64,000 nt of DNA from Natrinema sp. HArc-T2 (lineage in GTDB: Archaea > Halobacteriota > Halobacteria > Halobacteriales > Natrialbaceae): the NCBI RefSeq assembly GCF_041821085.1, contig NZ_JBGUAZ010000003.1:1-64000 (forward strand), given 5' to 3'. The position numbers and the translations under genes were made by a program. Position 1 is the first letter of the stretch. The number at the start of each line of letters is the position of its first letter. A model generated the notes under the pieces. That model was not told where the DNA came from. It saw nothing but the letters and a program-made list of their open reading frames with translations, and searched no databases. Of the stretch, positions 1-64,000 are shown piece by piece.

Positions 1-1
1 C

Positions 2-247
2 CTCAATCTCGACGAAGGAACGGAAAGAGAGTTCATCCTCACCGACGACGAACAACTCGAACTGCGCCCAAAGAAACCAGTAATAGAATTACTTCGTGAT
101 ATCCAGCGAACGCTCTCGGGACGATACGAAAGGAATCAAAGCATGTCTGGCCGTCACACGACCGTGACAAGAAGACGGCGTGATATTTCTCGACTCATGG
201 GTGTGGCTAGAGTTCGTGTTTGGCGGAGACAAGGCCGACGACGCTGA
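2..247 (+). CDS. Possible VapB-like antitoxin, 3' part
   Basis: An open frame enters from the left edge and stays open to a TGA at 245-247. It encodes an acidic, hydrophilic peptide. Its position directly before a PIN-domain toxin gene is what suggests an antitoxin of the VapB kind, which would bind and neutralise the toxin and repress the operon. The frame overlaps the vapC start by almost 70 nt, more than the few bases usual for such pairs, and its last 20 codons are basic and do not look like a natural C-terminus. A frameshift near 150-180 is therefore likely. No start codon or DNA-binding domain is visible, so the family is inferred from context only. Confidence 0.3.
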   Translation, partial: LNLDEGTEREFILTDDEQLELRPKKPVIELLRDIQRTLSGRYERNQSMSGRHTTVTRRRRDISRLMGVARVRVWRRQGRRR

Positions 248-589
248 GGCCATCATCGAGCACCCCGATTCTGCCGACGAAGGCGGACTGATCATACCGA
301 CCGTGATCACGGCGGTCTCGTATCGGATCCGGACCGTCGAAAACGCGGTGACAACAGACGACGGATCCGAACGATCCACGACTACATCGAGAGTGTTCCA
401 GTGATCGACGAGAACAGACGATACGCGATCGAGCTATGGGTCAAATACTACGAATCCGGTGAACAGGAGTTATCCGCCACCGACACGATTCACCTCGCGA
501 CTGCAGCCGTTCACGACGACTGTCACACGCTCTACTCGGGAGACCCTGTTTTCGAAAATATCGACGAAGTCGAACCGGTCGTCCTGTGA
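180..589 (+). pseudogene. VapC-like PIN-domain toxin, frameshifted
   Basis: VapC toxins are PIN-domain ribonucleases that cleave RNA through a cluster of acidic residues. From the GTG at 180 the frame gives MIFLDSWVWLE, the usual PIN start with the first catalytic Asp. It then reads to about 355 and ends at 404 in unrelated sequence. Homology-like sequence resumes in the +1 frame: IRTIHDYIESVPVIDE, then ATDTIHLATAA with a conserved acidic residue and YSGDPVFENID near the end. The two halves together have normal PIN length (about 136 residues). A small indel near 350-365 thus breaks the gene. Either the toxin is dead or the assembly has an error here. The likely partner is the open frame before it. 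Confidence 0.75.
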
Positions 590-675
590 ATCGTCGGCAC
601 TGCCCGTTCGCGGTACTTCGAGACCGAAATGAGTAGGTGGTAGGCTTCGTTCCGCAACCGGAGCGTGAGTCGATA

Positions 676-1657
676 CTACGACGACCGGACGAGCGGATCA
701 TACCACTCCCGGTTCTCTCGATACCAGCCGATGAACTTCGAGACGCCTGCACGAATGTCGACCGTGGGCTCGTAGCCGAGGATTTCGTTTGCCTTTGAGA
801 TATCGGCGTGGGTGTGTTCGGCGTCACCCTCGCGGGCCTCGTCGAACTCGAACTTGAGGCTCGGCTCGATCTCGCCGCAAACGACTTCTGTGAGGGTGTG
901 GATGTTGATGTTGTCCGTTGAGCCCACGTTGAGGATCTCACCGTCAGCGCTGTCGTCCTCGAGCAGCTGTTCATTGACCCGGACGATATCGTCAATGTAA
1001 ATGAAGTAGCGGGTCTGCGTGCCGTCGCCGTAGATCACCGGCGGCTCCCCACGAAGACATCTGGAAACGAAGTTCGTCATCGCCATATTCGGCCGCATCC
1101 GCGGGCCGTAGACGGTGAAGCAGCGCAACGCGACGTTTGGAGGTTCATAGATCTCGTTGTACACGCGCGCTACTGCTCACTCGCGAGCTTCGAGACGCCA
1201 TCGGGCGAGACTAGATTCGTTGGGTGATCTTCGTCGTAGGGGAGATCTTCCGGCTTGCCGTACACTGACGAGGAGGAGGCGAGGACGATGTGCTCAAGGC
1301 CATGGTCTCGCGCGATCTCGAGGAGGTTATCCTCCCATCGACGTTGTACGCGTTGACTTTCTGTGGCTGTTCGACGATAGTGCGGACCCCCGCCTGGGCT
1401 GCCTGGTGGTAGACGACGTTGGAATCCGTGACAAGGTCGTCGGCGAACAGATTGTCGGTGATTGACCCCTCGACGAGATCATATCTCACACTGGATTCGT
1501 CCGCCGCGGCTCGGGCGGTGTCGACGTTGCGATCCTGGATACCGAGGTCTTAGTAAGGTTCGAAACGCCGAGGACGGTCACGTTGTAACCGCATCCCGCG
1601 ATTGCTTCGGCGATGTAGCCGCCGATAAAGCCCGCACTGCCCGTAACGAGAATGTCA
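676..1657 (-). pseudogene. NAD-dependent sugar epimerase/dehydratase, multiply frameshifted
   Basis: This is an extended short-chain dehydrogenase of the UDP-sugar 4-epimerase type (GalE/WbpP-like), which would interconvert nucleotide sugars for the glycan cluster. Pieces appear in order on the minus strand in different frames. They are the Rossmann start ILVTGSAGFIGG near 1650-1610; a middle piece at 1211-1489 with YHQAAQAGVRTIVEQP and NAYNVDG; a piece with VLASSSSVYGKPEDLPYDE near 1290-1235; GVSKLASEQ, carrying the lysine of the catalytic YxxxK motif, near 1180; and a C-terminal piece at 676-1164 with NVALRCFTVYGPRMRPN. At least three frame changes are needed. One, near 1172, would be repaired by a single base. 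It is divergent from the sugar transferase at 1861. Confidence 0.85.
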
Positions 1658-1860
1658 TAAAGTTGATGAATATCGAAAATCCCACAAAAAGATGTATATT
1701 CGTATTGAATGGGTCGTCGACGTAGCGTCGAATTCGGTGGGCATCCGACGTAGCATTAGGTCCGCGATGCGGCGAGCGGCCACAAACAATATATGCCAGC
1801 ATATCTACAAACCATTAATTTCAAAGACTATATATGAGTGTAGTTCCCTGCCATTAGCAG

Positions 1861-3345
1861 ATGTTTACCGGATGGCGATATCGAGTCGTGAGTGCTGTCG
1901 GTACGGCGTCGTTCGTCGCCCTCGCGGTTCTCGCGGCTAACCATCCAAATGCTCAGTCCGTGTTTACGACCGTTGTCCCGCTGTTCGACCGGCTCGAGCC
2001 GATCATTCTCGACCGTCAATCACTCCGGTGGGCGCTGATGCTGTGCGTCTTCGCGATTGGAGGTGCGGTCTGGCCGCTGTACAAACCACGACCCCGGCGT
2101 ATTCTCGATACGGTGTTCCTAGTTCAGAAGCGCATCCTCGTCGGCGGGCTGGCGCTGGCGACGCTCGGGTACTTCAAGTGGAGCCACCGGCTGCCGCGAG
2201 CGACGCTCGTGATGACGATCGGGATTCTGGCGGTCGTGCTTCCCAGCTGGTTTCTCCTGATTCGGGCTCAGCCAAACGGAACTGCCGGCCGGACACTGAT
2301 CGTTGGCGACGATCCTGCACAGATCGACCATGTTGTACCTGCCGTCGAGACGCCTGTGATCGGGTATCTCTGTCCGACGATTACTGCGGTTCGAGACACG
2401 CTGCGGGAAATACCGGAGACAGACGCTGATGCGGTTGCCGACGGTGGGATCGAACTGCGCCACGATGGGATCGCCGACCGCGGAGATAGCGGACCGCCAC
2501 AGACGCTCAGCTCGCTGCCTCGACTCGGCGGACTCTCGCGGCTTGAGGACGTGCTCGTCGAATACGATGTCGATACCGTCGTGCTCGCGTTCGGGCAAGC
2601 CGATCGCGCTGAGTTCTTCGGAGCGCTCGGCGCTTGTCATAACTATGGCGTGGATGCGAAGGTCCATCGGAAGTACGCCGACAGCGTACTAATCTCGGAG
2701 GGCGATGTCGGCGAACTCGTGGCCGTCGACCTCGAACCGTGGGACCCACTAGATCACCTTCTCAAGCGGATATTCGACGTATGTTTCGCAGCGGTAGGGC
2801 TGCTCGCATTCGCGCCACTCGTAGCCATAATTGCGATCGCGATTAAACTCGACAGTTCTGGTCCGGTTCTCTACAGCCAGAATCGGACTGCCGGGTTTGG
2901 GGATATCTTCCCTGTCTACAAGTTCCGGTCGATGGTCCCCAAGGGCGAGGACGCGACCCCGACGGAAGACGAGGAGAACGACCGGATCACGCGTGTAGGA
3001 CGAATCCTGCGGAAAACCCACCTGGATGAGCTACCACAGCTATGGTCGATCCTCGTCGGTGACATGAGCGTCGTCGGCCCACGTGCGGTCTGGACCGAAG
3101 AGGAGGCGCTACTCGAGAAGGATACCCCCTCTTGGCGCAAACGGTGGTTTGTCAAACCCGGATTGACTGGGCTAGCACAGATTCACGACGCGAAGAGCAC
3201 CGATCCGAACCTGAAACTTCGGTATGACCTCGAGTACATCCGCAAGCAGTCGTTCTGGTTCGACGTAAAGATCGTGATCCGGCAGATCTGGAAGGTGCTG
3301 GTGGGCGTTCGCGAGACGATCAGGGGATCGTTACTCATCATCTAG
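1861..3345 (+). CDS. Polyprenyl-phosphate sugar-1-phosphate transferase (exopolysaccharide initiator)
   Basis: This 494-residue membrane enzyme belongs to the bacterial sugar transferase family (WbaP/WcaJ-like), which moves a sugar-1-phosphate from a nucleotide sugar to a polyprenyl-phosphate at the membrane and so starts glycan assembly. The N-terminal third has several hydrophobic segments and a nucleotide-binding-like middle part. The catalytic domain begins near residue 300 with LLKRIFDVCFAAVGL and a long membrane helix. It continues with QNRTAGFGDIFPVYKFRSM, then DELPQLWSILVGDMSVVGPR and KPGLTGLAQIH, the family hallmarks. An AT-rich stretch with TATA-like sequence lies just upstream. A degenerate ISH6 fragment follows downstream. 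It reads as intact and full length. Confidence 0.93.
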   Translation: MFTGWRYRVVSAVGTASFVALAVLAANHPNAQSVFTTVVPLFDRLEPIILDRQSLRWALMLCVFAIGGAVWPLYKPRPRRILDTVFLVQKRILVGGLALATLGYFKWSHRLPRATLVMTIGILAVVLPSWFLLIRAQPNGTAGRTLIVGDDPAQIDHVVPAVETPVIGYLCPTITAVRDTLREIPETDADAVADGGIELRHDGIADRGDSGPPQTLSSLPRLGGLSRLEDVLVEYDVDTVVLAFGQADRAEFFGALGACHNYGVDAKVHRKYADSVLISEGDVGELVAVDLEPWDPLDHLLKRIFDVCFAAVGLLAFAPLVAIIAIAIKLDSSGPVLYSQNRTAGFGDIFPVYKFRSMVPKGEDATPTEDEENDRITRVGRILRKTHLDELPQLWSILVGDMSVVGPRAVWTEEEALLEKDTPSWRKRWFVKPGLTGLAQIHDAKSTDPNLKLRYDLEYIRKQSFWFDVKIVIRQIWKVLVGVRETIRGSLLII

Positions 3346-3609
3346 TCGACACAGCAGGTTCAAGCCAGGAAACACCGCACGGTTGTCAACGACGGCCTCC
3401 AGGCGGACGTACTCAAGATCACGATCGGAGGTAGACTACGAACGACTCGAGTTGCTCTGTTGTAGCGTCAAATAGCACCAGTTTCAGCCTTGTTCTCGTC
3501 TGATTTCCGTGAGGTTTGTGTAGAATTGGACGCCGTCTGGCGATATGAGGTCGAAACGACCAATCATACGGCAGTGTAAGAATATGACAGTGTCTGTGTT
3601 CGTCCTAGG
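3346..3609. other. Non-coding stretch with possible gene remnant
   Basis: No intact gene is present. On the minus strand near 3560-3420 short coding-like pieces occur in two frames (RFDLISPDGVQFYTNLTE, then TRLKLVLFDATTEQLESF), suggesting the decayed 3' end of an unidentified gene. The family is not recognised. Confidence 0.35.
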
Positions 3610-4186
3610 AAGCCGATCACGAACGAAATCACGCCGAGTTTGCTGCCGTACTCACGGACTCGGCGGTTGATCGTCGTTCTCGAAGGCATCACGATAGCTG
3701 AGCAAGGTAGCGAGTTCGGCAACCTGGAGAGAGAGAGATCCTCTTGGTGGATGCGCTGGCCGTCGAAGTTGATAAGATTCTCGAGCGGACGGAAATAGGT
3801 CGGATCGCCGTCGGTAGCAGCAGTGTCTTTGATGTGGTGAAGGGTGAATTCGTGTTCTCCTGCGGTTGTCACAGCGGTTCGTGTGGAGGTTCCAGCGCGC
3901 TAGAAACGGCGACTGCCGTTTCCGCGCGCGTGTTTCTCTCCACAATACGCCTTGATGAGTGTCTCGTCGAGGCTTCTGACGAACTCCTCGAGGATAGTGG
4001 CCTCGAGCTGGATCTCTTACCGAGATTCAGCGAGCATGGCGGGCGGTAGCGTTTTGTCTTGGGCGATGCTAACTGCGGACCGCACGTTGATTTCAGCGTG
4101 CATGGGTTACTTCGGGCTGGATACCAGAGGTGACCCTGTTTCCACAGGAGTCAGTTACGACTCTATATGAGTTTGAGACACGACCC
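3610..4186 (-). mobile_element. ISH6-family element, 5' fragment, degenerate
   Basis: The minus strand holds the first part of an ISH6-type transposase in several frames. It starts at 4103 with MHAEINVR, then KTLPPAMLAES, a stretch ending AYCGEKHARGNGSRRF, and AGTSTRTAVTTAGEHEFTLHHI. Near 3660 it reads MPSRTTINRRVREYGSKL. In-frame stops and frame changes break it, and the catalytic part is absent. The outer end carries GAGTTTGAGACACGACCC (4169-4186). The same terminal sequence, in the opposite orientation, occurs at 25504, which supports reading this as the element end. The family assignment is from memory of haloarchaeal ISH6 proteins. Confidence 0.75.
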
Positions 4187-4421
4187 AGAAATGTGGCGTA
4201 ACGTGCTTCCAGGCAGGAATCTGTTGCTAGCCGGGTCACTCACTGCCGTTGGGCTGGCGGCACAGCGTTTTTGAGCCAGCAACACCGCTTGTTTAACGAA
4301 ACGGAAGAGTTCTAGACACACTCGTCTTCCGCTTCGCATCTCCCTTCACAGCGACGCTATCCGCTCGCCATCTGCAGATTCAACAGACCAAAACAACCGA
4401 AACTTAGCTTCGAGTTTGGTG

Positions 4422-4429
4422 CGTTGGCA
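4422..4429. repeat. Target site duplication, left copy (IS66)
   Basis: CGTTGGCA directly precedes the left end of the IS66 element and is repeated at 6007-6014 after its right end. The length of 8 bp is typical of this family. Confidence 0.88.
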
Positions 4430-6006
4430 GTAGTTGGATAGCGTGACTATAATTCACTACTCGGTGATGCCTCTCTCCCTGAGCTGAGTTCTTCTCCACC
4501 GAGGATAGACTGGAGTTGTTCGGGCGGATCTAGTCCTCGCCGTTTCCACGTGGCCAACATGGTCGTGATCGTCTCGTGAATCTGGACCCCTTCAGCTGAG
4601 CGGAGAGTCCGGAACATCTTCCGCAGCACAACTTGCTCGCGCAGAGCGCGCTCTGCGCGATTATTCGTCGAATCGACGTCTGGCTCTGTAACGAACGTCA
4701 GCCAGTTCCCTAACCCGTTCCTGATCTTCTCGATCAGCTTTTTGACCTCCTGTGCCTCGTAGTCTTCCCTGATCAGGCCTTCCAGATGTAACGACGCCTC
4801 CGCCCGCTTTTGCTCGCGGGCGGAGGCGGACGGATCCTCCTCGTCGAACGCCGTTAAATCGTCGTGGAGAGCGTGTAACTCCTCAGACAACCTCTCTGCT
4901 TCCTCGTACCGTTCAGCAACGTACTCCGCCTCCCGCAACAGATGTGCCCAGCACCGCTGGAGCTTCGTGTGATAGCTCGGATACGCTGACCACCCGTCAC
5001 AGCTGAGCGTCGAGTCCTCGGCGAATTCCTCGCCGAGGACGTCCTCTAACACCTGGCTTCCACGACTCTCATCAACCCAGAACAACACTTCTTCGTCAGT
5101 AACGAACGTCCACGCCCAGTGTTGCTCTCCGTCAACAGGAAATCCCGTTTCATCGCAGTAGACGACGTCACTTTCCTGAATACGGGCTTTGACATCGTCA
5201 TACGCGGGTCGCAGCCGGTCTGCGACCCGCTTGGTCAGGTTGTAGATCGTCCGATGAGAGATGGGTGTATCGAGCTCCCAGTCAAACAGCTCCGCCTGTT
5301 TACGGTTTGGAAGTCGCTGATGGAACCTACCGAGGGCGGTTTGGGCCATGATATTTGGCCCAAACCGCCCGGTTTCCGGGCAGTCTGGATGTTCAGCAAC
5401 GACTTCGTTTCCACAGGAACAGCGGTGTTTGCCGAGTTCGTACTCGATGACAGTGGTTGGAATAGGGAGAGGTATGTCGATAATCGTCCGTGAGATGTAG
5501 CTGTCCGGGTTAGAGAGGATTTGCTCACAGTCTGGGCAATATCCCTGATCGACTCGAATAGTCTCCTCTGGTTCCGGAGGCGATCGAGTTGTTCCTTCGT
5601 GACCTTCGTCACGTCCTGGAGAGGAGTCGCTGGCGGCGTCAGCGTCGCCGCCAGCGTCGTCCCCTTGGTCTTCGTTTTCTTCCTCGTCGCTGTCATCGTT
5701 ACCAGGTGATCCAGCCGCGCCACCCTGCTTACTGGGTGGTGTGTTTGGGTTTTCGTACCGCTTGAGGCGAGTCTCAAGTTCCTCTATCTGCTGTTGCTTT
5801 GCAGTGAGTTGGCGACGGAGAAGACGGTTCTCAAGCTTTTGGACGACGAGTTGCTGGCGGAGATACGTACTGTTCTCGGTGCGGATCGCGGAATCTATCG
5901 ATTCCGGCGATCCGCCAATCCCCAGCGACACACTTAGTTCACCATTGAGAGACCATCCATGAGACTGCTACGAAATCGATCTGACGGCAAATCGCTATCC
6001 AACCAC
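4430..6006 (-). mobile_element. IS66-family insertion sequence, complete
   Basis: A 1577-bp element around one transposase gene. Its left end begins GTAGTTGGATAGCG (4430-4443). The right end, read inward, is GTGGTTGGATAGCG (6006-5993), so the terminal inverted repeats match at 13 of 14 positions. Both sides are flanked by CGTTGGCA (4422-4429 and 6007-6014), an 8-bp target duplication as expected for the IS66 family. Intact ends, an intact gene and a perfect duplication suggest a recent insertion. Confidence 0.9.
4447..5931 (-). CDS. IS66-family transposase
   Basis: This 494-residue DDE transposase catalyses cut and join steps of the surrounding element. It starts with a leucine-rich coiled coil (VQKLENRLLRRQLTAKQQ) and the NTPPSKQGG motif, followed by an acidic linker. 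A zinc-binding region has CPDC and CSCG pairs. The catalytic core includes VYCDETGFPVDGEQHWAW (first Asp), LSCDGWSAYP (second Asp) and NNRAERALREQVVLRKMF with the final Glu region. The length fits a full TnpC-like protein. Unlike bacterial IS66 elements, no tnpA/tnpB accessory genes are present, so it is a single-gene form. Confidence 0.93.
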   Translation of the reverse strand: MSLGIGGSPESIDSAIRTENSTYLRQQLVVQKLENRLLRRQLTAKQQQIEELETRLKRYENPNTPPSKQGGAAGSPGNDDSDEEENEDQGDDAGGDADAASDSSPGRDEGHEGTTRSPPEPEETIRVDQGYCPDCEQILSNPDSYISRTIIDIPLPIPTTVIEYELGKHRCSCGNEVVAEHPDCPETGRFGPNIMAQTALGRFHQRLPNRKQAELFDWELDTPISHRTIYNLTKRVADRLRPAYDDVKARIQESDVVYCDETGFPVDGEQHWAWTFVTDEEVLFWVDESRGSQVLEDVLGEEFAEDSTLSCDGWSAYPSYHTKLQRCWAHLLREAEYVAERYEEAERLSEELHALHDDLTAFDEEDPSASAREQKRAEASLHLEGLIREDYEAQEVKKLIEKIRNGLGNWLTFVTEPDVDSTNNRAERALREQVVLRKMFRTLRSAEGVQIHETITTMLATWKRRGLDPPEQLQSILGGEELSSGREASPSSEL

Positions 6007-6014
6007 CGTTGGCA
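6007..6014. repeat. Target site duplication, right copy (IS66)
   Basis: CGTTGGCA directly follows the right end of the IS66 element and matches 4422-4429. Joining the two copies would restore the pre-insertion target in the sequence before 6235. Confidence 0.88.
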
Positions 6015-6234
6015 TAATACTACGGGCGGAATATTACTAATTCAATATTATATAATATTATATTTATGATTAAATTTAAAATGCCCCATATTATTAGATG
6101 CGGTAATAGGATAGAAAGCTTAATTTCGTAGTTTATAGTCTATTCCGATAGTTGTAGCTCTACAACAGGAGTCGTGCTGATTCAATCCACCGTCGTGTCG
6201 TACGTGAAAGAACCATTAATGCGATGCACGAAAA
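6015..6234. promoter_or_regulatory. Very AT-rich upstream region of the sugar-modification genes
   Basis: Positions 6030-6110 are strikingly AT-rich (ATATTATATAATATTATA type sequence), unlike the GC-rich genes around. It holds several possible TATA boxes. CCATTAAT near 6213 lies just before the gene at 6235. The IS66 insertion sits at its left border. Confidence 0.4.
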
Positions 6235-6759
6235 ATGGAGTCCACAATGGCTAATTGGCATGCTCAACAATCAGCGATAATCAGCGACTGTGATATCGAT
6301 GACGGAACGGAGATATCTGATTTCACAGTAATAGATGGATGTAAAATAGGGAACGGCTGTAAAATATGGCGATTCGTGAATCTCTACGGGTGCGAACTCG
6401 GCGACGAATGCATGGTGGGTTCGAACGTAGAGATTCAAGAAGGTGTGACGGTTGGAGATCGGTGCCGAATTCAGTCCCACGCGTTCGTGTGCTCTCGTGT
6501 AACGATCGAAGACGATGTCTTCGTGAGCCACGGGGCGAAGTTCGTAAACGACAGGTATCCCCCGAGCGGAGATTCAGACGATTGGGAAGAAACTATCGTG
6601 CGAGAAGGCGCGTCTGTTGGTACGAATGTGACTCTACTGCCGGTCGAAGTTGGAGAAAACGCGATCGTCGGTGCCGGTGCTGTGGTCGTCGATGACGTCC
6701 CGCCGAATGCTATCGTGGCCGGAAATCCAGCAGAAGTAATCAGCTATCAGGACGCGTGA
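6235..6759 (+). CDS. Left-handed beta-helix N-acetyltransferase (WbpD-like)
   Basis: A 174-residue hexapeptide-repeat acyltransferase, likely adding an acetyl group from acetyl-CoA to an amino group of a UDP-sugar. Hexapeptide repeats of the I-x-D-G-x type run through most of the protein (IIDCDI-like, VIDGCKIGNGCKIW, CRIQSHAFV, VSHGAKFVNDRYP, then AIVGAGAVV and AIVAGNPAEV at the end). HGAKFVNDRYP matches the WbpD/WlbB group, which makes 2,3-diacetamido sugars. Convergent genes for a WbpB-like dehydrogenase and a WbpE-like aminotransferase follow. Together these three would convert a 3-keto to a 3-amino and then a 3-acetamido sugar. A second ATG at 6250 (MANWHAQQ) may be the true start. Confidence 0.87.
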   Translation: MESTMANWHAQQSAIISDCDIDDGTEISDFTVIDGCKIGNGCKIWRFVNLYGCELGDECMVGSNVEIQEGVTVGDRCRIQSHAFVCSRVTIEDDVFVSHGAKFVNDRYPPSGDSDDWEETIVREGASVGTNVTLLPVEVGENAIVGAGAVVVDDVPPNAIVAGNPAEVISYQDA

Positions 6760-6844
6760 GTGGCGTCTCGTCGATCGCTCTGTTCCCCGTAATTCGATAA
6801 ATTCCGCTCTGTGCCGGCAAATGATTTGCCCGAGCCGATGATCG

Positions 6845-7831
6845 TTACAGTTCGATCGTCTCGTTCCGTTCTGCTGACTCCTCAGCACGCTCGAGCAGTT
6901 CGACGGTCTTCGCGCCGATCTCGCCGTCGGCAAGCGGATCACGTCCTTCGCAAGATGCCGTCAGGAAGTCCTCGATTTCCTGCCTGAGGGGCTCGTACCC
7001 CTCGACTTCGTAGGTCGTCGATCCCTCGTCCTGTGCCCGCAGGGCGTCACCCTCTCGGACGACGCTGGCGTCGTAGATCGTCAGTTCGGTGTCGGCCAGG
7101 TAATCGAGATGTGCAGTGCGCTCGGACCCGACAACGACGAGGTCGCGTCGCTTCCCGAAGACCGGGATCTGCCAGGATTCGTTGATGATGCCGGTGACGC
7201 CCCCGTACCCGAGAACGAGCGTAGCCGTTTCATCGATGTCGTCCCTGACGTGTCGATCGAGTCGGCAGAAGAGGTGATCGGGCGTCCTCTCGAGCAACAT
7301 GTTGTAGATGTCGACGTCGTGGACGGCGAGCGAGTACAGCGCGCCGGTTGTCGCTCGCGGCGCGCGGAAGGTCGATCTGGTGGTCGTCAGGTATTTGATC
7401 TGGCCGAGCTCGCCGCGGTCGATCCGGCGTTCGAGCCCCCGGAGCGCCGGATGGTACCTGAAGATGTGCCCGACGCCGAGGGTCCGACCGTTCTCTGACG
7501 CAGTATCGACAATGTCCCACGCGTCGTCGCTTGACAGGGCAAGAGGCTTCTCGACGAGGCAATCGATGCCGGACTCCAAGAGAGTGGTAGCGATCTCCCT
7601 GTGGGTCGTCGACGGCGTCGCGATCACGGCCGTATCGACGCCGATGTCACTGAGCTGACTATGGTCAGTGACGTACTCCAGCCCGTAATCGGACGCGAGG
7701 TCCCGCACTCGCGTCTTGTCGATGTCGCACAGGACGACGTCATCGAGGACGCCGGCCTCCTCGAGTTCCGACGCCACGCGGACGTGGTTCGATCCCCAGT
7801 AGCCCGTCCCGATAACTGCGTGTGTCGTCAT
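6845..7831 (-). CDS. Gfo/Idh/MocA-family sugar dehydrogenase (WbpB-like)
   Basis: A 328-residue NAD(P)-dependent oxidoreductase. It starts with a Rossmann fold (HAVIGTGYWGSNHVRVA) and has the typical VIATPSTTHREIA and the EKPLAL motif with its catalytic lysine. HIFRYHPALRGL falls in the substrate-binding part. In amino-sugar pathways such enzymes oxidise the 3-hydroxyl of a UDP-sugar for later transamination. Its start overlaps the stop of the aminotransferase by 4 nt (7828-7831), so the two are likely translationally coupled with the aminotransferase first. The acetyltransferase at 6235 lies convergent. No 6-dehydrogenase is next to it, so the exact sugar is open. Confidence 0.9.
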   Translation of the reverse strand: MTTHAVIGTGYWGSNHVRVASELEEAGVLDDVVLCDIDKTRVRDLASDYGLEYVTDHSQLSDIGVDTAVIATPSTTHREIATTLLESGIDCLVEKPLALSSDDAWDIVDTASENGRTLGVGHIFRYHPALRGLERRIDRGELGQIKYLTTTRSTFRAPRATTGALYSLAVHDVDIYNMLLERTPDHLFCRLDRHVRDDIDETATLVLGYGGVTGIINESWQIPVFGKRRDLVVVGSERTAHLDYLADTELTIYDASVVREGDALRAQDEGSTTYEVEGYEPLRQEIEDFLTASCEGRDPLADGEIGAKTVELLERAEESAERNETIEL

Positions 7832-8937
7832 GCGTCCACCTCAAACGATCGGATCGCGTCGACCACGTGATCGATCTCTTCCGTCGAGAGCTGCGGATGC
7901 ATCGGCAACGAGACGGTTCGGCGACAGTACTCTTCGGCAACGGGCGCGTCGACCGAACCGACGCGGTCGCGGACAGCAGGCTGCTCGTGGACTGCCCGGT
8001 CGTAGTGGATCCCGGTGTCGACGACGTGGTCGTCCAGATGGGCGCGGAACGCCGACCGCTCGTCAGCGGGCACCTGAACGGGATAGTGATGATAGACGTG
8101 CTCAGCGTTGTCGTACGAAGCGGGGGTGACCAGCCAGTCGACATTCGCGAGTCGCTCGTCGTAGGCACCAGCGGCTCGCTGACGCCCCTCTGACCAGTCC
8201 GGCAGCGCGTCGAGCTGGTGGCGCCCGACTGCGGCCTTGATCTCGTCGAGTCGGTAGTTGAGCCCAAGGACTACGTGCTTGCCCTCCTCGTTTCGACCGT
8301 GGTTTCGGAGCGCACGCGCCTCGTCCGCGATCGCCGGGTCGTCAGTCGTAATCATACCGCCGTCGCCGCCGACGGTCATGTTCTTCGTTGGATAGAACGA
8401 GAAGCACCCGACGTCACCGATGCTGCCAACCACCTGCCCGTCGTACTCAGCGAGGTGGGCCTGTGCAGCGTCCTCTACGACGGGGAGGTCGTACTCCGCC
8501 GCGATGTCGGTGATGGGATCCATATCGGCCGGCTGCCCGTGCATATGCGTGACAACGATGGCAGCAGGATCCTCTGCGGCCCGGATCTTCTCCCGCAACT
8601 GGGCCGGGTCCATCGTGTACCGGTCCGGATCGACGTCGACGAATCGCGGCGCCGCATCGAGTTCGAGAACAGGCGAGACGGTAGCGAAGTACGTGTGCGC
8701 CGGCGCGAACACTTCGTCACCCGGTCCAATCCCGATCGCTTTCATCGCAAGCAAAAGCGCGGCGGTTCCGTTCGAGACGCCGACTGCGTGGTCGACCTCA
8801 GAGGCCGTCGCAAACTCGCTCTCGAACTGCTCCAGAACGGGCCCTTTCACGTAGCGGCCGCTGTCCAAGACGTCGGCCACGTCGTCGACGGTCTCTTGAT
8901 CCATGTAGATGTCTGTAAACGATATATTATCTACCAT
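7828..8937 (-). CDS. DegT/DnrJ/EryC1/StrS-family sugar aminotransferase (WbpE-like)
   Basis: A 369-residue PLP-dependent aminotransferase that would transfer an amino group, usually from glutamate, to a keto-sugar nucleotide. It starts ISFTDIYMDQETVDDV and has VSNGTAALLLAMKAIGIG (cofactor phosphate site), VEDAAQAHLAEYDG, and FSFYPTKNMTVGGDGGM with the lysine that binds PLP. NYRLDEIKAAVGR and the C-terminal HPQLSTEEIDHVVDAI match the family. It is full length and lies first in a two-gene operon with the dehydrogenase at 6845. A divergent sulfatase gene begins about 220 bp upstream. Confidence 0.92.
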   Translation of the reverse strand: MVDNISFTDIYMDQETVDDVADVLDSGRYVKGPVLEQFESEFATASEVDHAVGVSNGTAALLLAMKAIGIGPGDEVFAPAHTYFATVSPVLELDAAPRFVDVDPDRYTMDPAQLREKIRAAEDPAAIVVTHMHGQPADMDPITDIAAEYDLPVVEDAAQAHLAEYDGQVVGSIGDVGCFSFYPTKNMTVGGDGGMITTDDPAIADEARALRNHGRNEEGKHVVLGLNYRLDEIKAAVGRHQLDALPDWSEGRQRAAGAYDERLANVDWLVTPASYDNAEHVYHHYPVQVPADERSAFRAHLDDHVVDTGIHYDRAVHEQPAVRDRVGSVDAPVAEEYCRRTVSLPMHPQLSTEEIDHVVDAIRSFEVDA

Positions 8938-9158
8938 TCTCTCTGAGTGGGCTTCGTCGTTCGGATGTAAAGTAACCTTCCATCGATTAGCGAACCGTCC
9001 GAACGGGGCGAGATTACGGCCTCTGATCAGCTAATTATAGATGTTGAATGTCCAGACCGTCGGTCGGCATACGGGACCGCCGGTCGGCGGTTAGCTCACC
9101 GTGCCGAGCCAGACTGAGAAATCACGGTCCTTTTGTGGACGCCCGCTCGTCCACGGGT

Positions 9159-10547
9159 ATGGACGGGAAACCGAATGTTATCGTTCTCTCGGCGGATTCA
9201 CTGTCGCAGGCGTACTTCTCTGACCGCGCAACTCGTCTGGGGGAGACGGTCGACGGAACGGTCTTCACGGACGCGGTGGCGACGGCCTCCGACACGAACT
9301 CGGCGATGCCGGGCCTGGCGGCCGGCGTGTACTCCGATACCGTCTCCGGTTGGGGGCTCCCGGAGGGCGACGATCGCCCAGTGACCCTCGCCGAGCAACT
9401 GCAGGCCGTGGGCTACGACTGCGGGCTCTGGACTGACAACTTCCTGTTCGGCGAAGAGTACAACTACACCGACGGGTTCGACTACGGGAACGCCGGGAAG
9501 CCGACGTGGAAGAAGTCGCTGGTGAACGTCATCAAGGACTACTTCCCCGACGCAGCCCTGCGGGCATCCGAAGCGGCGTACTTCCGCCTGTTCAAGCCCG
9601 CAGTCAACGCGGTGCAGTCGGACGAGTCGTTCTACCTGAGCGCCGAGGAACTCAATCGAGAGGCGACTGAGTGGCTCCAACAACGGTCCGACGGGAACTA
9701 CTTCCTGCGGATCCACTACATGGACCCACACCACCCCTACGAGCCGCCACAGGAATACGTCGCCGAGATCGAGGCGGAGACGGGCTTTTCACGGTCGGAA
9801 CTCGGGAACCTCAGCAGGCGCCACATCAAGTCAGGCGGCGAGGACGTTACCGAGGAGGAATTGGCCGCGATCAGGGCAGTGTACGACGCCAGTTGCGAGT
9901 ACCTGTTCGACGAGGTTGACGCGTTCGTCCGGGATCTGGTTGAGCGCGGCGCGTTCGATCCGGACGAGGACGTGTTCGTATTCACGGCGGATCACGGCGA
10001 GGCGCTCAATCCGGAGAAACACGGTATGATGGGACACGTCCCCCCGGCTTTCTGGGAGGAGATCGTCAACGTCCCGCTGGTCGTCAGCCATCCCGACTGG
10101 AGCCCCGGGCACGTCGATGAACAGGTCAGCCTCATCGATCTAGTCCCGACAGTACTGGACGCGGCGGGCGTCGACGTCCCGGAGACGACTGAGGGAGAAG
10201 CCGCTGTCGACCCTCTTGAGTTGCGCCGCGAAACCGCACTGTTCGTCTCCGAATGGCGAAGTGACGAGGGCACGGCGTGGAACGCCTACCGCGGCGCACG
10301 CTCCGAGTCGGCGAAACTGTTCGGCGCGCGTCTCCGGGCGGGCGACAGGTGCGTCGCGACGTCGCTCACTGACGGCACCGAGACAGTCGACAGCGACGTC
10401 GCTTCGGAATCGGATCTGGTGCTATCCGACGAACACGAACCGCTCCTCGCAGCGGTCCGAGAGCGAGGGGGCGCCGTGAGCGGTTCTGGCGATGAAGTGG
10501 ACGCCGGCGTGGAAGATCACCTCAGGAACCTGGGATACGTGGACTGA
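9159..10547 (+). CDS. Sulfatase / alkaline-phosphatase superfamily hydrolase
   Basis: A 462-residue enzyme starting at the ATG at 9159 (MDGKPNVIVLSADSLSQAYF). An upstream in-frame start at 9048 would add a basic, non-homologous leader, so it is not preferred. PNVIVLSADS gives the first metal-binding Asp. DTNSAMPGLAAG occupies the nucleophile position but lacks the classical C/S-x-P-S-R pattern. MDPHHPYEPP and FTADHGEALNPEKHGMMGH supply further metal-binding residues. The family removes sulfate or transfers phosphate groups in glycan clusters. The last 26 bp overlap convergently with the Wzy-like gene. Confidence 0.82.
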   Translation: MDGKPNVIVLSADSLSQAYFSDRATRLGETVDGTVFTDAVATASDTNSAMPGLAAGVYSDTVSGWGLPEGDDRPVTLAEQLQAVGYDCGLWTDNFLFGEEYNYTDGFDYGNAGKPTWKKSLVNVIKDYFPDAALRASEAAYFRLFKPAVNAVQSDESFYLSAEELNREATEWLQQRSDGNYFLRIHYMDPHHPYEPPQEYVAEIEAETGFSRSELGNLSRRHIKSGGEDVTEEELAAIRAVYDASCEYLFDEVDAFVRDLVERGAFDPDEDVFVFTADHGEALNPEKHGMMGHVPPAFWEEIVNVPLVVSHPDWSPGHVDEQVSLIDLVPTVLDAAGVDVPETTEGEAAVDPLELRRETALFVSEWRSDEGTAWNAYRGARSESAKLFGARLRAGDRCVATSLTDGTETVDSDVASESDLVLSDEHEPLLAAVRERGGAVSGSGDEVDAGVEDHLRNLGYVD

Positions 10548-11910
10548 GGTCGGGCCGAGGGAGCAACACGGCGACGACTAGCAGAAACGCGAACCCGTTC
10601 GTCAGGATCGCAACGATAGGGTCACTGTTCTCGAAGGTAATGACGTACCCAGTCAGCATCGCACCGGTGATTCGCAGATCCACGCCGCGCGACGCCGAGT
10701 CGTACAGCCAGAGGAGGCCGACGAACAGGAGAGTGAAGAGTGCAATGCCAGCGAGGTCGAAGGCGGCGAAGCCGCGCGCCCAGAGGTTCGCGTTCACGCT
10801 CCGTGTCGGGTCGCCGAAGTAGTGGCGGCCGATCAGGTACGGGACTGACAGATCGAATGGGTACTCGAAAAAGGGGCGGCCGAAGATGCGATCCGACACC
10901 AGCACGAGGGGCTTGTCGCGGAAGTACTCGAAATAGTAGCTCAGGTGGATGCCAGGGGTGAGCACGAATCGCCGCACCAGGACGAGCGGCCGTACGAGGC
11001 CCGCAACCGCGTACGCGGCGACAGCCCCGGCCACGAACGAGCAGATGCCGGCGAGGGTGTAGACGGGGAACAGGCGCTGATCGCCCTCAAGGCAGAACCA
11101 CACGAACCCGAGGCCAGCGGGCAGGAACAGCGCAGACTTGTACCCGGTCAGTGAATAAACTAGTAACAGGCCAGTGACACCGAAGACCACGCTCCGAGCG
11201 TCCCGGTAGACGATTCCGACCGCCAGGAACGTGGGCATCAAAACGAGGTAGAACCATCTGATCGAGTACGTCACGAGACGCGTCTCGAGTCCGGACAGCG
11301 ACGCGATCTGTGCGGAGAACCAGTCCCGGGCGACGTAAATTTCTGATAAACCGTGGATCTCGAAGCGCAGGCCGACGTACGAGTGAATGACGAACAACAC
11401 CCCGAGCGAGGCGAGGAGAACGACCAGCCAGAGGACGGTTCGTCTCGCCGCTCCGAGTCGCTCTCCGATATCTCCGATACCTGGGGAGACAGTGACATAC
11501 GGCCACCTGTCGTGGAGCGAGAGGAGAATCATCGACCCAAAGACGACCAGAATCGGCGGGATCTGGTTCGCCGCATAACCGAACGGGAGGAACATCATCG
11601 CGACGCACGGGACGTAGACGACGAAGTAGACGTACCAGATGACGACGTAACTCGGGCGAGGAACGCCCCATCGCATGGGAACAAGCGGAAGGAGCGAGAA
11701 CACGTAGATGAACACGAGCACTGGGACGCCGGGGGGCTCGATCGGGAACGCCTCCGCGGGGAACGAAACGGCGTCCATGTACACCGCGGTGCCCACGACG
11801 AGGGTCGTGTACAGGACCGCCAGCGCCGGCAGCAGGCCCGGTATCTCGGAGACGTACGTGTCTGCCGTTCGCTTAGTCGATCGCACGAGGCGGACGCCGC
11901 GCTTGAACAT
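10522..11910 (-). CDS. Wzy-like polysaccharide polymerase, polytopic membrane protein
   Basis: A 462-residue protein with about a dozen hydrophobic segments, e.g. LAVLYTTLVVGTAVYM near residue 30 and LAGIALFTLLFVGLLWLY near residue 400. A large hydrophilic loop between late helices contains a run of aromatic and charged residues (HLSYYFEYFRDKP, GRPFFEYPFDLSVPYLIG). This topology is typical of O-antigen or oligosaccharide repeat-unit polymerases, which join lipid-linked repeat units at the outer face of the membrane. Primary sequence in this family is poorly conserved, so the call rests on topology and the setting between glycan genes. Its 3' end overlaps the convergent sulfatase gene. Confidence 0.72.
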   Translation of the reverse strand: MFKRGVRLVRSTKRTADTYVSEIPGLLPALAVLYTTLVVGTAVYMDAVSFPAEAFPIEPPGVPVLVFIYVFSLLPLVPMRWGVPRPSYVVIWYVYFVVYVPCVAMMFLPFGYAANQIPPILVVFGSMILLSLHDRWPYVTVSPGIGDIGERLGAARRTVLWLVVLLASLGVLFVIHSYVGLRFEIHGLSEIYVARDWFSAQIASLSGLETRLVTYSIRWFYLVLMPTFLAVGIVYRDARSVVFGVTGLLLVYSLTGYKSALFLPAGLGFVWFCLEGDQRLFPVYTLAGICSFVAGAVAAYAVAGLVRPLVLVRRFVLTPGIHLSYYFEYFRDKPLVLVSDRIFGRPFFEYPFDLSVPYLIGRHYFGDPTRSVNANLWARGFAAFDLAGIALFTLLFVGLLWLYDSASRGVDLRITGAMLTGYVITFENSDPIVAILTNGFAFLLVVAVLLPRPDLSPRIPGS

Positions 11911-12002
11911 CTACTAGTAGAGGATCCGTTCTATCGTATAGACCTTGTGAAGCAAATCAGAACTGATACCAGCGCGCGGTTCTACCCTGGTACCAACCGA
12001 GC

Positions 12003-13124
12003 ATGAAGGAAGTCTGTGTAATCTCGACTGCGCACTACACGTTCGATCCGCGGATCTTCTATCGGGAATCGGCCGCCCTCGTCGAAGCGGGTTACGACGT
12101 CACCTTCGTAACTCATCACGATCGAGACACTGTCCAGGAGGGAATCCAGATCCGATCGCTTGGGACCGCAGAGAGCAGGACCGACCGCTGGAGGGACATC
12201 CTGTCCGCTTACCGGACCGCGAGAGACGTCGACGCCGACGTCTATCACTTCCACGACCCAGAACTCATACCCGTCGGTCGTCGCCTGGCCCGAACCACGG
12301 ACGCCAGAGTGATCTACGACGTCCACGAGGACTATGACACCGTCATCAGGCGCCGCGATTGGATCCCAGATCCCGTGTCGCTGCCGCTGTCGAAGCTCTT
12401 CCCCGCAGTCCAGTCAGCCGCTTCCAGCCCATTCGACGCGATCATCGCGGCCACGGACTGGATCGAAGACGACTTCGTCGAACGCGGCCACGAACCGGTC
12501 CAGCTTGTTCGGAACTTCCCGCGGATCGAGGACATCGACCTCAACGGCGAAGCGAAGACTCCGGAAGCCGACCTGACGCTCGTGTACGTCGGCTCGTTCG
12601 GCGGGAACCACGGGCTACTCCGGATGATCGACCTCGTCGAAGCGCTCCGGGACCGGGACGTGGACGCGGAGCTGTGGGTGATCGGTGAATTCTCGAAACC
12701 GTCGTTCGAAGCCACCGTGCGTCGACGGATCGAGACATCACCGCACGGCGAATGGATCAAACTCTTCGGATACATCAACTATACGGATATGTTCGCGTAT
12801 CTCAACCGGGCGGACATGGGACTGGCCCTCGTCGACAGCGAGCTCTACGAGTACTGCGTTCCCAACAAGGTGTTCGAGTATATGGCGGCGAAACTGCCGG
12901 TGATGGTCCCCGACGTCGAGGGGATGCGACGGTACCTGGACGACGCCTGCGGGTTCAGGGTCGACGTCGACGACACGACCGGACAGGCTGGCATCCTGGA
13001 GCGGGCCGCCGGCGACGAGATCGACCTCGAAGAGATGGGCGAACGTGGCCGTGAGCGGGTCGAAGAGGCCTACTCCTGGGAGAAAGAGAAAGAGCACCTG
13101 CTATCCCTGTACGAGCAGCTATGA
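12003..13124 (+). CDS. Glycosyltransferase, GT-B fold (GT4-like)
   Basis: A 373-residue cytosolic or membrane-associated glycosyltransferase that would add a sugar from a nucleotide donor to the growing glycan. The N-terminal acceptor half has HYTFDPRIFYRESAALVEAG and VYHFHDPELIPVG, both common in this group. The C-terminal donor half has LTLVYVGSFGGNHGLLRMID, LWVIGEF, then the donor-binding stretch ELYEYCVPNKVFEYMAAKLP with its conserved Glu. A final helix EEAYSWEKEKEHLLSLYEQ closes it. It lies divergent from the Wzy-like gene with about 90 bp between, and an IS630 remnant follows. Confidence 0.88.
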   Translation: MKEVCVISTAHYTFDPRIFYRESAALVEAGYDVTFVTHHDRDTVQEGIQIRSLGTAESRTDRWRDILSAYRTARDVDADVYHFHDPELIPVGRRLARTTDARVIYDVHEDYDTVIRRRDWIPDPVSLPLSKLFPAVQSAASSPFDAIIAATDWIEDDFVERGHEPVQLVRNFPRIEDIDLNGEAKTPEADLTLVYVGSFGGNHGLLRMIDLVEALRDRDVDAELWVIGEFSKPSFEATVRRRIETSPHGEWIKLFGYINYTDMFAYLNRADMGLALVDSELYEYCVPNKVFEYMAAKLPVMVPDVEGMRRYLDDACGFRVDVDDTTGQAGILERAAGDEIDLEEMGERGRERVEEAYSWEKEKEHLLSLYEQL

Positions 13125-13358
13125 TTGCGACTATCGGTACTTCCCAACTGGTGTGAGAGCTGAAGCTAAAGCGTTGGTCTCGTGAGGAAGATATCTGTCT
13201 GAGTGAATGTGTTCAGCGTCCCTCAACCAGACGGTGTTCTTTCAGACTCAGACGTGAAAGATCTAGCGGAAGACGTCATTTGCCAGCTCCCTTTGCCAGG
13301 GATCGAGGGCTGAGTGGTCTGCGAAAGCGTTGACCCCTTTGGAAGCGTATCCTTCTCG
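13125..13358. other. Intergenic region before the IS630 remnant
   Basis: Nothing coding is seen. It probably includes the left end of the IS630-type element. A short AGCGTA at 13344 has a counterpart TACGCT at 14409, which might be part of terminal repeats but is too short to be sure. Confidence 0.3.
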
Positions 13359-14416
13359 ATGAATAACAGTCAGTGTGGTTTGTTAGTGCGGCACCTGTCC
13401 GAGAAAGAACTCGACCAAGCAATTGAAGCGGCACAGAAAGCGGACGAGACGCGTCTCGTCCGGCGGCTGTGTTTCATCAAGAACCTGTATCAGGGAGATA
13501 CGCGCGAGCAAGCAGGCCGACGCGTCGTGGATCGAGAGATCCCGACGCGTCGCTGGGAATCGGCGTGGAATGATGGTGGTGTCGAGGGGCTCCGTCCACG
13601 CTTCGGCGGCGGTCGGCCGCCGAAGCTCACCCCTCAACAGTAGGACGAACTCCGTACCATTCTCGAAGAAAGCCAGCCGTGGACGCCTAAACAGATTCAC
13701 GCGCTTATCGAAGACCGCTACAACGTCACGTACCATCCCGCCCATCTAAGCCGGAAACTCCGGGAAGCAGGGATGAACTACGCCAAACCGCGGCCAATGG
13801 ATCCACGACGACCCAACGATGCTGAAGAGGTTCTCGCCGAGCGCCTGGATGAGGCGCTCGGCGAGGACGATCACGAGGAGAAAGAAGACGAGCCGGTCGT
13901 GTTCGGGTTTTTTCGATGAAGCGTGGCCCCAGCCGTTCGACAGTTCTCAGCGAATGTGGTCGTTTGACCGGACAGTGACAATCGAGAAACCGCTTGTAAC
14001 ATTTCCCTGGCGATCGGTCGGCTTCTATGCGTTGACTGGCCAGAGTGTAATTACGTTCAAAGAACGCTTGGTCAAGGAGACGATCGTTGAGGCGCTCGAA
14101 GAGATCCGCGAGCAGAACGTCCGACCGGATTCTGCTCGTGGCCGATAACTACGGCTCTCATCACGCGAAGCTCACCCAACAACGGGCCGACGAACTCGGC
14201 ATCGAGTTCGTCTTCATACCTCCGTATTCGCCGACGCTAAACGCCATTGAACCGCTGTGGAAAGACGTGAAGCGCGAGATCTCGCCAGAGATCTTCGCGG
14301 ACCAAGACCACTTCAGAGCATTTCTCACCGAGACATTTCTCCGCTTGAGTCACCGACTGAGCTTCGCTACTGACTGGATCGAGACATTCCTTCCAGATGT
14401 TCAAAAGTTACGCTGA
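13359..14416 (+). pseudogene. IS630-family transposase, broken
   Basis: The transposase starts at the ATG at 13359 with helix-turn-helix sequence (LVRRLCFIKNLYQGDTREQA, then PTRRWESAWNDGGVEGLRPR). A TAG at 13641-13643 interrupts it just after KLTPQQ. Reading continues in the same frame (WTPKQIHALIEDRYNVTYHP) until a frame change near 13910, where FFDEAWPQPFDS and FTGQ-like core sequence appear in another frame. A second change near 14125 leads to RILLVADNYGSHHAKL and the DDE tail PPYSPTLNAIEPLWKDVK. One stop and at least two frameshifts make it non-functional unless recoded. Confidence 0.9.
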
Positions 14417-14575
14417 TCACTCGCCAGCCCGCAGCCTTGGGCAAGTAACCAATGAGCAACAGCATTCGCCTAGAACGGTGTAGGTCAGCCTTCTTACTCC
14501 GGATCTCTTCACCTGTGAACCCTATTTCGCCCTTCACTTAGCTACCACACCAGCGTTTGCTCCAGCTGCCTGTGA
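14417..14575. other. Intergenic sequence, no feature recognised
   Basis: A TGA at 14573 closes the frame used by the following glycosyltransferase fragment. No gene, repeat or clear promoter is seen here. The stretch marks the junction at which the 5' part of that glycosyltransferase was lost. Confidence 0.4.
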
Positions 14576-15184
14576 CTCAGCACAACTCACGAAGCGACGT
14601 TCGGGAAGTACCGATTATCGTTTCACTCGGAAGGGGACCGGGTACACTTTACACGCGATACAATTGGGTGGAAATACACTACCAGAGACCTGCTATCTGA
14701 ATTTCACCGCCGAGTCCGTATCGGGTTCGGCAATTATCAGCTCGTCCTGAAGTTCCTGCACCACCTGTCCCCCTGCTACGGCGTCGTCTCCGCACCGTTT
14801 CTCTCCCATAAACTCCCCCGATGGTTCGGGTCCTTCTTGCTTATTACGATCGGTGCTTCGGTCATAGGACTAGCGGTGCTCAGAAGCGCTGTTGGCGAAG
14901 TTCTCACGGGCAGTACACTGATAACGCTGGTGTTCGCTGGGATCGGAGTTTCGAACGAGAGTATCAGACAATTCACCCTGATTCGGTTCTCGTTGTTCTA
15001 TCTTCTCATGAACCTAGACCTCCTGTCCGGATTCGTGAAGTCCATCGTCGAAAACCGGACGCAACTGTGGCAATCAACTTGGGAAGGCTACGAGCGAGTC
15101 TCTCTGGAGAAGATATTCATTATCACTACCGGATATAGCGCTATGAATAGCTTTTTAAGATTGTCAACGTTAGAGAGACCGTGA
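14576..15184 (+). pseudogene. Membrane GT2 glycosyltransferase, 3' fragment
   Basis: One frame stays open from 14576 to the TGA at 15182-15184 and reads like the C-terminal 200 residues of a processive-type GT2. It contains RDTIGWKYTTRDLLSEFHRR and RIGFGNYQLVLKFLHHLSP, followed by the pre-membrane SHKLPRW, two or three hydrophobic segments (SFLLITIGASVIGLAVL; LFYLLMNLDLLSGF) and the tail QLWQSTWEGYERV. The catalytic N-terminal part with the DxD motif is absent and no good start codon precedes it. The stop overlaps the GTG start of the next gene by 4 nt, so the pair was probably one operon before the 5' end was lost. Confidence 0.72.
15151..15160 (+). promoter_or_regulatory. TATA-like box for the asparagine-synthase-like gene
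   Basis: CTTTTTAAGA lies about 25 nt before the GTG at 15181, the spacing of a leaderless haloarchaeal transcript. It could allow expression even though the upstream GT2 is truncated. Confidence 0.5.
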
Positions 15185-16713
15185 ATTGGGCTGAAGTGAA
15201 TCTTTCTGACAGTTGGGTCGAGAAAGACGGTCGGTACGTGCTCTCTCACCAGCCATCTAGTATCCACTTCAATGCTACCGAAGATGTCACGGAATCGATT
15301 GCGAGAAATCGGGGCTTTTACGCGGTCGTGGACATCAATGATGACCGGATCGTCGCTTCGGTGGACCACGTTCGTAGCATTCCGCTTTTCTACGCGGTGA
15401 CTAGCAATGGCGTTTACATCAGTGATTCAGCCGAGTGGATCGAGGGGAAAGTCGGTACGCGCCGATCAGAAATCACAGAGGTAGAGTTCGAGTTAGCTGG
15501 ATTCGTATCTGGGCCCGATACCCGAAATCCAGACGTCAAACAGCTGCTACCGGGCGAGTTAATCGAAATCCGAGAAGACGGCGCTAGGACACAGAAGCAC
15601 TTCACTTTCGAGTACAGCACGTCGGACGCTCAATCGGGGACGTCGCTCCGTGACGTCACGCAGCAGTCCATTAGAAGGCTGACACGGTACGCGGACTCAC
15701 GGCAGATCGTCATTCCTCTCAGTGCGGGGCTGGATTCTCGGCTGATCGCAACAGAATTGGTCGACGCGGGATACGAAAACGTTCTTTGTTTCACATACGG
15801 TCGAGAGGGAGCAACGCACGTGACGGTCGCTCAGGAAGTAGCGTCCGCTCTCGACCTTGACTGGATCCACGTCCCGTACACGGGCGAACGATGGCGTGAA
15901 TGGTATACATCCGACCGTAAGCAGGACTTCTTCAACTACGAAAACACACTGGCATCGATACCACATGTCGAGGCTGGTCCCGCTCTATCGTACTTACAGC
16001 AGAACGGACTCATCGACGACAACTGTGTCATCTGTCCTGGCCACTCTGGCGACATGGTCGCGGGAAGTCACATCCCAGACTCGCTCTTCGCGAACAGATA
16101 CGGGTCTCTCGCGCAAGTTGTCGACGAAGTGATCGACCATCACTATGGGTTTGCCACGATGTCAGACGAGTACAAGAATCGCCTTCGAACGCGAGTTTCG
16201 ACTAACCTAGGTATCGCCGGTCAACTAGATTGTAAAACTGCTATCGAGGCATACGAGTCGTGGGATTTCAGAAATCGCCAGGCGAAGTTTATCATCAACT
16301 CTATCCGGTCGTTTGAATCTGAGGGATACGACTGGTATCTCCCGCTGTGGGACAGAGAATTCGCCGAGTTCTGGCTCACAGTTCCTCTGAAGCAGCGATA
16401 CGATAAAACAAAGTATAGATCGTACGTCTACGACCGGTGCTCGGAAGTTGGTGATTTCTCGAATATAACGGAGAACACGACGGAACGAACGACCATCTGG
16501 AATCGTATGAAAGAGGTGGCGAAAGAGACGCCAGTTTCTACTGCCATCCTCCCACTCTACAACAAAGCTAAGCAACAGATCATATATGGGCGACATCCAC
16601 TTGCCTGGTACGAGATGCTACCTCGAAATGAGTTCGATAGATACTACGTTCCCTGGGGCGGGATAAATCCGTTTGTAATAAATGATATCCAAGATGAATT
16701 TAGGATACAATAA
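15181..16713 (+). CDS. Asparagine-synthase-like ATP-dependent amide ligase of a glycan cluster
   Basis: A 510-residue protein with the two-part layout of asparagine synthase. The N-terminal part resembles the glutaminase fold (FYAVVDINDDRIVASVDHVR, then SIPLFYA) but lacks the Cys needed right after the start, so it probably cannot release ammonia from glutamine. The synthase domain has a PP-loop pyrophosphatase motif IPLSAGLDSRL near residues 179-189, then CFTYGREGATHVTVAQEVA and CPGHSGDMVAG. In polysaccharide clusters such proteins are thought to amidate uronic acids or form related bonds through an adenylated intermediate. The start is GTG, overlapping the stop of the GT2 fragment. A remnant of a second homologue follows. 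Confidence 0.82.
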   Translation: MNWAEVNLSDSWVEKDGRYVLSHQPSSIHFNATEDVTESIARNRGFYAVVDINDDRIVASVDHVRSIPLFYAVTSNGVYISDSAEWIEGKVGTRRSEITEVEFELAGFVSGPDTRNPDVKQLLPGELIEIREDGARTQKHFTFEYSTSDAQSGTSLRDVTQQSIRRLTRYADSRQIVIPLSAGLDSRLIATELVDAGYENVLCFTYGREGATHVTVAQEVASALDLDWIHVPYTGERWREWYTSDRKQDFFNYENTLASIPHVEAGPALSYLQQNGLIDDNCVICPGHSGDMVAGSHIPDSLFANRYGSLAQVVDEVIDHHYGFATMSDEYKNRLRTRVSTNLGIAGQLDCKTAIEAYESWDFRNRQAKFIINSIRSFESEGYDWYLPLWDREFAEFWLTVPLKQRYDKTKYRSYVYDRCSEVGDFSNITENTTERTTIWNRMKEVAKETPVSTAILPLYNKAKQQIIYGRHPLAWYEMLPRNEFDRYYVPWGGINPFVINDIQDEFRIQ

Positions 16714-16927
16714 TCTAAATTAATCTCTTGATGGGTCCAATTACTGTTGGCCACTACATCACGCCTGAACGGAACAAGCATCTCTATCTCGCCGGCTGTG
16801 GCAGCGCAGTAACTTTACCAACCCGAAACATAACATAAATAAAATAGTGATTTGATACACTATGTGCGATATTAGAGATTTTAATGAAATATAAGGGATC
16901 AAAACTGGAAAATCTTCGCCATTCAAT
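16714..16927. other. AT-rich gap between two asparagine-synthase-like sequences
   Basis: No gene is seen. Base composition shifts here to AT-rich, and the low-GC character continues to about 20 kb, which suggests a separate origin for what follows. Confidence 0.5.
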
Positions 16928-17146
16928 ATGCTGAAGCGGACTGTCCGACCTTCTCCGTTAGGTAGTGTCATTCAAATATCATACAATGTTGCTAAAAAGA
17001 AAGAGATATACAAACGTCAGTCGCTTGTTTCTTATGAGATGGTCTCAAAAGAGTGTTATAAAAAGCACCACATTCCGAGGGGTGGCATTAATTCCTTTGT
17101 AATAAAGAAAATAATCGAGGATTTAACCTACCCATTTATGCACTAA
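16928..17146 (+). pseudogene. 3' remnant of a second asparagine-synthase-like gene
   Basis: The 72 codons align with the last part of the preceding protein: YNVAKKKEIYKRQSLVSYEM against YNKAKQQIIYGRHPLAWYEM, and IPRGGINSFVIKKI against VPWGGINPFVINDI. Only the C-terminal tail remains, with no PP-loop. Codon use and AT content match the genes that follow, not the intact copy. It is therefore probably the original 3' end of the gene at the head of the low-GC segment, left after a recombination that joined the intact copy in front. Confidence 0.75.
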
Positions 17147-17148
17147 CC

Positions 17149-18471
17149 ATGGGGGAAAAAGTCAAAACAAGAATGCGAAATTATAAAAATGACATCGATA
17201 CAAATTCAGATATTATCGTTGCGGGAGATACAACATTCAAAACAAATCAAACAAAAGAAATAATAAGTAAAAATATAAAGAAAACCATACAGGGAGGTGG
17301 ATTTTCTATAGTAAATTTAGAAGCTCCACTTCAGATTGGAAGTAGCGTTCCAAAGCCAGGACCCGTGATCTCCACTCGTGATGGAACAGCCGAAATCATA
17401 TCATCTATTGGGTTCAATGGAGTCAACTTAGCAAACAACCATTCGATGGACTACGGCTACGAAGCGCTACAAGAAACGGTTTCAGAGTGTCATTCTGCTG
17501 GTTTAGAAACAGTGGGAGTTGGTGATAATGAAGAGGCGGCCACCACTCCGTTAGTGGTTGAGATCGATGGCAAGAGTATTGCATTGTTTGGAGGCACACA
17601 ACGAGAACTTGAGGTCGCACAACCGGAACATCCCGGTCCAGCTTGGATTCAAAGTCGCCGTTTGTTAGCTCGAATTACCGAAGCAGCATCCGCTCATGAT
17701 TTCGTTTTCGTAATTGCTCATGGGGGAATCGAATACGTTCCAATTCCACCACCGTGCTGGCAACAACGCCTGCATTCATTCGCTGAGGCAGGTGCAGATG
17801 TCGTGGTTGGGCATCACCCCCATGTTACCCAGGGCTGGGAACAATCCGATGGAAAATTGATTATTTACAGTCTCGGTAACTTTGTCTTCGATTCTTCTGG
17901 GGGACCAGGGTCAGAATGTGGTGCGATTGCACATTTTGACCTGTGTGCTGACGGTACAGTAGATTGGAATCTCACATTGACACGCCAACTTGATGACCAA
18001 GTCATCATTGATACTGAGGAGAAAGCTGAAGAACATACAAATTACTTAGCAAAGAGTGGTGATTTAATTAAACACCTCCCTCAGCAACCGGGCTATTGGC
18101 AGATAATAGCAGATCAATTATACAGAGAAAAGTATTCATCATCAATCATGGACTTTGGAACAGGACGTATATGTGGACTAATTGAAAATCCGGTTACTGA
18201 ACTTGACAGAATAACGCGTGGAGTTGTAGGTGATAGAGAACGTCGTGTTGAACAAGAACGGCAGTTAGCTGTCTATATGCAGGGAGAACCACACAAAGAG
18301 ATTATTCGTATTGGTTCCGGATTAAACAGTGGGACAATCCCGGATTATCGAGACAGGGTGAACACTACTGAGGTAGAAGAATTGCTTGCTTGGACTGGCG
18401 GAGGAGATAATGAATCCAGAATTGATCGAACTAGTAGGTACATTAGAATAGCGCTGAATCGACTGTTATGA
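17149..18471 (+). CDS. CapA-like metallophosphoesterase-fold protein
   Basis: A 440-residue protein of the CapA/PgsA family, which takes part in capsule or poly-gamma-glutamate synthesis and export. Motifs in order: IIVAGDTTF near residue 23, FSIVNLEAPLQ, NLANNHSMDYGYEAL (residues about 95-110), FVIAHGGIEY, and DVVVGHHPHVTQGWE with IYSLGNFVFD. These are the metal-binding Asp, Asn and His residues of the calcineurin-like fold. No signal peptide or membrane anchor is evident at the N-terminus. The gene overlaps the flippase gene by 4 nt. It is clearly lower in GC than genes on either side of the 16.7-20 kb segment. Confidence 0.85.
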   Translation: MGEKVKTRMRNYKNDIDTNSDIIVAGDTTFKTNQTKEIISKNIKKTIQGGGFSIVNLEAPLQIGSSVPKPGPVISTRDGTAEIISSIGFNGVNLANNHSMDYGYEALQETVSECHSAGLETVGVGDNEEAATTPLVVEIDGKSIALFGGTQRELEVAQPEHPGPAWIQSRRLLARITEAASAHDFVFVIAHGGIEYVPIPPPCWQQRLHSFAEAGADVVVGHHPHVTQGWEQSDGKLIIYSLGNFVFDSSGGPGSECGAIAHFDLCADGTVDWNLTLTRQLDDQVIIDTEEKAEEHTNYLAKSGDLIKHLPQQPGYWQIIADQLYREKYSSSIMDFGTGRICGLIENPVTELDRITRGVVGDRERRVEQERQLAVYMQGEPHKEIIRIGSGLNSGTIPDYRDRVNTTEVEELLAWTGGGDNESRIDRTSRYIRIALNRLL

Positions 18472-19952
18472 GCCGATCATTCATGTCTGCAGTAGGTGCA
18501 GTGTTCACTGGTAGACTACTCATATTTATTTTAGGGGGACTAATAACACCTCTATTGACACGATTATTAGGTCCGTCGGCCTACGGCCAGTATGCGACTG
18601 CTTTAGCTATTTTTGGAATGGTTAAAATTCTTATGGTGTCCGGGATTGATGTTGGAGCAAAAAAGTACTTCTCCGAAGATCGTTCACTCCAGAACTGGAA
18701 AGAGTATGTCTGGGCCAGTTATGTCCAACTTTCACTCCTGCTTGGCGGAGGATTCGCCTTAGGATTGGTAGTTTTATCACTAAGTGGGGCTATAAGTTTT
18801 TTGCTTGGCAAGTCCTATAGACCGCTATTTTATTTGCTCGCAGTTCTTGCTCTTTTCACTCAATTCCGAACACTGTCGCTTAGTACGTTAATGGGCCTTC
18901 ATTTAGAAAAGTATTCAGAACCTATTAAGACATTAGAAAAAATTATTTTTGGGGTCATTGCAGTCGGTTTGGCGGCACTCGGATATGACGTTTCTGGTGT
19001 GATATTTGGCCATATTTTTTCAGTCGTGGTTACGCTATTAATTTGTTTACTTATTGTTCAAAACCACTTTGATTTAACACAATTCACTAAACGTATCCCG
19101 AAGAAGTTTCCCAAAAAAGAACTCTGGTGGTTCAGCCACACGTCCGTTATTTATGTATTTTTATTATCTTCATTATATCATGTAGACGTGATCTTATTAC
19201 AGATTTTCACAACTGAAGAAGCTGTTGGATATTATAAAGCAGCACTTGTTATTGTGGGTTTACTCTGGTTGTTCCCACAGTCTGTTCAGCAGTCCTTGAT
19301 TCAGTCCGTTGCAGAACTCTGGCAATCTGAGTCAGTTTCGAAGATAAATAAGCTATCTGCTAAAACAACACGGTATGTCTTTCTACTGACTAGCCTCTTG
19401 GCAGTCGGAGTTGCCGTCCTTGCTGATTCATTTGTCCCACTCTATTTCGGTGAAAGCTACTCTCCAGCCGTCACACCCCTTCTACTGCTCCTCCCTGGGA
19501 CTATCTGCTTTGCGATCGCCAGACCGTCACTTGCCATTACAAACGCGAAAGGGAATATGCGACCACTTATTATTGCAACGGGAACGGGAGCGGCGATCAA
19601 TTTATTGTTGAATTTATTACTAATACCAGAGTACAAATTGATGGGTGCTGCGGTTGCAACAACTTTAGGATATACCTCGTTATTACTAACGCAAATACTC
19701 TGTGCCTGGTACGTTGGATACAACCCAATTTCCGGGACTCGGCCGATTCGTGTACTCGTTACGGGACTTGCGACAGGATTAATACTATACGGTGTTGCAG
19801 AGTATTTGTCTAACTCTCTATACAAATTGATCGTAATACCACCACTAGGCGGTATCCTATTTGCGCTGATTGCTCTGGGATCAGGTGCGGTATCGATTGA
19901 TGAACTCCGTACAACTTGGACTAAATTTTCGCAAGATACATATTTGAAATAG
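18468..19952 (+). CDS. Wzx-like polysaccharide flippase (MOP superfamily)
   Basis: A 494-residue protein with about 14 hydrophobic segments in the arrangement of the MATE/Wzx exporter superfamily. Typical sequences are the first helix with GRLLIFILGGLITPLLTRLL followed by GPSAYGQYA, a central ALVIVGLLWLFPQ, and the second half with VLADSFVPLYFGESYSPA and a small-residue-rich ATTLGYTSLLLTQILCAWY. Wzx proteins move lipid-linked oligosaccharides across the membrane. It is coupled to the CapA-like gene by a 4-nt overlap. The low GC content and codon use set it apart from neighbouring genes. Confidence 0.9.
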   Translation: MSRSFMSAVGAVFTGRLLIFILGGLITPLLTRLLGPSAYGQYATALAIFGMVKILMVSGIDVGAKKYFSEDRSLQNWKEYVWASYVQLSLLLGGGFALGLVVLSLSGAISFLLGKSYRPLFYLLAVLALFTQFRTLSLSTLMGLHLEKYSEPIKTLEKIIFGVIAVGLAALGYDVSGVIFGHIFSVVVTLLICLLIVQNHFDLTQFTKRIPKKFPKKELWWFSHTSVIYVFLLSSLYHVDVILLQIFTTEEAVGYYKAALVIVGLLWLFPQSVQQSLIQSVAELWQSESVSKINKLSAKTTRYVFLLTSLLAVGVAVLADSFVPLYFGESYSPAVTPLLLLLPGTICFAIARPSLAITNAKGNMRPLIIATGTGAAINLLLNLLLIPEYKLMGAAVATTLGYTSLLLTQILCAWYVGYNPISGTRPIRVLVTGLATGLILYGVAEYLSNSLYKLIVIPPLGGILFALIALGSGAVSIDELRTTWTKFSQDTYLK

Positions 19953-20099
19953 GAGCTGACATTTTCTAGCGCCAAGCGGATGGTAAAATATAATTATCTT
20001 ATAGATATATGGATTTAATAATTGTGTCTTTATATCGATTCTTCAACTCATATAGTAGAGCTTGAATTTGCGTTTTCAATGTGTGGCTAGTTCTCGAAA

Positions 20100-20600
20100 T
20101 GACATGAATGGTGAGTTTCCGCGGTGAGGAGTCGCTATCGGAGGCGGGCTGCTGCCGACGCGACAGCGTCGCCACTCACGACTGCTGTCCCGATCGATGG
20201 ACAGCTACCGGAAGAATCAGTCGTCGGGTGGTTGGTTCGCTGGAACAGATCTGCGCACATCAAGCGCTGTCCAGACTGCCCGTAGCACCATCTCACAGAA
20301 CTCCGTGAACGGCCACCTCCGGAGGCGGCACCCTCCGTGGCGGGACGCCGCCACGTACCTCCAGTGGAGATACCGCCAGCTGTTCTGGAGCAGCAGGCTC
20401 ACTAGAAACATCACCAGTCGAAGACCAGCGTCTTGAGAACTGGTGAACGCAAGGCTCTGCTTGGCTAATCGGTAGCTCGATTCGATGCCAAAGCGTTTGT
20501 TGTAGTGGTATCGTGCATCTCGTAGTGTGTCGGTGAACGGCGCGTCAGCAGCGGAGGCGTGACGCGCCACTCCGTGTTCGTCGTATCGTCCCTGCTGATA
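20100..20600 (-). mobile_element. ISH3-family transposase, C-terminal fragment
   Basis: On the minus strand a frame at 20217-20570 gives the end of an ISH3-like DDE transposase: YNKRFGIESSYRLAKQSLAF, GLRLVMFLVSLLLQNSWRYL, FTEFCEMVLRAVWTAL and SVPANQPPDD. Coding-like sequence seems to run on to about 20100. The N-terminal and central catalytic parts are missing, so it is a dead remnant. The family assignment rests on the remembered C-terminal pattern. Confidence 0.75.
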
Positions 20601-20706
20601 GACGCCTTCTCATCACTCGCGACTAGTGCGTTGTCGCTGCGAGAACTGCTAACAATCCGGGTATTATTTTAAATACCAGAGCAAAATGGACTGAGAACAC
20701 CGTTCT

Positions 20707-22203
20707 TCACATATAACCGAGATCTTCGAGTTGCTCTACCACCGAATCAGAGAGTTCTTCGCTCTTGTCACCTGTCGTCTCGAGTTTGTTCAGTGCGCTT
20801 CGACAGCAAGAGACCACAGTAGAAGGCGCACCCTCCACCGACGCTTCTTCTCCGTCTTGCCAGGCCCACTCTTCGCCGGTAGAATCGAGCACCACCCGCC
20901 AGTCATCTCGGTACGCGACGACGCTGTGCGTAGACAGCCTGTCAGCGAGGATGCAATCAGGAATGTCCGGATACTTTTCCGCCATTTCCTCACCACCGAC
21001 CGCAGGGTATTCACACAGGATTACGTCTTCAGTCCCCAGAGCATCGGAGACTGCTCCGTTTTCCAGAGACTGGTTTGTCGTCCCGGAAATGAATAGATCG
21101 TATAGCCCGGTTAGGGAGACGTGTCGGTCGAACGTCTTTCCTTCCAGTGCAGGGTGAGCGATGACCAGCGGGACGCGGACCAAGTTCTCGCTGACCGACG
21201 CTTCGTGGCCCATTCTCTGGCGGCCCATGGCGTCGATTTCTCCCAAGTTCTCTCCGTGATCTGCAGTGATAACTATCAGTGTGTCCTCACGGAGACCGGT
21301 TTCTTCGAGTTTCGAGAGGATGCGTTTCAGATGCTCGTCGACAGACTCGACCTCTGCTGCATAGAGATCTCGGACGGTATCCAGATCCTCTTCCCGTACA
21401 CCATCACCACACTCCACCTGCTGGATGAAGTCCCACGGTGCGGTAAGTGAGTTGAGCCGATCGATTTCCGACTGGTTGAGGGCGGTAGAAACGTGTTTGT
21501 CTCGAAATTCTTCGGGGGGATCGTATGGCCAATGACAGTCCATGTAGTTAGCAAAGGCAAAAAACGGACGTGATCCGCTACTGTGCTGCTCAAGTATCTC
21601 AAATAGTGCTTCCGTGTTGTCGGCCGGGTCGTAATCCGGCTCAGAATCGAAGAGACCAGTCGGACATTGCTGTAGCAGTTCGTATTTTATCCCGAGTTGC
21701 GTTCCAGCTACGTTGATAAAATTCGCTGCACTTGCGAGTGGATGCTCATGTCGCAGCACCCGCCTGAGCAGTGTTCGGACGATTTCTGGCTTCGAGTATC
21801 CCTCCTTGTTGAGGTGATTTGCGGCGGATCGAACCGGAAGACCACGCTTGAATGCCGGCTGGCGTCGTGTATAAACAAACTCATCGAACGACACATCGAA
21901 GCCTATGCGAGGACTCGCGAAACCATTTCCTGATACCCCATAGCAGGTGTAGTCTTCTTGATGTAGTTCGTCCAATAAGGGTAGACCGTTGATTTGGTGA
22001 TCAACTCTGTGGACGCCATGTTCGTGCGGATACTGCCCAGCAAAGAGAGAAACGTGGGAAGGGAGTGACCACGTGGCCGGCGCGATCGCGTTTTCGAACC
22101 AGAGGTTATCAGTGGCGAGAGACTCCAGCGTCGGTGCGTGCTGGCGAACGTAATCGAGTCGCGCGGAGTCCCACACCAGAAACAGGATATTAGGGAAATT
22201 CAT
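20707..22203 (-). CDS. Sulfatase-family hydrolase
   Basis: A 498-residue enzyme when started at the ATG at 22203 (MNFPNILFLVWDSARLDYV); 32 further upstream codons have no homology-like sequence. Metal-binding and catalytic regions are FLVWDSARLDY at the start, TWSLPSHVSLFAGQYPHEHG with the nucleophile Ser and supporting His, MDCHWPYDPP, and VITADHGENLGEIDAMGRQR. This is the haloarchaeal serine-type pattern (S-L-P-S-H), distinct from the 9159 gene. It may desulfate glycans, or it may be a phosphotransferase. A TATA-like ATATAA near 22266 lies on its promoter side, just inside the IS6 copy starting at 22295. Confidence 0.85.
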   Translation of the reverse strand: MNFPNILFLVWDSARLDYVRQHAPTLESLATDNLWFENAIAPATWSLPSHVSLFAGQYPHEHGVHRVDHQINGLPLLDELHQEDYTCYGVSGNGFASPRIGFDVSFDEFVYTRRQPAFKRGLPVRSAANHLNKEGYSKPEIVRTLLRRVLRHEHPLASAANFINVAGTQLGIKYELLQQCPTGLFDSEPDYDPADNTEALFEILEQHSSGSRPFFAFANYMDCHWPYDPPEEFRDKHVSTALNQSEIDRLNSLTAPWDFIQQVECGDGVREEDLDTVRDLYAAEVESVDEHLKRILSKLEETGLREDTLIVITADHGENLGEIDAMGRQRMGHEASVSENLVRVPLVIAHPALEGKTFDRHVSLTGLYDLFISGTTNQSLENGAVSDALGTEDVILCEYPAVGGEEMAEKYPDIPDCILADRLSTHSVVAYRDDWRVVLDSTGEEWAWQDGEEASVEGAPSTVVSCCRSALNKLETTGDKSEELSDSVVEQLEDLGYM

Positions 22204-22294
22204 ATCAGCGCACACTCGCTTGACCAAGTTAATATTCACGAAAACGCAACCGAGAGCGAATGAAATATAACTCGACAGATAACTCTCGCCCGCG

Positions 22295-23032
22295 GGCACT
22301 GTCTAGATGAGAGTTTGAGGAACGAGCAGATGGTGGCAAGAAGTGTCCATACAACTCGCCAACCTGCTCAGAGAGAGCGTAGACGTGGATTGTGATGAGG
22401 CTTGGGAGAACGAACGCACCCCGACACCCGTTAGGGTGTTCGGGATGCGCCTGCATTCGATGGGGTTGTCGGTATGGGAAGTCGTCGCTGTGTTGGACGT
22501 ACTTGGCGTCGATCGGTCTCACGGAGCGGTCTGGAACTGGACGCATGATCTCGTGGAGAGCCAGGCAGACCCGCCGACGGCAGCGCCGTCGCGGGTCGCC
22601 GTTGATGAGAAACAGATCGAGGTCGATGGCGAAACGAAATGGCTGTACGCGGCGATCGATACGGAGTCGAAGCTCTTGCTCGAAATCGACGTATACAGCC
22701 GCCGCGGGATCGGTCCCGCGGCGACATTTTTGCATCGGCTAACCGAGAAACACGACGTGTCAGACACGGAGTTTCTGGTTGATGGCGGTGGCTATCTGAC
22801 CGCCCTCTTTCGACACGGTCTGAACGGTCAACTCAACTACACAGACCGGAACCACATCAAAAAATGGTTCCAGACTGTGTCAATGCGAATCGACCGCTTT
22901 CACTCGTTTTGGCGGGACAGTCCAGCCAGTGCACGTCGCTGGCTCAGACGGTTTAGACACCACTACAACCACGATCGGCCGAATCAAGCATTCGATGGCC
23001 GAACGCCAGCTCAGGAGGTGCTGAACTAGACA
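22295..23032 (+). mobile_element. IS6-family insertion sequence, copy 1, right end truncated
   Basis: The left end is GGCACTGTCTAG (22295-22306), identical to copy 2. At the right end CTAGACA is followed by non-matching sequence after about 23032, whereas copy 2 continues to CTAGACAGTGCC. The last few bases of the inverted repeat are thus missing or changed, which may stop this copy from moving on its own. No 8-bp target duplication is visible. Confidence 0.88.
22343..23029 (+). CDS. IS6-family transposase, copy 1
   Basis: A 228-residue DDE transposase starting with GTG at 22343. It has a short helix-turn-helix part (VWEVVAVLDVLGVDRSHGAV), then the catalytic core: SRVAVDEKQIEVDGE (first Asp), LVDGGGYLTALF (second Asp), and a C-terminal RIDRFHSFWR with RRFRHHYNHDRPNQAFDGR carrying the last acidic residue region. 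The protein differs from copy 2 at about 19 positions, several of them non-conservative, such as Trp for Arg at residue 45. Both copies read through without stops. Confidence 0.93.
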   Translation: MSIQLANLLRESVDVDCDEAWENERTPTPVRVFGMRLHSMGLSVWEVVAVLDVLGVDRSHGAVWNWTHDLVESQADPPTAAPSRVAVDEKQIEVDGETKWLYAAIDTESKLLLEIDVYSRRGIGPAATFLHRLTEKHDVSDTEFLVDGGGYLTALFRHGLNGQLNYTDRNHIKKWFQTVSMRIDRFHSFWRDSPASARRWLRRFRHHYNHDRPNQAFDGRTPAQEVLN

Positions 23033-23217
23033 CCTATGAAAGCCTGCTACCCAACCAAACCACGTCTTCGTTCGTATAGTTTTGGGATAGGCTGTAGCAT
23101 TTCCACTAAGAGTAGTCACAATCACTGGCCGGCGCTCTCATAACCTGTGTAACAATCACTCAGGCGGGGGACTTCTTGGAAGAGAGCAGTTGCTAACGCT
23201 AGCAGTAGCCGGCTGCC

Positions 23218-23241
23218 GAGGACCGCCGATCGGCGGTCCTC
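23218..23241. repeat. 24-bp perfect palindrome at the IS110 stop codon
   Basis: The arms are GAGGACCGCCGA and its exact complement, centred on GATC. The palindrome overlaps the TGA of the IS110 transposase on the minus strand. It may act as a terminator or as a structured element end. Confidence 0.75.
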
Positions 23242-24247
23242 AGGCACTCACCCTAGGTGGATCGTAGGCTTCCTTCCGAGTGAGCATATGATGGATAGAG
23301 ACCAGCAGTTTGCGAGCTGTTGCAACGATCGCTATCTGATGGTTCTTCCGGCGTTTGAGCCGAGCATAGAACCGTCCAAGATACAGATCATTACACCGAT
23401 TTACAGCAACGTTCGCACACTGGACGAGGATCCATCGTAAGTCACCGCTTCCGTGCTTCGAGATGTTCCCTTCAGTCCGCGAGTCACCTGACTCGCGGAC
23501 GACTGGATCTAGTCCAGCATAACTCACAACCTGTTTTGCAGCGTCGAACCGGTCAATTTCACCAATCTCGGCTGTGATCAACAAGGATGAATAGAAACTC
23601 ACTCCAGGAATTGTCATCAGTAGCTGCGTCTCCTCCAGAGACGCAGCGCAGCCTTTGATAACATCTTCAAGTCTCTTGATTTGCTCAGTGAGTTTATCAA
23701 TCACTGCGAGGTACGACTCAATCAAGCTCTCTCCGACAACACCCAGCGAGAGATCCTCGCCGGCGAGGAGCTCTCGACCTTCCCTACTGAACGGGCTCCA
23801 CGAATACTCGATTCCATGGTGATCAAGTACAGCGTGAACTTCGTTTTTGAAGTCTGTCCGCTTCTCGACTAGCCGCTTGCGCCCGCGCACAAGTGCGCGG
23901 CGCTCGCGGATCTCATCTGGCGGGACGTAGCTCTCCGCGATCATTCCGGCTCGGCAAAGTTGCGCGAGCAACTTCACATCGAGCCGATCATTTTTGACCT
24001 CGGCACTGCCTATCGCTTTGGTTTGATATGGATCGGCAACTACGACATCAAGATGGTAGCTGAGATTGTCATAGATCGTGTAGTAGTTGATAGTTGCTTC
24101 GATCGCTGCTTCTGATCCAGCGTATTGCTGAGCAAAGTCGTCGAGGTTCGCGTTTTCGACGCGAACCTCTTCGACCACATCACCGTCGTCGTCCAACACA
24201 GCGATGTACGAGTCACGTTTATGAACGTCGATTCCGAGGTAGTACAT
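23240..24247 (-). CDS. IS110-family transposase
   Basis: A 335-residue DEDD recombinase. The N-terminal RuvC-like domain starts YYLGIDVHKRDSYIAV and has AAIEATINYYTIYDNL, VVADPYQTKAIG and VKNDRLDVKLLAQLCRA, which supply the acidic residues. A coiled helix region follows. The C-terminal transposase_20 domain has LLMTIPGVSFYSSLLITAEI, SYAGLDPVVRESG and GNISKHGSGDLRWILVQCA with the catalytic Ser. It is full length. IS110 elements carry a bridge RNA in a non-coding end; the 300 bp before this gene (24248-24550) is the place to look. No element ends were fixed. Confidence 0.93.
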   Translation of the reverse strand: MYYLGIDVHKRDSYIAVLDDDGDVVEEVRVENANLDDFAQQYAGSEAAIEATINYYTIYDNLSYHLDVVVADPYQTKAIGSAEVKNDRLDVKLLAQLCRAGMIAESYVPPDEIRERRALVRGRKRLVEKRTDFKNEVHAVLDHHGIEYSWSPFSREGRELLAGEDLSLGVVGESLIESYLAVIDKLTEQIKRLEDVIKGCAASLEETQLLMTIPGVSFYSSLLITAEIGEIDRFDAAKQVVSYAGLDPVVRESGDSRTEGNISKHGSGDLRWILVQCANVAVNRCNDLYLGRFYARLKRRKNHQIAIVATARKLLVSIHHMLTRKEAYDPPRVSA

Positions 24248-24684
24248 GGCTTCCTCTGAGATGGTAATGCATGGAGGGAGCTACACCTATTCGAGGTCGT
24301 CGCCCGACTGCCTTCGAGTGGTCTGCGTCACTTCTGAATCTTGGCCACGCCGTACGCTGTTCGAATCTGGCGACTCGAGCGAATGCTTCCGAAACGAGTA
24401 TTCAAACCAAACCCCGATCACTCCCGGGCAGTCGGGCTTGGCCTCATGATGGTGCTTCCTTGGCATTTCGGCTAATCAGTGCCACGCGCTTTTCGCGCTG
24501 TCTAGTGTCAGCCTTTGCCACCCCATTCCTTCATCCATGCGTGGGGACTTAGCAGGCTTTCATCCCATCAGTGCTTTCGTAAACCGAGTCGAAAAGCCCT
24601 CAAACAAATCGTTCGAGCAGTTCTCTGATTCAACAACAACGTGCTTCACAAGAGCGAAATATGTAATGGTCTCAAACAGGAGAT
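24248..24684. other. Non-coding region between IS110 and GT2 gene
   Basis: No gene is seen. It contains one arm (24375-24419) of a 45-bp inverted repeat whose partner lies at 25617-25661, and probably the upstream end of the IS110 element. An AGGAG-type site sits just before the ATG at 24685. Confidence 0.5.
24375..24419 (+). repeat. 45-bp inverted repeat, arm 1
   Basis: Begins CTCGAGCGAA and contains CCGAAACGAGTATTCAAACC. It matches the reverse complement of 25617-25661 at 42 of 45 positions. The two arms flank the GT2 gene. Confidence 0.85.
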
Positions 24685-25500
24685 ATGGATACAACCGTTT
24701 CAGTCGTAATGACGACATATGCAGGAGATAACCAATCCGAATTACGAGACTGCTTTACTAGTTTATTAGAACAAGAACGAAAACCCGATGAGGCCATTAT
24801 TGTACGGGGATATAATCTCCCATCTGAACTGGTCGAAGTGATTACTGTGTTCGAAATGAACGCCCCCTTTTCCGTACACGATATTGCTATTGATGAGCAG
24901 GGGCGAGGACATGCTCGAAGGATTGGTGTGGAAAGAGCAACCTCAGAGTTTATTGCTATTATTGATGCTGATGATATAGCGTGTCCAAATCGGTTAAGTC
25001 GACAGTTAGAATATTTCGACGCAAACCCATCCACCGACGTTGTTGGGGGATATATTGGGGAATTTGAAACGGAACCTACCGACATTACATCTGTTCGTGA
25101 AGTGCCGACAAAATCAGATGATATTAAGAGAAGGGCATATTATCGGTGTCCAATTAATCATCCAACAGTTATGTTTCGGCGCGATGCCGTACTTGATGTG
25201 GGAAATTATCGAGAGATGGAATACGGAGAGGATTATGAGCTTTGGTGTCGGCTATTGGCGAATGGTAAGAAGCTCGCTAATATACCTGAAACACTTGTGA
25301 ACGTCCGAGCTACGGAGCTGATAACACGACGTCAAGGGCGCGAAGTTGCCCGTCGTGAAGTCCAATTACAACGTGCTATCGTTCAATCAGGGTTCTATGG
25401 ATGGGGAATCGCATTTGCGAATCTTAGCATTAGAATACCGATTCGCCTCCTTCCGAAACCGTTCTTAAAACGCATCTACCGAAAGTTTCTACGCTCATAA
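24685..25500 (+). CDS. Glycosyltransferase family 2
   Basis: A 271-residue GT-A enzyme that transfers a sugar from a nucleotide donor. It starts TTVSVVMTTYAGDNQSELRD, and the donor-site loop has GRGHARRIGVERATSEFIAI followed by IIDADDIACPNRL, with the DxD-type metal site. Further parts are MFRRDAVLDVGNY and GEDYELWCRLLANGKKL. No membrane helices, so likely cytosolic. It has low GC relative to the AglB-like gene. It is isolated between an IS110 element and an ISH6 end, inside a 45-bp inverted repeat, so it has probably been moved here. Confidence 0.9.
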   Translation: MDTTVSVVMTTYAGDNQSELRDCFTSLLEQERKPDEAIIVRGYNLPSELVEVITVFEMNAPFSVHDIAIDEQGRGHARRIGVERATSEFIAIIDADDIACPNRLSRQLEYFDANPSTDVVGGYIGEFETEPTDITSVREVPTKSDDIKRRAYYRCPINHPTVMFRRDAVLDVGNYREMEYGEDYELWCRLLANGKKLANIPETLVNVRATELITRRQGREVARREVQLQRAIVQSGFYGWGIAFANLSIRIPIRLLPKPFLKRIYRKFLRS

Positions 25501-25503
25501 TTC

Positions 25504-25615
25504 GGTCGTGTCTCAAACTCGTCTAGAGTAGTAACTGACTCCTGTGGAAGCAGGGTCTCCTCTGGTACCTACCCCGAAGTGACCCATGCACGCCGAAATC
25601 AACGTGCGGTTGAGT
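25504..25615 (+). mobile_element. ISH6-family element, left-end fragment
   Basis: Starts GGTCGTGTCTCAAACTC and runs to the first codons of an ISH6 transposase (MHAEINVR from 25586), after which similarity stops. It matches the reverse complement of 4075-4186. Only the element end is left. Confidence 0.75.
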
Positions 25616-25616
25616 A

Positions 25617-25661
25617 ATCGGTATTTGGTTTGAATACTCGTTTCGGAAGCGTTCGCTCGAG
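25617..25661 (-). repeat. 45-bp inverted repeat, arm 2
   Basis: Reverse-complement partner of 24375-24419 with three mismatches. It begins directly where the ISH6 fragment ends, so the break in ISH6 may be tied to the arrival of this repeat. Confidence 0.85.
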
Positions 25662-25720
25662 GCTCTGCTCACTGATGGCTGCCAAACGCACCGACCGTCC
25701 GCCCATACTGACCGGAACGC

Positions 25721-28165
25721 TCACTCTTCAAGCGTGACCGTCGTTCCGTTGAGCACGTCGTCCTCAGAAACGGTCACTGTCCGATTCCCGATCGAATACT
25801 CGCCGGCATACGGCACCGTCACCGTTGCACGGCCATCGTTCCCAACGGTCGCTGTCTGCTCGTAGGTGATTGATTTGCCCGAAACAGCCACCTCCGTCGC
25901 GACAGTTACGTTTGCCCCCGACTCCTCGGGCACTTTGAGCATCGCCCCAGGCACCACTGCGAACGCCGCGACTTCGTCATCAATGTAGATCGCCTGATAG
26001 TGGGTGAGGCCACCGGCCCCGTTGTCACCGGCGCCGCGGTCCTCGAGCAGTTTCGCCTGTGCACTGTCGGCCGGTACGTCGGCGTCGACCTCCTCGACGA
26101 CGACATATCCGACGCGCCCCTCGAACTGGTCGTACCAGCCGTCGGGATCCCTATCAGATTGGAAGTTTCCGTAAGTATTCTGAGCATATCTGTAGCTTTC
26201 CGATTCACCGCTCACCAGATGATTGTACAACCGGTTGTCACCCCACGCGCTCAACACGTAGTTCCCCGGGTAGGTTCGGTTGGTCGCTTCAGCGTGCTCA
26301 TCGATCGCACTCGCTGCTGCGACCTGCGCCTCGCTGTGCGTTACGTCCGCTGTCAGGCCGGGCACGTAGATGAGACTCAATCCGAACACGAGCAGGCCGA
26401 CACCGACCAGATAGCCGATCGCGCGCCCATCCGGCAGCGTAACCGACGGCTCGAGCCGTCGACCGCCGTCGGCGGCGACCGCCCCACGGTCTCGCGTGCC
26501 ACTCCCCACAGTGGGGGCCGACTCACGGAACGGCACCGGGGTTCGCGCCAAGTCGACGACAGAGAGTAGGTGGACGAGTCCAAGCCCGGTGAGAACGGCC
26601 AGCGGAATCGCCAACTGCCCGGCGAACCGCACCTGGACCCCTGCCAGAACGAGCAGGTATCCGGCGTAGGTACCAATGAGCAACCACCCGGGCTCGTACC
26701 GGCGGGCGACCAGCCACGTGACCCAGCCCAGCACAGCGAGTGCGACGTAAAACCCCATCCCGAGCTGATAGAGCGGGCCGAAGATCACGACGTACTCCGT
26801 CGCAAAGAGCGATCCTGTTTCGGTTGGTCCCGCTCGAGCGAACAAATCATTGACTCGAGTCGTCATCTCGGCCCAGTCCTCGGGCCTGAGCCGACGAAAC
26901 GCATAGAGGCCGCCGACCGCAACGAGACCCTCAAGCGCGAACAGCCCCCCGAGATGGCTCTCGAGCCGCCGCCACACCTCGCCGAGCACGACAACAGCGA
27001 CCGCGCCGCCGAGGATTAGCAACGGCGTCGCCGCGACGAACGTGGCATGCCAGCCCCACCGAGAGTGCACCCCGAGCGACAGCGCGCTCCCGACGGCCAG
27101 CCCAGCGAGCAGCGGCAGGTTCGCGAGCACTGGCGACACGCCGGCTCGAGCGTCCAGCGCGACCCGTAGCCCGATGTACGCTGCCAGTGGAAGCAGCAAC
27201 AGCGGTGAGCCACCCCAGGCGTGCGTCCCAGCCGCGATCGAGGCGCCGAAGACCGCAGCGATCAGCCATGTCGTGGGCGAGCGGAGATGATCGACAGTCC
27301 TCTCATGTCGATCAACATCGCCCTCGAGTCGCCGCTGGAGGTCGACGGCAAGCCACGCGAGCGTCACCAGTGTCACGCCGAGCCAGAGATACTGATGGGC
27401 GTTGTGATCGATGAACCCCAGCCCAGTGTAGACCGCGTGGATCGGCGTCACGGCGAAGACGAGCACGGACGCTACCCCGACGCGAACATCGCGCGTGAGC
27501 AGGACGGCAAGCTTGTAGATCACCACCCCGAGCACGACGGAGGCGACGACAGGCAGCCACGCCGCAACCGTCTCGGCTACCGCCTGGCTACCACCAAGCA
27601 GCTCGGCAATAAACCAGTTTGTCGCATGGGTGAACGGTCGCCGGGCGGCAACACCAGCCGGTGGATCCACCAGCACGTCGTAGTCCGTTGGCCCCGACGA
27701 CTTTGCTACGAGTTGTTCCATCCAGTAGCGGAAGTAGTACGGATCGTTCCCCGGCGACACGACGTAGCCCTGCTGGAACACCGACCGGTAGGCCGTCATC
27801 CGGGCCGCAGCCACGACCAGCAGAGCCCCAAACAGTGCCGTCCATTCCCGGGGATCGACGGCGTCCCGGAGCCGCTCGAAATCGACTTCGAACCCACCGC
27901 CGTCCGGCGCCGTCGCCGCCTCGAGGTCCTTGTCCGTCACCACCGCTTCGACGACCGCCGGCTCCGCGACGCGATACGCACCGTCGGTCTTCGTGACGAT
28001 ACCACGTGAGACAAGTTCGCCAAAGGTCCCCGAGTCCAGGGCCACATCGTCGAACGTCCACGGCTCATCGTCGGCGTCGGCCTCCAGGACTGCCTCGAGC
28101 GCGCGCTCGCCGTCGGGGCGGTCATCCAAGAACGTCTGTATCGTCTCGCGGGCGTCGACCGTCAT
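25721..28165 (-). CDS. AglB/STT3-type oligosaccharyltransferase homologue with winged-helix-like N-terminus
   Basis: An 814-residue membrane protein. Residues 1-85 form a small soluble domain (WTFDDVALDSGTFGELVSRG, then IVTKTDGAYRVAEP) that looks like a winged helix. Membrane segments begin near residue 108. SPGNDPYYFRYWMEQL holds the acidic site of the first outer loop in STT3 proteins, and GFIDHNAHQYLWLGV matches the second acidic motif. The WWDYG position reads LSAWGDNRLYN, a divergent form. The C-terminus is a beta-rich outer domain. AglB transfers lipid-linked glycans to Asn in N-x-S/T sites of surface proteins. Canonical AglB lacks the N-terminal domain, so this is a paralogue, perhaps with another acceptor. 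It carries a TATA-like TTTAAGATAA at 28228-28240. Confidence 0.85.
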   Translation of the reverse strand: MTVDARETIQTFLDDRPDGERALEAVLEADADDEPWTFDDVALDSGTFGELVSRGIVTKTDGAYRVAEPAVVEAVVTDKDLEAATAPDGGGFEVDFERLRDAVDPREWTALFGALLVVAAARMTAYRSVFQQGYVVSPGNDPYYFRYWMEQLVAKSSGPTDYDVLVDPPAGVAARRPFTHATNWFIAELLGGSQAVAETVAAWLPVVASVVLGVVIYKLAVLLTRDVRVGVASVLVFAVTPIHAVYTGLGFIDHNAHQYLWLGVTLVTLAWLAVDLQRRLEGDVDRHERTVDHLRSPTTWLIAAVFGASIAAGTHAWGGSPLLLLPLAAYIGLRVALDARAGVSPVLANLPLLAGLAVGSALSLGVHSRWGWHATFVAATPLLILGGAVAVVVLGEVWRRLESHLGGLFALEGLVAVGGLYAFRRLRPEDWAEMTTRVNDLFARAGPTETGSLFATEYVVIFGPLYQLGMGFYVALAVLGWVTWLVARRYEPGWLLIGTYAGYLLVLAGVQVRFAGQLAIPLAVLTGLGLVHLLSVVDLARTPVPFRESAPTVGSGTRDRGAVAADGGRRLEPSVTLPDGRAIGYLVGVGLLVFGLSLIYVPGLTADVTHSEAQVAAASAIDEHAEATNRTYPGNYVLSAWGDNRLYNHLVSGESESYRYAQNTYGNFQSDRDPDGWYDQFEGRVGYVVVEEVDADVPADSAQAKLLEDRGAGDNGAGGLTHYQAIYIDDEVAAFAVVPGAMLKVPEESGANVTVATEVAVSGKSITYEQTATVGNDGRATVTVPYAGEYSIGNRTVTVSEDDVLNGTTVTLEE

Positions 28166-28364
28166 TCACAGAGTGTGTGACAGTCACCGCACATGGACCT
28201 TTCGTTCCGCATACTCGAGTGACGAAGAGAGTACTTATCTTAAATGTGTGTAGGTCGGACTACCTGTGAGAAGATTTAGACATAATGGATGACACTGAAA
28301 AAAACTTTCAATTATCTGTATCAGACAACGCTCTCTACAGAGGTATTAATCCTCGGTACTGGTG

Positions 28365-28580
28365 TCAGTCGCTTTTCCGAGGGTCATCAATAAGTTCGAA
28401 CAGCCGAGTACCATCATGAACACACTCGACGTAGCCAGCAGCTTCAAGAACCTCAAGGCGGTTGTAGACGGTATTTCTCGAATAACCGGTCCAATCTACT
28501 AATGCACCCTTCGTTACTCGACCACCTTTTAATTCGTCGAGGATCGCCTCGTCGGCGGGTCTGAGATCATCAGGATCCAT
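28365..28580 (-). CDS. Small winged-helix DNA-binding protein
   Basis: A 71-residue protein that is almost entirely a winged helix: DEAILDELKGGRVTKGALVD, then the recognition helix region YSRNTVYNRLEVLEAAGYVE and a C-terminal wing. Proteins of this size and kind are common regulators on haloarchaeal plasmids and proviruses. It is divergent from the operon beginning at 28784 and so is likely to control that operon, itself, or both. A TATA-like GGAATATATG (28611-28620, minus strand) about 30 nt upstream suggests a leaderless transcript. Confidence 0.8.
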   Translation of the reverse strand: MDPDDLRPADEAILDELKGGRVTKGALVDWTGYSRNTVYNRLEVLEAAGYVECVHDGTRLFELIDDPRKSD

Positions 28581-28610
28581 CGATTTGTTTTCTTATGTAG
28601 CCGCCATGTG

Positions 28611-28620
28611 CATATATTCC
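28611..28620 (-). promoter_or_regulatory. TATA-like box of the winged-helix gene
   Basis: GGAATATATG on the minus strand, 31-40 nt before the ATG at 28580. It shares the intergenic space with the divergent operon promoter, where a repressor could act on both. Confidence 0.5.
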
Positions 28621-28650
28621 ACTAGTACGCATTTAGACTTGTTGTTAAGA

Positions 28651-28662
28651 ATTGTATATAAG
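28651..28662 (+). promoter_or_regulatory. TATA-like box of the 28784 operon
   Basis: ATTGTATATAAG lies about 125 nt before the ATG at 28784, so the transcript would have a leader near 100 nt. ACTTGTTGTTAAG just before it may include the BRE. Confidence 0.4.
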
Positions 28663-28783
28663 CATGTGCAGATTGCACAAGAGCTAAGGTAGAACCTTTC
28701 CTATTAGATAGCAAGTACGGGATGCCTCAGTAGAATATGAGGCCGGTGTTTCAGGCACCGACCCCGTGCTGGAGCAACCAGCA

Positions 28784-29158
28784 ATGGCAACTACAACATC
28801 GACTGCAGTAGACGTTTCGGATGGACAGCAAGACGACATCGTCCTCGAGCAATCGGGAAGCTACTACGGCTACCTCGGAGAAGACGGAGAAGGCTTCCAC
28901 CACCACGTCGATGAGGCCACGAACACCGTCTACGTGACGCCAGATCGCGCGGAACGATTCCTGCCCGACAATGCAGGACTGTACTGGTTCCGCGTCCGTG
29001 GCGAACTAGACCACACAGAAAAACTCGAGCAAGAAGAGGACCGCGACAGATGGATCGCGTACGTTGACTCGATTAGAGGCTGGACAGACCGTCCGGTTCA
29101 CATTGACGTCACGGAGATCTTCGCCGCGATGCACGCAGCGCGAGGTGATCGGCGATGA
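28784..29158 (+). CDS. Unknown haloarchaeal protein, first gene of a four-gene operon
   Basis: A 124-residue acidic protein starting at the ATG at 28784 (MATTTSTAVDV). An in-frame GTG at 28766 would add six residues. The middle holds GSYYGYLGEDGEGFHHHVDE and NTVYVTPDRAERFLPDNAGL, followed by a highly charged part and WTDRPVHIDVTEIFAAMHAA. No membrane helix or known motif is visible, and I do not recognise the family. It overlaps the next gene by 4 nt, and all four genes are closely coupled, so they probably act together. Such short acidic proteins are typical of haloarchaeal mobile elements. Confidence 0.75.
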   Translation: MATTTSTAVDVSDGQQDDIVLEQSGSYYGYLGEDGEGFHHHVDEATNTVYVTPDRAERFLPDNAGLYWFRVRGELDHTEKLEQEEDRDRWIAYVDSIRGWTDRPVHIDVTEIFAAMHAARGDRR

Positions 29159-29268
29159 CTGACGAACGCCGAGTCACAATCACGCTCGAACTCGAGTATC
29201 CAATCACCCCCGGAGATCTCGAACGCGCCTACTGCGAACTTCTCGAGCGAGTGGAGGTGGACCAATGA
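29155..29268 (+). CDS. 37-residue unknown protein
   Basis: A very short frame, MTDERRVTITLELEYPITPG followed by a helix with DLERAYCELLERVEVD. The ATG overlaps the stop of the preceding gene (ATGA) and its own TGA overlaps the next ATG in the same way. The 4-nt overlap on both sides and the haloarchaeal codon pattern support it as a real gene. Function is unknown. It may be a small partner of its neighbours. Confidence 0.7.
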   Translation: MTDERRVTITLELEYPITPGDLERAYCELLERVEVDQ

Positions 29269-29507
29269 GAGACGGATTCTCTCTTCAGTGGACGCCCGTC
29301 CATGGCCCGATGCGAAAGGTCGTCTTCGAACCACAACTCGAGGGCGAATACGCGTGGGCGCGCATCGAGTTCGAACTCTGCGAGTCGCAGTGGCGAGAAG
29401 TCGGGATCGAGTACCTCGAGGAACTTTCGATCGTCAGTGACGACGGAAATGAAACCGCGCCATCCCACACTCAACCCCGCCTGAACGGAGGCGACACCGA
29501 TGAGTAG
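29265..29507 (+). CDS. 80-residue unknown protein
   Basis: An acidic protein beginning MRDGFSLQWTPVHGPMRKVV, with a likely beta-rich middle (YAWARIEFELCESQWREVGI) and a polar tail. No motif recognised. It is linked by a 4-nt overlap to the gene before and by an 8-nt overlap to the coiled-coil gene after it. Order and overlaps point to one polycistronic message. Confidence 0.7.
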   Translation: MRDGFSLQWTPVHGPMRKVVFEPQLEGEYAWARIEFELCESQWREVGIEYLEELSIVSDDGNETAPSHTQPRLNGGDTDE

Positions 29508-30417
29508 TCTCCCCAAATACGGTGAGGTCGACATTGACACCCTCGCAGAAATGATCGAGCACCTCCAAGAACAAAACAGACACCTCATCGAGCGCGTCGA
29601 CACGCTCGAGGCCGACCTCGAACAAACCAAAGACCAACTCGAGGGCCTCGAAACTGAGAAAGCAGACCTCCAGGAGACGAACGAACGCCTTCGCGACCGT
29701 CTCAATGACTGCGAACAGGAGACTACTCGGCTTGACGCGCTCACAGATGCCGCGCGCAAGCGATCGGGAGTGAACAAACAGCGGATCGAGGAACTCCAAG
29801 CCCGCGAACTCGAGAAAGGTGCGCACCTCCTCACAGAGACCGTCGATCATCACGAGATCGATATCGACGGCGATCACCTCGAGCGGATCACCAAAGACGA
29901 CAGCCACACCTACTATCGGCTCCCCGAGTCGGACGACCCACTCGACCACGGTGGGAACGTCGCACTTGCTCATGGTGACCTGCTTCCGATTCAGCAACTC
30001 TCCCGCATGGACGAGGAGATGCTTCGCTCGACGGCGAATGCGGTGCCAACACGGCTCGCTGCAAGGCTGTGGAAAGCACGTGCTGATTCGAACGTCGGTG
30101 ACAACCCCTGGGAATCCGGGTGCAAGGGAACCAAGGAGTACGTCAAAGCGAGCGACCTGAAACACTGGATCCGCCGACAGGAGCCCGGCACAAGCGAGAC
30201 GTATGCAAAGAAACTCGTCTCCCGGACGATCGACGCCGCACTTGATCTTTCGAATCATCGTGTTGCGGTTCGCAAACGGACTGAGCGAAAGAACGGTCTC
30301 GAGTACACCGAACGCCGGCTCGTACTCCCCACCGATGCAGAGATCCCCGGTGAGACACCGAACGCGAGCGAACCAGACCAGTCCCCGGAGACAGCTGGCG
30401 TCCACGGTTCACCGTAG
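29500..30417 (+). CDS. Coiled-coil protein with folded C-terminal part, unknown function
   Basis: A 305-residue protein. Residues about 12-95 form a long coiled coil with heptad-like leucines (LAEMIEHLQEQNRHLIERVD, LEADLEQTKDQLEGLE, NERLRDRLNDCEQ). After residue 110 comes a compact domain with TYYRLPESDDPL, and near residue 205 a possible DNA-binding stretch, TKEYVKASDLKHWIRRQEPG, followed by ETYAKKLVSRTIDAALDLS. This looks like the segment architecture of haloarchaeal plasmid proteins with a helix-turn-helix after a coiled coil, but I cannot name the family. It ends the four-gene operon. The coiled coil suggests oligomerisation or a filament role. Confidence 0.75.
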   Translation: MSSLPKYGEVDIDTLAEMIEHLQEQNRHLIERVDTLEADLEQTKDQLEGLETEKADLQETNERLRDRLNDCEQETTRLDALTDAARKRSGVNKQRIEELQARELEKGAHLLTETVDHHEIDIDGDHLERITKDDSHTYYRLPESDDPLDHGGNVALAHGDLLPIQQLSRMDEEMLRSTANAVPTRLAARLWKARADSNVGDNPWESGCKGTKEYVKASDLKHWIRRQEPGTSETYAKKLVSRTIDAALDLSNHRVAVRKRTERKNGLEYTERRLVLPTDAEIPGETPNASEPDQSPETAGVHGSP

Positions 30418-31318
30418 ACACCGAGAAAAACACAGCCTCGAGAGAGGCTACATCTCTCAGCACACAGCACCCACACATCACGCAGGCGGTTGGTTAGGAG
30501 GTTGGGTAGCTATAGGTGGGGCTCTCGAGCGGTCCTCGGCGGTCACTTCCGAATACGGTCTCGAGCATCCTACCGGAGACGACAGTTGTCCATAGACGTC
30601 TTGACTGTATCCTTCTATTTGTGGACGGAGTGACAACCGTACTTGCTTATCACGCAAGTATGAGGATGAACGGCACCGCTCGTCGCGGTCGCGAGCGTTG
30701 CAGCCGCGGCCACGCAGGCCGCCATGGAGGGATGAGGCGACGGCGGTACGAATTGGCAGGTCGCGGCGGCCACGCTTCCTCACTGGTGTCAGTCGCGACG
30801 CTGGCTCACGCTGGCGTGCGCTCGTCGATCAGCCACACTTGATCCGCAGTGATCGCGCCGTCGTCGTGGTCGGCGAAAAACGACGCCGTGGCGTCCGATG
30901 AGTGTACGGCGGCATCATGTTTTTGTTCCAAAAGAGTATCGTCCGACTCGCACTGTCACCACACTTGCACGCCCAGCATTCCATAAGCGTCACAGATCAC
31001 CGCGTCGTTTCCCTTGAGGCGACCCCGCCGCAATCTCCTCTCACAAAACATACACGTTCGTTCCTCAAGGGCTGCAAGCACAGGGTGGCTGCCTACAGCG
31101 CCGTCCGGTAATTGCATCTCGTTGGCACCATGTCATGATCTGCTATAGTCTTTTTTTTTTGATGACTTGATATTTATCTGTTATTTCTCTCTTGACACCA
31201 ATCACAATCACCTCAGACTGGTGCTTCTGTCTACCAATCATGTTACCAGTCAGCACGCCACATCGTTCGATCCCGGAATTTAACGGTTGGCTGGTGCGCC
31301 TTCGTCGTTCGGTTCTGC
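30418..31318. other. 900-bp region without a convincing gene
   Basis: All open frames here have poor codon use or low-complexity translations. An imperfect hairpin, ACTTGC TTATCAC GCAAGT, lies at about 30640-30660, and a T-run of about 12 at 31149-31160. It separates two operons and may hold decayed sequence, a small RNA or a replication or partition site. Nothing can be assigned firmly. Confidence 0.4.
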
Positions 31319-31332
31319 CAAAAAATATAAGT
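31319..31332 (+). promoter_or_regulatory. TATA-like box of the tubulin-like operon
   Basis: CCAAAAAATATAAGT lies about 45 nt before the ATG at 31371, which predicts transcription from about 31352 and a leader of some 18 nt. It is the only clear promoter for the three coupled genes that follow. Confidence 0.55.
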
Positions 31333-31370
31333 ATTACTGAAATAACGTTCCAGTGAAAACATAGAATCAA

Positions 31371-34300
31371 ATGAATTTACCAGGAAGAATATTTTCAGTC
31401 GGTGGTGCCGGAAAAGAGATCGCTCTTGAGTTGCTCGAGTCGGAATGGGTACTCCGGGAGATCCTCCAGCCACGACCGAATCCACAAACGGTACGAGTGA
31501 CGGTTCTCGATACGGCCGAAGAGGAAGAAAACAGCGACCGCGAGCGGATCGCAGAGATCCGCGAGCAGGTTGCAACCCTGAAATCGGAACTTCGAGAGAC
31601 GGGAACCGGTCGACCCGGTGATGTCACGATCGAGTATAAGATGATCACGCGAAACATCCAGCTCAACGATCAGAACGATCTGATCGGAGAGGCCGCTGTA
31701 CCCCGCATCACGGCCGGGAACGGCATGGATGAAGACGACTGGTGGGTCGACGAACAACACATCAACGAGAACCTCGATTTTGCGACCGGCGTCGTCCGGA
31801 AACGCGGACTGGGGAAGGCGATGTACTACAAAGCCTACGCCGAGGACGACGAGCTATCGACGTACATCGACCTCCCCGACAAAGGGAAAGTCGCCGTCCT
31901 CGCCGGTCTCGGTGGTGGGACCGGGTCCGGAATCGTGATCGACCTCGCGCGTCACTTACAGCAGAAACAGCGGACGGCGGAGATCACACTGTTTGGCATT
32001 CTCCCGAACCACACTGAGGGGATCCGCGAAAACGCGAACGCCTACGCCGCCCTCTCAGAACTCGAGTATCTCAACCTCATTAATGAACCCGCGTTCAAGG
32101 ATCGGATCCTGCTTCCGATCGACCCGACCGGGTTCGACGGGAAAGGGGGGAACAAAATACAGAACAGCCAACTCCTTCAGGAGTTTGACGAGGCGATCGT
32201 CTACCTGATGGCCGCCTACTACAACACCGTCGGGACTGAGGACCCGTTCGCGGACTCGCCGACGTACGCACCGTTTACCATCGGAATTCCGCAGATCCTC
32301 CGATACAACGTCGAGGCGATCAACGAGGGGCGGACCGCGCTCCGTGACATCCTCACCGCCAAGGAAGAAGCCGTCCAAGCCGAACGCGACATCTACGCAC
32401 AGATCGAGCGGTTCCTCGACGATCAGTACGGAGGCCCGAGCGGCGGTGGACTCCGAGATCTCGACCGTGCAGACCTGAACGGGCGACTCGACGACTTCCG
32501 ATCGCTTCTCGATTTCGAGCTGTTCAACGAACTCGAGTACGAGTCTGTCTCGATCTTCTCGGAGATCGTCTCCGACGCCGAGGCGGAAAGCGAGGATGTC
32601 TCGGAAAAGATCGACATCATCTCAGGCTCGCTTCGCGCGGTCGATACGGCCGGCCAGCAGGCCGGGCGGTTCGTCGACAACATCGACGAGACCCTCGCCG
32701 AAGTACTTGAGGCGGACCTGAAGGCCATCGTCCAGCGCCACCGGCTGCTCGTCCAGAAACAATCGATCGACGACAGCCGCGTCAGGGACGCCGTCGAGTA
32801 CCTGATCAACAGCGACGACGGCAGCGGCAACGCCGGCGTGAAGCTCAATCGGCTCGAGACGCAGCTCAGCGACATCGACGACCAGCGTCGCCGCCTCGAG
32901 GACGAACTCGAAGAGACCGTCGACGAACTGGAGACGCTCCAGCAACAGCAGGCCGACGAGGTCGACCGGAAGGTCCGCGACTGGGAACGCGATGTCAAGC
33001 CGGTACTCGACCAGTACCAGCAGATCGATATCGACGCCATCGAGAGCGAGCTCGCCGCGCTCACGCGGGAACTCGAGCAATTCCGCTCGGAGATCGTCAA
33101 CGCCAGAAACGAGGACGATGTCGATCAGCTCACCAGTCAGGCGATCAGCCAGCAGCTCGACGACCTCGAGACCGTGCTCGACCGCGTCGGAATCGACTTC
33201 CACGAGCAACGCACAGACATCCAAACGTCGTTGACCGCACTGAAGGAAACGCGGAAGGCGTTCCTGACGCTGAACACCGAAGAGGGAACGCTCGAGAAAC
33301 TCACGCCGTGGTCGGGCAAGACTGAGCAGGCAAAAGAGGAAGCGAACCGGAACTACCGGGTCCAAAAGAACAAACTCGACGATCGCGGCGTCTTCAGCGT
33401 CGGTCCGGCGGGCGGGTCGTTCTCCGCCGACGTCGAGTACGACCCCGAGTCGGTCATCACGGAGCTTCGCGATCGCGAACGCGACCTTGAGGGCGACATT
33501 GTCGAGGAACTGAGTCATCGACTCGACGAGTTCGAGTCGGATCTCCGCCGCGAGTTCGAGTCGGAACTCGACCATGGCGGGGAGATCGAACGCCTCCGCG
33601 CGATCGCCCAGTCGGCGTTCGAGGCCGAGATCGAGGGGACTGACGAACTGCAGGACCGGAAGGCCGAACTCGAGGCGGAACTCGAGGACCTGGAAGCGCA
33701 GTACGAGACCTACGAGCGGACGGTCGACCTGTTCGAGGAACTCAACCAGCGGCGCGAGGCGTACGCGAACCGGATCGCCGAGTTCAACCGCCAGCGGAGC
33801 GAGTACGACGACTCCGACTCGTCGACTCGAACGGTCGCGACCGAGCGCGACGAGTCGGTCTACGTCAAGAACATCAAGCCCAACGATGTCTTCCGGGCGA
33901 CCGGCGATACGGCGATCGGCAACAGCGACCTGTTCGCCAGCCGGGAGGAGAACCAGCGCGTCCACAGCGCGCTCGATGACCTCATCGAGAACGTGTTCAA
34001 CGAGCAGTACTCCGGGATCAAAAAGCGAAGCTTCAGCAAGGGCCGACAGCGGTACAACGACATCAAAGTCCGCGTCGGCGTGTTGAGTCAGGCGGTTCAT
34101 CAGATCGAACCGAACGCGCTGGACTTTGAGAACCGGTTCAACAGCGCGTTCGATCTCGGTGCGAGCGGGAACCGGGTTGAGAACCCGTACACGAGCTGGC
34201 AACACGATATCGGCGACAGCTGGGACATCGGGGTCAGCGCGTTCATCGACGGGATCTTCCTGGACAACCTGCGGAAAATGGTCCAGGCCGACGGCTACCG

Positions 34301-34604
34301 CTCGGGCTACGAAAAACGGCGGTCCGAGCTGGACGACGACATCCTCATTCACCACAACCACGGCCTCGAGGACGGCTTCTACGTCCGTCGCAGTGAGATG
34401 CTCAACATGGAAAGCGACGAAGACGTCGGTTTCTACCTGCAGGACGAGCCCGATATCGTACAGGGGCTGTTGGACGAGTACGTCGAGCGCATCCCCGTCT
34501 TCGACGACGACGATGACGGCGACGACGGCGGGGACGACAGGGCGCCCGCCAACGAACGAGCGGGCGCGGGCGAGTCGTACGAATACAGCGGAGGTGTAAA
34601 ATGA
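31371..34604 (+). CDS. Large tubulin/FtsZ-fold protein (Tubulin_2-like)
   Basis: A 1077-residue protein. It begins with a glycine-rich nucleotide-fold start, RIFSVGGAGKEIALELLE, like the N-terminus of FtsZ. At residues 177-195 it reads VLAGLGGGTGSGIVIDLAR, the tubulin/FtsZ signature GGGTGSG that contacts GTP phosphates. Further fold parts are ITLFGILPNH and NANAYAALSELEYL. Residues about 480-620 and 760-820 are long coiled coils, and the end is very acidic (DDDDDGDDGGDD). This fits the poorly studied large tubulin-like family of prokaryotes, which I place from the signature alone. The stop overlaps the membrane GTPase start by 4 nt. It is likely cytosolic, may form GTP-dependent filaments, and may dock to the membrane through its partners. 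Confidence 0.85.
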   Translation: MNLPGRIFSVGGAGKEIALELLESEWVLREILQPRPNPQTVRVTVLDTAEEEENSDRERIAEIREQVATLKSELRETGTGRPGDVTIEYKMITRNIQLNDQNDLIGEAAVPRITAGNGMDEDDWWVDEQHINENLDFATGVVRKRGLGKAMYYKAYAEDDELSTYIDLPDKGKVAVLAGLGGGTGSGIVIDLARHLQQKQRTAEITLFGILPNHTEGIRENANAYAALSELEYLNLINEPAFKDRILLPIDPTGFDGKGGNKIQNSQLLQEFDEAIVYLMAAYYNTVGTEDPFADSPTYAPFTIGIPQILRYNVEAINEGRTALRDILTAKEEAVQAERDIYAQIERFLDDQYGGPSGGGLRDLDRADLNGRLDDFRSLLDFELFNELEYESVSIFSEIVSDAEAESEDVSEKIDIISGSLRAVDTAGQQAGRFVDNIDETLAEVLEADLKAIVQRHRLLVQKQSIDDSRVRDAVEYLINSDDGSGNAGVKLNRLETQLSDIDDQRRRLEDELEETVDELETLQQQQADEVDRKVRDWERDVKPVLDQYQQIDIDAIESELAALTRELEQFRSEIVNARNEDDVDQLTSQAISQQLDDLETVLDRVGIDFHEQRTDIQTSLTALKETRKAFLTLNTEEGTLEKLTPWSGKTEQAKEEANRNYRVQKNKLDDRGVFSVGPAGGSFSADVEYDPESVITELRDRERDLEGDIVEELSHRLDEFESDLRREFESELDHGGEIERLRAIAQSAFEAEIEGTDELQDRKAELEAELEDLEAQYETYERTVDLFEELNQRREAYANRIAEFNRQRSEYDDSDSSTRTVATERDESVYVKNIKPNDVFRATGDTAIGNSDLFASREENQRVHSALDDLIENVFNEQYSGIKKRSFSKGRQRYNDIKVRVGVLSQAVHQIEPNALDFENRFNSAFDLGASGNRVENPYTSWQHDIGDSWDIGVSAFIDGIFLDNLRKMVQADGYRSGYEKRRSELDDDILIHHNHGLEDGFYVRRSEMLNMESDEDVGFYLQDEPDIVQGLLDEYVERIPVFDDDDDGDDGGDDRAPANERAGAGESYEYSGGVK

Positions 34605-36055
34605 TCGGCGCCACGATCGCCTCGCTGCGGCAGCATCAGGAGAAGTTGTCGCTGTTCGGCTACTTCGTCGTGATGCTCTTGCTGACGCTTCCGCTGGCAA
34701 CGATGCTCGGGTCGGCCTACGAGGGCGGGAAGCTCACACGGGAGCTCATCAACGTCCATCTCCTCGTCGACGTGATCGACCTCGAGGGCGTGAGCGTGTT
34801 CTTCCTCGGTATCTTCGTGGGACTGCTCGTCCTCCTGACGATCGATCCGAAGAAACGCTGGCAGGGGTATCTCCTCTGGATCGGACTCGTGATTTCGCTG
34901 CTCGGGCTCCAGTCGATGGGGCTTTTCATTCCGAACATCGAGTTCACCGCGTCGACGAACCTCACATGGCTCGGCGTCGGGGTCTTGCTCGGGCTCTTTC
35001 TCGGCGGCGGCCGAAAGCTGCTCCGGACCCGGACCGCCGAAGCGCTCGAGTTCCGCCGAGCGGCCAAAGGGATCTACTACATCGTCACCCTGCTGATACT
35101 CGGCTCGCTGATCGAGACGCATCTGATCTATCCGCAGCTGCTCGAGGTCTCGTCTAGCGGCGTCGAGGTGGTGGGGACGAACGGTGACTTCGCCGTCGAA
35201 AGCGATGGGCTCGTCCGGAACGCGGTCCTCAGCGGGATCTTCGTGTTTACCGTTAGACGGTTCATCCAGTACGACGCCGAGGAGGACTTCTTTGTCCTCG
35301 GGCCGCGTGCGTCCGGCAAAAGCCTGTTTCTCATCGGCGCGTATCTCGAGGCCCTGAACCGCGGCCAGGAGGACGAGGCGACACAACAGACGCCGCTCCA
35401 GCCGAGCCAGGACCTGATGGAAATGGTCGAAAACCTAGACCAGCGCGCCGAGGGATGGCTCATCGAGGCAACCGGTCGCGGCGAGATCAAGGACCTCAAG
35501 TTCCAGTACGTCCACGGCTCGACGTTCCCGAAGAACGTGAATGTCTCGAGCATCGACTACGCGGGGGAATATCTGGGTCGGTTACCGGATGCCCTCTCAG
35601 GCGCGGTCACCGACGACGAGGCCGACAACACGCTGCTACGGCTGGCGGAGGAGGTCGAAGAGGCAGACACCCTCATTCTGCTGGTCGACCTCGAACGGCT
35701 CGTCAGCAATGAACCGCTCGAGATCTCAGAATACTTCAGCATCCTACAGGCCGCCAACGATATGGGCGTGTTCATCGTCGCGACGAAAGCTGACGTCTTC
35801 GTCGAGGATTTCCGAGCGGAGCACGGGATCGAACCACACCTCGCGTACGACGACTTCAAGGACTACGTCGGGCAGCGGCTTCGACAGAGCAAGGAGGTCG
35901 ATAGCCTCATTCGGCAGACTGCGGGTGCGGAGATCCATCCAGTCTACTACCAGACGACCGTCAACGACAATGGCGACCGCGTGCCGATGCGTGACGAGAC
36001 GGGATCGGTGATGACGATCGGCTTCGATCGACTGCTGGACGAACTTGGACGGTGA
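34601..36055 (+). CDS. Polytopic membrane protein with C-terminal GTPase domain
   Basis: A 484-residue protein. About five or six hydrophobic segments lie in residues 18-220 (e.g. LFGYFVVMLLLTLPLATML; GVSVFFLGIFVGLLVLLTI). A P-loop GTPase domain follows: G1 GPRASGKS at 234-241, a DxAG switch (SSIDYAGEYLG) with Asp near 319, DTLILLVDLERLV near 356-368, and the G4 motif TKAD at 395-398 in FIVATKADVF. This domain layout resembles GTPases that accompany tubulin-like proteins in conflict-type gene sets. It overlaps the tubulin-like gene by 4 nt, and the next gene follows after 5 nt. The GTPase side should face the cytosol with the tubulin-like protein. Confidence 0.83.
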   Translation: MIGATIASLRQHQEKLSLFGYFVVMLLLTLPLATMLGSAYEGGKLTRELINVHLLVDVIDLEGVSVFFLGIFVGLLVLLTIDPKKRWQGYLLWIGLVISLLGLQSMGLFIPNIEFTASTNLTWLGVGVLLGLFLGGGRKLLRTRTAEALEFRRAAKGIYYIVTLLILGSLIETHLIYPQLLEVSSSGVEVVGTNGDFAVESDGLVRNAVLSGIFVFTVRRFIQYDAEEDFFVLGPRASGKSLFLIGAYLEALNRGQEDEATQQTPLQPSQDLMEMVENLDQRAEGWLIEATGRGEIKDLKFQYVHGSTFPKNVNVSSIDYAGEYLGRLPDALSGAVTDDEADNTLLRLAEEVEEADTLILLVDLERLVSNEPLEISEYFSILQAANDMGVFIVATKADVFVEDFRAEHGIEPHLAYDDFKDYVGQRLRQSKEVDSLIRQTAGAEIHPVYYQTTVNDNGDRVPMRDETGSVMTIGFDRLLDELGR

Positions 36056-36060
36056 GACTA

Positions 36061-37374
36061 ATGACGGAGTTAACAATATACGATTCACACGGCAATCCGT
36101 ACGGCGAGTCAGGACGGGGACGACCGGACGAGCGGATAGAGAACTTCTTTTTCGGAGGAGTCAAGCTGTATCTTAAGAGAGGTTCCCAGACCGAACTCGT
36201 TGTGTTCTTCCGTGCCCGCGAGTCGAACGTCGGTCGAGCTGAACAATTCTACGCCGTCTACAGGACTCGCCAAACGAGCAACCTGTTCGAGCAGTTCAAA
36301 TCCGATCTCCGCCATCGGGTCGAGACTGAACACGGTATGTCTCTCGAGACCTCGTCCGACGACGTCGCGGTGTACTCCGCGCTCGGGGAGGGACACTCGT
36401 CCGTTCCAGGTTCGGAGTTCAACCACGAACTTATCTCGAGCCTGCTGCGGTCGGGGAACCGGTTGCGGTTCGGCGTCTCCTCCCCGAGGAAAGCACTCGC
36501 GCTGTGTTCGAAGTTCCTTCAGGGATCGGCACAGCGGGTCGCGATCGCCGACAACACTGACATCGATGAACTCGCAAATTGCGACCTCGCTGTCGAGGTC
36601 GGCAGCCATCGGGGACTCGAACCGCTGGGCGATACCCAGCGCCTGATGGACGAACAGCGCCGCAGGATGGAGGGAAAACTTGTCAACGAGAAGGTCTCGA
36701 CGATCAAAGGGGAGATCCAGGATCTGCGGAGCAAAACGAGCAAGAGTGATACACAGATCAGGAATCGGATCAAACGCGAGCTCTCTATCTTCGAGACACC
36801 GCCACCACCGTCGAACAACGACAGTCCGTTCGACGCACTTTCGAAAGTGAGTCGCACCCAGAAGATCGCCGTGGGTGCCATCGGTGTCGTCGTCCTGATA
36901 TCCCTGATTGCGGTTGTCGCCGCGGGCGTACTCGGGGCCCCGCTCCCGTTCGTCGGACCGCTCGGCTTCCTCGGCGACGGCTCCGAGTCGGGTGCAGACG
37001 GCTCAGACACCGAACTCGAGATCACTACCGTTGGCGGTGTCGCGGTCGATAATCTCACAGAAGAGAATGGAACAAAACAGGTCCAACTGTTGAACGGTAC
37101 TCTGAACGTCTCCGGGACGACGAACCAGGACGTAGTTCGGGCGACATTCAACCCGACTGGAAGGAACGATACCATCACAGCTCGCGAGACCGTACAAAAC
37201 GAGTCGTTCGATGTGACGCTGTCCGACCTCGAGCCTGAGGAAGGTGAGCTGAAAATAGAAGCCGGAACCGACAACGACTCCACATTCGAATCGGAGGCCA
37301 ACGAGTCGAAGACAATTAATCTCATCGCCGGAGGCCAAGACGGAGACGGAACACAAGACGAGGATACCACGTGA
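36061..37374 (+). CDS. Single-span membrane protein with soluble N-domain and glycosylatable ectodomain
   Basis: A 437-residue protein starting at the ATG at 36061 (MTELTIYDSHGNPYGESGRG). Residues 1-245 are soluble and mixed alpha/beta, with a coiled stretch (MDEQRRRMEGKLVNEKVSTI) just before the membrane. One helix lies at about 269-291 (IAVGAIGVVVLISLIAVVAA). Outside is a beta-like domain of about 145 residues with several N-x-S/T sites (NLT, NGT, NVS, NES) and an acidic tail. I do not recognise the N-domain family. Its tight coupling to the tubulin-like and GTPase genes suggests it links the cytosolic filament side to the cell surface, perhaps as sensor or anchor. Confidence 0.75.
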   Translation: MTELTIYDSHGNPYGESGRGRPDERIENFFFGGVKLYLKRGSQTELVVFFRARESNVGRAEQFYAVYRTRQTSNLFEQFKSDLRHRVETEHGMSLETSSDDVAVYSALGEGHSSVPGSEFNHELISSLLRSGNRLRFGVSSPRKALALCSKFLQGSAQRVAIADNTDIDELANCDLAVEVGSHRGLEPLGDTQRLMDEQRRRMEGKLVNEKVSTIKGEIQDLRSKTSKSDTQIRNRIKRELSIFETPPPPSNNDSPFDALSKVSRTQKIAVGAIGVVVLISLIAVVAAGVLGAPLPFVGPLGFLGDGSESGADGSDTELEITTVGGVAVDNLTEENGTKQVQLLNGTLNVSGTTNQDVVRATFNPTGRNDTITARETVQNESFDVTLSDLEPEEGELKIEAGTDNDSTFESEANESKTINLIAGGQDGDGTQDEDTT

Positions 37375-37385
37375 ACTACCCCACT

Positions 37386-37622
37386 CTACTCACTCACGGC
37401 TAACGCCGTTCGCTCCTCGAGTGGCTCGCCTTCGTAGTCTTTGTCGCGGAGCGTGAGCGATTCTTCGTGGTAAGCCTTCGTGGAGATTAGGACGGTGATC
37501 AGCTGTATGCCGTGGTTCGGGAACCGAGGTGTTCCCAGAACGAGCATCGGACGACCTTTGTCCGAGAGTGGATCAGTCCCCCAGATAATGTCGCTGCGTT
37601 CCAGTTCCTCGAACGCGGTCAC
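37386..37622 (-). CDS. PemK/MazF-like toxin, possibly C-terminally shortened
   Basis: A 78-residue protein with FEELERSDIIWGTDPLSDKG, then RPMLVLGTPRFPNHGIQLI and TVLISTKAYHEESLTLRDKD. RSDIIW and KGRPMLVLG are the start of the PemK/MazF beta-barrel fold, which cleaves RNA in toxin-antitoxin systems. Typical members run past 100 residues, with a further conserved strand. Here the frame stops at EERTALAVSE only 11 bp from the end of the convergent ectodomain gene. The end may therefore have been lost when the two units were joined. Its start overlaps the stop of the MarR-like gene by 4 nt, the normal antitoxin-toxin coupling. Confidence 0.7.
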   Translation of the reverse strand: MTAFEELERSDIIWGTDPLSDKGRPMLVLGTPRFPNHGIQLITVLISTKAYHEESLTLRDKDYEGEPLEERTALAVSE

Positions 37623-37978
37623 CGCACTTCCTCCATCTCGTCAGTTTTCAACTCCTCGAGATGTTCCTCGCCGTACTGCTCGTCTGCAGTCTGGTGGTGC
37701 TGGTGAAGCCGGTAGGCGGCCCGAAGGCGGTCCTTGTTGTCTGTGATCGCCCAGTACGGGCGCTTGTGTCGCACAAGACCTCGTTCCTTCAGTCGCGAGA
37801 GAATCGCACTGACGGCGTCCGTATCTAGATCGAGTTGTTCAGCAATCGTCGCCGCCTTCCACGCCCGGTCGTCGTTCTCGTCGAGGAACAGCACGATCCG
37901 CTCAGTGTCGTTTCGCTCCTCGAATTCGTCGTCGTCGGCGTTCTCGAACTCGTCGATATCGATGGTGCCGCTCGACAT
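37619..37978 (-). CDS. MarR-like winged-helix protein, probable antitoxin/repressor
   Basis: A 119-residue protein with an acidic N-terminus (DIDEFENADDDEFEERNDTE) and a winged helix: RIVLFLDENDDRAWKAATIA, LDTDAVSAILSRLKERGLVR and HKRPYWAITDNKDRL in the wing. The C-terminus is a charged helix. It lies first in an operon with the PemK/MazF-like gene and overlaps it by 4 nt. In haloarchaea such pairs appear as toxin-antitoxin modules in which the MarR-like protein binds DNA and may hold the toxin inactive. That pairing is an inference from order and overlap. Confidence 0.8.
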   Translation of the reverse strand: MSSGTIDIDEFENADDDEFEERNDTERIVLFLDENDDRAWKAATIAEQLDLDTDAVSAILSRLKERGLVRHKRPYWAITDNKDRLRAAYRLHQHHQTADEQYGEEHLEELKTDEMEEVR

Positions 37979-38145
37979 AAACCACTGTTGGTACCATGGG
38001 AGGATAGCTGTTTGGGTGTTTGTTACAGGAAGAGTACACTCACATCTGATTCAATCAAACGTCTCCCCTCTGCCACTCACAGCCGTTGGTCACAAGCCGG
38101 TTCCTTACCGATACATTCAAAAGATAAATGGTGGAATACTAACCA
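37979..38145. promoter_or_regulatory. Divergent promoter region
   Basis: Between the MarR-like gene (minus) and the small gene at 38146 (plus). CAAAAGATAAATG near 38116-38128 sits about 25 nt before the GTG at 38146 and can serve as a TATA box for a leaderless transcript. Confidence 0.4.
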
Positions 38146-38358
38146 GTGGCCAATATCGAACTCGACCTTGATGATGAGATAATTTTGGTTGAGGACCACG
38201 ACCAGCAACAGCAACTCCTAGCCACAAAGAGCGGCAATACATGGCGTGTGCTCGAGGGGCCAATCAACGAATCGAACCAACTCGCAAATCGCACAACCGT
38301 GAATACGCCCACACAGGCTCTCGTCGAAACGTTGCGGTGGCTTGCTGAAGACGACTGA
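38146..38358 (+). CDS. 70-residue unknown protein
   Basis: An acidic small protein with a GTG start, giving MANIELDLDDEIILVEDHDQ, then QQLLATKSGNTWRVLEGPIN and a C-terminal helix ALVETLRWLAEDD. No motif recognised. Codon use is haloarchaeal, and a TATA-like box at the right distance supports it. It could be a small regulator or a protein partner. I cannot say more. Confidence 0.6.
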   Translation: MANIELDLDDEIILVEDHDQQQQLLATKSGNTWRVLEGPINESNQLANRTTVNTPTQALVETLRWLAEDD

Positions 38359-38499
38359 AGAGAATCATGTCCGAACAGCCATCCAAGTGAAGAAAATCCA
38401 GCAGTGGATGGTGTCCTCCGACGAATCAACTAGTGCGAACCAAGCTTCTCAGAGAGATACAGATACCGCCGTCTGGTGCAGGTTCTTTGGCCCAGGCGT

Positions 38500-38660
38500 G
38501 AGCTCTCACTCAAGGTTTGTGTATGCTCTCGAGTTGCACCAACCAAGTCAGACGTGACGATACACGACTTACTGGCCGTTCGTTCGGCTCTGCGACCGTA
38601 TCGTACATCTCGATCGGCTAGCGAGCAAGTGTTCGGGTCGACCGTCGCTCCACATCGCAC
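38500..38660 (-). pseudogene. Decayed copy of a zinc-ribbon gene
   Basis: The minus strand at about 38620-38505 is clearly similar at DNA level to the gene at 41579-41761: GGCCAG, AAGTCGTGTATCGTCACGTC and CTCGAGAGCA are shared in order. The reading frame is broken and both cysteine pairs are lost or altered. It marks an old duplication of that small gene. Confidence 0.7.
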
Positions 38661-38690
38661 ACCGGCACGGTGTCACACAGAAGTCTGACT

Positions 38691-38700
38691 GACATTTTTA
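38691..38700 (+). promoter_or_regulatory. TATA-like box before the 38725 gene
   Basis: GACATTTTTA, centred near 38698, is 27 nt before the ATG at 38725. This decides that start over the ATG at 38710. Confidence 0.5.
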
Positions 38701-38724
38701 GACGATAGTATGGTTACGACTTCT

Positions 38725-39114
38725 ATGGCGACATCAGACTCAGCACCCACCCGAACGGAAACTGGCCCACGGTCTGTCAGTGAGACTCTCCGATCGACAC
38801 GACCCGCAATGACCATGGTTCGCCTCGTTTCGTACCTGAAACGGTGGCTGGTGTATCTCCTAGCCGTGTGCTGGCCAGGTACCGGCCACCTCTACCGGCG
38901 CCACTGGACGCGCGGCTGCAGTTGGGCAGCGCTATACGGAGCGGCCCTCTTGTTTCTCAGCTCCGGTACAATCCTCGCCGCGGGTTCGGTTACTGAACCG
39001 CTTCTTGTCACCGCACTCCGCCTCGAGACGGTCGCCTTCGGCGATGTGGCTATGCCGCTCACTGTGCTCGTTTGTAGTGTACTTGACCTCACCACGCTCG
39101 ACAAATCGAACTAG
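38725..39114 (+). CDS. Small membrane protein, unknown function
   Basis: A 129-residue protein when started at the ATG at 38725. The first 35 residues are polar and Ser/Thr-rich. Three hydrophobic stretches follow: LVSYLKRWLVYLLAVCWPG, then after GHLYRRHWTRGCSWAALYGA a long AALLFLSSGTILAAG helix, and MPLTVLVCSVLDLTTL at the end. The motif PGTGHLYRRHWTRG recalls small haloarchaeal membrane proteins with a TM2-like turn, but I do not assign a family. A 48-residue zinc-ribbon gene on the other strand follows downstream. Confidence 0.65.
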   Translation: MATSDSAPTRTETGPRSVSETLRSTRPAMTMVRLVSYLKRWLVYLLAVCWPGTGHLYRRHWTRGCSWAALYGAALLFLSSGTILAAGSVTEPLLVTALRLETVAFGDVAMPLTVLVCSVLDLTTLDKSN

Positions 39115-39253
39115 CGAACTGGGAGCACGATAGTATCGGGGACTTCGGAGCCGCTCTCTCCCAATAGACACGCTCAACTACGGAAGTGCCCCGACTTGTA
39201 CTCGGGTACGCGCGAGTCGGAAACCAATGCTGCTCTGCGTCGATGGCGGCCTC

Positions 39254-39400
39254 TCACTCGATCTCATATTCGGAAATCGTGTCGGCCTCACACCGAGGAC
39301 AGCGGGTAGCTGACGCTGAGACCTCGGTACCACACCGGCGACACTCACGGATGATTGACTCCGTAGTCCCGAAAAACAGTGATTTGGCCAGTTCTTTCAT
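39254..39400 (-). CDS. 48-residue zinc-ribbon protein
   Basis: The frame gives MKELAKSLFFGTTESIIREC, then RRCGTEVSASATRCPRCEAD and TISEYEIE. Two CxxC knuckles (CRRC and CPRC) can bind one zinc ion. Haloarchaea have many such proteins of 40-80 residues, mostly uncharacterised and thought to act in regulation or protein contact. A TATA-like CTTTATGTA lies about 35 nt upstream. It is short enough to be missed by usual gene calling, but the spaced cysteines and clean end support it. Confidence 0.75.
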   Translation of the reverse strand: MKELAKSLFFGTTESIIRECRRCGTEVSASATRCPRCEADTISEYEIE

Positions 39401-39761
39401 TCCACACACTGTGTGATAGCAGCGTCAGACATACATAAAGAACCATACTATATTATCAAGATTAGATAACCAAGTGTGTAGCGATTGTCGTTTCATTCTC
39501 GTCTTAAACAGTCGTTGTTGGATCAAATAACTCGCAGCTATGTTCGGCAACTACTGCAAAGGACGGATTCCTTGCTTAGCTTTCGGTAGACGGCAGGGAC
39601 TCCCGCTATTTGGGATAGGAACCGACACACATCGTCCGGCAGCATTTCTAGACTGTATCGAACTCTCCCTCGAGACTACTCTCCATCATTCAACCCTGGC
39701 AGTTACACGCCACTTACTGAAGCCAACAGCTGTCGACCGGCCACACGACCGGCACAAACCG

Positions 39762-40196
39762 ATGGCACCCGCAATCGCTCACTTCCTCGTCGGCGCATCG
39801 CTGCTGTTGTTGCTCACGATACCGATCGCGCTTCGATACCGACTGGCGCCGTGGATACCGCTATGGCTCGTCGCACTCGGTGGCCTCTGGGGCCTGATAC
39901 CCGATATCCATCATATCGCACCCGTCTACGAGATTGAGTTGCGCGCATTCCACGACTCGCCCTTGGTGGACCTCTTCGCGTTCCACTATACGCTCGATCG
40001 GCCAGCTGTCCGCGCACAGTATACTGCGAGCGTCTTCGGATCAATCCTGGGCTTTCTCGGTGCCGTTACGACATTTATGATAGCCACAGTGCTGCGTACC
40101 CGGACCAACCTTACTGATACAGCCTCCCCACACCTCGTCGCGCTGAGCGAGGCATTGCTTCTCCTCTTGTTGTTTGTCGCCGCTACGAGCAGCTGA
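39762..40196 (+). CDS. Polytopic membrane protein, unknown function
   Basis: A 144-residue protein from the ATG at 39762 (MAPAIAHFLVGASLLLLLTI). Four hydrophobic segments are seen, with WLVALGGLWGLIPDIHHIAP between the second and third. The H-F and D-x-H-H residues near membrane ends recall membrane-bound metal-dependent hydrolases of the YdjM kind, which is only a weak resemblance. An in-frame ATG at 39540 has its own TATA-like TCTTAAACAG 30 nt upstream and would add 74 non-hydrophobic residues. The shorter form is preferred for its membrane start, but the longer one is not excluded. Confidence 0.65.
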   Translation: MAPAIAHFLVGASLLLLLTIPIALRYRLAPWIPLWLVALGGLWGLIPDIHHIAPVYEIELRAFHDSPLVDLFAFHYTLDRPAVRAQYTASVFGSILGFLGAVTTFMIATVLRTRTNLTDTASPHLVALSEALLLLLLFVAATSS

Positions 40197-40237
40197 CCTC
40201 CCGAAAGCACTTACCAGTCGTGTTAAAAGACATGTTA

Positions 40238-41017
40238 ATGAAACGACGAACACTTCTCGCTGCGGTCTCCACGGGCACGGCTACAGTCGCTGGCTGTACT
40301 GGGAAATTGGATGGGAGTACAAATGACACAGAGGGATCGGGTCGCCCGGATGGTGATGAGAACGCCGAAAGGGAGTATGAGGAGTGTGGTACAGGAGAAC
40401 TAGCAGATGAGGATGAAGATGTCGGAAGGCAATATGAGGAGTGTAATCACAGGATCCTTCATTATAGGATTTTGCCGGAGGATGTCAAGACCGAGGTTGA
40501 TACGGCATTTAATCAAGGCCATTACGAGAGCGATGGGGAGTTGCTATGGGAGCAGGTTGCTGGACCGGGAGTTGAGGCGCTTGAGCGGGATGGTTTGCAC
40601 TATGCTCCACAAGTGAACGTTGACAACGGTGTTCACGTCCTCCATTTTCAGGAGATAACGCCACAGTATAATTCAACAAAATATCTTACTGTTCATAGCG
40701 TGCCGGAAGCGCCACTGGAACTCTCAATAACCGTCACGGATACCGAAGGGATAGTTCTTGAAGAGACAGATCTCACTATCCAAGAGAGAGACAGTGACCA
40801 GAAGGTGCCGGTCGCCAGTGAATTTGGGACATATCTGGTTGAGGTTACGGTCGAAGACTGGGGGAGTGTGACTGAGGAGTTGACGCTTGGTTCTTCTCCT
40901 GAGGAGATGCTTTTAGCGATTAGGGAAGGTGACAAAGAAGACTCATCTTTTTCTATATCAATACAGACAAGCGCAGACGATGGTTACGCTGCCTGTCCCT
41001 GGGAACAATCAATCTAG
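40238..41017 (+). CDS. Secreted lipoprotein, unknown function
   Basis: A 259-residue protein starting at the ATG at 40238. The N-terminus MKRRTLLAAVSTGTATVAGC has a twin-arginine-like KRR, a short hydrophobic core and the lipobox AGC, so it should be exported and anchored by a lipid on the Cys. Then follow an acidic linker (DGDENAEREYEECG) and a beta-rich domain with DNGVHVLHFQEITPQYNSTK and LELSITVTDTEGIVLEE. No catalytic motif is visible. The linker has two similar EYEEC/QYEEC segments, a possible internal duplication. Confidence 0.75.
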   Translation: MKRRTLLAAVSTGTATVAGCTGKLDGSTNDTEGSGRPDGDENAEREYEECGTGELADEDEDVGRQYEECNHRILHYRILPEDVKTEVDTAFNQGHYESDGELLWEQVAGPGVEALERDGLHYAPQVNVDNGVHVLHFQEITPQYNSTKYLTVHSVPEAPLELSITVTDTEGIVLEETDLTIQERDSDQKVPVASEFGTYLVEVTVEDWGSVTEELTLGSSPEEMLLAIREGDKEDSSFSISIQTSADDGYAACPWEQSI

Positions 41018-41156
41018 TAAGGTTGGATAGGGTAGCCATTGAGTGACTCAGGGTTGATCAGATGAACCCTCTTCGTCAGATGTGAGGCGAGTGCTGAACA
41101 TGCGATTTTTACACTGTTTCTGAAATATAATGGCTATTTTATCAGGACATCAAAGA

Positions 41157-41441
41157 CTATTGTTGCTCATTTTGAAACCAAGTAGCAATAGATTTGAGTT
41201 CATCCTTCCGGAAGGGGGTCTCTGCCTTGTCTGAGTCATCTTCATCTAACATACCGATTTTCCAAAGAATCCCAGCTCGCATCTGTGACTTAGGAGGTAG
41301 ACGGTTCGAGTCAATCTCGTAGTCCACAGCCCCACAAATTGCAGCAAGGGCTTCTTTCGTGAAGGCAGTAGATTCCTGACGTTCGTATCGCCCCACAGCC
41401 AGTCGGATCTCGTTCCGCAGGTCGTCAACAGTTTGTGACAC
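41157..41441 (-). CDS. 94-residue unknown protein
   Basis: A mostly helical protein: SQTVDDLRNEIRLAVGRYER, FTKEALAAICGAVDYEIDSN, PPKSQMRAGILWKIGMLDED. The C-terminus ELKSIATWFQNEQQ is also helical. A TATA-like ATATAC near 41472 is about 31 nt before the start, suggesting a leaderless transcript. I do not recognise it. Similar-sized helical proteins occur in haloarchaeal mobile elements. Confidence 0.65.
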   Translation of the reverse strand: MSQTVDDLRNEIRLAVGRYERQESTAFTKEALAAICGAVDYEIDSNRLPPKSQMRAGILWKIGMLDEDDSDKAETPFRKDELKSIATWFQNEQQ

Positions 41442-41578
41442 AATGACAATAATGTGCGGCCTCGTCGTGTATATTTCGGCTGTGCGTCGAACGCTTTGCT
41501 ACTCAGCCTAACGAAAACGCTACTCGAGAAGCAACACCGTCTGGGTGCGTATTCTTCATCTCAACCTGCGATCCATCC

Positions 41579-41761
41579 TCACTTGAGATTGAACGTGTGC
41601 TCTCGAGTCGCACCACAACTGGGGCAGACGTGACGATACACGACTTGCTGGCCATTCGTTCGACTCTCCCAGTTGCCCTCTTCGTCCACATACCCACAAT
41701 CGGGACATTTCTTCTCCGTCGTTTCGTACCGTCGTCGAACACGCTCGAGCACTGTTGTCAT
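41579..41761 (-). CDS. 60-residue zinc-ribbon protein
   Basis: The protein starts MTTVLERVRRRYETTEKKCP and carries CPDCGYVDEEGNWESRTNG and HVCPSCGATREHTFNL. The two CPxCG knuckles are a classic zinc ribbon. A TATA-like CTTTATAAC at 41780-41788 lies about 24 nt upstream, which fits a leaderless message. A decayed copy is at 38500-38660. The function is unknown; transcriptional or regulatory roles are common guesses for this class. It lies just downstream of the primase-like gene on the same strand. Confidence 0.8.
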   Translation of the reverse strand: MTTVLERVRRRYETTEKKCPDCGYVDEEGNWESRTNGQQVVYRHVCPSCGATREHTFNLK

Positions 41762-41824
41762 ATAGCGCGCTACGGCTGTTATAAAGAAAAAACGAGTTGG
41801 TGACTTTGACCACCGCCTCGTTTG

Positions 41825-42973
41825 CTATCGCCTAAGAATTCCTCGCAGCCGACGAACGAAAGACTTCGACTGCGTCTCTCTCGAGGATTCGGTCTCCTCT
41901 TCGCTAGTCACTGGCCTCCCCTCATACGTCTCGAGTCGCCGCTCAAGCCGTTCGATCCGCGCAGTCTTTGCCTCCAGTTCTTTCTCGAGAGACGTCGTCT
42001 GCTTTCGAAGCAGGGAGACCCTCTCTTTGAGGTACACATGCTCACGATCTCGCGACGACCCGACTCTCTGAGCCTCTACCTCACTCTCAGACGGCTCGTA
42101 GAACTCAGAGGTGTGTGCAATTGCTCGAGCAATCGTCTTCTCACCATACGTCGAACCATCCGCGTAGTGTTCCTCTCCCCACTTCGGACGGTCCAACTTA
42201 GACCGCCGAAACAATCGATCCATCTGTCCGGCGTGACCACCAGTCCAGAACGCAAGCAAACAACACAGCGCCATATCCGCTTCCGACTGGCTCGTATACC
42301 CGACAGTCGACCCGTTCCAGAGACGTTCGAACTTATCCCCATTCGCCGCATTTCGAGCCTTCTCGAGTAACTCGTTGTCCGAGAGCCGAGCTTTCGAACC
42401 CGGCTCCGACGCAGGACCCTCACAAGCATCATCACCCTCCTCCCGAACGTACGCTGAATGAATCTCATCGAGTTCGCGTTGCCGAGATTCGATTTGCGTT
42501 GGCGTACCCGAGACGTGCTCGCCAGTGACGGTGAAGTATCGGGCGTGGTCGTACATCTCGATGTGGCCACGTCGATTGCGACCTGCAGGAAGTTCACCAC
42601 GTATCAAGACGTGATAGCCAGTCCCCGATGGCGAGACTTCCGTATACGAATCCAGCCGACCAACGATTGCCTTCGCTTGCTCAGTTGGTTGCCCAGTATC
42701 TGGGTCACGACAGTCGTCCAGATCAATCCCAACAAATGGATCTGACTTCGTGAACACGAACCCCAGCCCATCGACCGCAGTGGAGCCCGATTCCACACAC
42801 TCGAGAGCAGTCTCGAAGTCACACCATGTCCCCTCGTCTGTTGTCGACGCGAATCCTGTCGTCTGCGGATCAACCGGAACCTTCGTCGTCTCCCCGTTTC
42901 GCTCTGCTCGCCTCCAGCAGATCCACTGATCTCGAGTACACAGCGCCTCCGGGATAGTCATCTCATCACCCAT
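41825..42973 (-). CDS. Primase-polymerase-like protein (AEP superfamily, NrS-1-like)
   Basis: A 382-residue protein from the ATG at 42973 (MGDEMTIPEAL). Residues about 10-180 form an archaeo-eukaryotic primase type domain: LCTRDQWICWRRAERNGETT, then DGLGFVFTKSDPFVGIDLDD with the catalytic DxD, SYTEVSPSGTGYHVLIRGEL with the s-x-H motif, and GHIEMYDHARYFTVTGEH. Next is the helix bundle LLEKARNAANGDKFERLWNG, QSEADMALCCLLAFWTGG and MDRLFRRSKLDRPKW. The C-terminus is a coiled coil. Such enzymes prime or copy DNA of mobile elements. The gene starts 5 nt after the VirB4-like stop and ends the conjugation-like operon. Confidence 0.85.
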   Translation of the reverse strand: MGDEMTIPEALCTRDQWICWRRAERNGETTKVPVDPQTTGFASTTDEGTWCDFETALECVESGSTAVDGLGFVFTKSDPFVGIDLDDCRDPDTGQPTEQAKAIVGRLDSYTEVSPSGTGYHVLIRGELPAGRNRRGHIEMYDHARYFTVTGEHVSGTPTQIESRQRELDEIHSAYVREEGDDACEGPASEPGSKARLSDNELLEKARNAANGDKFERLWNGSTVGYTSQSEADMALCCLLAFWTGGHAGQMDRLFRRSKLDRPKWGEEHYADGSTYGEKTIARAIAHTSEFYEPSESEVEAQRVGSSRDREHVYLKERVSLLRKQTTSLEKELEAKTARIERLERRLETYEGRPVTSEEETESSRETQSKSFVRRLRGILRR

Positions 42974-42978
42974 ATCTC

Positions 42979-45096
42979 TCAATCCGAAAGCCCAAGCGAG
43001 CTCTGACCACCATTCGTCACAGAGCCAGAAACACTACCAGACTGGCCCGGTAACTCAGATCGAGACTGTTCCTTCGGGTCGAAATCGATCACGGTCGTCT
43101 CGTCGTCCATCGCACGGACTTCGATGCCACGCCATTCACCGTCGACACCGACGAGCGCCTCAGAATACCCTGTCCGATCGTTCCCAGGAACAGCCTCCTG
43201 GACGAAGCGCATCTGTGCCGAATTGAGTCCGAACTCGTTGGCCCATTCACGATCCATTCCATCGAGATGGTGGAACTGCTTGATCGCACATTGGTCGATG
43301 ATTGCCTCCGACTCTGGATGCTGGAAAAACTCATCAACAGTCTGCGTGACAAGCCGAATCGAGAGGTTGTGATGGCGATGATGTCGGAAGACGATCTCGA
43401 GATACTCGAGACTCGCCGCATCCTGCATGATATACCGTGCTTCGTCGATGACGAAGACGACCTCCTTGTCCGTCTCCTTTGCGCGCTCGTAGACCAGCGA
43501 GATCAGCAACTGCATGATCAAGCTCGTACTCCCGCCGAGACTCCCCTCCTGTTGGGCGAGATCTAGATAGATCACCTTCTCGTCGCGGATATCGAACGCC
43601 GTCTCCCGACCTAAGTTCTCGTAGCGACCACCCACGGCAAACGGACGCAACTGATCAATGAGCCACGTTGCGTCCTCTCGAATCTTCGTCGTCTCTTTGT
43701 CCGTCCGGACAACGTACTCCGTGGGCGTCTCCACCATCTTCTCGAGGATGTCGAGTACGTCCTGCATCGTCGGACTCTCATTGTGATGAGTTGCGATATC
43801 GTCGGTGATTCCGTTCCTCGCATACGCCTTCTCGATCGCCGTCTCCAGCGTAGTCCGTCGATCCCCGAGTGAAATCCCACGGGTCGCAAAGTAGTTCGAC
43901 AAGAAACTCATCACGCTATCGAGCTTCTCCCGATACGGACTCGCATCCTCGCCCATCGCCTGCTGGACACGCTCGGGCGTGGGCTTGATCTCGAGGGGAT
44001 TCAATCCCATATCACCGCCAATCGTGATTCGCTCGCCACCGACCGCCTCAGCGACACCAGCCCAGTTGTTCAATGGCTCGAGGATGATTCCAATACGATC
44101 CTCGCTCTGCTCGATCGACCGAACGAAATTCTGCTTTGAGCCGAAGGATTTGCCAGAGCCAGGATCGCCGATCGTGAACATCGCATAGCCATTCTCTCGA
44201 GCAAAGGGATCGATCACGACCGGACTCTGATTCTTCCAGTGAGCGCCGAATTCGACACCACCGTCCTCGAGAATCGTCGCATTGTGCGGCGACGCAAGCA
44301 ACGCACCGATAGCACCACCTAACGCCGTCGCCTCTCGACCAAACGGATTCGGTCCCACCGGTGCTGCAGCCTGAATTGCCAGATCCTGCTTACAGATCGC
44401 TGTTTTCGGCGAGAGACCCGCTGGCTGTTCACGAAGCCGACTGCGAACCGTCCGAACATCCTCACGCAACTCATCACGGGAATCCGCACGCACCGTGATG
44501 AACATCCCCTGGTCGAAGACACGACTTCCGTTCTCGACGCTTTTGTACGTCGAGAGCGCCTCGTTCGCGCGTTCCTGTAGATAGCTCCCACGGACAGTTC
44601 GCTCGAGGTCTGCATCAGCCTGGAGATCGTCGGCAGCATGCTGGAGTTCGTCGCGAGCCTTCTGCTGGCTCTTCGGTGTGATATGCACCGTCAGATCGAA
44701 CTCGATATCCGTGAGCTCGAAGAGTTCCGTCAGATAGCCGTCTTTCGGATAATCGGGATAATCAGCAATGTAGAGCGTCGATGTCCAGTGATCACCAACA
44801 CGGGCAGTCCGTGTATCCCACTCGATCGCTGCCGGTGCGATGACGTGCTGGTGATTCTCTGCGATATCGTCGAGGATCTCTCCTTCATCGATGCCGTTAT
44901 CCACGGTTGTCTCCTCGAGGAGATCAGCTAACTCGACCTCTTCAATCTCTTCAGTTCGCCAGTAGTCCCACGCAATCTTCACGAGAAGCGTGAGCAACGC
45001 TGTCACCCCAACGTAGAAAGCAAGCCCTGCTCGAGTTCCCGTATCAGGAAGCAAACTTTGCACCTGACCCGCAACCAAAATAACCGAATCGATCAC
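42979..45096 (-). CDS. VirB4/TraC-like conjugation ATPase
   Basis: A 705-residue ATPase. The GTG start at 45096 (VIDSVILVAGQVQSLL) overlaps the upstream stop; longer forms in that frame are basic and implausible. A membrane helix comes first (GLAFYVGVTALLTLLVKIAW), then a regulatory part. The P-loop GDPGSGKS is at about 310-317 (FTIGDPGSGKSFGSK), and the Walker B region is KEVVFVIDEARYIMQD, followed by LSIRLVTQTVDEFF. VirB4 powers type IV secretion channels at the membrane. It overlaps the gene before it by 4 nt and is followed by the primase-like gene. The whole set is read as one minus-strand operon. Confidence 0.9.
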   Translation of the reverse strand: MIDSVILVAGQVQSLLPDTGTRAGLAFYVGVTALLTLLVKIAWDYWRTEEIEEVELADLLEETTVDNGIDEGEILDDIAENHQHVIAPAAIEWDTRTARVGDHWTSTLYIADYPDYPKDGYLTELFELTDIEFDLTVHITPKSQQKARDELQHAADDLQADADLERTVRGSYLQERANEALSTYKSVENGSRVFDQGMFITVRADSRDELREDVRTVRSRLREQPAGLSPKTAICKQDLAIQAAAPVGPNPFGREATALGGAIGALLASPHNATILEDGGVEFGAHWKNQSPVVIDPFARENGYAMFTIGDPGSGKSFGSKQNFVRSIEQSEDRIGIILEPLNNWAGVAEAVGGERITIGGDMGLNPLEIKPTPERVQQAMGEDASPYREKLDSVMSFLSNYFATRGISLGDRRTTLETAIEKAYARNGITDDIATHHNESPTMQDVLDILEKMVETPTEYVVRTDKETTKIREDATWLIDQLRPFAVGGRYENLGRETAFDIRDEKVIYLDLAQQEGSLGGSTSLIMQLLISLVYERAKETDKEVVFVIDEARYIMQDAASLEYLEIVFRHHRHHNLSIRLVTQTVDEFFQHPESEAIIDQCAIKQFHHLDGMDREWANEFGLNSAQMRFVQEAVPGNDRTGYSEALVGVDGEWRGIEVRAMDDETTVIDFDPKEQSRSELPGQSGSVSGSVTNGGQSSLGLSD

Positions 45097-46184
45097 TGGT
45101 CGGCCCTCCGTTGGTGATCCACCGCTGGATGGTCGCGAATCGCGTCTGCGCCATCGTCGTACTCGTGTTCCTCTCCGTTCCAGAAGTCCATCGAGAGAAC
45201 GAACAACTCGACCGTCGTAAGCCGACGAGCAGACCATCCGGACACCTTCTGGATGAACTCCGTCTGGAGGCTGTGACATCGGTTTTCAAGCTTCTCGAAC
45301 ATGGCCGCTCGAATCTCTGCGTCAGTCATATCATTGCGCCGGGTCACGAACGGGTTGAACAGAAACCCAACTACAGGAAATGAGGTGAGTTTCTCTGCAG
45401 GGGAACGCTCGTCCTGATAGCGATCATAGACCTCGAACGGGTCGACTTCGACACCGATGAAATAGCGGATCTGCTGGGCACCCTCGAGATCCCGCGGTCG
45501 TTGCTCGCGATACTCCTCAAGTAACCCTCGAAAAATCGGGTTCTCCTCAACATCACTATCAGAGAGTCGCCCATCGATTCGTTCGATCAGTCTCTCCACC
45601 GGGAACGAACGAGTCGTCGCGTGGAACTTGAGTGAAAAATCGAGCTCCTTATTCGCGAACTCCTCACCGAGTTGCTGGATCTGTGCCCAATCACCAGACA
45701 TCGCGAAGTCCATGTTCCCAGGATCGATCTCGAGGTAGGCCTCCATCACTCCGTCCGAACGTTCAATCGCACCAATACCGGGCCATGCACGCTTGATGTT
45801 CGTGAGATCCTGCGTTCGCTCGTCCGGTTTGAACGGCGTGTAACTTACGAGCCCACCATCAACACCCGACTCACCAGACTCGACTGCACTGTACGTGACT
45901 CGAGGCCGTTTGCAGTAGTAGCGATACACATCACCCAACCACGTCGACGCGGGAAGATGACTCGGTGATGCATAGACGACTGCACCACCTGCGACAATCC
46001 CCAGGAGCACGAACGGCAAGATCGCTCCCTCGAGCCCAATCAACCCGCCAACGAGAAGCCCCGCGATCGGGAAGCCAAGGAGAACGTATACGTCCCCCTC
46101 CTCGATATTCAGGATCGGGATTCGACTCTCTTCGCCCAGTTCATCCATGATTCGCCGGCCAGCTGCACCGCTTTCTTGTGTCAC
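45093..46184 (-). CDS. Conjugation-associated membrane protein (PrgI/VirB3-like N-terminus)
   Basis: A 363-residue protein. It starts with ILNIEEGDVYVLLGFPIAGL and two closely spaced helices (residues about 33-75), the layout of PrgI/VirB3 proteins which sit before VirB4 in archaeal and Gram-positive systems. The rest is a soluble domain: DGVMEAYLEIDPGNMDFAMS, VERLIERIDGRLSDSDVEEN, AAMFEKLENRCHSLQTEFIQ. That domain resembles the N-terminal part often found in VirB4 itself, so VirB4 may be split over two genes here. It overlaps its neighbours by 4 nt on both sides. Confidence 0.72.
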   Translation of the reverse strand: MTQESGAAGRRIMDELGEESRIPILNIEEGDVYVLLGFPIAGLLVGGLIGLEGAILPFVLLGIVAGGAVVYASPSHLPASTWLGDVYRYYCKRPRVTYSAVESGESGVDGGLVSYTPFKPDERTQDLTNIKRAWPGIGAIERSDGVMEAYLEIDPGNMDFAMSGDWAQIQQLGEEFANKELDFSLKFHATTRSFPVERLIERIDGRLSDSDVEENPIFRGLLEEYREQRPRDLEGAQQIRYFIGVEVDPFEVYDRYQDERSPAEKLTSFPVVGFLFNPFVTRRNDMTDAEIRAAMFEKLENRCHSLQTEFIQKVSGWSARRLTTVELFVLSMDFWNGEEHEYDDGADAIRDHPAVDHQRRADQ

Positions 46185-47323
46185 TTGAAGTACCCCGGAT
46201 CGTTCTCAGTACGACGGTACGCCGGGACACCGTCCTGGCCATACGCGTCTCCCACAACATTGTCGTGGGCCGCTCGCTCCCCAGTATCACCGCTCGAATC
46301 CCCAGCTCGAGAGCCACCACTGTGGCGCATCTTCGACGCAGCAGAATAACCAACAGCCGCCTTCGGTCCCCACATCGCAGTCGTCGTTGCAGCAGCGGGA
46401 CCAGCAACCACACCAGCACCGACTACTGCCCCCGCAGTGACCCCTGCCTTTGTCGTTGCACCCACGATCTTCGTCGTCATCGGACTGGCGTACTTGAACA
46501 GCTTCCAGACGATAACGATCGAAAGCAGTGGCAGCGTGACTGCAATGAGGTAACTCAAAAACGCACTCTCTGGAATCAGTGTCGACTCTGTCCCCTCACT
46601 GAAGAGCAACTCATAGCCTTTGAACAGCAACGCCACTGGAATCGGCATGATCGCAAGCGGCACAAATTTCAAAGAAACTGTTCTCGCGATATGCGAGACG
46701 ACGGGAAGATTCCCGTAGGTCAATGCAATCCCGATCGGCATTGCGTAGATCAAGATGTACAACATGATTTCGCGAAGGAAGAATAGCGCCTGCAGGGCCC
46801 ACATGGCTACGGCACCAACGCCTGTGAGAAAGAGTGCAAGAATCGGGTTCGAGATACTCAACGCGAGTAACCCCACCATCGCACTCGTCACAGTCGCAAT
46901 GTCCGGAATCAGCGCAATCGTGAAGCCATCGACGAGATAGAGCGCCAAGACCGCGACCCAGTACCAGGTTACGATCAAGAAGCCGCCAGTCCACGCACTC
47001 CGCTTCGCCTTTCGCGTCTCGTATGCACTGCCGATATTGAAAATCCGAATCGCATGCCTGCCTTGAACACACATCACCAGCAACAACAGGGAAACGAGCA
47101 TAATCTCGCCGCTGACGAGGCTGCTGTGGATGCCATCCCACGGCGTGTTCGACGGCTGGCCGAATACAAACGCACCGTCCGTTTCCGGTGTTGGTGTTCC
47201 AAACACCTGAGCAGTGATCGCAGCATACCCATCCGCTAAGCCCTCCTGGAACCATTCAATGAGCTTGTCAATTGCGTCTTCGAACCACTTAATCCCGACA
47301 TCGGAAAGCGACCACGAGGGCAT
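46181..47323 (-). CDS. VirB6/TrbL-like polytopic membrane protein
   Basis: A 380-residue protein with about seven hydrophobic segments. It begins with an amphipathic helix part (IDKLIEWFQEGLADGYAAIT), then GEIMLVSLLLLVMCVQG, VAVLALYLVDGFTIALI, GLLALSISNPILALFLTG and LREIMLYILIYAMPIGIALT. A glycine/alanine-rich stretch (AGAVVGAGVVAGPAAATTTA) precedes a polar C-terminus. VirB6-type proteins form the inner channel of type IV secretion machines. Placement between the VirB4-like gene and a large surface protein fits this role, although the sequence itself is too variable to prove it. Confidence 0.75.
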   Translation of the reverse strand: MPSWSLSDVGIKWFEDAIDKLIEWFQEGLADGYAAITAQVFGTPTPETDGAFVFGQPSNTPWDGIHSSLVSGEIMLVSLLLLVMCVQGRHAIRIFNIGSAYETRKAKRSAWTGGFLIVTWYWVAVLALYLVDGFTIALIPDIATVTSAMVGLLALSISNPILALFLTGVGAVAMWALQALFFLREIMLYILIYAMPIGIALTYGNLPVVSHIARTVSLKFVPLAIMPIPVALLFKGYELLFSEGTESTLIPESAFLSYLIAVTLPLLSIVIVWKLFKYASPMTTKIVGATTKAGVTAGAVVGAGVVAGPAAATTTAMWGPKAAVGYSAASKMRHSGGSRAGDSSGDTGERAAHDNVVGDAYGQDGVPAYRRTENDPGYFK

Positions 47324-47541
47324 TATGCAACCCTCTCAAGTTCGATCACACAGCCAGCATCCTCGAGCTCAACGACGCCATCACCACTCTCGAAATCCAC
47401 ACTCGAGGCGGGTACAACACACTCGAGTCTCCAATCTCTCTCGAGAGCAGTACAACTCAAACCAATCAACTCAGCAGCACCCCTCCATCGAAGTGTTCGA
47501 AGAACAATACCTCTCCACACCATTCCTACCTCATCAATCAT
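47323..47541 (-). CDS. 72-residue operon protein, unknown
   Basis: The frame gives MIDEVGMVWRGIVLRTLRWR, then GAAELIGLSCTALERDWRLE and a beta-like tail with GDGVVELEDAGCVIELERV. It overlaps the large surface protein gene by 4 nt, and its stop shares one base with the start of the VirB6-like gene. This continuous coupling in an operon is the best support for it as a true gene. No membrane helix or known motif is seen. Confidence 0.65.
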   Translation of the reverse strand: MIDEVGMVWRGIVLRTLRWRGAAELIGLSCTALERDWRLECVVPASSVDFESGDGVVELEDAGCVIELERVA

Positions 47542-49238
47542 AGCTCATCTCTCATTTTCAAGAAGCTCCCCAGCCGCTTCGCCGCATACAGCGCAATCGC
47601 AAACGGAATCGCATACCGAACAACATCCACCAGAAGTGTGAACCACCCCGTCGGCGTCGCCAGCGGGTGCCACGTTTCGGTCGCCGTATCGCCGAGATAC
47701 GCCGGACTATGTGATCGCCACGAGCCTGGACGATACTCTGCTGTATAGATCCCTGGCTGGGATACGGTGACTTCAGCAAGACCCTCAGAATTCGTCCGTA
47801 CGCGCTGATCACCGACCGTAATATAGCCCTCACGAATATCGTGACCGATCAGCCAAAATCGTGGATCATCGTACGGATTCTCGAGCATAATCGGCTCGCC
47901 AGTCTCTCCATCGCGAAGTTCAATCCCTAGGGTCACCGCCGTCGCGTTTGAATCAATGATCTCGAGCGATAGATCGCTCTCGCGAATCTCTCGTTCTGTC
48001 CCACCGTCGGGTTCGACGATATCTGCAGAGACGCCTCGCACGATTCCGTCAACAGCAACAGCATCTCGATCGACACCGTCGTGACGAAGCGCAAGTCCAT
48101 ACGATCGCGTATAGGGCGCAGAAACCACGTCAACCTCGACGGTTTCATGAAGTGAGGGCTCCGGCGAGGAACTCTCCGTTCCCCACACCTCGAGGATCTC
48201 CGGCCCATCCCGGATAGGCTCTGCACGCGGCCCTAACTCGGATGGATATGCATGGACGTACACCGGCATTGCATCGGATGCAACGGTCACCCTCCCCCTT
48301 CGAGTTGCATGCATGAGTTCGTCCCAGCCGGTCTCTCGAGCGGTATAATAACGCCACACCCCACGGACCTTTGCCTCACCATCATCCAACAGCGTGTATC
48401 CATGCCACGGCTGGGCCTGATAGATCGCAACGCCACTGTCACCGTTCGGGTACGATGCGTAGTAGATCGATGCCCGAAGATCGTAGACCTCAACCTCGAG
48501 ATCTTGGGAGACGGTCACTTGGTCGGTGATGATCTCCGTCTCGTTGGCACCCTCCCGCTCGACTCGAGCACTGATGTCCGCCTCGAGCGTCAGCGTCGCC
48601 GACCCACCTCGATCAAACGCATACTCGAAGATCGGTGTGTGCGTCCCACTCGTAGCGTCAACCAACTCCCCATCACGTAGCAGCCTGATGTCTTCGATCC
48701 CGTGATTTCGAATTGATGAATTCCCATCAATCCGGATGCGATAATCGACGAACCCACGGAGTTCACCCTCCGGTGCGATGTAATGGACCGTCTCGTTCGC
48801 ATCCAGATGCGTCCTCGTCGACGGATGGATCGCAAACGTTGTCGCATGTGCATCAGCGATAACCACGGAATCCGTACGCGACGCATGCGTGGGATAGATC
48901 GAGGTCTCTGCATTGCCTCCCTCGAGTGATTCGTAGTCGGCTGCTGTCCAGCGCTCGGCCGTATCGGGAGGCGCTTTGAACGTGATATCGGTGCAGTTAC
49001 CGAGTTCTTCCATCCCAGTTCGCGTTTCGCCATATCGTCGCTCGTACTCGGCAGTGCTAATGCACTCATCCGGCGTTTTCGACCACAGCGTCGCCGTCTC
49101 GTTTTCGTCCAGCCCATGTTCGTCTCCCCTCTCGAGCGAACCGCCAGCACTGCCAATCTCGGTTCCACCGAGAACAACAGCGATACTGACGGCTGTGAGT
49201 ATGACCGCAACGTTGAGTTTCGACCTCTCGAGTCCCAT
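47538..49238 (-). CDS. Large secreted, membrane-anchored protein of the conjugation operon
   Basis: A 566-residue protein. An N-terminal signal-like helix (LNVAVILTAVSIAVVLGGTE) is followed by a long outer part with many beta-strand stretches and N-x-S/T sites (ENETATLW, NETVHYIAP, GNSSIRNH). A domain near residues 440-510 reads like an Ig or carboxypeptidase-regulatory fold (LEIIDSNATAVTLGIELRDG; SEGLAEVTVSQPGIYTAEY). The C-terminus has one helix (WFTLLVDVVRYAIPFAIALY) and a short basic tail. It would stand on the cell surface, perhaps in mating contact. I do not recognise a specific family. Confidence 0.75.
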   Translation of the reverse strand: MGLERSKLNVAVILTAVSIAVVLGGTEIGSAGGSLERGDEHGLDENETATLWSKTPDECISTAEYERRYGETRTGMEELGNCTDITFKAPPDTAERWTAADYESLEGGNAETSIYPTHASRTDSVVIADAHATTFAIHPSTRTHLDANETVHYIAPEGELRGFVDYRIRIDGNSSIRNHGIEDIRLLRDGELVDATSGTHTPIFEYAFDRGGSATLTLEADISARVEREGANETEIITDQVTVSQDLEVEVYDLRASIYYASYPNGDSGVAIYQAQPWHGYTLLDDGEAKVRGVWRYYTARETGWDELMHATRRGRVTVASDAMPVYVHAYPSELGPRAEPIRDGPEILEVWGTESSSPEPSLHETVEVDVVSAPYTRSYGLALRHDGVDRDAVAVDGIVRGVSADIVEPDGGTEREIRESDLSLEIIDSNATAVTLGIELRDGETGEPIMLENPYDDPRFWLIGHDIREGYITVGDQRVRTNSEGLAEVTVSQPGIYTAEYRPGSWRSHSPAYLGDTATETWHPLATPTGWFTLLVDVVRYAIPFAIALYAAKRLGSFLKMRDEL

Positions 49239-49275
49239 TAGGGCCTCTGACTCAAGGACTGTTCACCGATCGACA

Positions 49276-49695
49276 TTACCACGGCACGAAATCCACACAG
49301 CCAGCTAACGGAAGACCCATCGTTGAGCCAACAACCGTATACAGCGGTCCAAGGACCACCAGAATAACTGTCGACCGCAGCGCCGTTCGCTTGTGTGCTT
49401 TCAGGTCTTTCTTCTGCTCGGTGGTCGTCGTGAATACCTCAGCGAGCGAATCGGCTTGCCAGACGACAATTAAGCCGATAAGGCCGATCCCGGTGGTGAT
49501 CTGGAAGAACCCGGAAATCATCTCGGGTAGTCCTTCGGCCTCACAGATAACACTCTCCTGTGCCAAGGCCGGCTCAACAGCAAGAACGGATAGCAATATG
49601 AGTGATCCAATACCAGAGCGTGCTATTCGGCGTCGTACGTTTGAAGATTCGTCTGTCTCGAGTATTCGGCTCGAAACTGGAGTTTTTAGATTCAT
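49276..49695 (-). CDS. VirB2/TrbC-like small membrane protein (pilin-like)
   Basis: A 139-residue protein from the ATG at 49695 (MNLKTPVSSRILETDESSNV); an upstream start would add 14 residues. After a polar start comes GSLILLSVLAVEPALAQ, a cleavable-looking signal, then two hydrophobic helices: FFQITTGIGLIGLIVVWQAD and TVILVVLGPLYTVVGSTMG. Signal plus two close helices with a short loop is the VirB2/TrbC pattern, and the place at the head of the operon agrees. The sequence is not conserved enough to be certain. Confidence 0.65.
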   Translation of the reverse strand: MNLKTPVSSRILETDESSNVRRRIARSGIGSLILLSVLAVEPALAQESVICEAEGLPEMISGFFQITTGIGLIGLIVVWQADSLAEVFTTTTEQKKDLKAHKRTALRSTVILVVLGPLYTVVGSTMGLPLAGCVDFVPW

Positions 49696-49738
49696 TTGGT
49701 GAATTTCAGACCTACTGAGAAATCTCGTGAGAACCAAC

Positions 49739-49897
49739 GGATTGGTTCAGAAATTTATTCATTAGATCGTCAAATTCACTCGCTGATGACTGAGTATATA
49801 TCTTGTGTATTATATTGGATCGGAATTATAGTGCATGGATGAAGAACTGTTTTTGTATCGGCCATGAAAATATCCGTCTGAAACTGAGTCTACTACG
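49739..49897. promoter_or_regulatory. Upstream region of the conjugation operon
   Basis: AT-rich sequence with TATA-like motifs on both strands (GTATATATCT near 49793; AATAAATTTC on the minus strand near 49755). It probably carries the promoter of the minus-strand operon. Confidence 0.35.
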
Positions 49898-50111
49898 TTG
49901 TCATCGGTTGCTGGCTGTAGGTCATTATCAGCGGGAACAGCTGGCCCTCGCCATCCTCAACGGCCGGCTGCCGGTCTCGATGTCACTACCGTCGCCGGCG
50001 ACGCCACGCGACTTCCCATTCTGACCGATACCCAAAACGTGGTAACCGCGCGCCGGGTGCTCCATGATCTGCCCGTCACAGACCAGCCGAAAGCGCTCGA
50101 GGAACTGCACC
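49898..50111 (+). pseudogene. SAM-dependent methyltransferase fragment
   Basis: One frame encodes GLDVTTVAGDATRLPILTDT, then QNVVTARRVLHDLPVTDQPK and ALEELHRIY. This is the middle of a class I methyltransferase: the acidic loop after the second strand, then the D-x-V-x-A/H strand. The SAM-binding first part and the C-terminus are missing. Hairpin-rich non-coding sequence follows immediately, so a mobile element may have cut it. Confidence 0.65.
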
Positions 50112-50600
50112 GCATCTATCTTTCTTCAAGGAGAGAATCCCCGGCGTTTACGCCGTCATCAGAAATCTTCGATTTCTGATTGCCCGTCAGACGTAGTCTG
50201 ACGACCGGGCGTGAATCCGACAACGCTTACACAGTCCCCGTTCGGTAGCAATACGGGTATTTAAGTTCAGTCGAGGTGTAGTATGACATACACCGAGGCG
50301 GCACGTCCGCCCACCTAATCGGACAATATCGGGACTCCGAGACCCAGAACGTTCGAGACACCCATCTCGAACCGCTGTGGTGTCTCGGTCACCAAGATAA
50401 CTCCGAGTCCCCGTGCCGGGGATAGGAGTAACGGCGGTGTGGCCCCGCCATCGGCCCGTCATACCGACGGGTCGTAAACCAGCAAATATCCCAACCCAGC
50501 GGTGCGGTGCCGTGGGAAGCCTCGTCGTTTACCGCGAGGAGGAGGTCACGCGCCCGACGGGCACTCGGAGTCCTCGAGCTCCCACTGACGCCAGCAGATA
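50112..50600. repeat. Hairpin-rich sequence, possible IS200/IS605-type end remnants
   Basis: Several strong hairpins occur in a row: ATCAGAAATC/GATTTCTGAT (about 50158-50180), GTCAGAC-GTA-GTCTGAC (about 50186-50202), and a CCTCG/CGAGG hairpin near 50520-50545 followed by GAGGAGG. No open frame is convincing. Such ends without a gene fit remnants of IS200/IS605 elements, whose right end in TnpB-type members encodes a guide RNA. This is an inference from shape and memory of haloarchaeal element ends. Confidence 0.4.
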
Positions 50601-50685
50601 CCTCTTCTTTCAGGCAGAGATGAAAATGAGGCCGAGAAAATCGACCGTTCAGACTTGTCTTCGAGTTTTCAACGCCAGCGTTCAC

Positions 50686-51306
50686 TCAATCCAAACATCT
50701 AAGATCGCCACGACGTTCGCGCTGCATGACTCCACCTGCGAACCGTCGAAGTTTACTAACGAGTTCCTCTTCCGTTTCATACGTCTCGACTCGTAGATCC
50801 CATCGCACCTTGGATGATCGAATCATCGCACTTGTCACGTCATCTTCATGGGCAAAGAGTAGCCGATCACCGTGTGTTTCCGCGAGACTCTCAAGAACAC
50901 TTCCAGCCTCTTCTCCAACGCCAAAATTGTGCCCAAGAAACGGAACCACGAATGCGGTCGCGTTGCTGCATCTTGCGTACTCGATGCTTTGTGTCACTGC
51001 ATCCACCTCATCAGTATCTACCTCCGCATCGAGGGCCAGAAATGCGTTCACTCCTGGATCCGTCCGAAGCTCTCCTTGTATCCGCCGTAAGAGCGCTTGC
51101 GCCGAATTGATATCGTCCTTGTGTCGAAAGAGTCGGCGTAACGGCCCGGGGAGTTCTCCGATATCGATCTCGCGGCGTTCTTCCTCACTGAGTACATAGT
51201 TGAGATTGAACGACTTGTACGGACCCATCAAATAGAAAAGGAAACGGTCGTATTTCACGCTCCCCAGCCGCTCAGCGATCAAATCACGTGTGATTTCAGT
51301 GGTCAT
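50686..51306 (-). CDS. Nucleotide-fold protein (nucleoside deoxyribosyltransferase-like), unknown role
   Basis: A 206-residue protein. The start YDRFLFYLMGPYKSFNLNYV, the middle VDAVTQSIEYARCSNATAFV and VPFLGHNFGVGEEAGSVLES resemble the nucleoside deoxyribosyltransferase/SLOG-type Rossmann fold: an M-G-P strand-loop and a GVG-E-AGS helix start with an acidic residue. Such folds bind or cleave nucleotides. The C-terminus adds a strand-helix pair with WDLRVETYETEEELVSKLRR. The gene is divergent from an ArsR-like regulator, and both have TATA boxes placed for leaderless messages. I believe this is a haloarchaeal family of unknown function. Confidence 0.7.
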   Translation of the reverse strand: MTTEITRDLIAERLGSVKYDRFLFYLMGPYKSFNLNYVLSEEERREIDIGELPGPLRRLFRHKDDINSAQALLRRIQGELRTDPGVNAFLALDAEVDTDEVDAVTQSIEYARCSNATAFVVPFLGHNFGVGEEAGSVLESLAETHGDRLLFAHEDDVTSAMIRSSKVRWDLRVETYETEEELVSKLRRFAGGVMQRERRGDLRCLD

Positions 51307-51327
51307 AGGGGTTCTTGCTCACTCGGC

Positions 51328-51338
51328 CTTTATAAAAG
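51328..51338 (-). promoter_or_regulatory. TATA-like box of the 51306 gene
   Basis: CTTTTATAAAG on the minus strand is centred 27 nt before the ATG, so the message would be leaderless. Confidence 0.6.
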
Positions 51339-51370
51339 AGAGTGTTTTCGAGATATCTTGGCTTGATAAA

Positions 51371-51380
51371 GGCTAAAAGT
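51371..51380 (+). promoter_or_regulatory. TATA-like box of the 51405 gene
   Basis: GGCTAAAAGT is centred about 29 nt before the ATG at 51405. Together with the divergent box it forms a compact two-way promoter of about 100 bp. Confidence 0.5.
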
Positions 51381-51404
51381 TTGCCGCCAGTACTCTAGAC
51401 CAAG

Positions 51405-51818
51405 ATGGCGACAAATCAACCGAGTGCGATTGGTGGGAAGAATCCGGAAGATCCGGAAGACCTGCTACCAGAGGATAGTATTCTCAGTCTCGACGAATAT
51501 CTTGAGATGCATGCTGCCGTCGGACACCGTACTCGATATGAAATCCTCTACCGGCTTGTCCACAGTGGAGAGATGAGTCCGAAAGAGCTCGAGGAGGTGA
51601 TTAATGTCGACGATAGTACACTTCACTATCACCTCAACAAACTTGTTGATGTCGGCCTCATTGAGAAGCGCCAGCGTACGGAACGAGGACAAGACGGACT
51701 ATACACGTATTATCGGGCAACTGTGTTCGGAGAAGTCACACTCTCTGAAGGTGTCGACGAGCTGATCCGCGGCGAGCAGGAGTTCGAAGAAATGTATGAC
51801 AGCACGATAAATAGTTGA
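51405..51818 (+). CDS. ArsR-like winged-helix transcriptional regulator
   Basis: A 137-residue protein. After a polar N-terminus comes LDEYLEMHAAVGHRTRYEIL, YRLVHSGEMSPKELEEVINV, the recognition helix DDSTLHYHLNKLVDVGLIEK and a wing with GLYTYYRATVFGEVTLSEGV. HRTRYEILYRL and STLHYHLNKL are the normal ArsR-type haloarchaeal helix-turn-helix. There is no metal-binding ELCVCDL-type motif. It lies divergent from the nucleotide-fold protein and may control it. An IS6 copy follows about 150 bp downstream. Confidence 0.87.
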   Translation: MATNQPSAIGGKNPEDPEDLLPEDSILSLDEYLEMHAAVGHRTRYEILYRLVHSGEMSPKELEEVINVDDSTLHYHLNKLVDVGLIEKRQRTERGQDGLYTYYRATVFGEVTLSEGVDELIRGEQEFEEMYDSTINS

Positions 51819-51970
51819 TGAGTGCTGTCAGAAAACCAGTTTCGATGTGTGAACCGCCTCGGGGTCAAGCCCTGGGGCACTCGACCTGCTTTTTCTGTAG
51901 AGGTCAATCTTCCTGCTCCTGTGAACTATTTTCGGCGTCTTTCTGCACCTCGCGAGAGATTTGCTTGCGG

Positions 51971-52713
51971 GGCACTGTCTAGATGAGAGTTTGAGGAACG
52001 AGCAGGTAGTGGCAAGAAGTGTCCATGCAACTTGCCAACCTGCTCAGAGAGAGCTTAGACGTGGATTGTGATGAGGTTTGGGAGAACGAGCGCACACCGA
52101 CACCCGTCAGGGTGTTCGGGGTGCGCCTGCATTCGATGGGGTTGTCGGTGCGGGAAGTCGTCGCTGTGCTGGACTTACTTGGCGTCGATCGGTCTCATGG
52201 AGCAGTCTGGAACTGGACGCACGATCTTGCGGAGAGCCAGGCGGACCCGCCGGCGGCAGCGCCGTCGCGGGTCGCCGTCGATGAGAAACAGATCGAGGTC
52301 GATGGCAAAAAGAAATGGCTGTACGCGGCGATCGATACGGAGTCGAAGCTCTTGCTCGAAATCGACGTATACAGCCGCCGCGGGACCGATCCCGCGGCGG
52401 CATTTTTGCGTCGGCTAACCGAGAAACACGACGTGTCAGACACTGAGTTTCTGGTTGATGGCGGTGGCTATCTGACTGCTCTCTTTCGCCACGATCTGAG
52501 CGGTCAGCTCAACTACACAGACCGGAACCACATCGAAAAATGGTTCCAGACTGTGTCGATGCGAATCGACCGCTTTCACTCGTTTTGGCGGGGCAGTCCA
52601 GCCAGTGCACGTCGCTGGCTCAGACGGTTTAGACACCACTACAACCACGATCGGCCGAATCAAGCACTCGATGGCCGAACGCCAGCCCAGGAGGTGCTGA
52701 ACTAGACAGTGCC
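51971..52713 (+). mobile_element. IS6-family insertion sequence, copy 2, complete ends
   Basis: 743 bp with 12-bp perfect terminal inverted repeats: GGCACTGTCTAG (51971-51982) and CTAGACAGTGCC (52702-52713). The flanks GCTTGCGG and GAAGCACA do not match, so no 8-bp target duplication remains. That is common after IS6-mediated rearrangement or recombination between copies. It has the same orientation as copy 1 at 22295. Confidence 0.92.
52019..52705 (+). CDS. IS6-family transposase, copy 2
   Basis: A 228-residue DDE transposase with a GTG start, the same domain layout as copy 1: a helix-turn-helix start with SVREVVAVLDLLGVDRSHGA, SRVAVDEKQIEVDGKKKWLY, LVDGGGYLTALF, HRIDRFHSFW-type sequence and RRFRHHYNHDRPNQALDGR. 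The more usual residues at several places where copy 1 deviates, such as Arg at 45, and its complete ends suggest that this is the active form. Confidence 0.94.
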   Translation: MSMQLANLLRESLDVDCDEVWENERTPTPVRVFGVRLHSMGLSVREVVAVLDLLGVDRSHGAVWNWTHDLAESQADPPAAAPSRVAVDEKQIEVDGKKKWLYAAIDTESKLLLEIDVYSRRGTDPAAAFLRRLTEKHDVSDTEFLVDGGGYLTALFRHDLSGQLNYTDRNHIEKWFQTVSMRIDRFHSFWRGSPASARRWLRRFRHHYNHDRPNQALDGRTPAQEVLN

Positions 52714-52714
52714 G

Positions 52715-52792
52715 AAGCACACGAAATGTACTCTCTAGCACCTAACCTACTAGTCTCCTTCCCTGTCTGAAAGCACACGAAATGTACTCTCT
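52715..52792 (+). repeat. 22-bp direct repeat pair, 56 bp apart
   Basis: A perfect 22-bp sequence starting AAGCACACGAAATGTA occurs at 52715-52736 and 52771-52792. A partial third piece, CTCTAGCACCT, is near 52827, matching the sequence after the first copy. The repeats begin two bases after the IS6 end and precede the coupling-ATPase gene. Confidence 0.8.
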
Positions 52793-52907
52793 CACTGCAG
52801 CGTGAAGCAATATTCAGTGATACACTCTAGCACCTCGAGCGTCAACCTGCTTCTTTCCCTCCTTTAGACTATCGACTACAAAGACAGTTCACTCACCCCT
52901 AACACGC

Positions 52908-52917
52908 GTTTATATAG
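52908..52917 (+). promoter_or_regulatory. TATA-like box before the coupling ATPase
   Basis: GTTTATATAG lies about 100 nt before the ATG at 53015, giving a leader of about 75 nt. The direct repeats just upstream could be operator sites. Confidence 0.45.
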
Positions 52918-53014
52918 GTCGAAGTTATTCTCCGGGTATTGAGAGTCACAGTATCAGAAGCGTTCTCGAATACAGTATCTGAGCGCTGGCTGCATCTAAC
53001 TCTCTTTCTAACCA

Positions 53015-56000
53015 ATGGCGACAGAGAAAGACACCACGCCGACTACTGGAGAGACGACTGCACCATCCCAAAACTCGAGTCCGATTCCTGACGGAGACGA
53101 TCCCAGCGACGCGAGTACCCAGTCACACATCACAGACGTAGATCCCACGACGCCTACACCCACATCCCTCGAGTCACGAACGTATATCGAAATCCGGCCA
53201 TCGACAAAGCCACTCAACAGTGCAGCTGTCTCACAGGCAACGACAATTCTCTACGAGGGCCTCTACAACCTCTCAAACTCGAACACTTGGCCGTCCCTTC
53301 GAAAGAGAACCCAGCAACCGCTCATAGAGTGGCTGCTCGTTGCTGACGGCCAACCGGATACAAGCATCCGGTACCTTGTCGGGACGACACACGACGAATT
53401 CATCGACGAACTCGAGGCGATCCTTCGGACGGCGTTTCCAAATACGTACGAACTGACGCAAGTCGACTGGCATCCACGACAACTCCAACCGTCTCACACT
53501 CCCCCCACAGACAACGACGGTTCAACACCAGCCGCCGCTGACACGCCAAGTCAGCCATACGCCGCTGGCATCGAGTATCGCGGTGTAGCGAAAATCCGCC
53601 AGGATTGGCAAACCTCGCTCGCATCGTTCGAGGAACTCACCGACCGCTCTCGAAAGACACAACCAGAGAAACAGAAATCGAATTCCCGTCGTATCCCACT
53701 GGCGACGCTCGTCGAAACACTCTGTGACTCAGCAATCCCCGTCGTGTACCAAGTGACCTGCAGTCCGCTTGGCGATCAACGGGTAGACGCAGAAGGGTAC
53801 CAATACGATCTCGAGCGCGCCCTCGTCACACCAGCCGATCGTCTCCTCAATTTCGTCTTCCCTCGATCGGAAGAGAAACTCGAGCCAGAAAACCTTGCTC
53901 GTCCATATCGTGATCGTCTCACCGAACTCGAAACGCGTGACCTTCGACGGACATTCTGTCTTTCGGCTCGAGCAGTGGCGCTCACAGATGACACGAACTC
54001 ACAACAAGCCGAGACAGTCGCTCGAAGACTCACAAACGTGTTCGGCCATCTCAGTGGTTCTTTTCATTCGATCCGCGGACACCTCCTCACGGATGCTGAC
54101 CTCCACGTAGGCTCACGTCCACCTGCAAGTCAACTCTTCGAGGACATCTGTCAACGACCCTATCCCGAACCAACATACGAAACGCTCGAAAGCCGTCTCC
54201 CATGGAAGCCACACGTGAGCGCGGGGATCGTCGTCGCACCAGACGAACTCCCAGGGTTCTGTCTGATCGACGGCGTTGGCCTCACATCATCCGGCCAACG
54301 AGCACTCGGGGCTCGACAATCCGAACGAACCGGCCTTTCTCTGCCATCTCCGGATCACCTCGCACAGTACACGGGAACCGGACAGACGCTCTGCATGCCG
54401 CTGACTGATGACCGCCAACCCTACCAAAACCCGTTCGTTCTTCCACCAACACTTCAGGATAGACATCTCTTCGTCATCGGCGATACAGGCTCCGGAAAAT
54501 CCGTCCTCACGACTGGTGCAATGCTGTCGAACGTCGAGGCCACAGACGGCCCTGAGATCCTCTTCGATTACAAGGGAGGGGGAACCGCCGAGGAGTACCT
54601 CCAAGCCCACTATACAGCACACGATGGCCTCGAGGACGTCAGCTACTTCGACCTCACCGAAATACTTCCTGCGCTGTCGATTTTCGACATCAAGCCGCTA
54701 CTCGATGCCGGGCTTTCACGAGAAGAAGCACGCTCGAGAATCGCAGGCCATTACGAAGAGATCCTCGCGGGGCTAATGGGCGAAGAACAGTACTATGGAG
54801 CGACGGAATCGACAAAGGCGATTCGCAATCACCTTCGAGCGTTGTACGATCCGATTCACGGTTCGGATGCGATTTCACACAAAGATCTCTACCGGGCGCT
54901 CCAGCGTACACTGAGCGATCAAACACCGCCACCGACTTCGGATGAACGACTCACCGAGTATTTCGCTGGATTGCTCGAGCGCGATCGAGACGTCTTCAAC
55001 ATGGTTCTCGGCGGCGCCGTGGCTCGAGTCGAACTCATCGCGACCGATGATCGACTTGCACCACTGTTCGATCACGTCCATCGTGCTCCTACAGATGAAG
55101 ACGACACTGAGAGTGACGAAACAGAACCCCACTTCGATTTCACAGACGTCATCGACGACGATACGGTCGTCATCTTCGATTTCGGCGGGATGGAAGAGCG
55201 GATTAAACATGCACTTACGCTCGTCTTGCTCTCGAATCTGTGGATCGCGCTGAAAGCCCGTTCAGGAACCTCTCAAACGCAACAACAGCCACCTCGAGTC
55301 AATTTGTACCTCGAGGAGGCGAAAGACATCGCCGCGACGCAACTGGTCGATACCCTCCTCTCACAAGGGAGATCGTTTGGCCTCTCCCTCATGCTCGGTG
55401 TTCAATTCCCCGGCCAACTCGACTCTCCAGATCCGTCGAATCACACCTACGAAGAAGCGCTCAACGAGATCGGAACGTTCGTCGTCGGCAACGTCAGCAT
55501 CGAAGACGACCTGGCGAAGGCGCTCGCGACCGACGACGTTCCACCAACGAAGGTTGCCAGGCGGCTTGCAGCAATTCGTCATGGCGAGTGGCTTGTCCGC
55601 CCTGCAGCCACATTTGGCACACCAGCTCCACGACCGTTTCTCGGACGGTCACTGCCCGCTCCCGATGGACACCCCGCAAGTGAGACACCACTTGGCGACG
55701 AGCAGTATCAGGCCTTCAACACAGCATTCGAACTCACCGCACTCGAGACATGGAACGAAGCCGGACTCAAATATGAAAGCAACCATCCAAGCACCGAGAG
55801 CGGATCGAGTGACGAGGACACAGCGGAAGAAGCGTCACTCCGGGTTGACTCACTACTGCCACACACGAAGCGACTCCCCGAGTACGTGAGCTACGACGAA
55901 TCGATACATGCTCTCTGTTGTGGATCATGTGAGAACCGCTACGATCCGACTATCGAAGGAATGAAGCGGTCGATTGAATGCTGTCGTTCACTCACAGACG

Positions 56001-56806
56001 TCGAGCCTGCTGACATCCCTGTCTGTGATATCAATCTCAAGCTCACAGCCGAAGAGCGAGATCTTTCTGAATGGAGTGACCGACAACTGCTCTTCTTACA
56101 AACGGTGTACAACGCACAGCAACTCCGGTATGATACGCTCGAGTATGATCTGCTCCATGACTCGATGATCAGACTGCAGGAGTACGTCGGGATCGAAACC
56201 GACGAGATCGCCCCACTGCTCGAGGCCGACCTCCTTAGACACGATACGGATCACCCACACCGTCTCTACACCGTCTCGTCAGAAGGCCGGTCTACAATTG
56301 GTGAAAGCTATCGCAAAGGCGTCGATTATGGCCATGGAGTCGGTGATCTTGATGAATCCAGTGAACACGTCCTTGGAGTCGAAGTCACCCGGCAGCATCT
56401 CGAGGAGGCGTACGCGGAGGATCCCGAATCGGACGTCACCGAAGTCATTCCGTATTACGAACTCGACGACCAGCATCGACTCGACCTTGCAGGTGTGGAT
56501 GCCGATGGCGAGATTATCGTCACAGCCGAGGTTGAACGTATCAACCACGACACCCGACGCGCGGTGCCCGCCGATTTCGACAAGATGGCTGCTTGTGAAC
56601 CCGAGGCCGCACTCTGGGTCGTCATGAAACAGGCCGATGGCCACAAAATACTCTCTGCGCTCAACGACCCGCTCGAGGGGCCTCCTCGAGTCGAGAAGAC
56701 GTATGCAAAGACCACGCCACCCCAACAATTCCGGATCGACACACCTGGGATGACGGCTGTCTATCCTGCAGAGTGGCTCCGGGATCGCTCGCCGGATCTC
56801 CCGTAG
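53015..56806 (+). CDS. Large coupling-protein-like (VirD4/TraG/HerA) ATPase with possible nuclease-like C-terminus
   Basis: A 1263-residue protein. The first 60 residues are a Ser/Thr/Pro-rich disordered region. Residues about 65-470 form a haloarchaeal N-domain (AVSQATTILYEGLYNLSNSN). The motor has a Walker A GDTGSGKS at 489-496 (LFVIGDTGSGKSVLTTG), FDYKGGGTAEEYL, DDDTVVIFDFGGMEERI for Walker B, VNLYLEEAKDIAATQLVDTL and LSQGRSFGLSLMLGVQFPGQ. After residue 960 come a cysteine motif (ALCCGSCENRYD) and, near 1157-1174, LDLAGVDADGEIIVTAEVE, which recalls a PD-(D/E)xK core. Coupling proteins bring DNA to the transfer channel. It is alone in its operon, 3.3 kb from the VirB-like genes. Confidence 0.83.
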   Translation: MATEKDTTPTTGETTAPSQNSSPIPDGDDPSDASTQSHITDVDPTTPTPTSLESRTYIEIRPSTKPLNSAAVSQATTILYEGLYNLSNSNTWPSLRKRTQQPLIEWLLVADGQPDTSIRYLVGTTHDEFIDELEAILRTAFPNTYELTQVDWHPRQLQPSHTPPTDNDGSTPAAADTPSQPYAAGIEYRGVAKIRQDWQTSLASFEELTDRSRKTQPEKQKSNSRRIPLATLVETLCDSAIPVVYQVTCSPLGDQRVDAEGYQYDLERALVTPADRLLNFVFPRSEEKLEPENLARPYRDRLTELETRDLRRTFCLSARAVALTDDTNSQQAETVARRLTNVFGHLSGSFHSIRGHLLTDADLHVGSRPPASQLFEDICQRPYPEPTYETLESRLPWKPHVSAGIVVAPDELPGFCLIDGVGLTSSGQRALGARQSERTGLSLPSPDHLAQYTGTGQTLCMPLTDDRQPYQNPFVLPPTLQDRHLFVIGDTGSGKSVLTTGAMLSNVEATDGPEILFDYKGGGTAEEYLQAHYTAHDGLEDVSYFDLTEILPALSIFDIKPLLDAGLSREEARSRIAGHYEEILAGLMGEEQYYGATESTKAIRNHLRALYDPIHGSDAISHKDLYRALQRTLSDQTPPPTSDERLTEYFAGLLERDRDVFNMVLGGAVARVELIATDDRLAPLFDHVHRAPTDEDDTESDETEPHFDFTDVIDDDTVVIFDFGGMEERIKHALTLVLLSNLWIALKARSGTSQTQQQPPRVNLYLEEAKDIAATQLVDTLLSQGRSFGLSLMLGVQFPGQLDSPDPSNHTYEEALNEIGTFVVGNVSIEDDLAKALATDDVPPTKVARRLAAIRHGEWLVRPAATFGTPAPRPFLGRSLPAPDGHPASETPLGDEQYQAFNTAFELTALETWNEAGLKYESNHPSTESGSSDEDTAEEASLRVDSLLPHTKRLPEYVSYDESIHALCCGSCENRYDPTIEGMKRSIECCRSLTDVEPADIPVCDINLKLTAEERDLSEWSDRQLLFLQTVYNAQQLRYDTLEYDLLHDSMIRLQEYVGIETDEIAPLLEADLLRHDTDHPHRLYTVSSEGRSTIGESYRKGVDYGHGVGDLDESSEHVLGVEVTRQHLEEAYAEDPESDVTEVIPYYELDDQHRLDLAGVDADGEIIVTAEVERINHDTRRAVPADFDKMAACEPEAALWVVMKQADGHKILSALNDPLEGPPRVEKTYAKTTPPQQFRIDTPGMTAVYPAEWLRDRSPDLP

Positions 56807-57518
56807 CTTACTGGGCAGGGAGAGGAGCTCTCCTTCTGTGGCGTCTCTCTCCGAGTGCGGATTGTATTCTCGTTTCTTACAGAATTCCGTGTCTGTTCTG
56901 CTCTCGACCCGCTCTGTTCATGTCACAGGAAAACGATCCAATCGTCATAATCGTCTCTGCCCTCCGCAAGTGTTGCTGTGGGGGTTTCTCGAGTGAGAAC
57001 CTAGGACGGGGGATTGCTCGAGCAGTGGATTGGCTGTTGAGATAGTAGCTCGCACAAATCGGGCTCTCTTGCTCGGGTCAGGATTGGAATCGGCTAATGG
57101 CGGTACAGACTCACACTCCAATCGCATGAAAATCGGTCGAATAGGCCACCTCCTCGGGATTCCTTGTCTGGTTTTTCTCGAGACGCTGTACGTATTGGGG
57201 ACTGCAGTCGCTTGATGAGTGAGGGCACTCCCACTGACTTCTCGAGTGGATGGTGGACATCGGCAGTTCAAACCGATAGACGGGAGCCGGTTATGAGGCT
57301 TCAGCCATTCCGTATCGGTCACATTTGCTAGCGCGAATATGCTTCTGGGATGCCCGCTTTGCTTCACGACACCTGTTTCAGGGAGTCTACTCGAGTTGGG
57401 AAGTCTCTCGAGTCCGTTTTTCTTTCTTCCTAGGATTCCGTTCTATTGCCGCACAACACCACCTTGCGGTGGCTAGAGCTGATTATGATGATCGGTGGGT
57501 GGCGTGCTCAACAATCAG
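56807..57518. other. 700-bp region without a recognised gene
   Basis: Short open frames exist on both strands but none has convincing codon use, motif or promoter. CTCGAG-containing stretches are frequent. It may hold the right border of the mobile region, since normal metabolic genes follow. No tRNA, integrase or repeat was recognised that would mark an attachment site. Confidence 0.4.
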
Positions 57519-58346
57519 TCACACGACGATAGAGATGACCCCACCGCCGACGATCGCCAGTCCACCGAGGCCGAAACAGACGACCCAGAACGGTATGCGA
57601 TCGACGATCCGCATGAGAGCATCGATGGTGAGATAGCCGACGAAGGAACTGACTCCAAGTGCCGCCAGCGCAGGCACTGGCTCGATACCGGGAAGACCAC
57701 CGGCACCCGTAATAGTGAGAGCAGCAGCACCGAGACTGGCAGGAATCGACAACAGAAAGGAGAGACGAAACGCTGCTGGCGGATCGTAGCTCCGGAACAA
57801 CAGTGCGCTCGTCGTGATACCGGACCGTGATATTCCTGGAAGAATTGCGACGCCCTGGACAGCCCCGACCAGAACCGAGTCTGGCAGCGTCGGCGCATCG
57901 CGGATCCCCATCGATATCGACTCCGAGGCGAGTTGAAGCCCCCCTGTGAGCACCAGGAGGACACCGATAGCCGTGATGAAGACGCCTCCAGTGAGTTGGC
58001 CGACAAAGTCGACTGCGTATACGTACAGTGGGATCCCCACGACGCCGGTCATCAGCGTGGCAACGACGACGTACGACGCGATGGCGTTCTCCCCAGTGTA
58101 CGCGCTGTCAGGCCGCCAGCCGGGCACTGCGAGGATAGCCGTCGCAATATCATCGCGATAGTAGACCGCCGCCGAGAGCGTCGTACCGACCTGCAAGAAC
58201 AGCGCCAGTTGCACCGCAACTGCAGGGTCGGTTCCCGCGATCGTCAGGAACAGCGCAAGGTTGCCCTGACTCGAGACGGGCAACCACTCGACGATTCCCT
58301 GGACGATCCCAGCGAGGATTGCGACAATAAGGTCGACTCTGCTCAC
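57519..58346 (-). CDS. uppP: Undecaprenyl-diphosphatase-like phosphatase (UppP/BacA family)
   Basis: A 275-residue membrane enzyme with about eight helices that removes a phosphate from polyprenyl diphosphate, recycling the lipid carrier used in glycan assembly. The first motif is GIVQGIVEWLPVSSQGNLAL (residues 13-32), with Glu and Ser-Ser as in the family. The second is LPGISRSGITTSALLFR, with the catalytic Arg and Ser. In archaea the substrate would be dolichyl-type diphosphate. The start is GTG, and ACTTAAAG at 58371-58378 (minus: TTTAAGT) fits a leaderless message. It probably serves the glycan genes on both sides. Confidence 0.92.
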   Translation of the reverse strand: MSRVDLIVAILAGIVQGIVEWLPVSSQGNLALFLTIAGTDPAVAVQLALFLQVGTTLSAAVYYRDDIATAILAVPGWRPDSAYTGENAIASYVVVATLMTGVVGIPLYVYAVDFVGQLTGGVFITAIGVLLVLTGGLQLASESISMGIRDAPTLPDSVLVGAVQGVAILPGISRSGITTSALLFRSYDPPAAFRLSFLLSIPASLGAAALTITGAGGLPGIEPVPALAALGVSSFVGYLTIDALMRIVDRIPFWVVCFGLGGLAIVGGGVISIVV

Positions 58347-58370
58347 TGATGAGGATGTGACAGTACGACT

Positions 58371-58380
58371 ACTTAAAGGA
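58371..58380 (-). promoter_or_regulatory. TATA-like box of uppP
   Basis: TCCTTTAAGT on the minus strand, centred about 28 nt before the GTG at 58346. Confidence 0.5.
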
Positions 58381-58428
58381 ATCCGATTCCAGTCAGTGAT
58401 CGAGCGGGGAAGACGAATCGTGCCTGGG

Positions 58429-60231
58429 TCATTCGACCGTCACGCTCTTGGCCAGGTTACGCGGTTTATCGATTGATCGACCGAGTAAGTTCGCAACCCA
58501 GTAGGCGACCAATTGTAACTGAACGTTCGCGAGTACGGACCCACTGAGATTGCTGACTGCGGGAATCTCGAGAACGTGGTCGGCGTACCGTGTCACGTCA
58601 GACTCGCCGTCGGTGATCGCCACGACGGGCGCATCGCGAGCCTCGACTTCTTTGACGTTCCCGATGGTCTTTCGGGCAGTCTCATCGTCTCCAGTGACAA
58701 CCGCGAACACTGGCGTATCCTTGGTCACGAGCGCGAGTGGCCCGTGTTTCAACTCGCCGGCTGCAAACCCTTCCGCATGCCGATAGGTTATTTCTTTCAT
58801 CTTCAGCGCCCCCTCAAGTGCGACCGGGTAGTGGTACCCACGACCGATGAAGAAGTAGGCGTCAGCGCCGACGTACTCCTCAGCAATTGCCTGTGCGTCT
58901 GTCGTCTCGAGGACGGTCCTAACCTGACCAGGAATATCTCGGAGTGCTTCGAGTTCCTCGCGAGTTGGTCCATCGCCGAGTGTGAATGCCAAGAGGGCAA
59001 GCGCGAGCTGCTGGCTTGCGAAGGTCTTCGTTGCGGCGACGCCGATCTCGGGACCGGCCCTGATATAGAGGGCGTGATCACACTCCCGTGCAGCCGAACT
59101 GGCGACCGTATTGGTCACCGCAAGCGTCGTCGCCCCGGCGCGGGCTGCCTCTCGAAGCGCACGGAGTGTATCTGCTGTTTCACCACTCTGAGTGACACCG
59201 ACGACGAGGGTCTCATCGTCGATAGGGACGCGATCGCTCGCGTACTCGCTGGCGAGAAACGCCTGCGCCCGAACCCCAGCTTCCCGGAGTCGCTCAGCGC
59301 CGAACAGCGCCGCGTGATACGACGTCCCGCAGGCGACGAACTGAATGGGACCCTCGTGGTCGAGGTCAGCAAGATCCTCGAGGTCGACCGTGCCGTCGAG
59401 GTCGTCGATTCGGCCCCGTAGGCATTGCCGCAGAGCTTTCGGCTGCTCGTGGATCTCTTTGAGCATGTAGTGGTCGTAGCCGCTCTTTTCTGCATCTTCG
59501 GGATCCCATGCGACTGTTTCCGTTGGACGGTCGACGGGGTGGCCTTCCGCATCGGAGACGACAGCACCGTCGGCGGTCAGCCGAACGAAATCACCGTCCT
59601 CGAGATAGCAGACGCGGTCCGTGTGTTCGACGAACGCAGGGACATCACTCGCGAGATACGTACCAGCTTCGCCGAGGCCGACGACGAGTGGGGAGTCCTG
59701 TCGGGTCGCATACACCGTCTCGGATCCGTCGAAGACAGCAGCGATTGCGTAACTGCCCTCGAGTTGGTCGATCGCCAGCCGGAATGCCTCCTCGGGGGCC
59801 GCACCGCGGTCGAGATAGTGACCGATCAGCTGCGGGACGACTTCGGTGTCGGTCTCACTTTGGAACGTGACGCCGGAATCAGCGAGATCGTCACGCAGTC
59901 GCTGGTAGTTCTCGATGATGCCGTTGTGGACGACGGCAACGCGGCCTTCCTCGTCGCGGTGTGGGTGTGCGTTCACATCGGATGGTGGGCCATGCGTGCT
60001 CCAGCGCGTGTGCCCGATCCCAGTCAGTGCACCCTCGAGTTCGTCTCTCGGAACCGCACTCTCGAGTGCTGATAGTTCGCCCTCTGTCTTGTGAACTGTT
60101 ATCGACGGCGTCGGCACGGCAAGGCCAGCGGAGTCGTAGCCACGGTACTCGAGACTTGACAGGCCATCAAGGACGACATCGACGGCATCGACACTGTCGG
60201 ACGCCCCAGCGTACCCGACGATTCCACACAT
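58429..60231 (-). CDS. glmS: Glutamine-fructose-6-phosphate aminotransferase (isomerizing)
   Basis: A 600-residue cytosolic enzyme that makes glucosamine-6-phosphate from fructose-6-phosphate and glutamine, the entry step to amino sugars. The start is set at the ATG at 60231 because the protein must begin MCGIVGYAG, with Cys as the N-terminal nucleophile; an upstream GTG at 60237 would bury it. The glutaminase domain has EYRGYDSAGLAV and IGHTRWSTHGPPSDVNAHPH. Two SIS domains follow (FVACGTSYHAALFGAERLRE; YFFIGRGYHYPVALEGALKM), and DKPRNLAKSVTVE ends it. It overlaps or abuts the GlmU-like gene, first in the operon. Confidence 0.96.
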   Translation of the reverse strand: MCGIVGYAGASDSVDAVDVVLDGLSSLEYRGYDSAGLAVPTPSITVHKTEGELSALESAVPRDELEGALTGIGHTRWSTHGPPSDVNAHPHRDEEGRVAVVHNGIIENYQRLRDDLADSGVTFQSETDTEVVPQLIGHYLDRGAAPEEAFRLAIDQLEGSYAIAAVFDGSETVYATRQDSPLVVGLGEAGTYLASDVPAFVEHTDRVCYLEDGDFVRLTADGAVVSDAEGHPVDRPTETVAWDPEDAEKSGYDHYMLKEIHEQPKALRQCLRGRIDDLDGTVDLEDLADLDHEGPIQFVACGTSYHAALFGAERLREAGVRAQAFLASEYASDRVPIDDETLVVGVTQSGETADTLRALREAARAGATTLAVTNTVASSAARECDHALYIRAGPEIGVAATKTFASQQLALALLAFTLGDGPTREELEALRDIPGQVRTVLETTDAQAIAEEYVGADAYFFIGRGYHYPVALEGALKMKEITYRHAEGFAAGELKHGPLALVTKDTPVFAVVTGDDETARKTIGNVKEVEARDAPVVAITDGESDVTRYADHVLEIPAVSNLSGSVLANVQLQLVAYWVANLLGRSIDKPRNLAKSVTVE

Positions 60232-60233
60232 CG

Positions 60234-61409
60234 TCACTGCACCTCTGTTTCGCCGTCGATCGTCCCTTGAACAGCCGTACCGGCAGTGATGACGGCATCG
60301 GAGCCGACGATCGTTCCCGGTGCATAGGTCACGCCGCCTCTGTCGTGAACGCGATCCGCCAGCAGTGCGCCCAGTCGTTCGTTCTCGTGGACACGATCGC
60401 CGATTCGGACATCGCCAGGGCCACCGACGACCGTTGATCCAGCGCCGATTCGGACGCTACGACCAGAGACACAATCGACAAGCGTCGCGTTTGCACCAAC
60501 GCGCGTGTCTGAATCGGCGACACTGTTCTCGACAACTGCGTTCGCTCCCACCGTTACGTTCTCGCCGAGCGCGACGTTAGGGCCGACGACGCTTCCCGGG
60601 CCGACGACGCAGTCTGCTGAAATCACGACCGGTTCGACGATCGTCGCAGAGTTATGAATCTGGGCATCAGCTGAGACCGTGCTTTCGACGCCGTCTGTAC
60701 TCTCGAGGAGCGTCTCAGTCACCTCGAGTAAGTCCCATGGATACGTCGCGTCGTACCAGAACCCGTCGGAGACGACACCACGGACGGTTTCACCAGCGTC
60801 GATCGCATTTGCGATACCATCGACGAGCGAGTACTCATTGAACTGCGGTTCTGGGCCGCGGAGATACTCGAAAATCTCGGGTTCGAACGCGTAGACACCC
60901 GCGTTGAGATGATAACTACGATCGTCGTGCGGTCGTTCGACGATTTCGGTGACGTGCTCGTCGTCCTCGAGGATCACACCACCGTAGTTAGTAATGTCAC
61001 CGTCTCGAACGAGTCCAAGCGTTGCGATGGTGTCGCTATTGTGGACCTCACAAACATCCTCGATGATCCCACGTTCAACGATTTGGTCGCCGTTGAGAAC
61101 GAGCTGAGGCCCCGAAACCTCGGGTTCGGCTTCCAGAAGTGCGTGGCCACTTCCAAGTTGCTTGTCTTGCACTACGTAGTCGATGGACGCACCACGGTAC
61201 GTCGATCCGAAGTGTGACTGCACATGCGTCCGTCCATAGCCAACGACGACGGTAATTTCTGTGATATCAGCGTCGACAAGCGAATCGAAGACATGCTCGA
61301 GAATTGGCTTGGCCGCAGCAGGAAGCATCGGTTTCGGCCGGTGGTTTGTAAGCGGCCGAAGACGGGCCCCCTCCCCTGCCGCGAGGACCACCGCAGAACG
61401 GATTTCCAT
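60234..61409 (-). CDS. Sugar-1-phosphate nucleotidyltransferase with beta-helix domain (GlmU/AglF-like)
   Basis: A 391-residue protein. The N-terminal nucleotidyltransferase domain has VVLAAGEGARLRPLTNHRPK (signature G-x-G-x-R-x-x-P-x-T), PMLPAAAKPILEHVFDSL, QLGSGHALLEA and VLNGDQI. From residue about 245 a left-handed beta helix follows (ADCVVGPGSVVGPNVALGEN; NVTVGANAVVENSV; GVTYAPGTIVGSDAVITAGT). It would make UDP- or dTDP-sugar, most likely UDP-N-acetylglucosamine given glmS right after it, with which it shares 3 nt or less. Acetyltransferase activity is possible but not shown. TATA-like ACAATAAGCG is centred 26 nt before the start. Confidence 0.9.
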   Translation of the reverse strand: MEIRSAVVLAAGEGARLRPLTNHRPKPMLPAAAKPILEHVFDSLVDADITEITVVVGYGRTHVQSHFGSTYRGASIDYVVQDKQLGSGHALLEAEPEVSGPQLVLNGDQIVERGIIEDVCEVHNSDTIATLGLVRDGDITNYGGVILEDDEHVTEIVERPHDDRSYHLNAGVYAFEPEIFEYLRGPEPQFNEYSLVDGIANAIDAGETVRGVVSDGFWYDATYPWDLLEVTETLLESTDGVESTVSADAQIHNSATIVEPVVISADCVVGPGSVVGPNVALGENVTVGANAVVENSVADSDTRVGANATLVDCVSGRSVRIGAGSTVVGGPGDVRIGDRVHENERLGALLADRVHDRGGVTYAPGTIVGSDAVITAGTAVQGTIDGETEVQ

Positions 61410-61769
61410 GTCGATATTGACAGTAACGAACGCTTATTGTTCTTGCGGCCTAGACTTTGTCCATCGCCAACTTCTTTCTATAGAACCCTCCCCTTTCAGG
61501 GGACTGGCTCTGGTGGATACAGTTTCCGCTCCTGTGTCTTCGCATGGAACGCTTTCTGTGAACTTCCTCGTGAACTCCCTCGGGGCTGAGTGATCAGCGA
61601 AGCAGTTGAACTCCTCGGGAGGAGAGCAAATCATGCCAAAGGACCGGGCTCTAAGCAAGCTCCCGTGCTGTTCAGAACTTATGCAGACCACTCTGACCTC
61701 GAGGCACTCGTCTTGCTCATCTGCGTAGACAAGGAAGTTTATTAGCCAATACTCACAACCCCTGCGCAC
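61410..61769. promoter_or_regulatory. Divergent promoter region of the GlmU-like and GT2 genes
   Basis: ACAATAAGCG (minus, 61431-61440) and AGTTTATTAG (plus, 61736-61745) sit 26-29 nt before their start codons, so both messages would be leaderless. The 300 bp between them has no good gene. A weak minus-strand resemblance to a transposase tail is not enough to call. Confidence 0.55.
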
Positions 61770-62912
61770 ATGAATCTGCTTGCCATAGCTGCCGTCTCGC
61801 TTCTCGCGGTGACGGCCACGCCTTATATCTGTTATCTCTTGCTGTACGCCTGGATTCGGCCACGCGGCTCGCCCGCCAATAAAACACCCGCCGAACCCGC
61901 TGTCAGTATCGTACTGCCGACGTACAACGAGGAACAGATCGTCGAGACAAAACTTGATGATGTACTCGCCCTCGACTATCCGATGGAGAAAGTCGAACTC
62001 GTTATCGTCGACTCCTCAACCGATGATACACGGGCGATTATACGGGAATACTTTGCCGATCTCGAAGCACCTGATCTAGTGCTGCTAGAGGAAGACGAAC
62101 GACGTGGACTCGCGCCGGCTCTTAACGACGCCTACGCTGCCGCGTCGAACGAGATGGTCGTGAAGACCGATTGCGACTCGAAGCTTTCGCCGAATGTCCT
62201 CCGGGAAGCTGCCGCAAATCTCGCAGACGATGATATCGCGGCTGTAACTGGCCAGAACGTGGAGGTGTTAGGCGGAAGCGAGGTCGAGTCAGGCTACCGC
62301 GGCGTCCAGAGCCACATCCAGCAACTGGAGTCTCATCTGGACTCGACGCTGATTTTTCACGGGCCGTTCTCCGCGTTCGAAAATGATGCGTTGCTCCCGA
62401 TTGATCCCAACTCGCTTGCCGACGATACAGAACTCGCGTTGAAGATTCGGCGACAGGGCGGACGTGTGATTTTTGATCCAGCTGTAGAATATATGGAAGC
62501 CTCGCACTCCGAGTTCGGCAAGCGTCGTCTCCAGAAGGACCGTAGGGGGATGGGGCTAATTCGACTACTCGTCCAGCACCGTGACGCTCTCGGAAAGTAT
62601 GACAATTACGGACAGGTAGTCCTGCCGTTCAACTGGTGGTTCATGATAGTCTCACCGTGGCTGGTTGCATTCAATGTGCTGGCCGTTACTGCGGCAGTCG
62701 TGTCTGTCATTGGCTGGGCGGGACTCGGTGTTCCAGTCGCACTCACGGGATTTGTCTGGCTCGGTCAGAAAGACCTTCTCGGGCCTCTGCAGGCAGTCTA
62801 CGCCATCTTCGACTCACAGGTGTCGCTTTTTCATGCCACAATAGAACTTCTGCGGGGCGAAGGCGACGGCACATGGGAGATCGACGAGGAGTTACGGGAG
62901 GCTTTCGAATGA
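61770..62912 (+). CDS. Membrane glycosyltransferase family 2
   Basis: A 380-residue enzyme. One N-terminal helix (LLAIAAVSLLAVTATPYICY) is followed by the GT-A domain: AVSIVLPTYNEEQIVETKLD, LVIVDSSTDDTRAI, NEMVVKTDCDSKLSPNVLRE with the metal-binding DCD, SLADDTELALKIRRQGGRVI with the catalytic acidic site, and RRLQKDRRGMGLIRLLVQHR, a variant of the Q-x-x-R-W region. At least three C-terminal helices follow. It fits processive or dolichol-phosphate type GT2 enzymes that build a surface polysaccharide. The next gene, a GT4, begins about 47 nt later on the same strand. Confidence 0.92.
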   Translation: MNLLAIAAVSLLAVTATPYICYLLLYAWIRPRGSPANKTPAEPAVSIVLPTYNEEQIVETKLDDVLALDYPMEKVELVIVDSSTDDTRAIIREYFADLEAPDLVLLEEDERRGLAPALNDAYAAASNEMVVKTDCDSKLSPNVLREAAANLADDDIAAVTGQNVEVLGGSEVESGYRGVQSHIQQLESHLDSTLIFHGPFSAFENDALLPIDPNSLADDTELALKIRRQGGRVIFDPAVEYMEASHSEFGKRRLQKDRRGMGLIRLLVQHRDALGKYDNYGQVVLPFNWWFMIVSPWLVAFNVLAVTAAVVSVIGWAGLGVPVALTGFVWLGQKDLLGPLQAVYAIFDSQVSLFHATIELLRGEGDGTWEIDEELREAFE

Positions 62913-62958
62913 GCAGCGTTAAAATAACGTCAGCAGAAGTGAAAGGGGATAGCATAGT

Positions 62959-64000
62959 ATGATGGATCGCTCTATCGCCATTGCCCACGGTAACTACCTC
63001 GAGCGTGGCGGTGCGGAGTCGCTATCGGATGAACTCGCTCGGACGTTTGATGCACCGCTGTACTTCGGGTTCGGTGACGTCGAGAACGTCTCCGATGATG
63101 TGGACGCCCGAAGTCTCTACGAGAACTCACTGTTCTCGGGTGTCAAGCGGTCAGTATTCCTTCGTGACCTCTACTACGCGTGGAACGCTCAGCAAATCCC
63201 GGAACTGACCGAGTACGACGTAGTCATTCTGTCGAAGAATGAGTTGAGTTGGTATGTTCCAGAAGATGAGCAGGTGGTCATCCACTACACCCATAGCACG
63301 CCGCGAGTTCCTTATGACCTGTTCCAGCAGCGGGCAAATTCGCTTTCATCCCGTCTGTACGCGTTCGTCGCTCGGACAATGTTTTTGCCTAATACAAAAT
63401 TTCCTGATACATTCGTGGCAAATAGCGAACTCGTCGCACGACGGCTCCGGCGGTACTGGGGCGTTCCTGAAGAGAAGGTCGAAGTCGTCTACCCGCCTGT
63501 GGATGTCGACCAGTACGAGTCCAAGAAGACACAGGACTACTATCTGACCTACTCTCGGCTGATTCCTGAGAAACGTATCGACACGATCATCCGAGCGTTC
63601 GACGGACTTGACGCCAGATTGGTCGTTGGCGGAGCGGGCGAACAGCGCGAGAAGCTCGAGCGGCTTGCGCCCGATAACGTCGAGTTCGTCGGCTATATGT
63701 CCGAATCAGAAAAGCGTCGACGCCTCGGCGAGGCTAGGGCTGTACTTTTCAACGCGATGAACGAGGACTTCGGCATCATCCCTATTGAGGCGTTCGCCAG
63801 CGGGACGCCCGTTCTCGGCGTCGAGGAGGGGTACACCAAGTATCAGATTCTCAATGGGGAAAACGGTCTGCTACACGAACCGGACCCTGCAAGCATCCGT
63901 ACATCGATCGAGCGCTTTGAGAGAGAGGGCGTAAACTGGGACGCCGACGAAATCACATCGTTCGCCGAGCGATTCAGCGTAGATCGATTCCGTAAGGAGA
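62959..64000 (+). CDS. Glycosyltransferase family 4, cut by the window end
   Basis: The frame opens at the ATG at 62959 (MMDRSIAIAHGNYLERGGAE) and has no stop up to 64000, so at least 347 residues are present. The N-domain includes ERGGAESLSDELARTFDAPL and VVIHYTHSTPRVPYDLF. The donor half has VVYPPVDVDQY, YYLTYSRLIPEKRIDTIIRA, RLVVGGAGEQREKLERLA, VEFVGYMSESEKRRRLGEA and the donor-site NEDFGIIPIEAFASGTPVLG with the conserved E-x7-E. This is a standard GT4 of glycan clusters. It probably forms an operon with the GT2 before it. Confidence 0.9.
   Translation, partial: MMDRSIAIAHGNYLERGGAESLSDELARTFDAPLYFGFGDVENVSDDVDARSLYENSLFSGVKRSVFLRDLYYAWNAQQIPELTEYDVVILSKNELSWYVPEDEQVVIHYTHSTPRVPYDLFQQRANSLSSRLYAFVARTMFLPNTKFPDTFVANSELVARRLRRYWGVPEEKVEVVYPPVDVDQYESKKTQDYYLTYSRLIPEKRIDTIIRAFDGLDARLVVGGAGEQREKLERLAPDNVEFVGYMSESEKRRRLGEARAVLFNAMNEDFGIIPIEAFASGTPVLGVEEGYTKYQILNGENGLLHEPDPASIRTSIERFEREGVNWDADEITSFAERFSVDRFRKE

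Follow-up and report, generated by a model that had tools for sequence, protein, structure and literature searches.

An FtsZ-like 1 operon of haloarchaea that may link a tubulin-family scaffold to the cell surface

The window analyzed here, a stretch of 64,000 nucleotides from Natrinema sp. HArc-T2 (contig NZ_JBGUAZ010000003.1), contains three closely packed genes on the forward strand. They encode a giant tubulin-like protein (T), a polytopic membrane GTPase (G) and a single-span protein (E), with the following features:

31371-34604, 34601-36055 and 36061-37374, all (+): the T-G-E operon, genes T, G and E respectively (open reading frames at these positions)
31318-31335 (+): putative TATA-like promoter element of the operon (read by eye, aaaaaatataag)
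31371-34604 (+): T, giant tubulin-like protein of the FtsZ-like 1/Tubulin_2 family, 1077 aa (open reading frame, PF13809 and PF00091, AlphaFold2 model vs. CetZ1)
31911-31931 (+): T4 GTP-binding loop GGGTGSG, T residues 181-187 (sequence)
32235-32252 (+): T7-like acidic loop EDPFAD, T residues 289-294, past helix H7 (element order in the model; putative catalytic role)
32307-33941 (+): predicted coiled-coil insertion in the tubulin core, T residues ~313-857 (model helices, length in homologues, short paralogues)
33942-34496 (+): C-terminal part predicted to complete the tubulin activation domain, T residues ~858-1042 (model strands, VIA alignment)
34506-34601 (+): acidic, disordered C-terminal tail of T, residues 1046-1077 (pLDDT <50)
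34601-36055 (+): G (484 aa), polytopic membrane protein whose P-loop GTPase domain lies in the cytosol (motifs; sub-threshold DO-GTPase2 match)
36061-37374 (+): E, with inner domain 1-225, membrane span ~265-291 and beta-sandwich ectodomain 319-422 (AlphaFold2 model, fold match, sequons, homologues 3′ of G)

The T and G reading frames overlap by 4 nt (ATGA) and 5 nt separate G from E; by eye, the intergenic space within T-G-E is too small, or nearly so, to hold another promoter. The TATA-like stretch aaaaaatataag, also picked out by eye, lies about 45 nt 5′ of the T start codon. E has 437 aa when read from the ATG at 36061 and 440 aa from the GTG at 36052. The gene features and spacing proposed in an earlier, sequence-only reading of this DNA were borne out by the open reading frames and motif positions. 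Indeed, homologues of T, G and E occur in the same order and with matching spacing in dozens of genomes, indicating that the arrangement goes beyond chance.

T is matched by two Pfam families, Tubulin_2 (PF13809; E 2e-12, 47.5 bits, cut-off 27) and Tubulin (PF00091; 35.5 bits, cut-off 33). Its GTP loop lies in the context GLGGGTGSG, and G181, G182, G183, G185 and G187 are invariant among 32 homologues. The Pfam matches and the structural model confirm the description given earlier of a tubulin-like protein of 1077 residues with GGGTGSG at 181-187, long coiled coils (here seen as long predicted helices) and an acidic tail. T is a member of the FtsZ-like 1 (FtsZl1) family, named in 2010 by Makarova and Koonin, whose type member is Huta_2051 (1051 aa) and beside which membrane GTPases are found in archaea (PMC2875224). 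Like FtsZl1 proteins, T is of the order of 1050 aa, with an N-terminal FtsZ-like GTP-binding domain bearing GGGTG[ST]G, a long coiled coil and a further C-terminal domain, and it shares an operon with a divergent, membrane-associated GTPase, since G adjoins T in the window and its relatives. A vWA gene is present in the majority of the operons predicted in 2010 (PMC2875224), whereas T-G-E has neither a vWA nor a protein kinase gene, but includes the single-span E; a vWA gene near T was seen in one haloarchaeal plasmid, with no homologue at the other loci. The family is thus older and better described than was implied when such proteins were called little studied, and we found no experimental studies of it in the open-access literature.

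By sequence comparison, T was significantly similar to FtsZ and CetZ just over residues ~163-232. Profile comparison of its C-terminal half with FtsZ/CetZ gave no match, so the assignment of the activation half rests on the structural model. The AlphaFold2 model, built from 32 homologues, had a mean pLDDT of 84 and a pTM of 0.63. Foldseek matched it to FtsZ, CetZ and tubulins, and VIA-align 2 placed CetZ1 (4b46) first (Z 23.4, rmsd 3.7 Å), with 316 of 330 CetZ1 residues aligned across model residues 2-985; FtsZ and tubulin aligned with the model likewise. The CetZ chain being almost wholly covered, the alignment must draw on T residues flanking the coiled coil to left and right, which would make the coiled coil an insertion inside the tubulin core. 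By element order, the modeled strands at 302-312, 899-905, 940-945 and 952-962 can be read as S7-S10 of the activation half, and the coiled coil, with helices at 488-551 and 758-814, would be inserted after S7. T is therefore predicted to fold into a complete tubulin core, with both the GTP-binding and the activation half, and the fold predicted around GGGTGSG is that of a tubulin, as the motif had suggested.

The 2010 study did not locate the elements after helix H5 in FtsZl1, and its reviewers raised the question of whether these proteins hold the tubulin parts needed for filaments (PMC2875224). Our model departs from that picture, in that the C-terminal domain would be the second half of the tubulin core and the coiled coil an insertion within it. 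Helix H7 of T (LLQEFDEAIVYLMAAYYN) is followed by EDPFAD, reminiscent of the FtsZ T7 loop. Most close homologues have this motif at 289-294; across T homologues the T7-like position retains an acidic residue, with the acids drifting out of strict alignment in the distant ones. CetZ proteins, the tubulin-like cytoskeletal proteins of haloarchaea, provide the closest solved fold to the T model but, unlike T, have about 360 aa and lack a coiled-coil arm and a dedicated membrane GTPase or surface partner.

The insertion equivalent to T 313-857 measures 542-547 aa in 25 of the 32 homologues. Two Halorubrum paralogues of T (L191:3931-5613 and L192:6155-7843; 560-562 aa) are without the coiled coil and join T profile positions 1-320 and 815-1040 directly. 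Their GTP loop is degenerate (GGATSG) and both genomes also hold a full-length T; the arm-less form is possibly a non-GTP-binding regulator or cap. With a whole tubulin fold predicted for T, filament formation is plausible, and most characterized members of the tubulin superfamily polymerize. The near-constant arm would also suit a ruler or tether, and the T7 region varies in divergent members, so that T could instead be a GTP-switched, non-polymerizing tether in which one or two tubulin cores and a long arm couple membrane-bound G to another structure and no treadmilling filaments form. We think this quite improbable, given the habit of the superfamily, the complete tubulin core that T appears to have kept and its invariant GTP loop.

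G has hydrophobic segments towards its N-terminus and the motifs GPRASGKS (residue 234), DYAGE (319) and TKAD (395), in agreement with the polytopic protein with GPRASGKS, DxAG and TKAD that had been described. Within DYAGE, which contains a Walker B glutamate, D319, G322 and E323 are invariant among 21 close homologues. G reached the Pfam gathering score of neither DO-GTPase1 nor DO-GTPase2 (18.8 bits for the latter, cut-off 27), and similarity to DO-GTPase2 at an E-value of 0.01 or better was seen in 7 of 41 G homologues (best 3e-5). A search of the PDB with the G profile gave no match. No relatives of G were found among viral contigs. A contig scan for G relied on a narrow alignment, a wide one being too diverse.

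E has one strong membrane span (~265-291, numbered from the ATG). Its outer part carries 8 N-glycosylation sequons in 150 residues, compared to 2.0 in shuffled sequences, and its inner part 1 in 268; the corresponding figures for 40 E homologues are 3.03 (outer) and 0.52 (inner) sequons per 100 aa. These data uphold the proposal of a single-span protein with a soluble inner and a glycosylatable outer part. In the AlphaFold2 model (pLDDT 83), residues 1-225 form an inner domain predicted with confidence, followed by a membrane helix and then by an ectodomain with a beta-sandwich fold. No Pfam family matched the E of the window, and the Foldseek and VIA matches to the whole model all fell on the ectodomain, which resembles Ig/FN3-like sandwiches (best Z about 10), a common fold that is uninformative on function. 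We take the element order of the inner domain (strand, helix, three strands, helix) to recall longin/roadblock folds. The outer part ranges from 7 to 451 residues among E homologues, and in many species it bears CarboxypepD_reg, SpaA, SdrD-B or PEGA repeats. The inner domains of haloarchaeal and methanogen E proteins could be aligned over 176 columns, with modest support (hhalign probability 70, E 4e-5). An E relative with a tandemly duplicated inner domain (L173:10030-12495) is encoded in a genome of the size of that of Methanosarcina acetivorans.

The three genes recur together widely, as the earlier interpretation required. In 26 of 40 haloarchaeal loci, T-G-E are contiguous and on one strand; the others comprise T-G (1), T with a second, divergent G (5) and G without a nearby T (8). 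T is present in 28 of 32 named loci (Haloterrigena, Natrarchaeobius, Halorubrum, Haloarcula, Haloferax, Halogranum and others), and the Methanohalobium plasmid pMETEV01 carries the whole trio. Methanogens have an extended form, X-T-G-E, in which relatives of G and of single-span E come in succession after T, and X, found 5′ of T in 13 methanogen-type loci, is a conserved signal-peptide/membrane protein; several of these loci also encode a protein with four PEGA domains downstream of the operon. Homologue distances were strongly correlated for all three pairs (Mantel r 0.98 for T-G, 0.94 for T-E and 0.92 for G-E; 0/2000 permutations), indicating that T, G and E co-evolve and are inherited together as a unit, with shared species history accounting for part of the correlation. 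Homologues of G occur in 45 of 292 Halobacteria genomes. Across the phylum, T is present in 48 of 393 genomes; by genus, the counts are 12 of 31 in that of genome G597 (which by its size may be M. acetivorans), 16 of 52 in the Halorubrum genus and 1 of 29 in the genus of the window. Such a patchy distribution points to a dispensable system and is also compatible with a role in conflict.

In seven genomes G is present while T is missing altogether, the T search yielding just FtsZ/CetZ-level matches. Four of these are Natrialbaceae that form a single clade in the G tree (support 100/100), sister to the clade of the window (99/97) and nested among T-bearing lineages. The simplest reading, subject to rooting, is a single loss of T with G-E kept, and the GTPase motifs are intact in both aligned members of the four. 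G-E would then be the constant pair and T optional, which fits a scheme with G-E as the switch and T as the output that it controls.

Some divergent T loci (L063, L065, L070, L072 and L074) have two GTPases around T, one of them shorter (458-487 aa), which recalls the paired 'double' GTPases of bacteria. Genes for Hsp70 and DnaJ-like proteins lie near divergent T or G genes (L033:14-1690, L187:11784-13850, L071:5506-6750 and L065:14406-16466), resembling bacterial GTPase-centric systems. In 2020, Kaur et al. described those systems as conflict systems that combine DO-GTPases with GAP1, FNIII proteins and tubulins bearing coiled coils, and that also occur in a few archaea (PMC7159879). T-G-E shares with them the Walker B glutamate of G, a tubulin with a coiled coil and a downstream membrane protein with an Ig/FN3-like outer domain. 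The trio could accordingly be a defence system, in which invasion is detected at the membrane by E or G and sets off the GTPase, with T then assembling in order to trap or kill, along the lines proposed for bacterial systems with DO-GTPases, tubulins and Hsp70. The DxxGE glutamate and sub-threshold DO-GTPase matches of G, the coiled-coil tubulins beside DO-GTPases in bacteria (PMC7159879), the patchy and partly plasmid-borne distribution of T and the divergent subset with paired GTPases, Hsp70 or DnaJ-like genes are all consistent with this. However, G scores below the DO-GTPase cut-off, there is a single GTPase at the window locus, and vWA, Hsp70 and effector domains are all absent there. GAP1-N2 (PF20013) was found in none of four genomes (that of the window and three trio-bearing relatives), whereas the Corynebacterium control was positive. 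PADLOC gave no real match (G and E drew none, and what T drew was coiled-coil-type noise), the three-gene make-up is fixed and has no variable effector, and the methanogen partners are conserved surface proteins. On balance, we consider defence unlikely, while keeping it as a serious competitor.

The trio had also been proposed to be carried by a mobile element. Its presence in 1 of 29 genomes of the genus, its relatives on plasmids and the conjugation-type element that adjoins it favor mobility in part. That element (41825-56806) encodes TrbL/VirB6 (PF19590, 701 bits), a TraG-like P-loop ATPase, a TrwB/HerA-like protein of 1263 aa and an NrS-1-type primase-polymerase protein. In the neighborhood comparison, no gene family beyond T, G and E was shared by more than four loci; since the neighbors vary in this way, we rejected permanent membership of the trio in the conjugation-type element. 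T-G-E is an accessory module that moves and is tied to no single carrier. Two IS240-type copies in direct orientation (22301-23029 and 51977-52705) bracket 29 kb containing the trio and an aglB gene. A composite transposon was set aside, because the copies share just 94.5% identity and inspection by eye showed no target duplication at their outer ends. Surface-sugar genes lie around the trio (9048-28165 and 58429-62912), encoding sulfatases, glycosyltransferases and a polysaccharide flippase, with the gene for the AglB oligosaccharyltransferase at 25721-28165.

Plasmid-borne relatives, and a weak sequence match between the GTP-binding half of T and TubZ, bring to mind plasmid or chromosome partition of the TubZ/TubR kind. 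The operon, however, holds T, G and E alone: T is accompanied by a membrane GTPase and a surface protein, and no DNA-binding adaptor is present. In many species the contigs are also chromosome-sized, and a nearby gene for a 119-aa wHTH protein occurs in no other locus. We regard partition as highly improbable. No iteron array was obvious in the sequence around the operon. Among the three functions suggested from the sequence (defence, DNA partition or cell-surface signaling), coupling to the cell surface fits best; partition found no support and defence is kept as the rival discussed above. The description of the system as membrane-linked is supported by polytopic G and single-span E.

We thus favor, as a proposition that we hold to be evenly poised, that T-G-E is a self-contained, horizontally spread FtsZ-like 1 operon linking a tubulin-family scaffold to the cell surface. 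What the methanogen operons add to the trio are surface or membrane proteins (X at 13 loci, PEGA-repeat proteins downstream in several), the arm is near-constant in length, arm-less paralogues exist naturally and the order of the trio is fixed, with overlaps or short gaps; against this, some E proteins are nearly without an ectodomain (7-22 residues). We infer that T polymerizes, that G contacts both T and E, and that the system acts at the cell surface. In such a mechanism, T would bind GTP through its complete tubulin core, from the activation half of which the ~545-residue coiled-coil arm would erupt, and would probably assemble head to tail in a GTP-dependent manner, by analogy with other tubulins; the arm may project from the polymer or tether it. 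G would be a membrane-embedded GTPase switch at the inner face. E would cross the membrane once, with its inner domain available to G, T or both and its variable, glycosylated ectodomain held in the surface layer. G-E may then sense the envelope or take hold of it, and recruit T or let it go, leading to local shaping of the membrane and surface. In its most specific form, which is speculative and in our view doubtful, T would form filaments with arms of fixed length, and G in the membrane together with membrane-crossing E would connect this polymer to the surface layer of the archaeon, as a GTP-controlled, integrin-like link from a tubulin cytoskeleton to the exterior of a prokaryotic cell.

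T adds a new member to a family that is widespread in bacteria and archaea. What is new here is the predicted complete tubulin core with a near-constant inserted arm, the recognition of E, one half of which faces the surface, as a third partner, a G-E core that outlives T and a methanogen operon with additional surface proteins. The model of a complete core, the near-constant arm and the arm-less paralogues make the question of filaments experimentally tractable, and the operon lies close to tractable organisms, with relatives in Methanosarcina, Haloferax and Haloarcula species. If the surface link is correct, T-G-E would represent a case in prokaryotes of a tubulin connected through the membrane with the cell surface.
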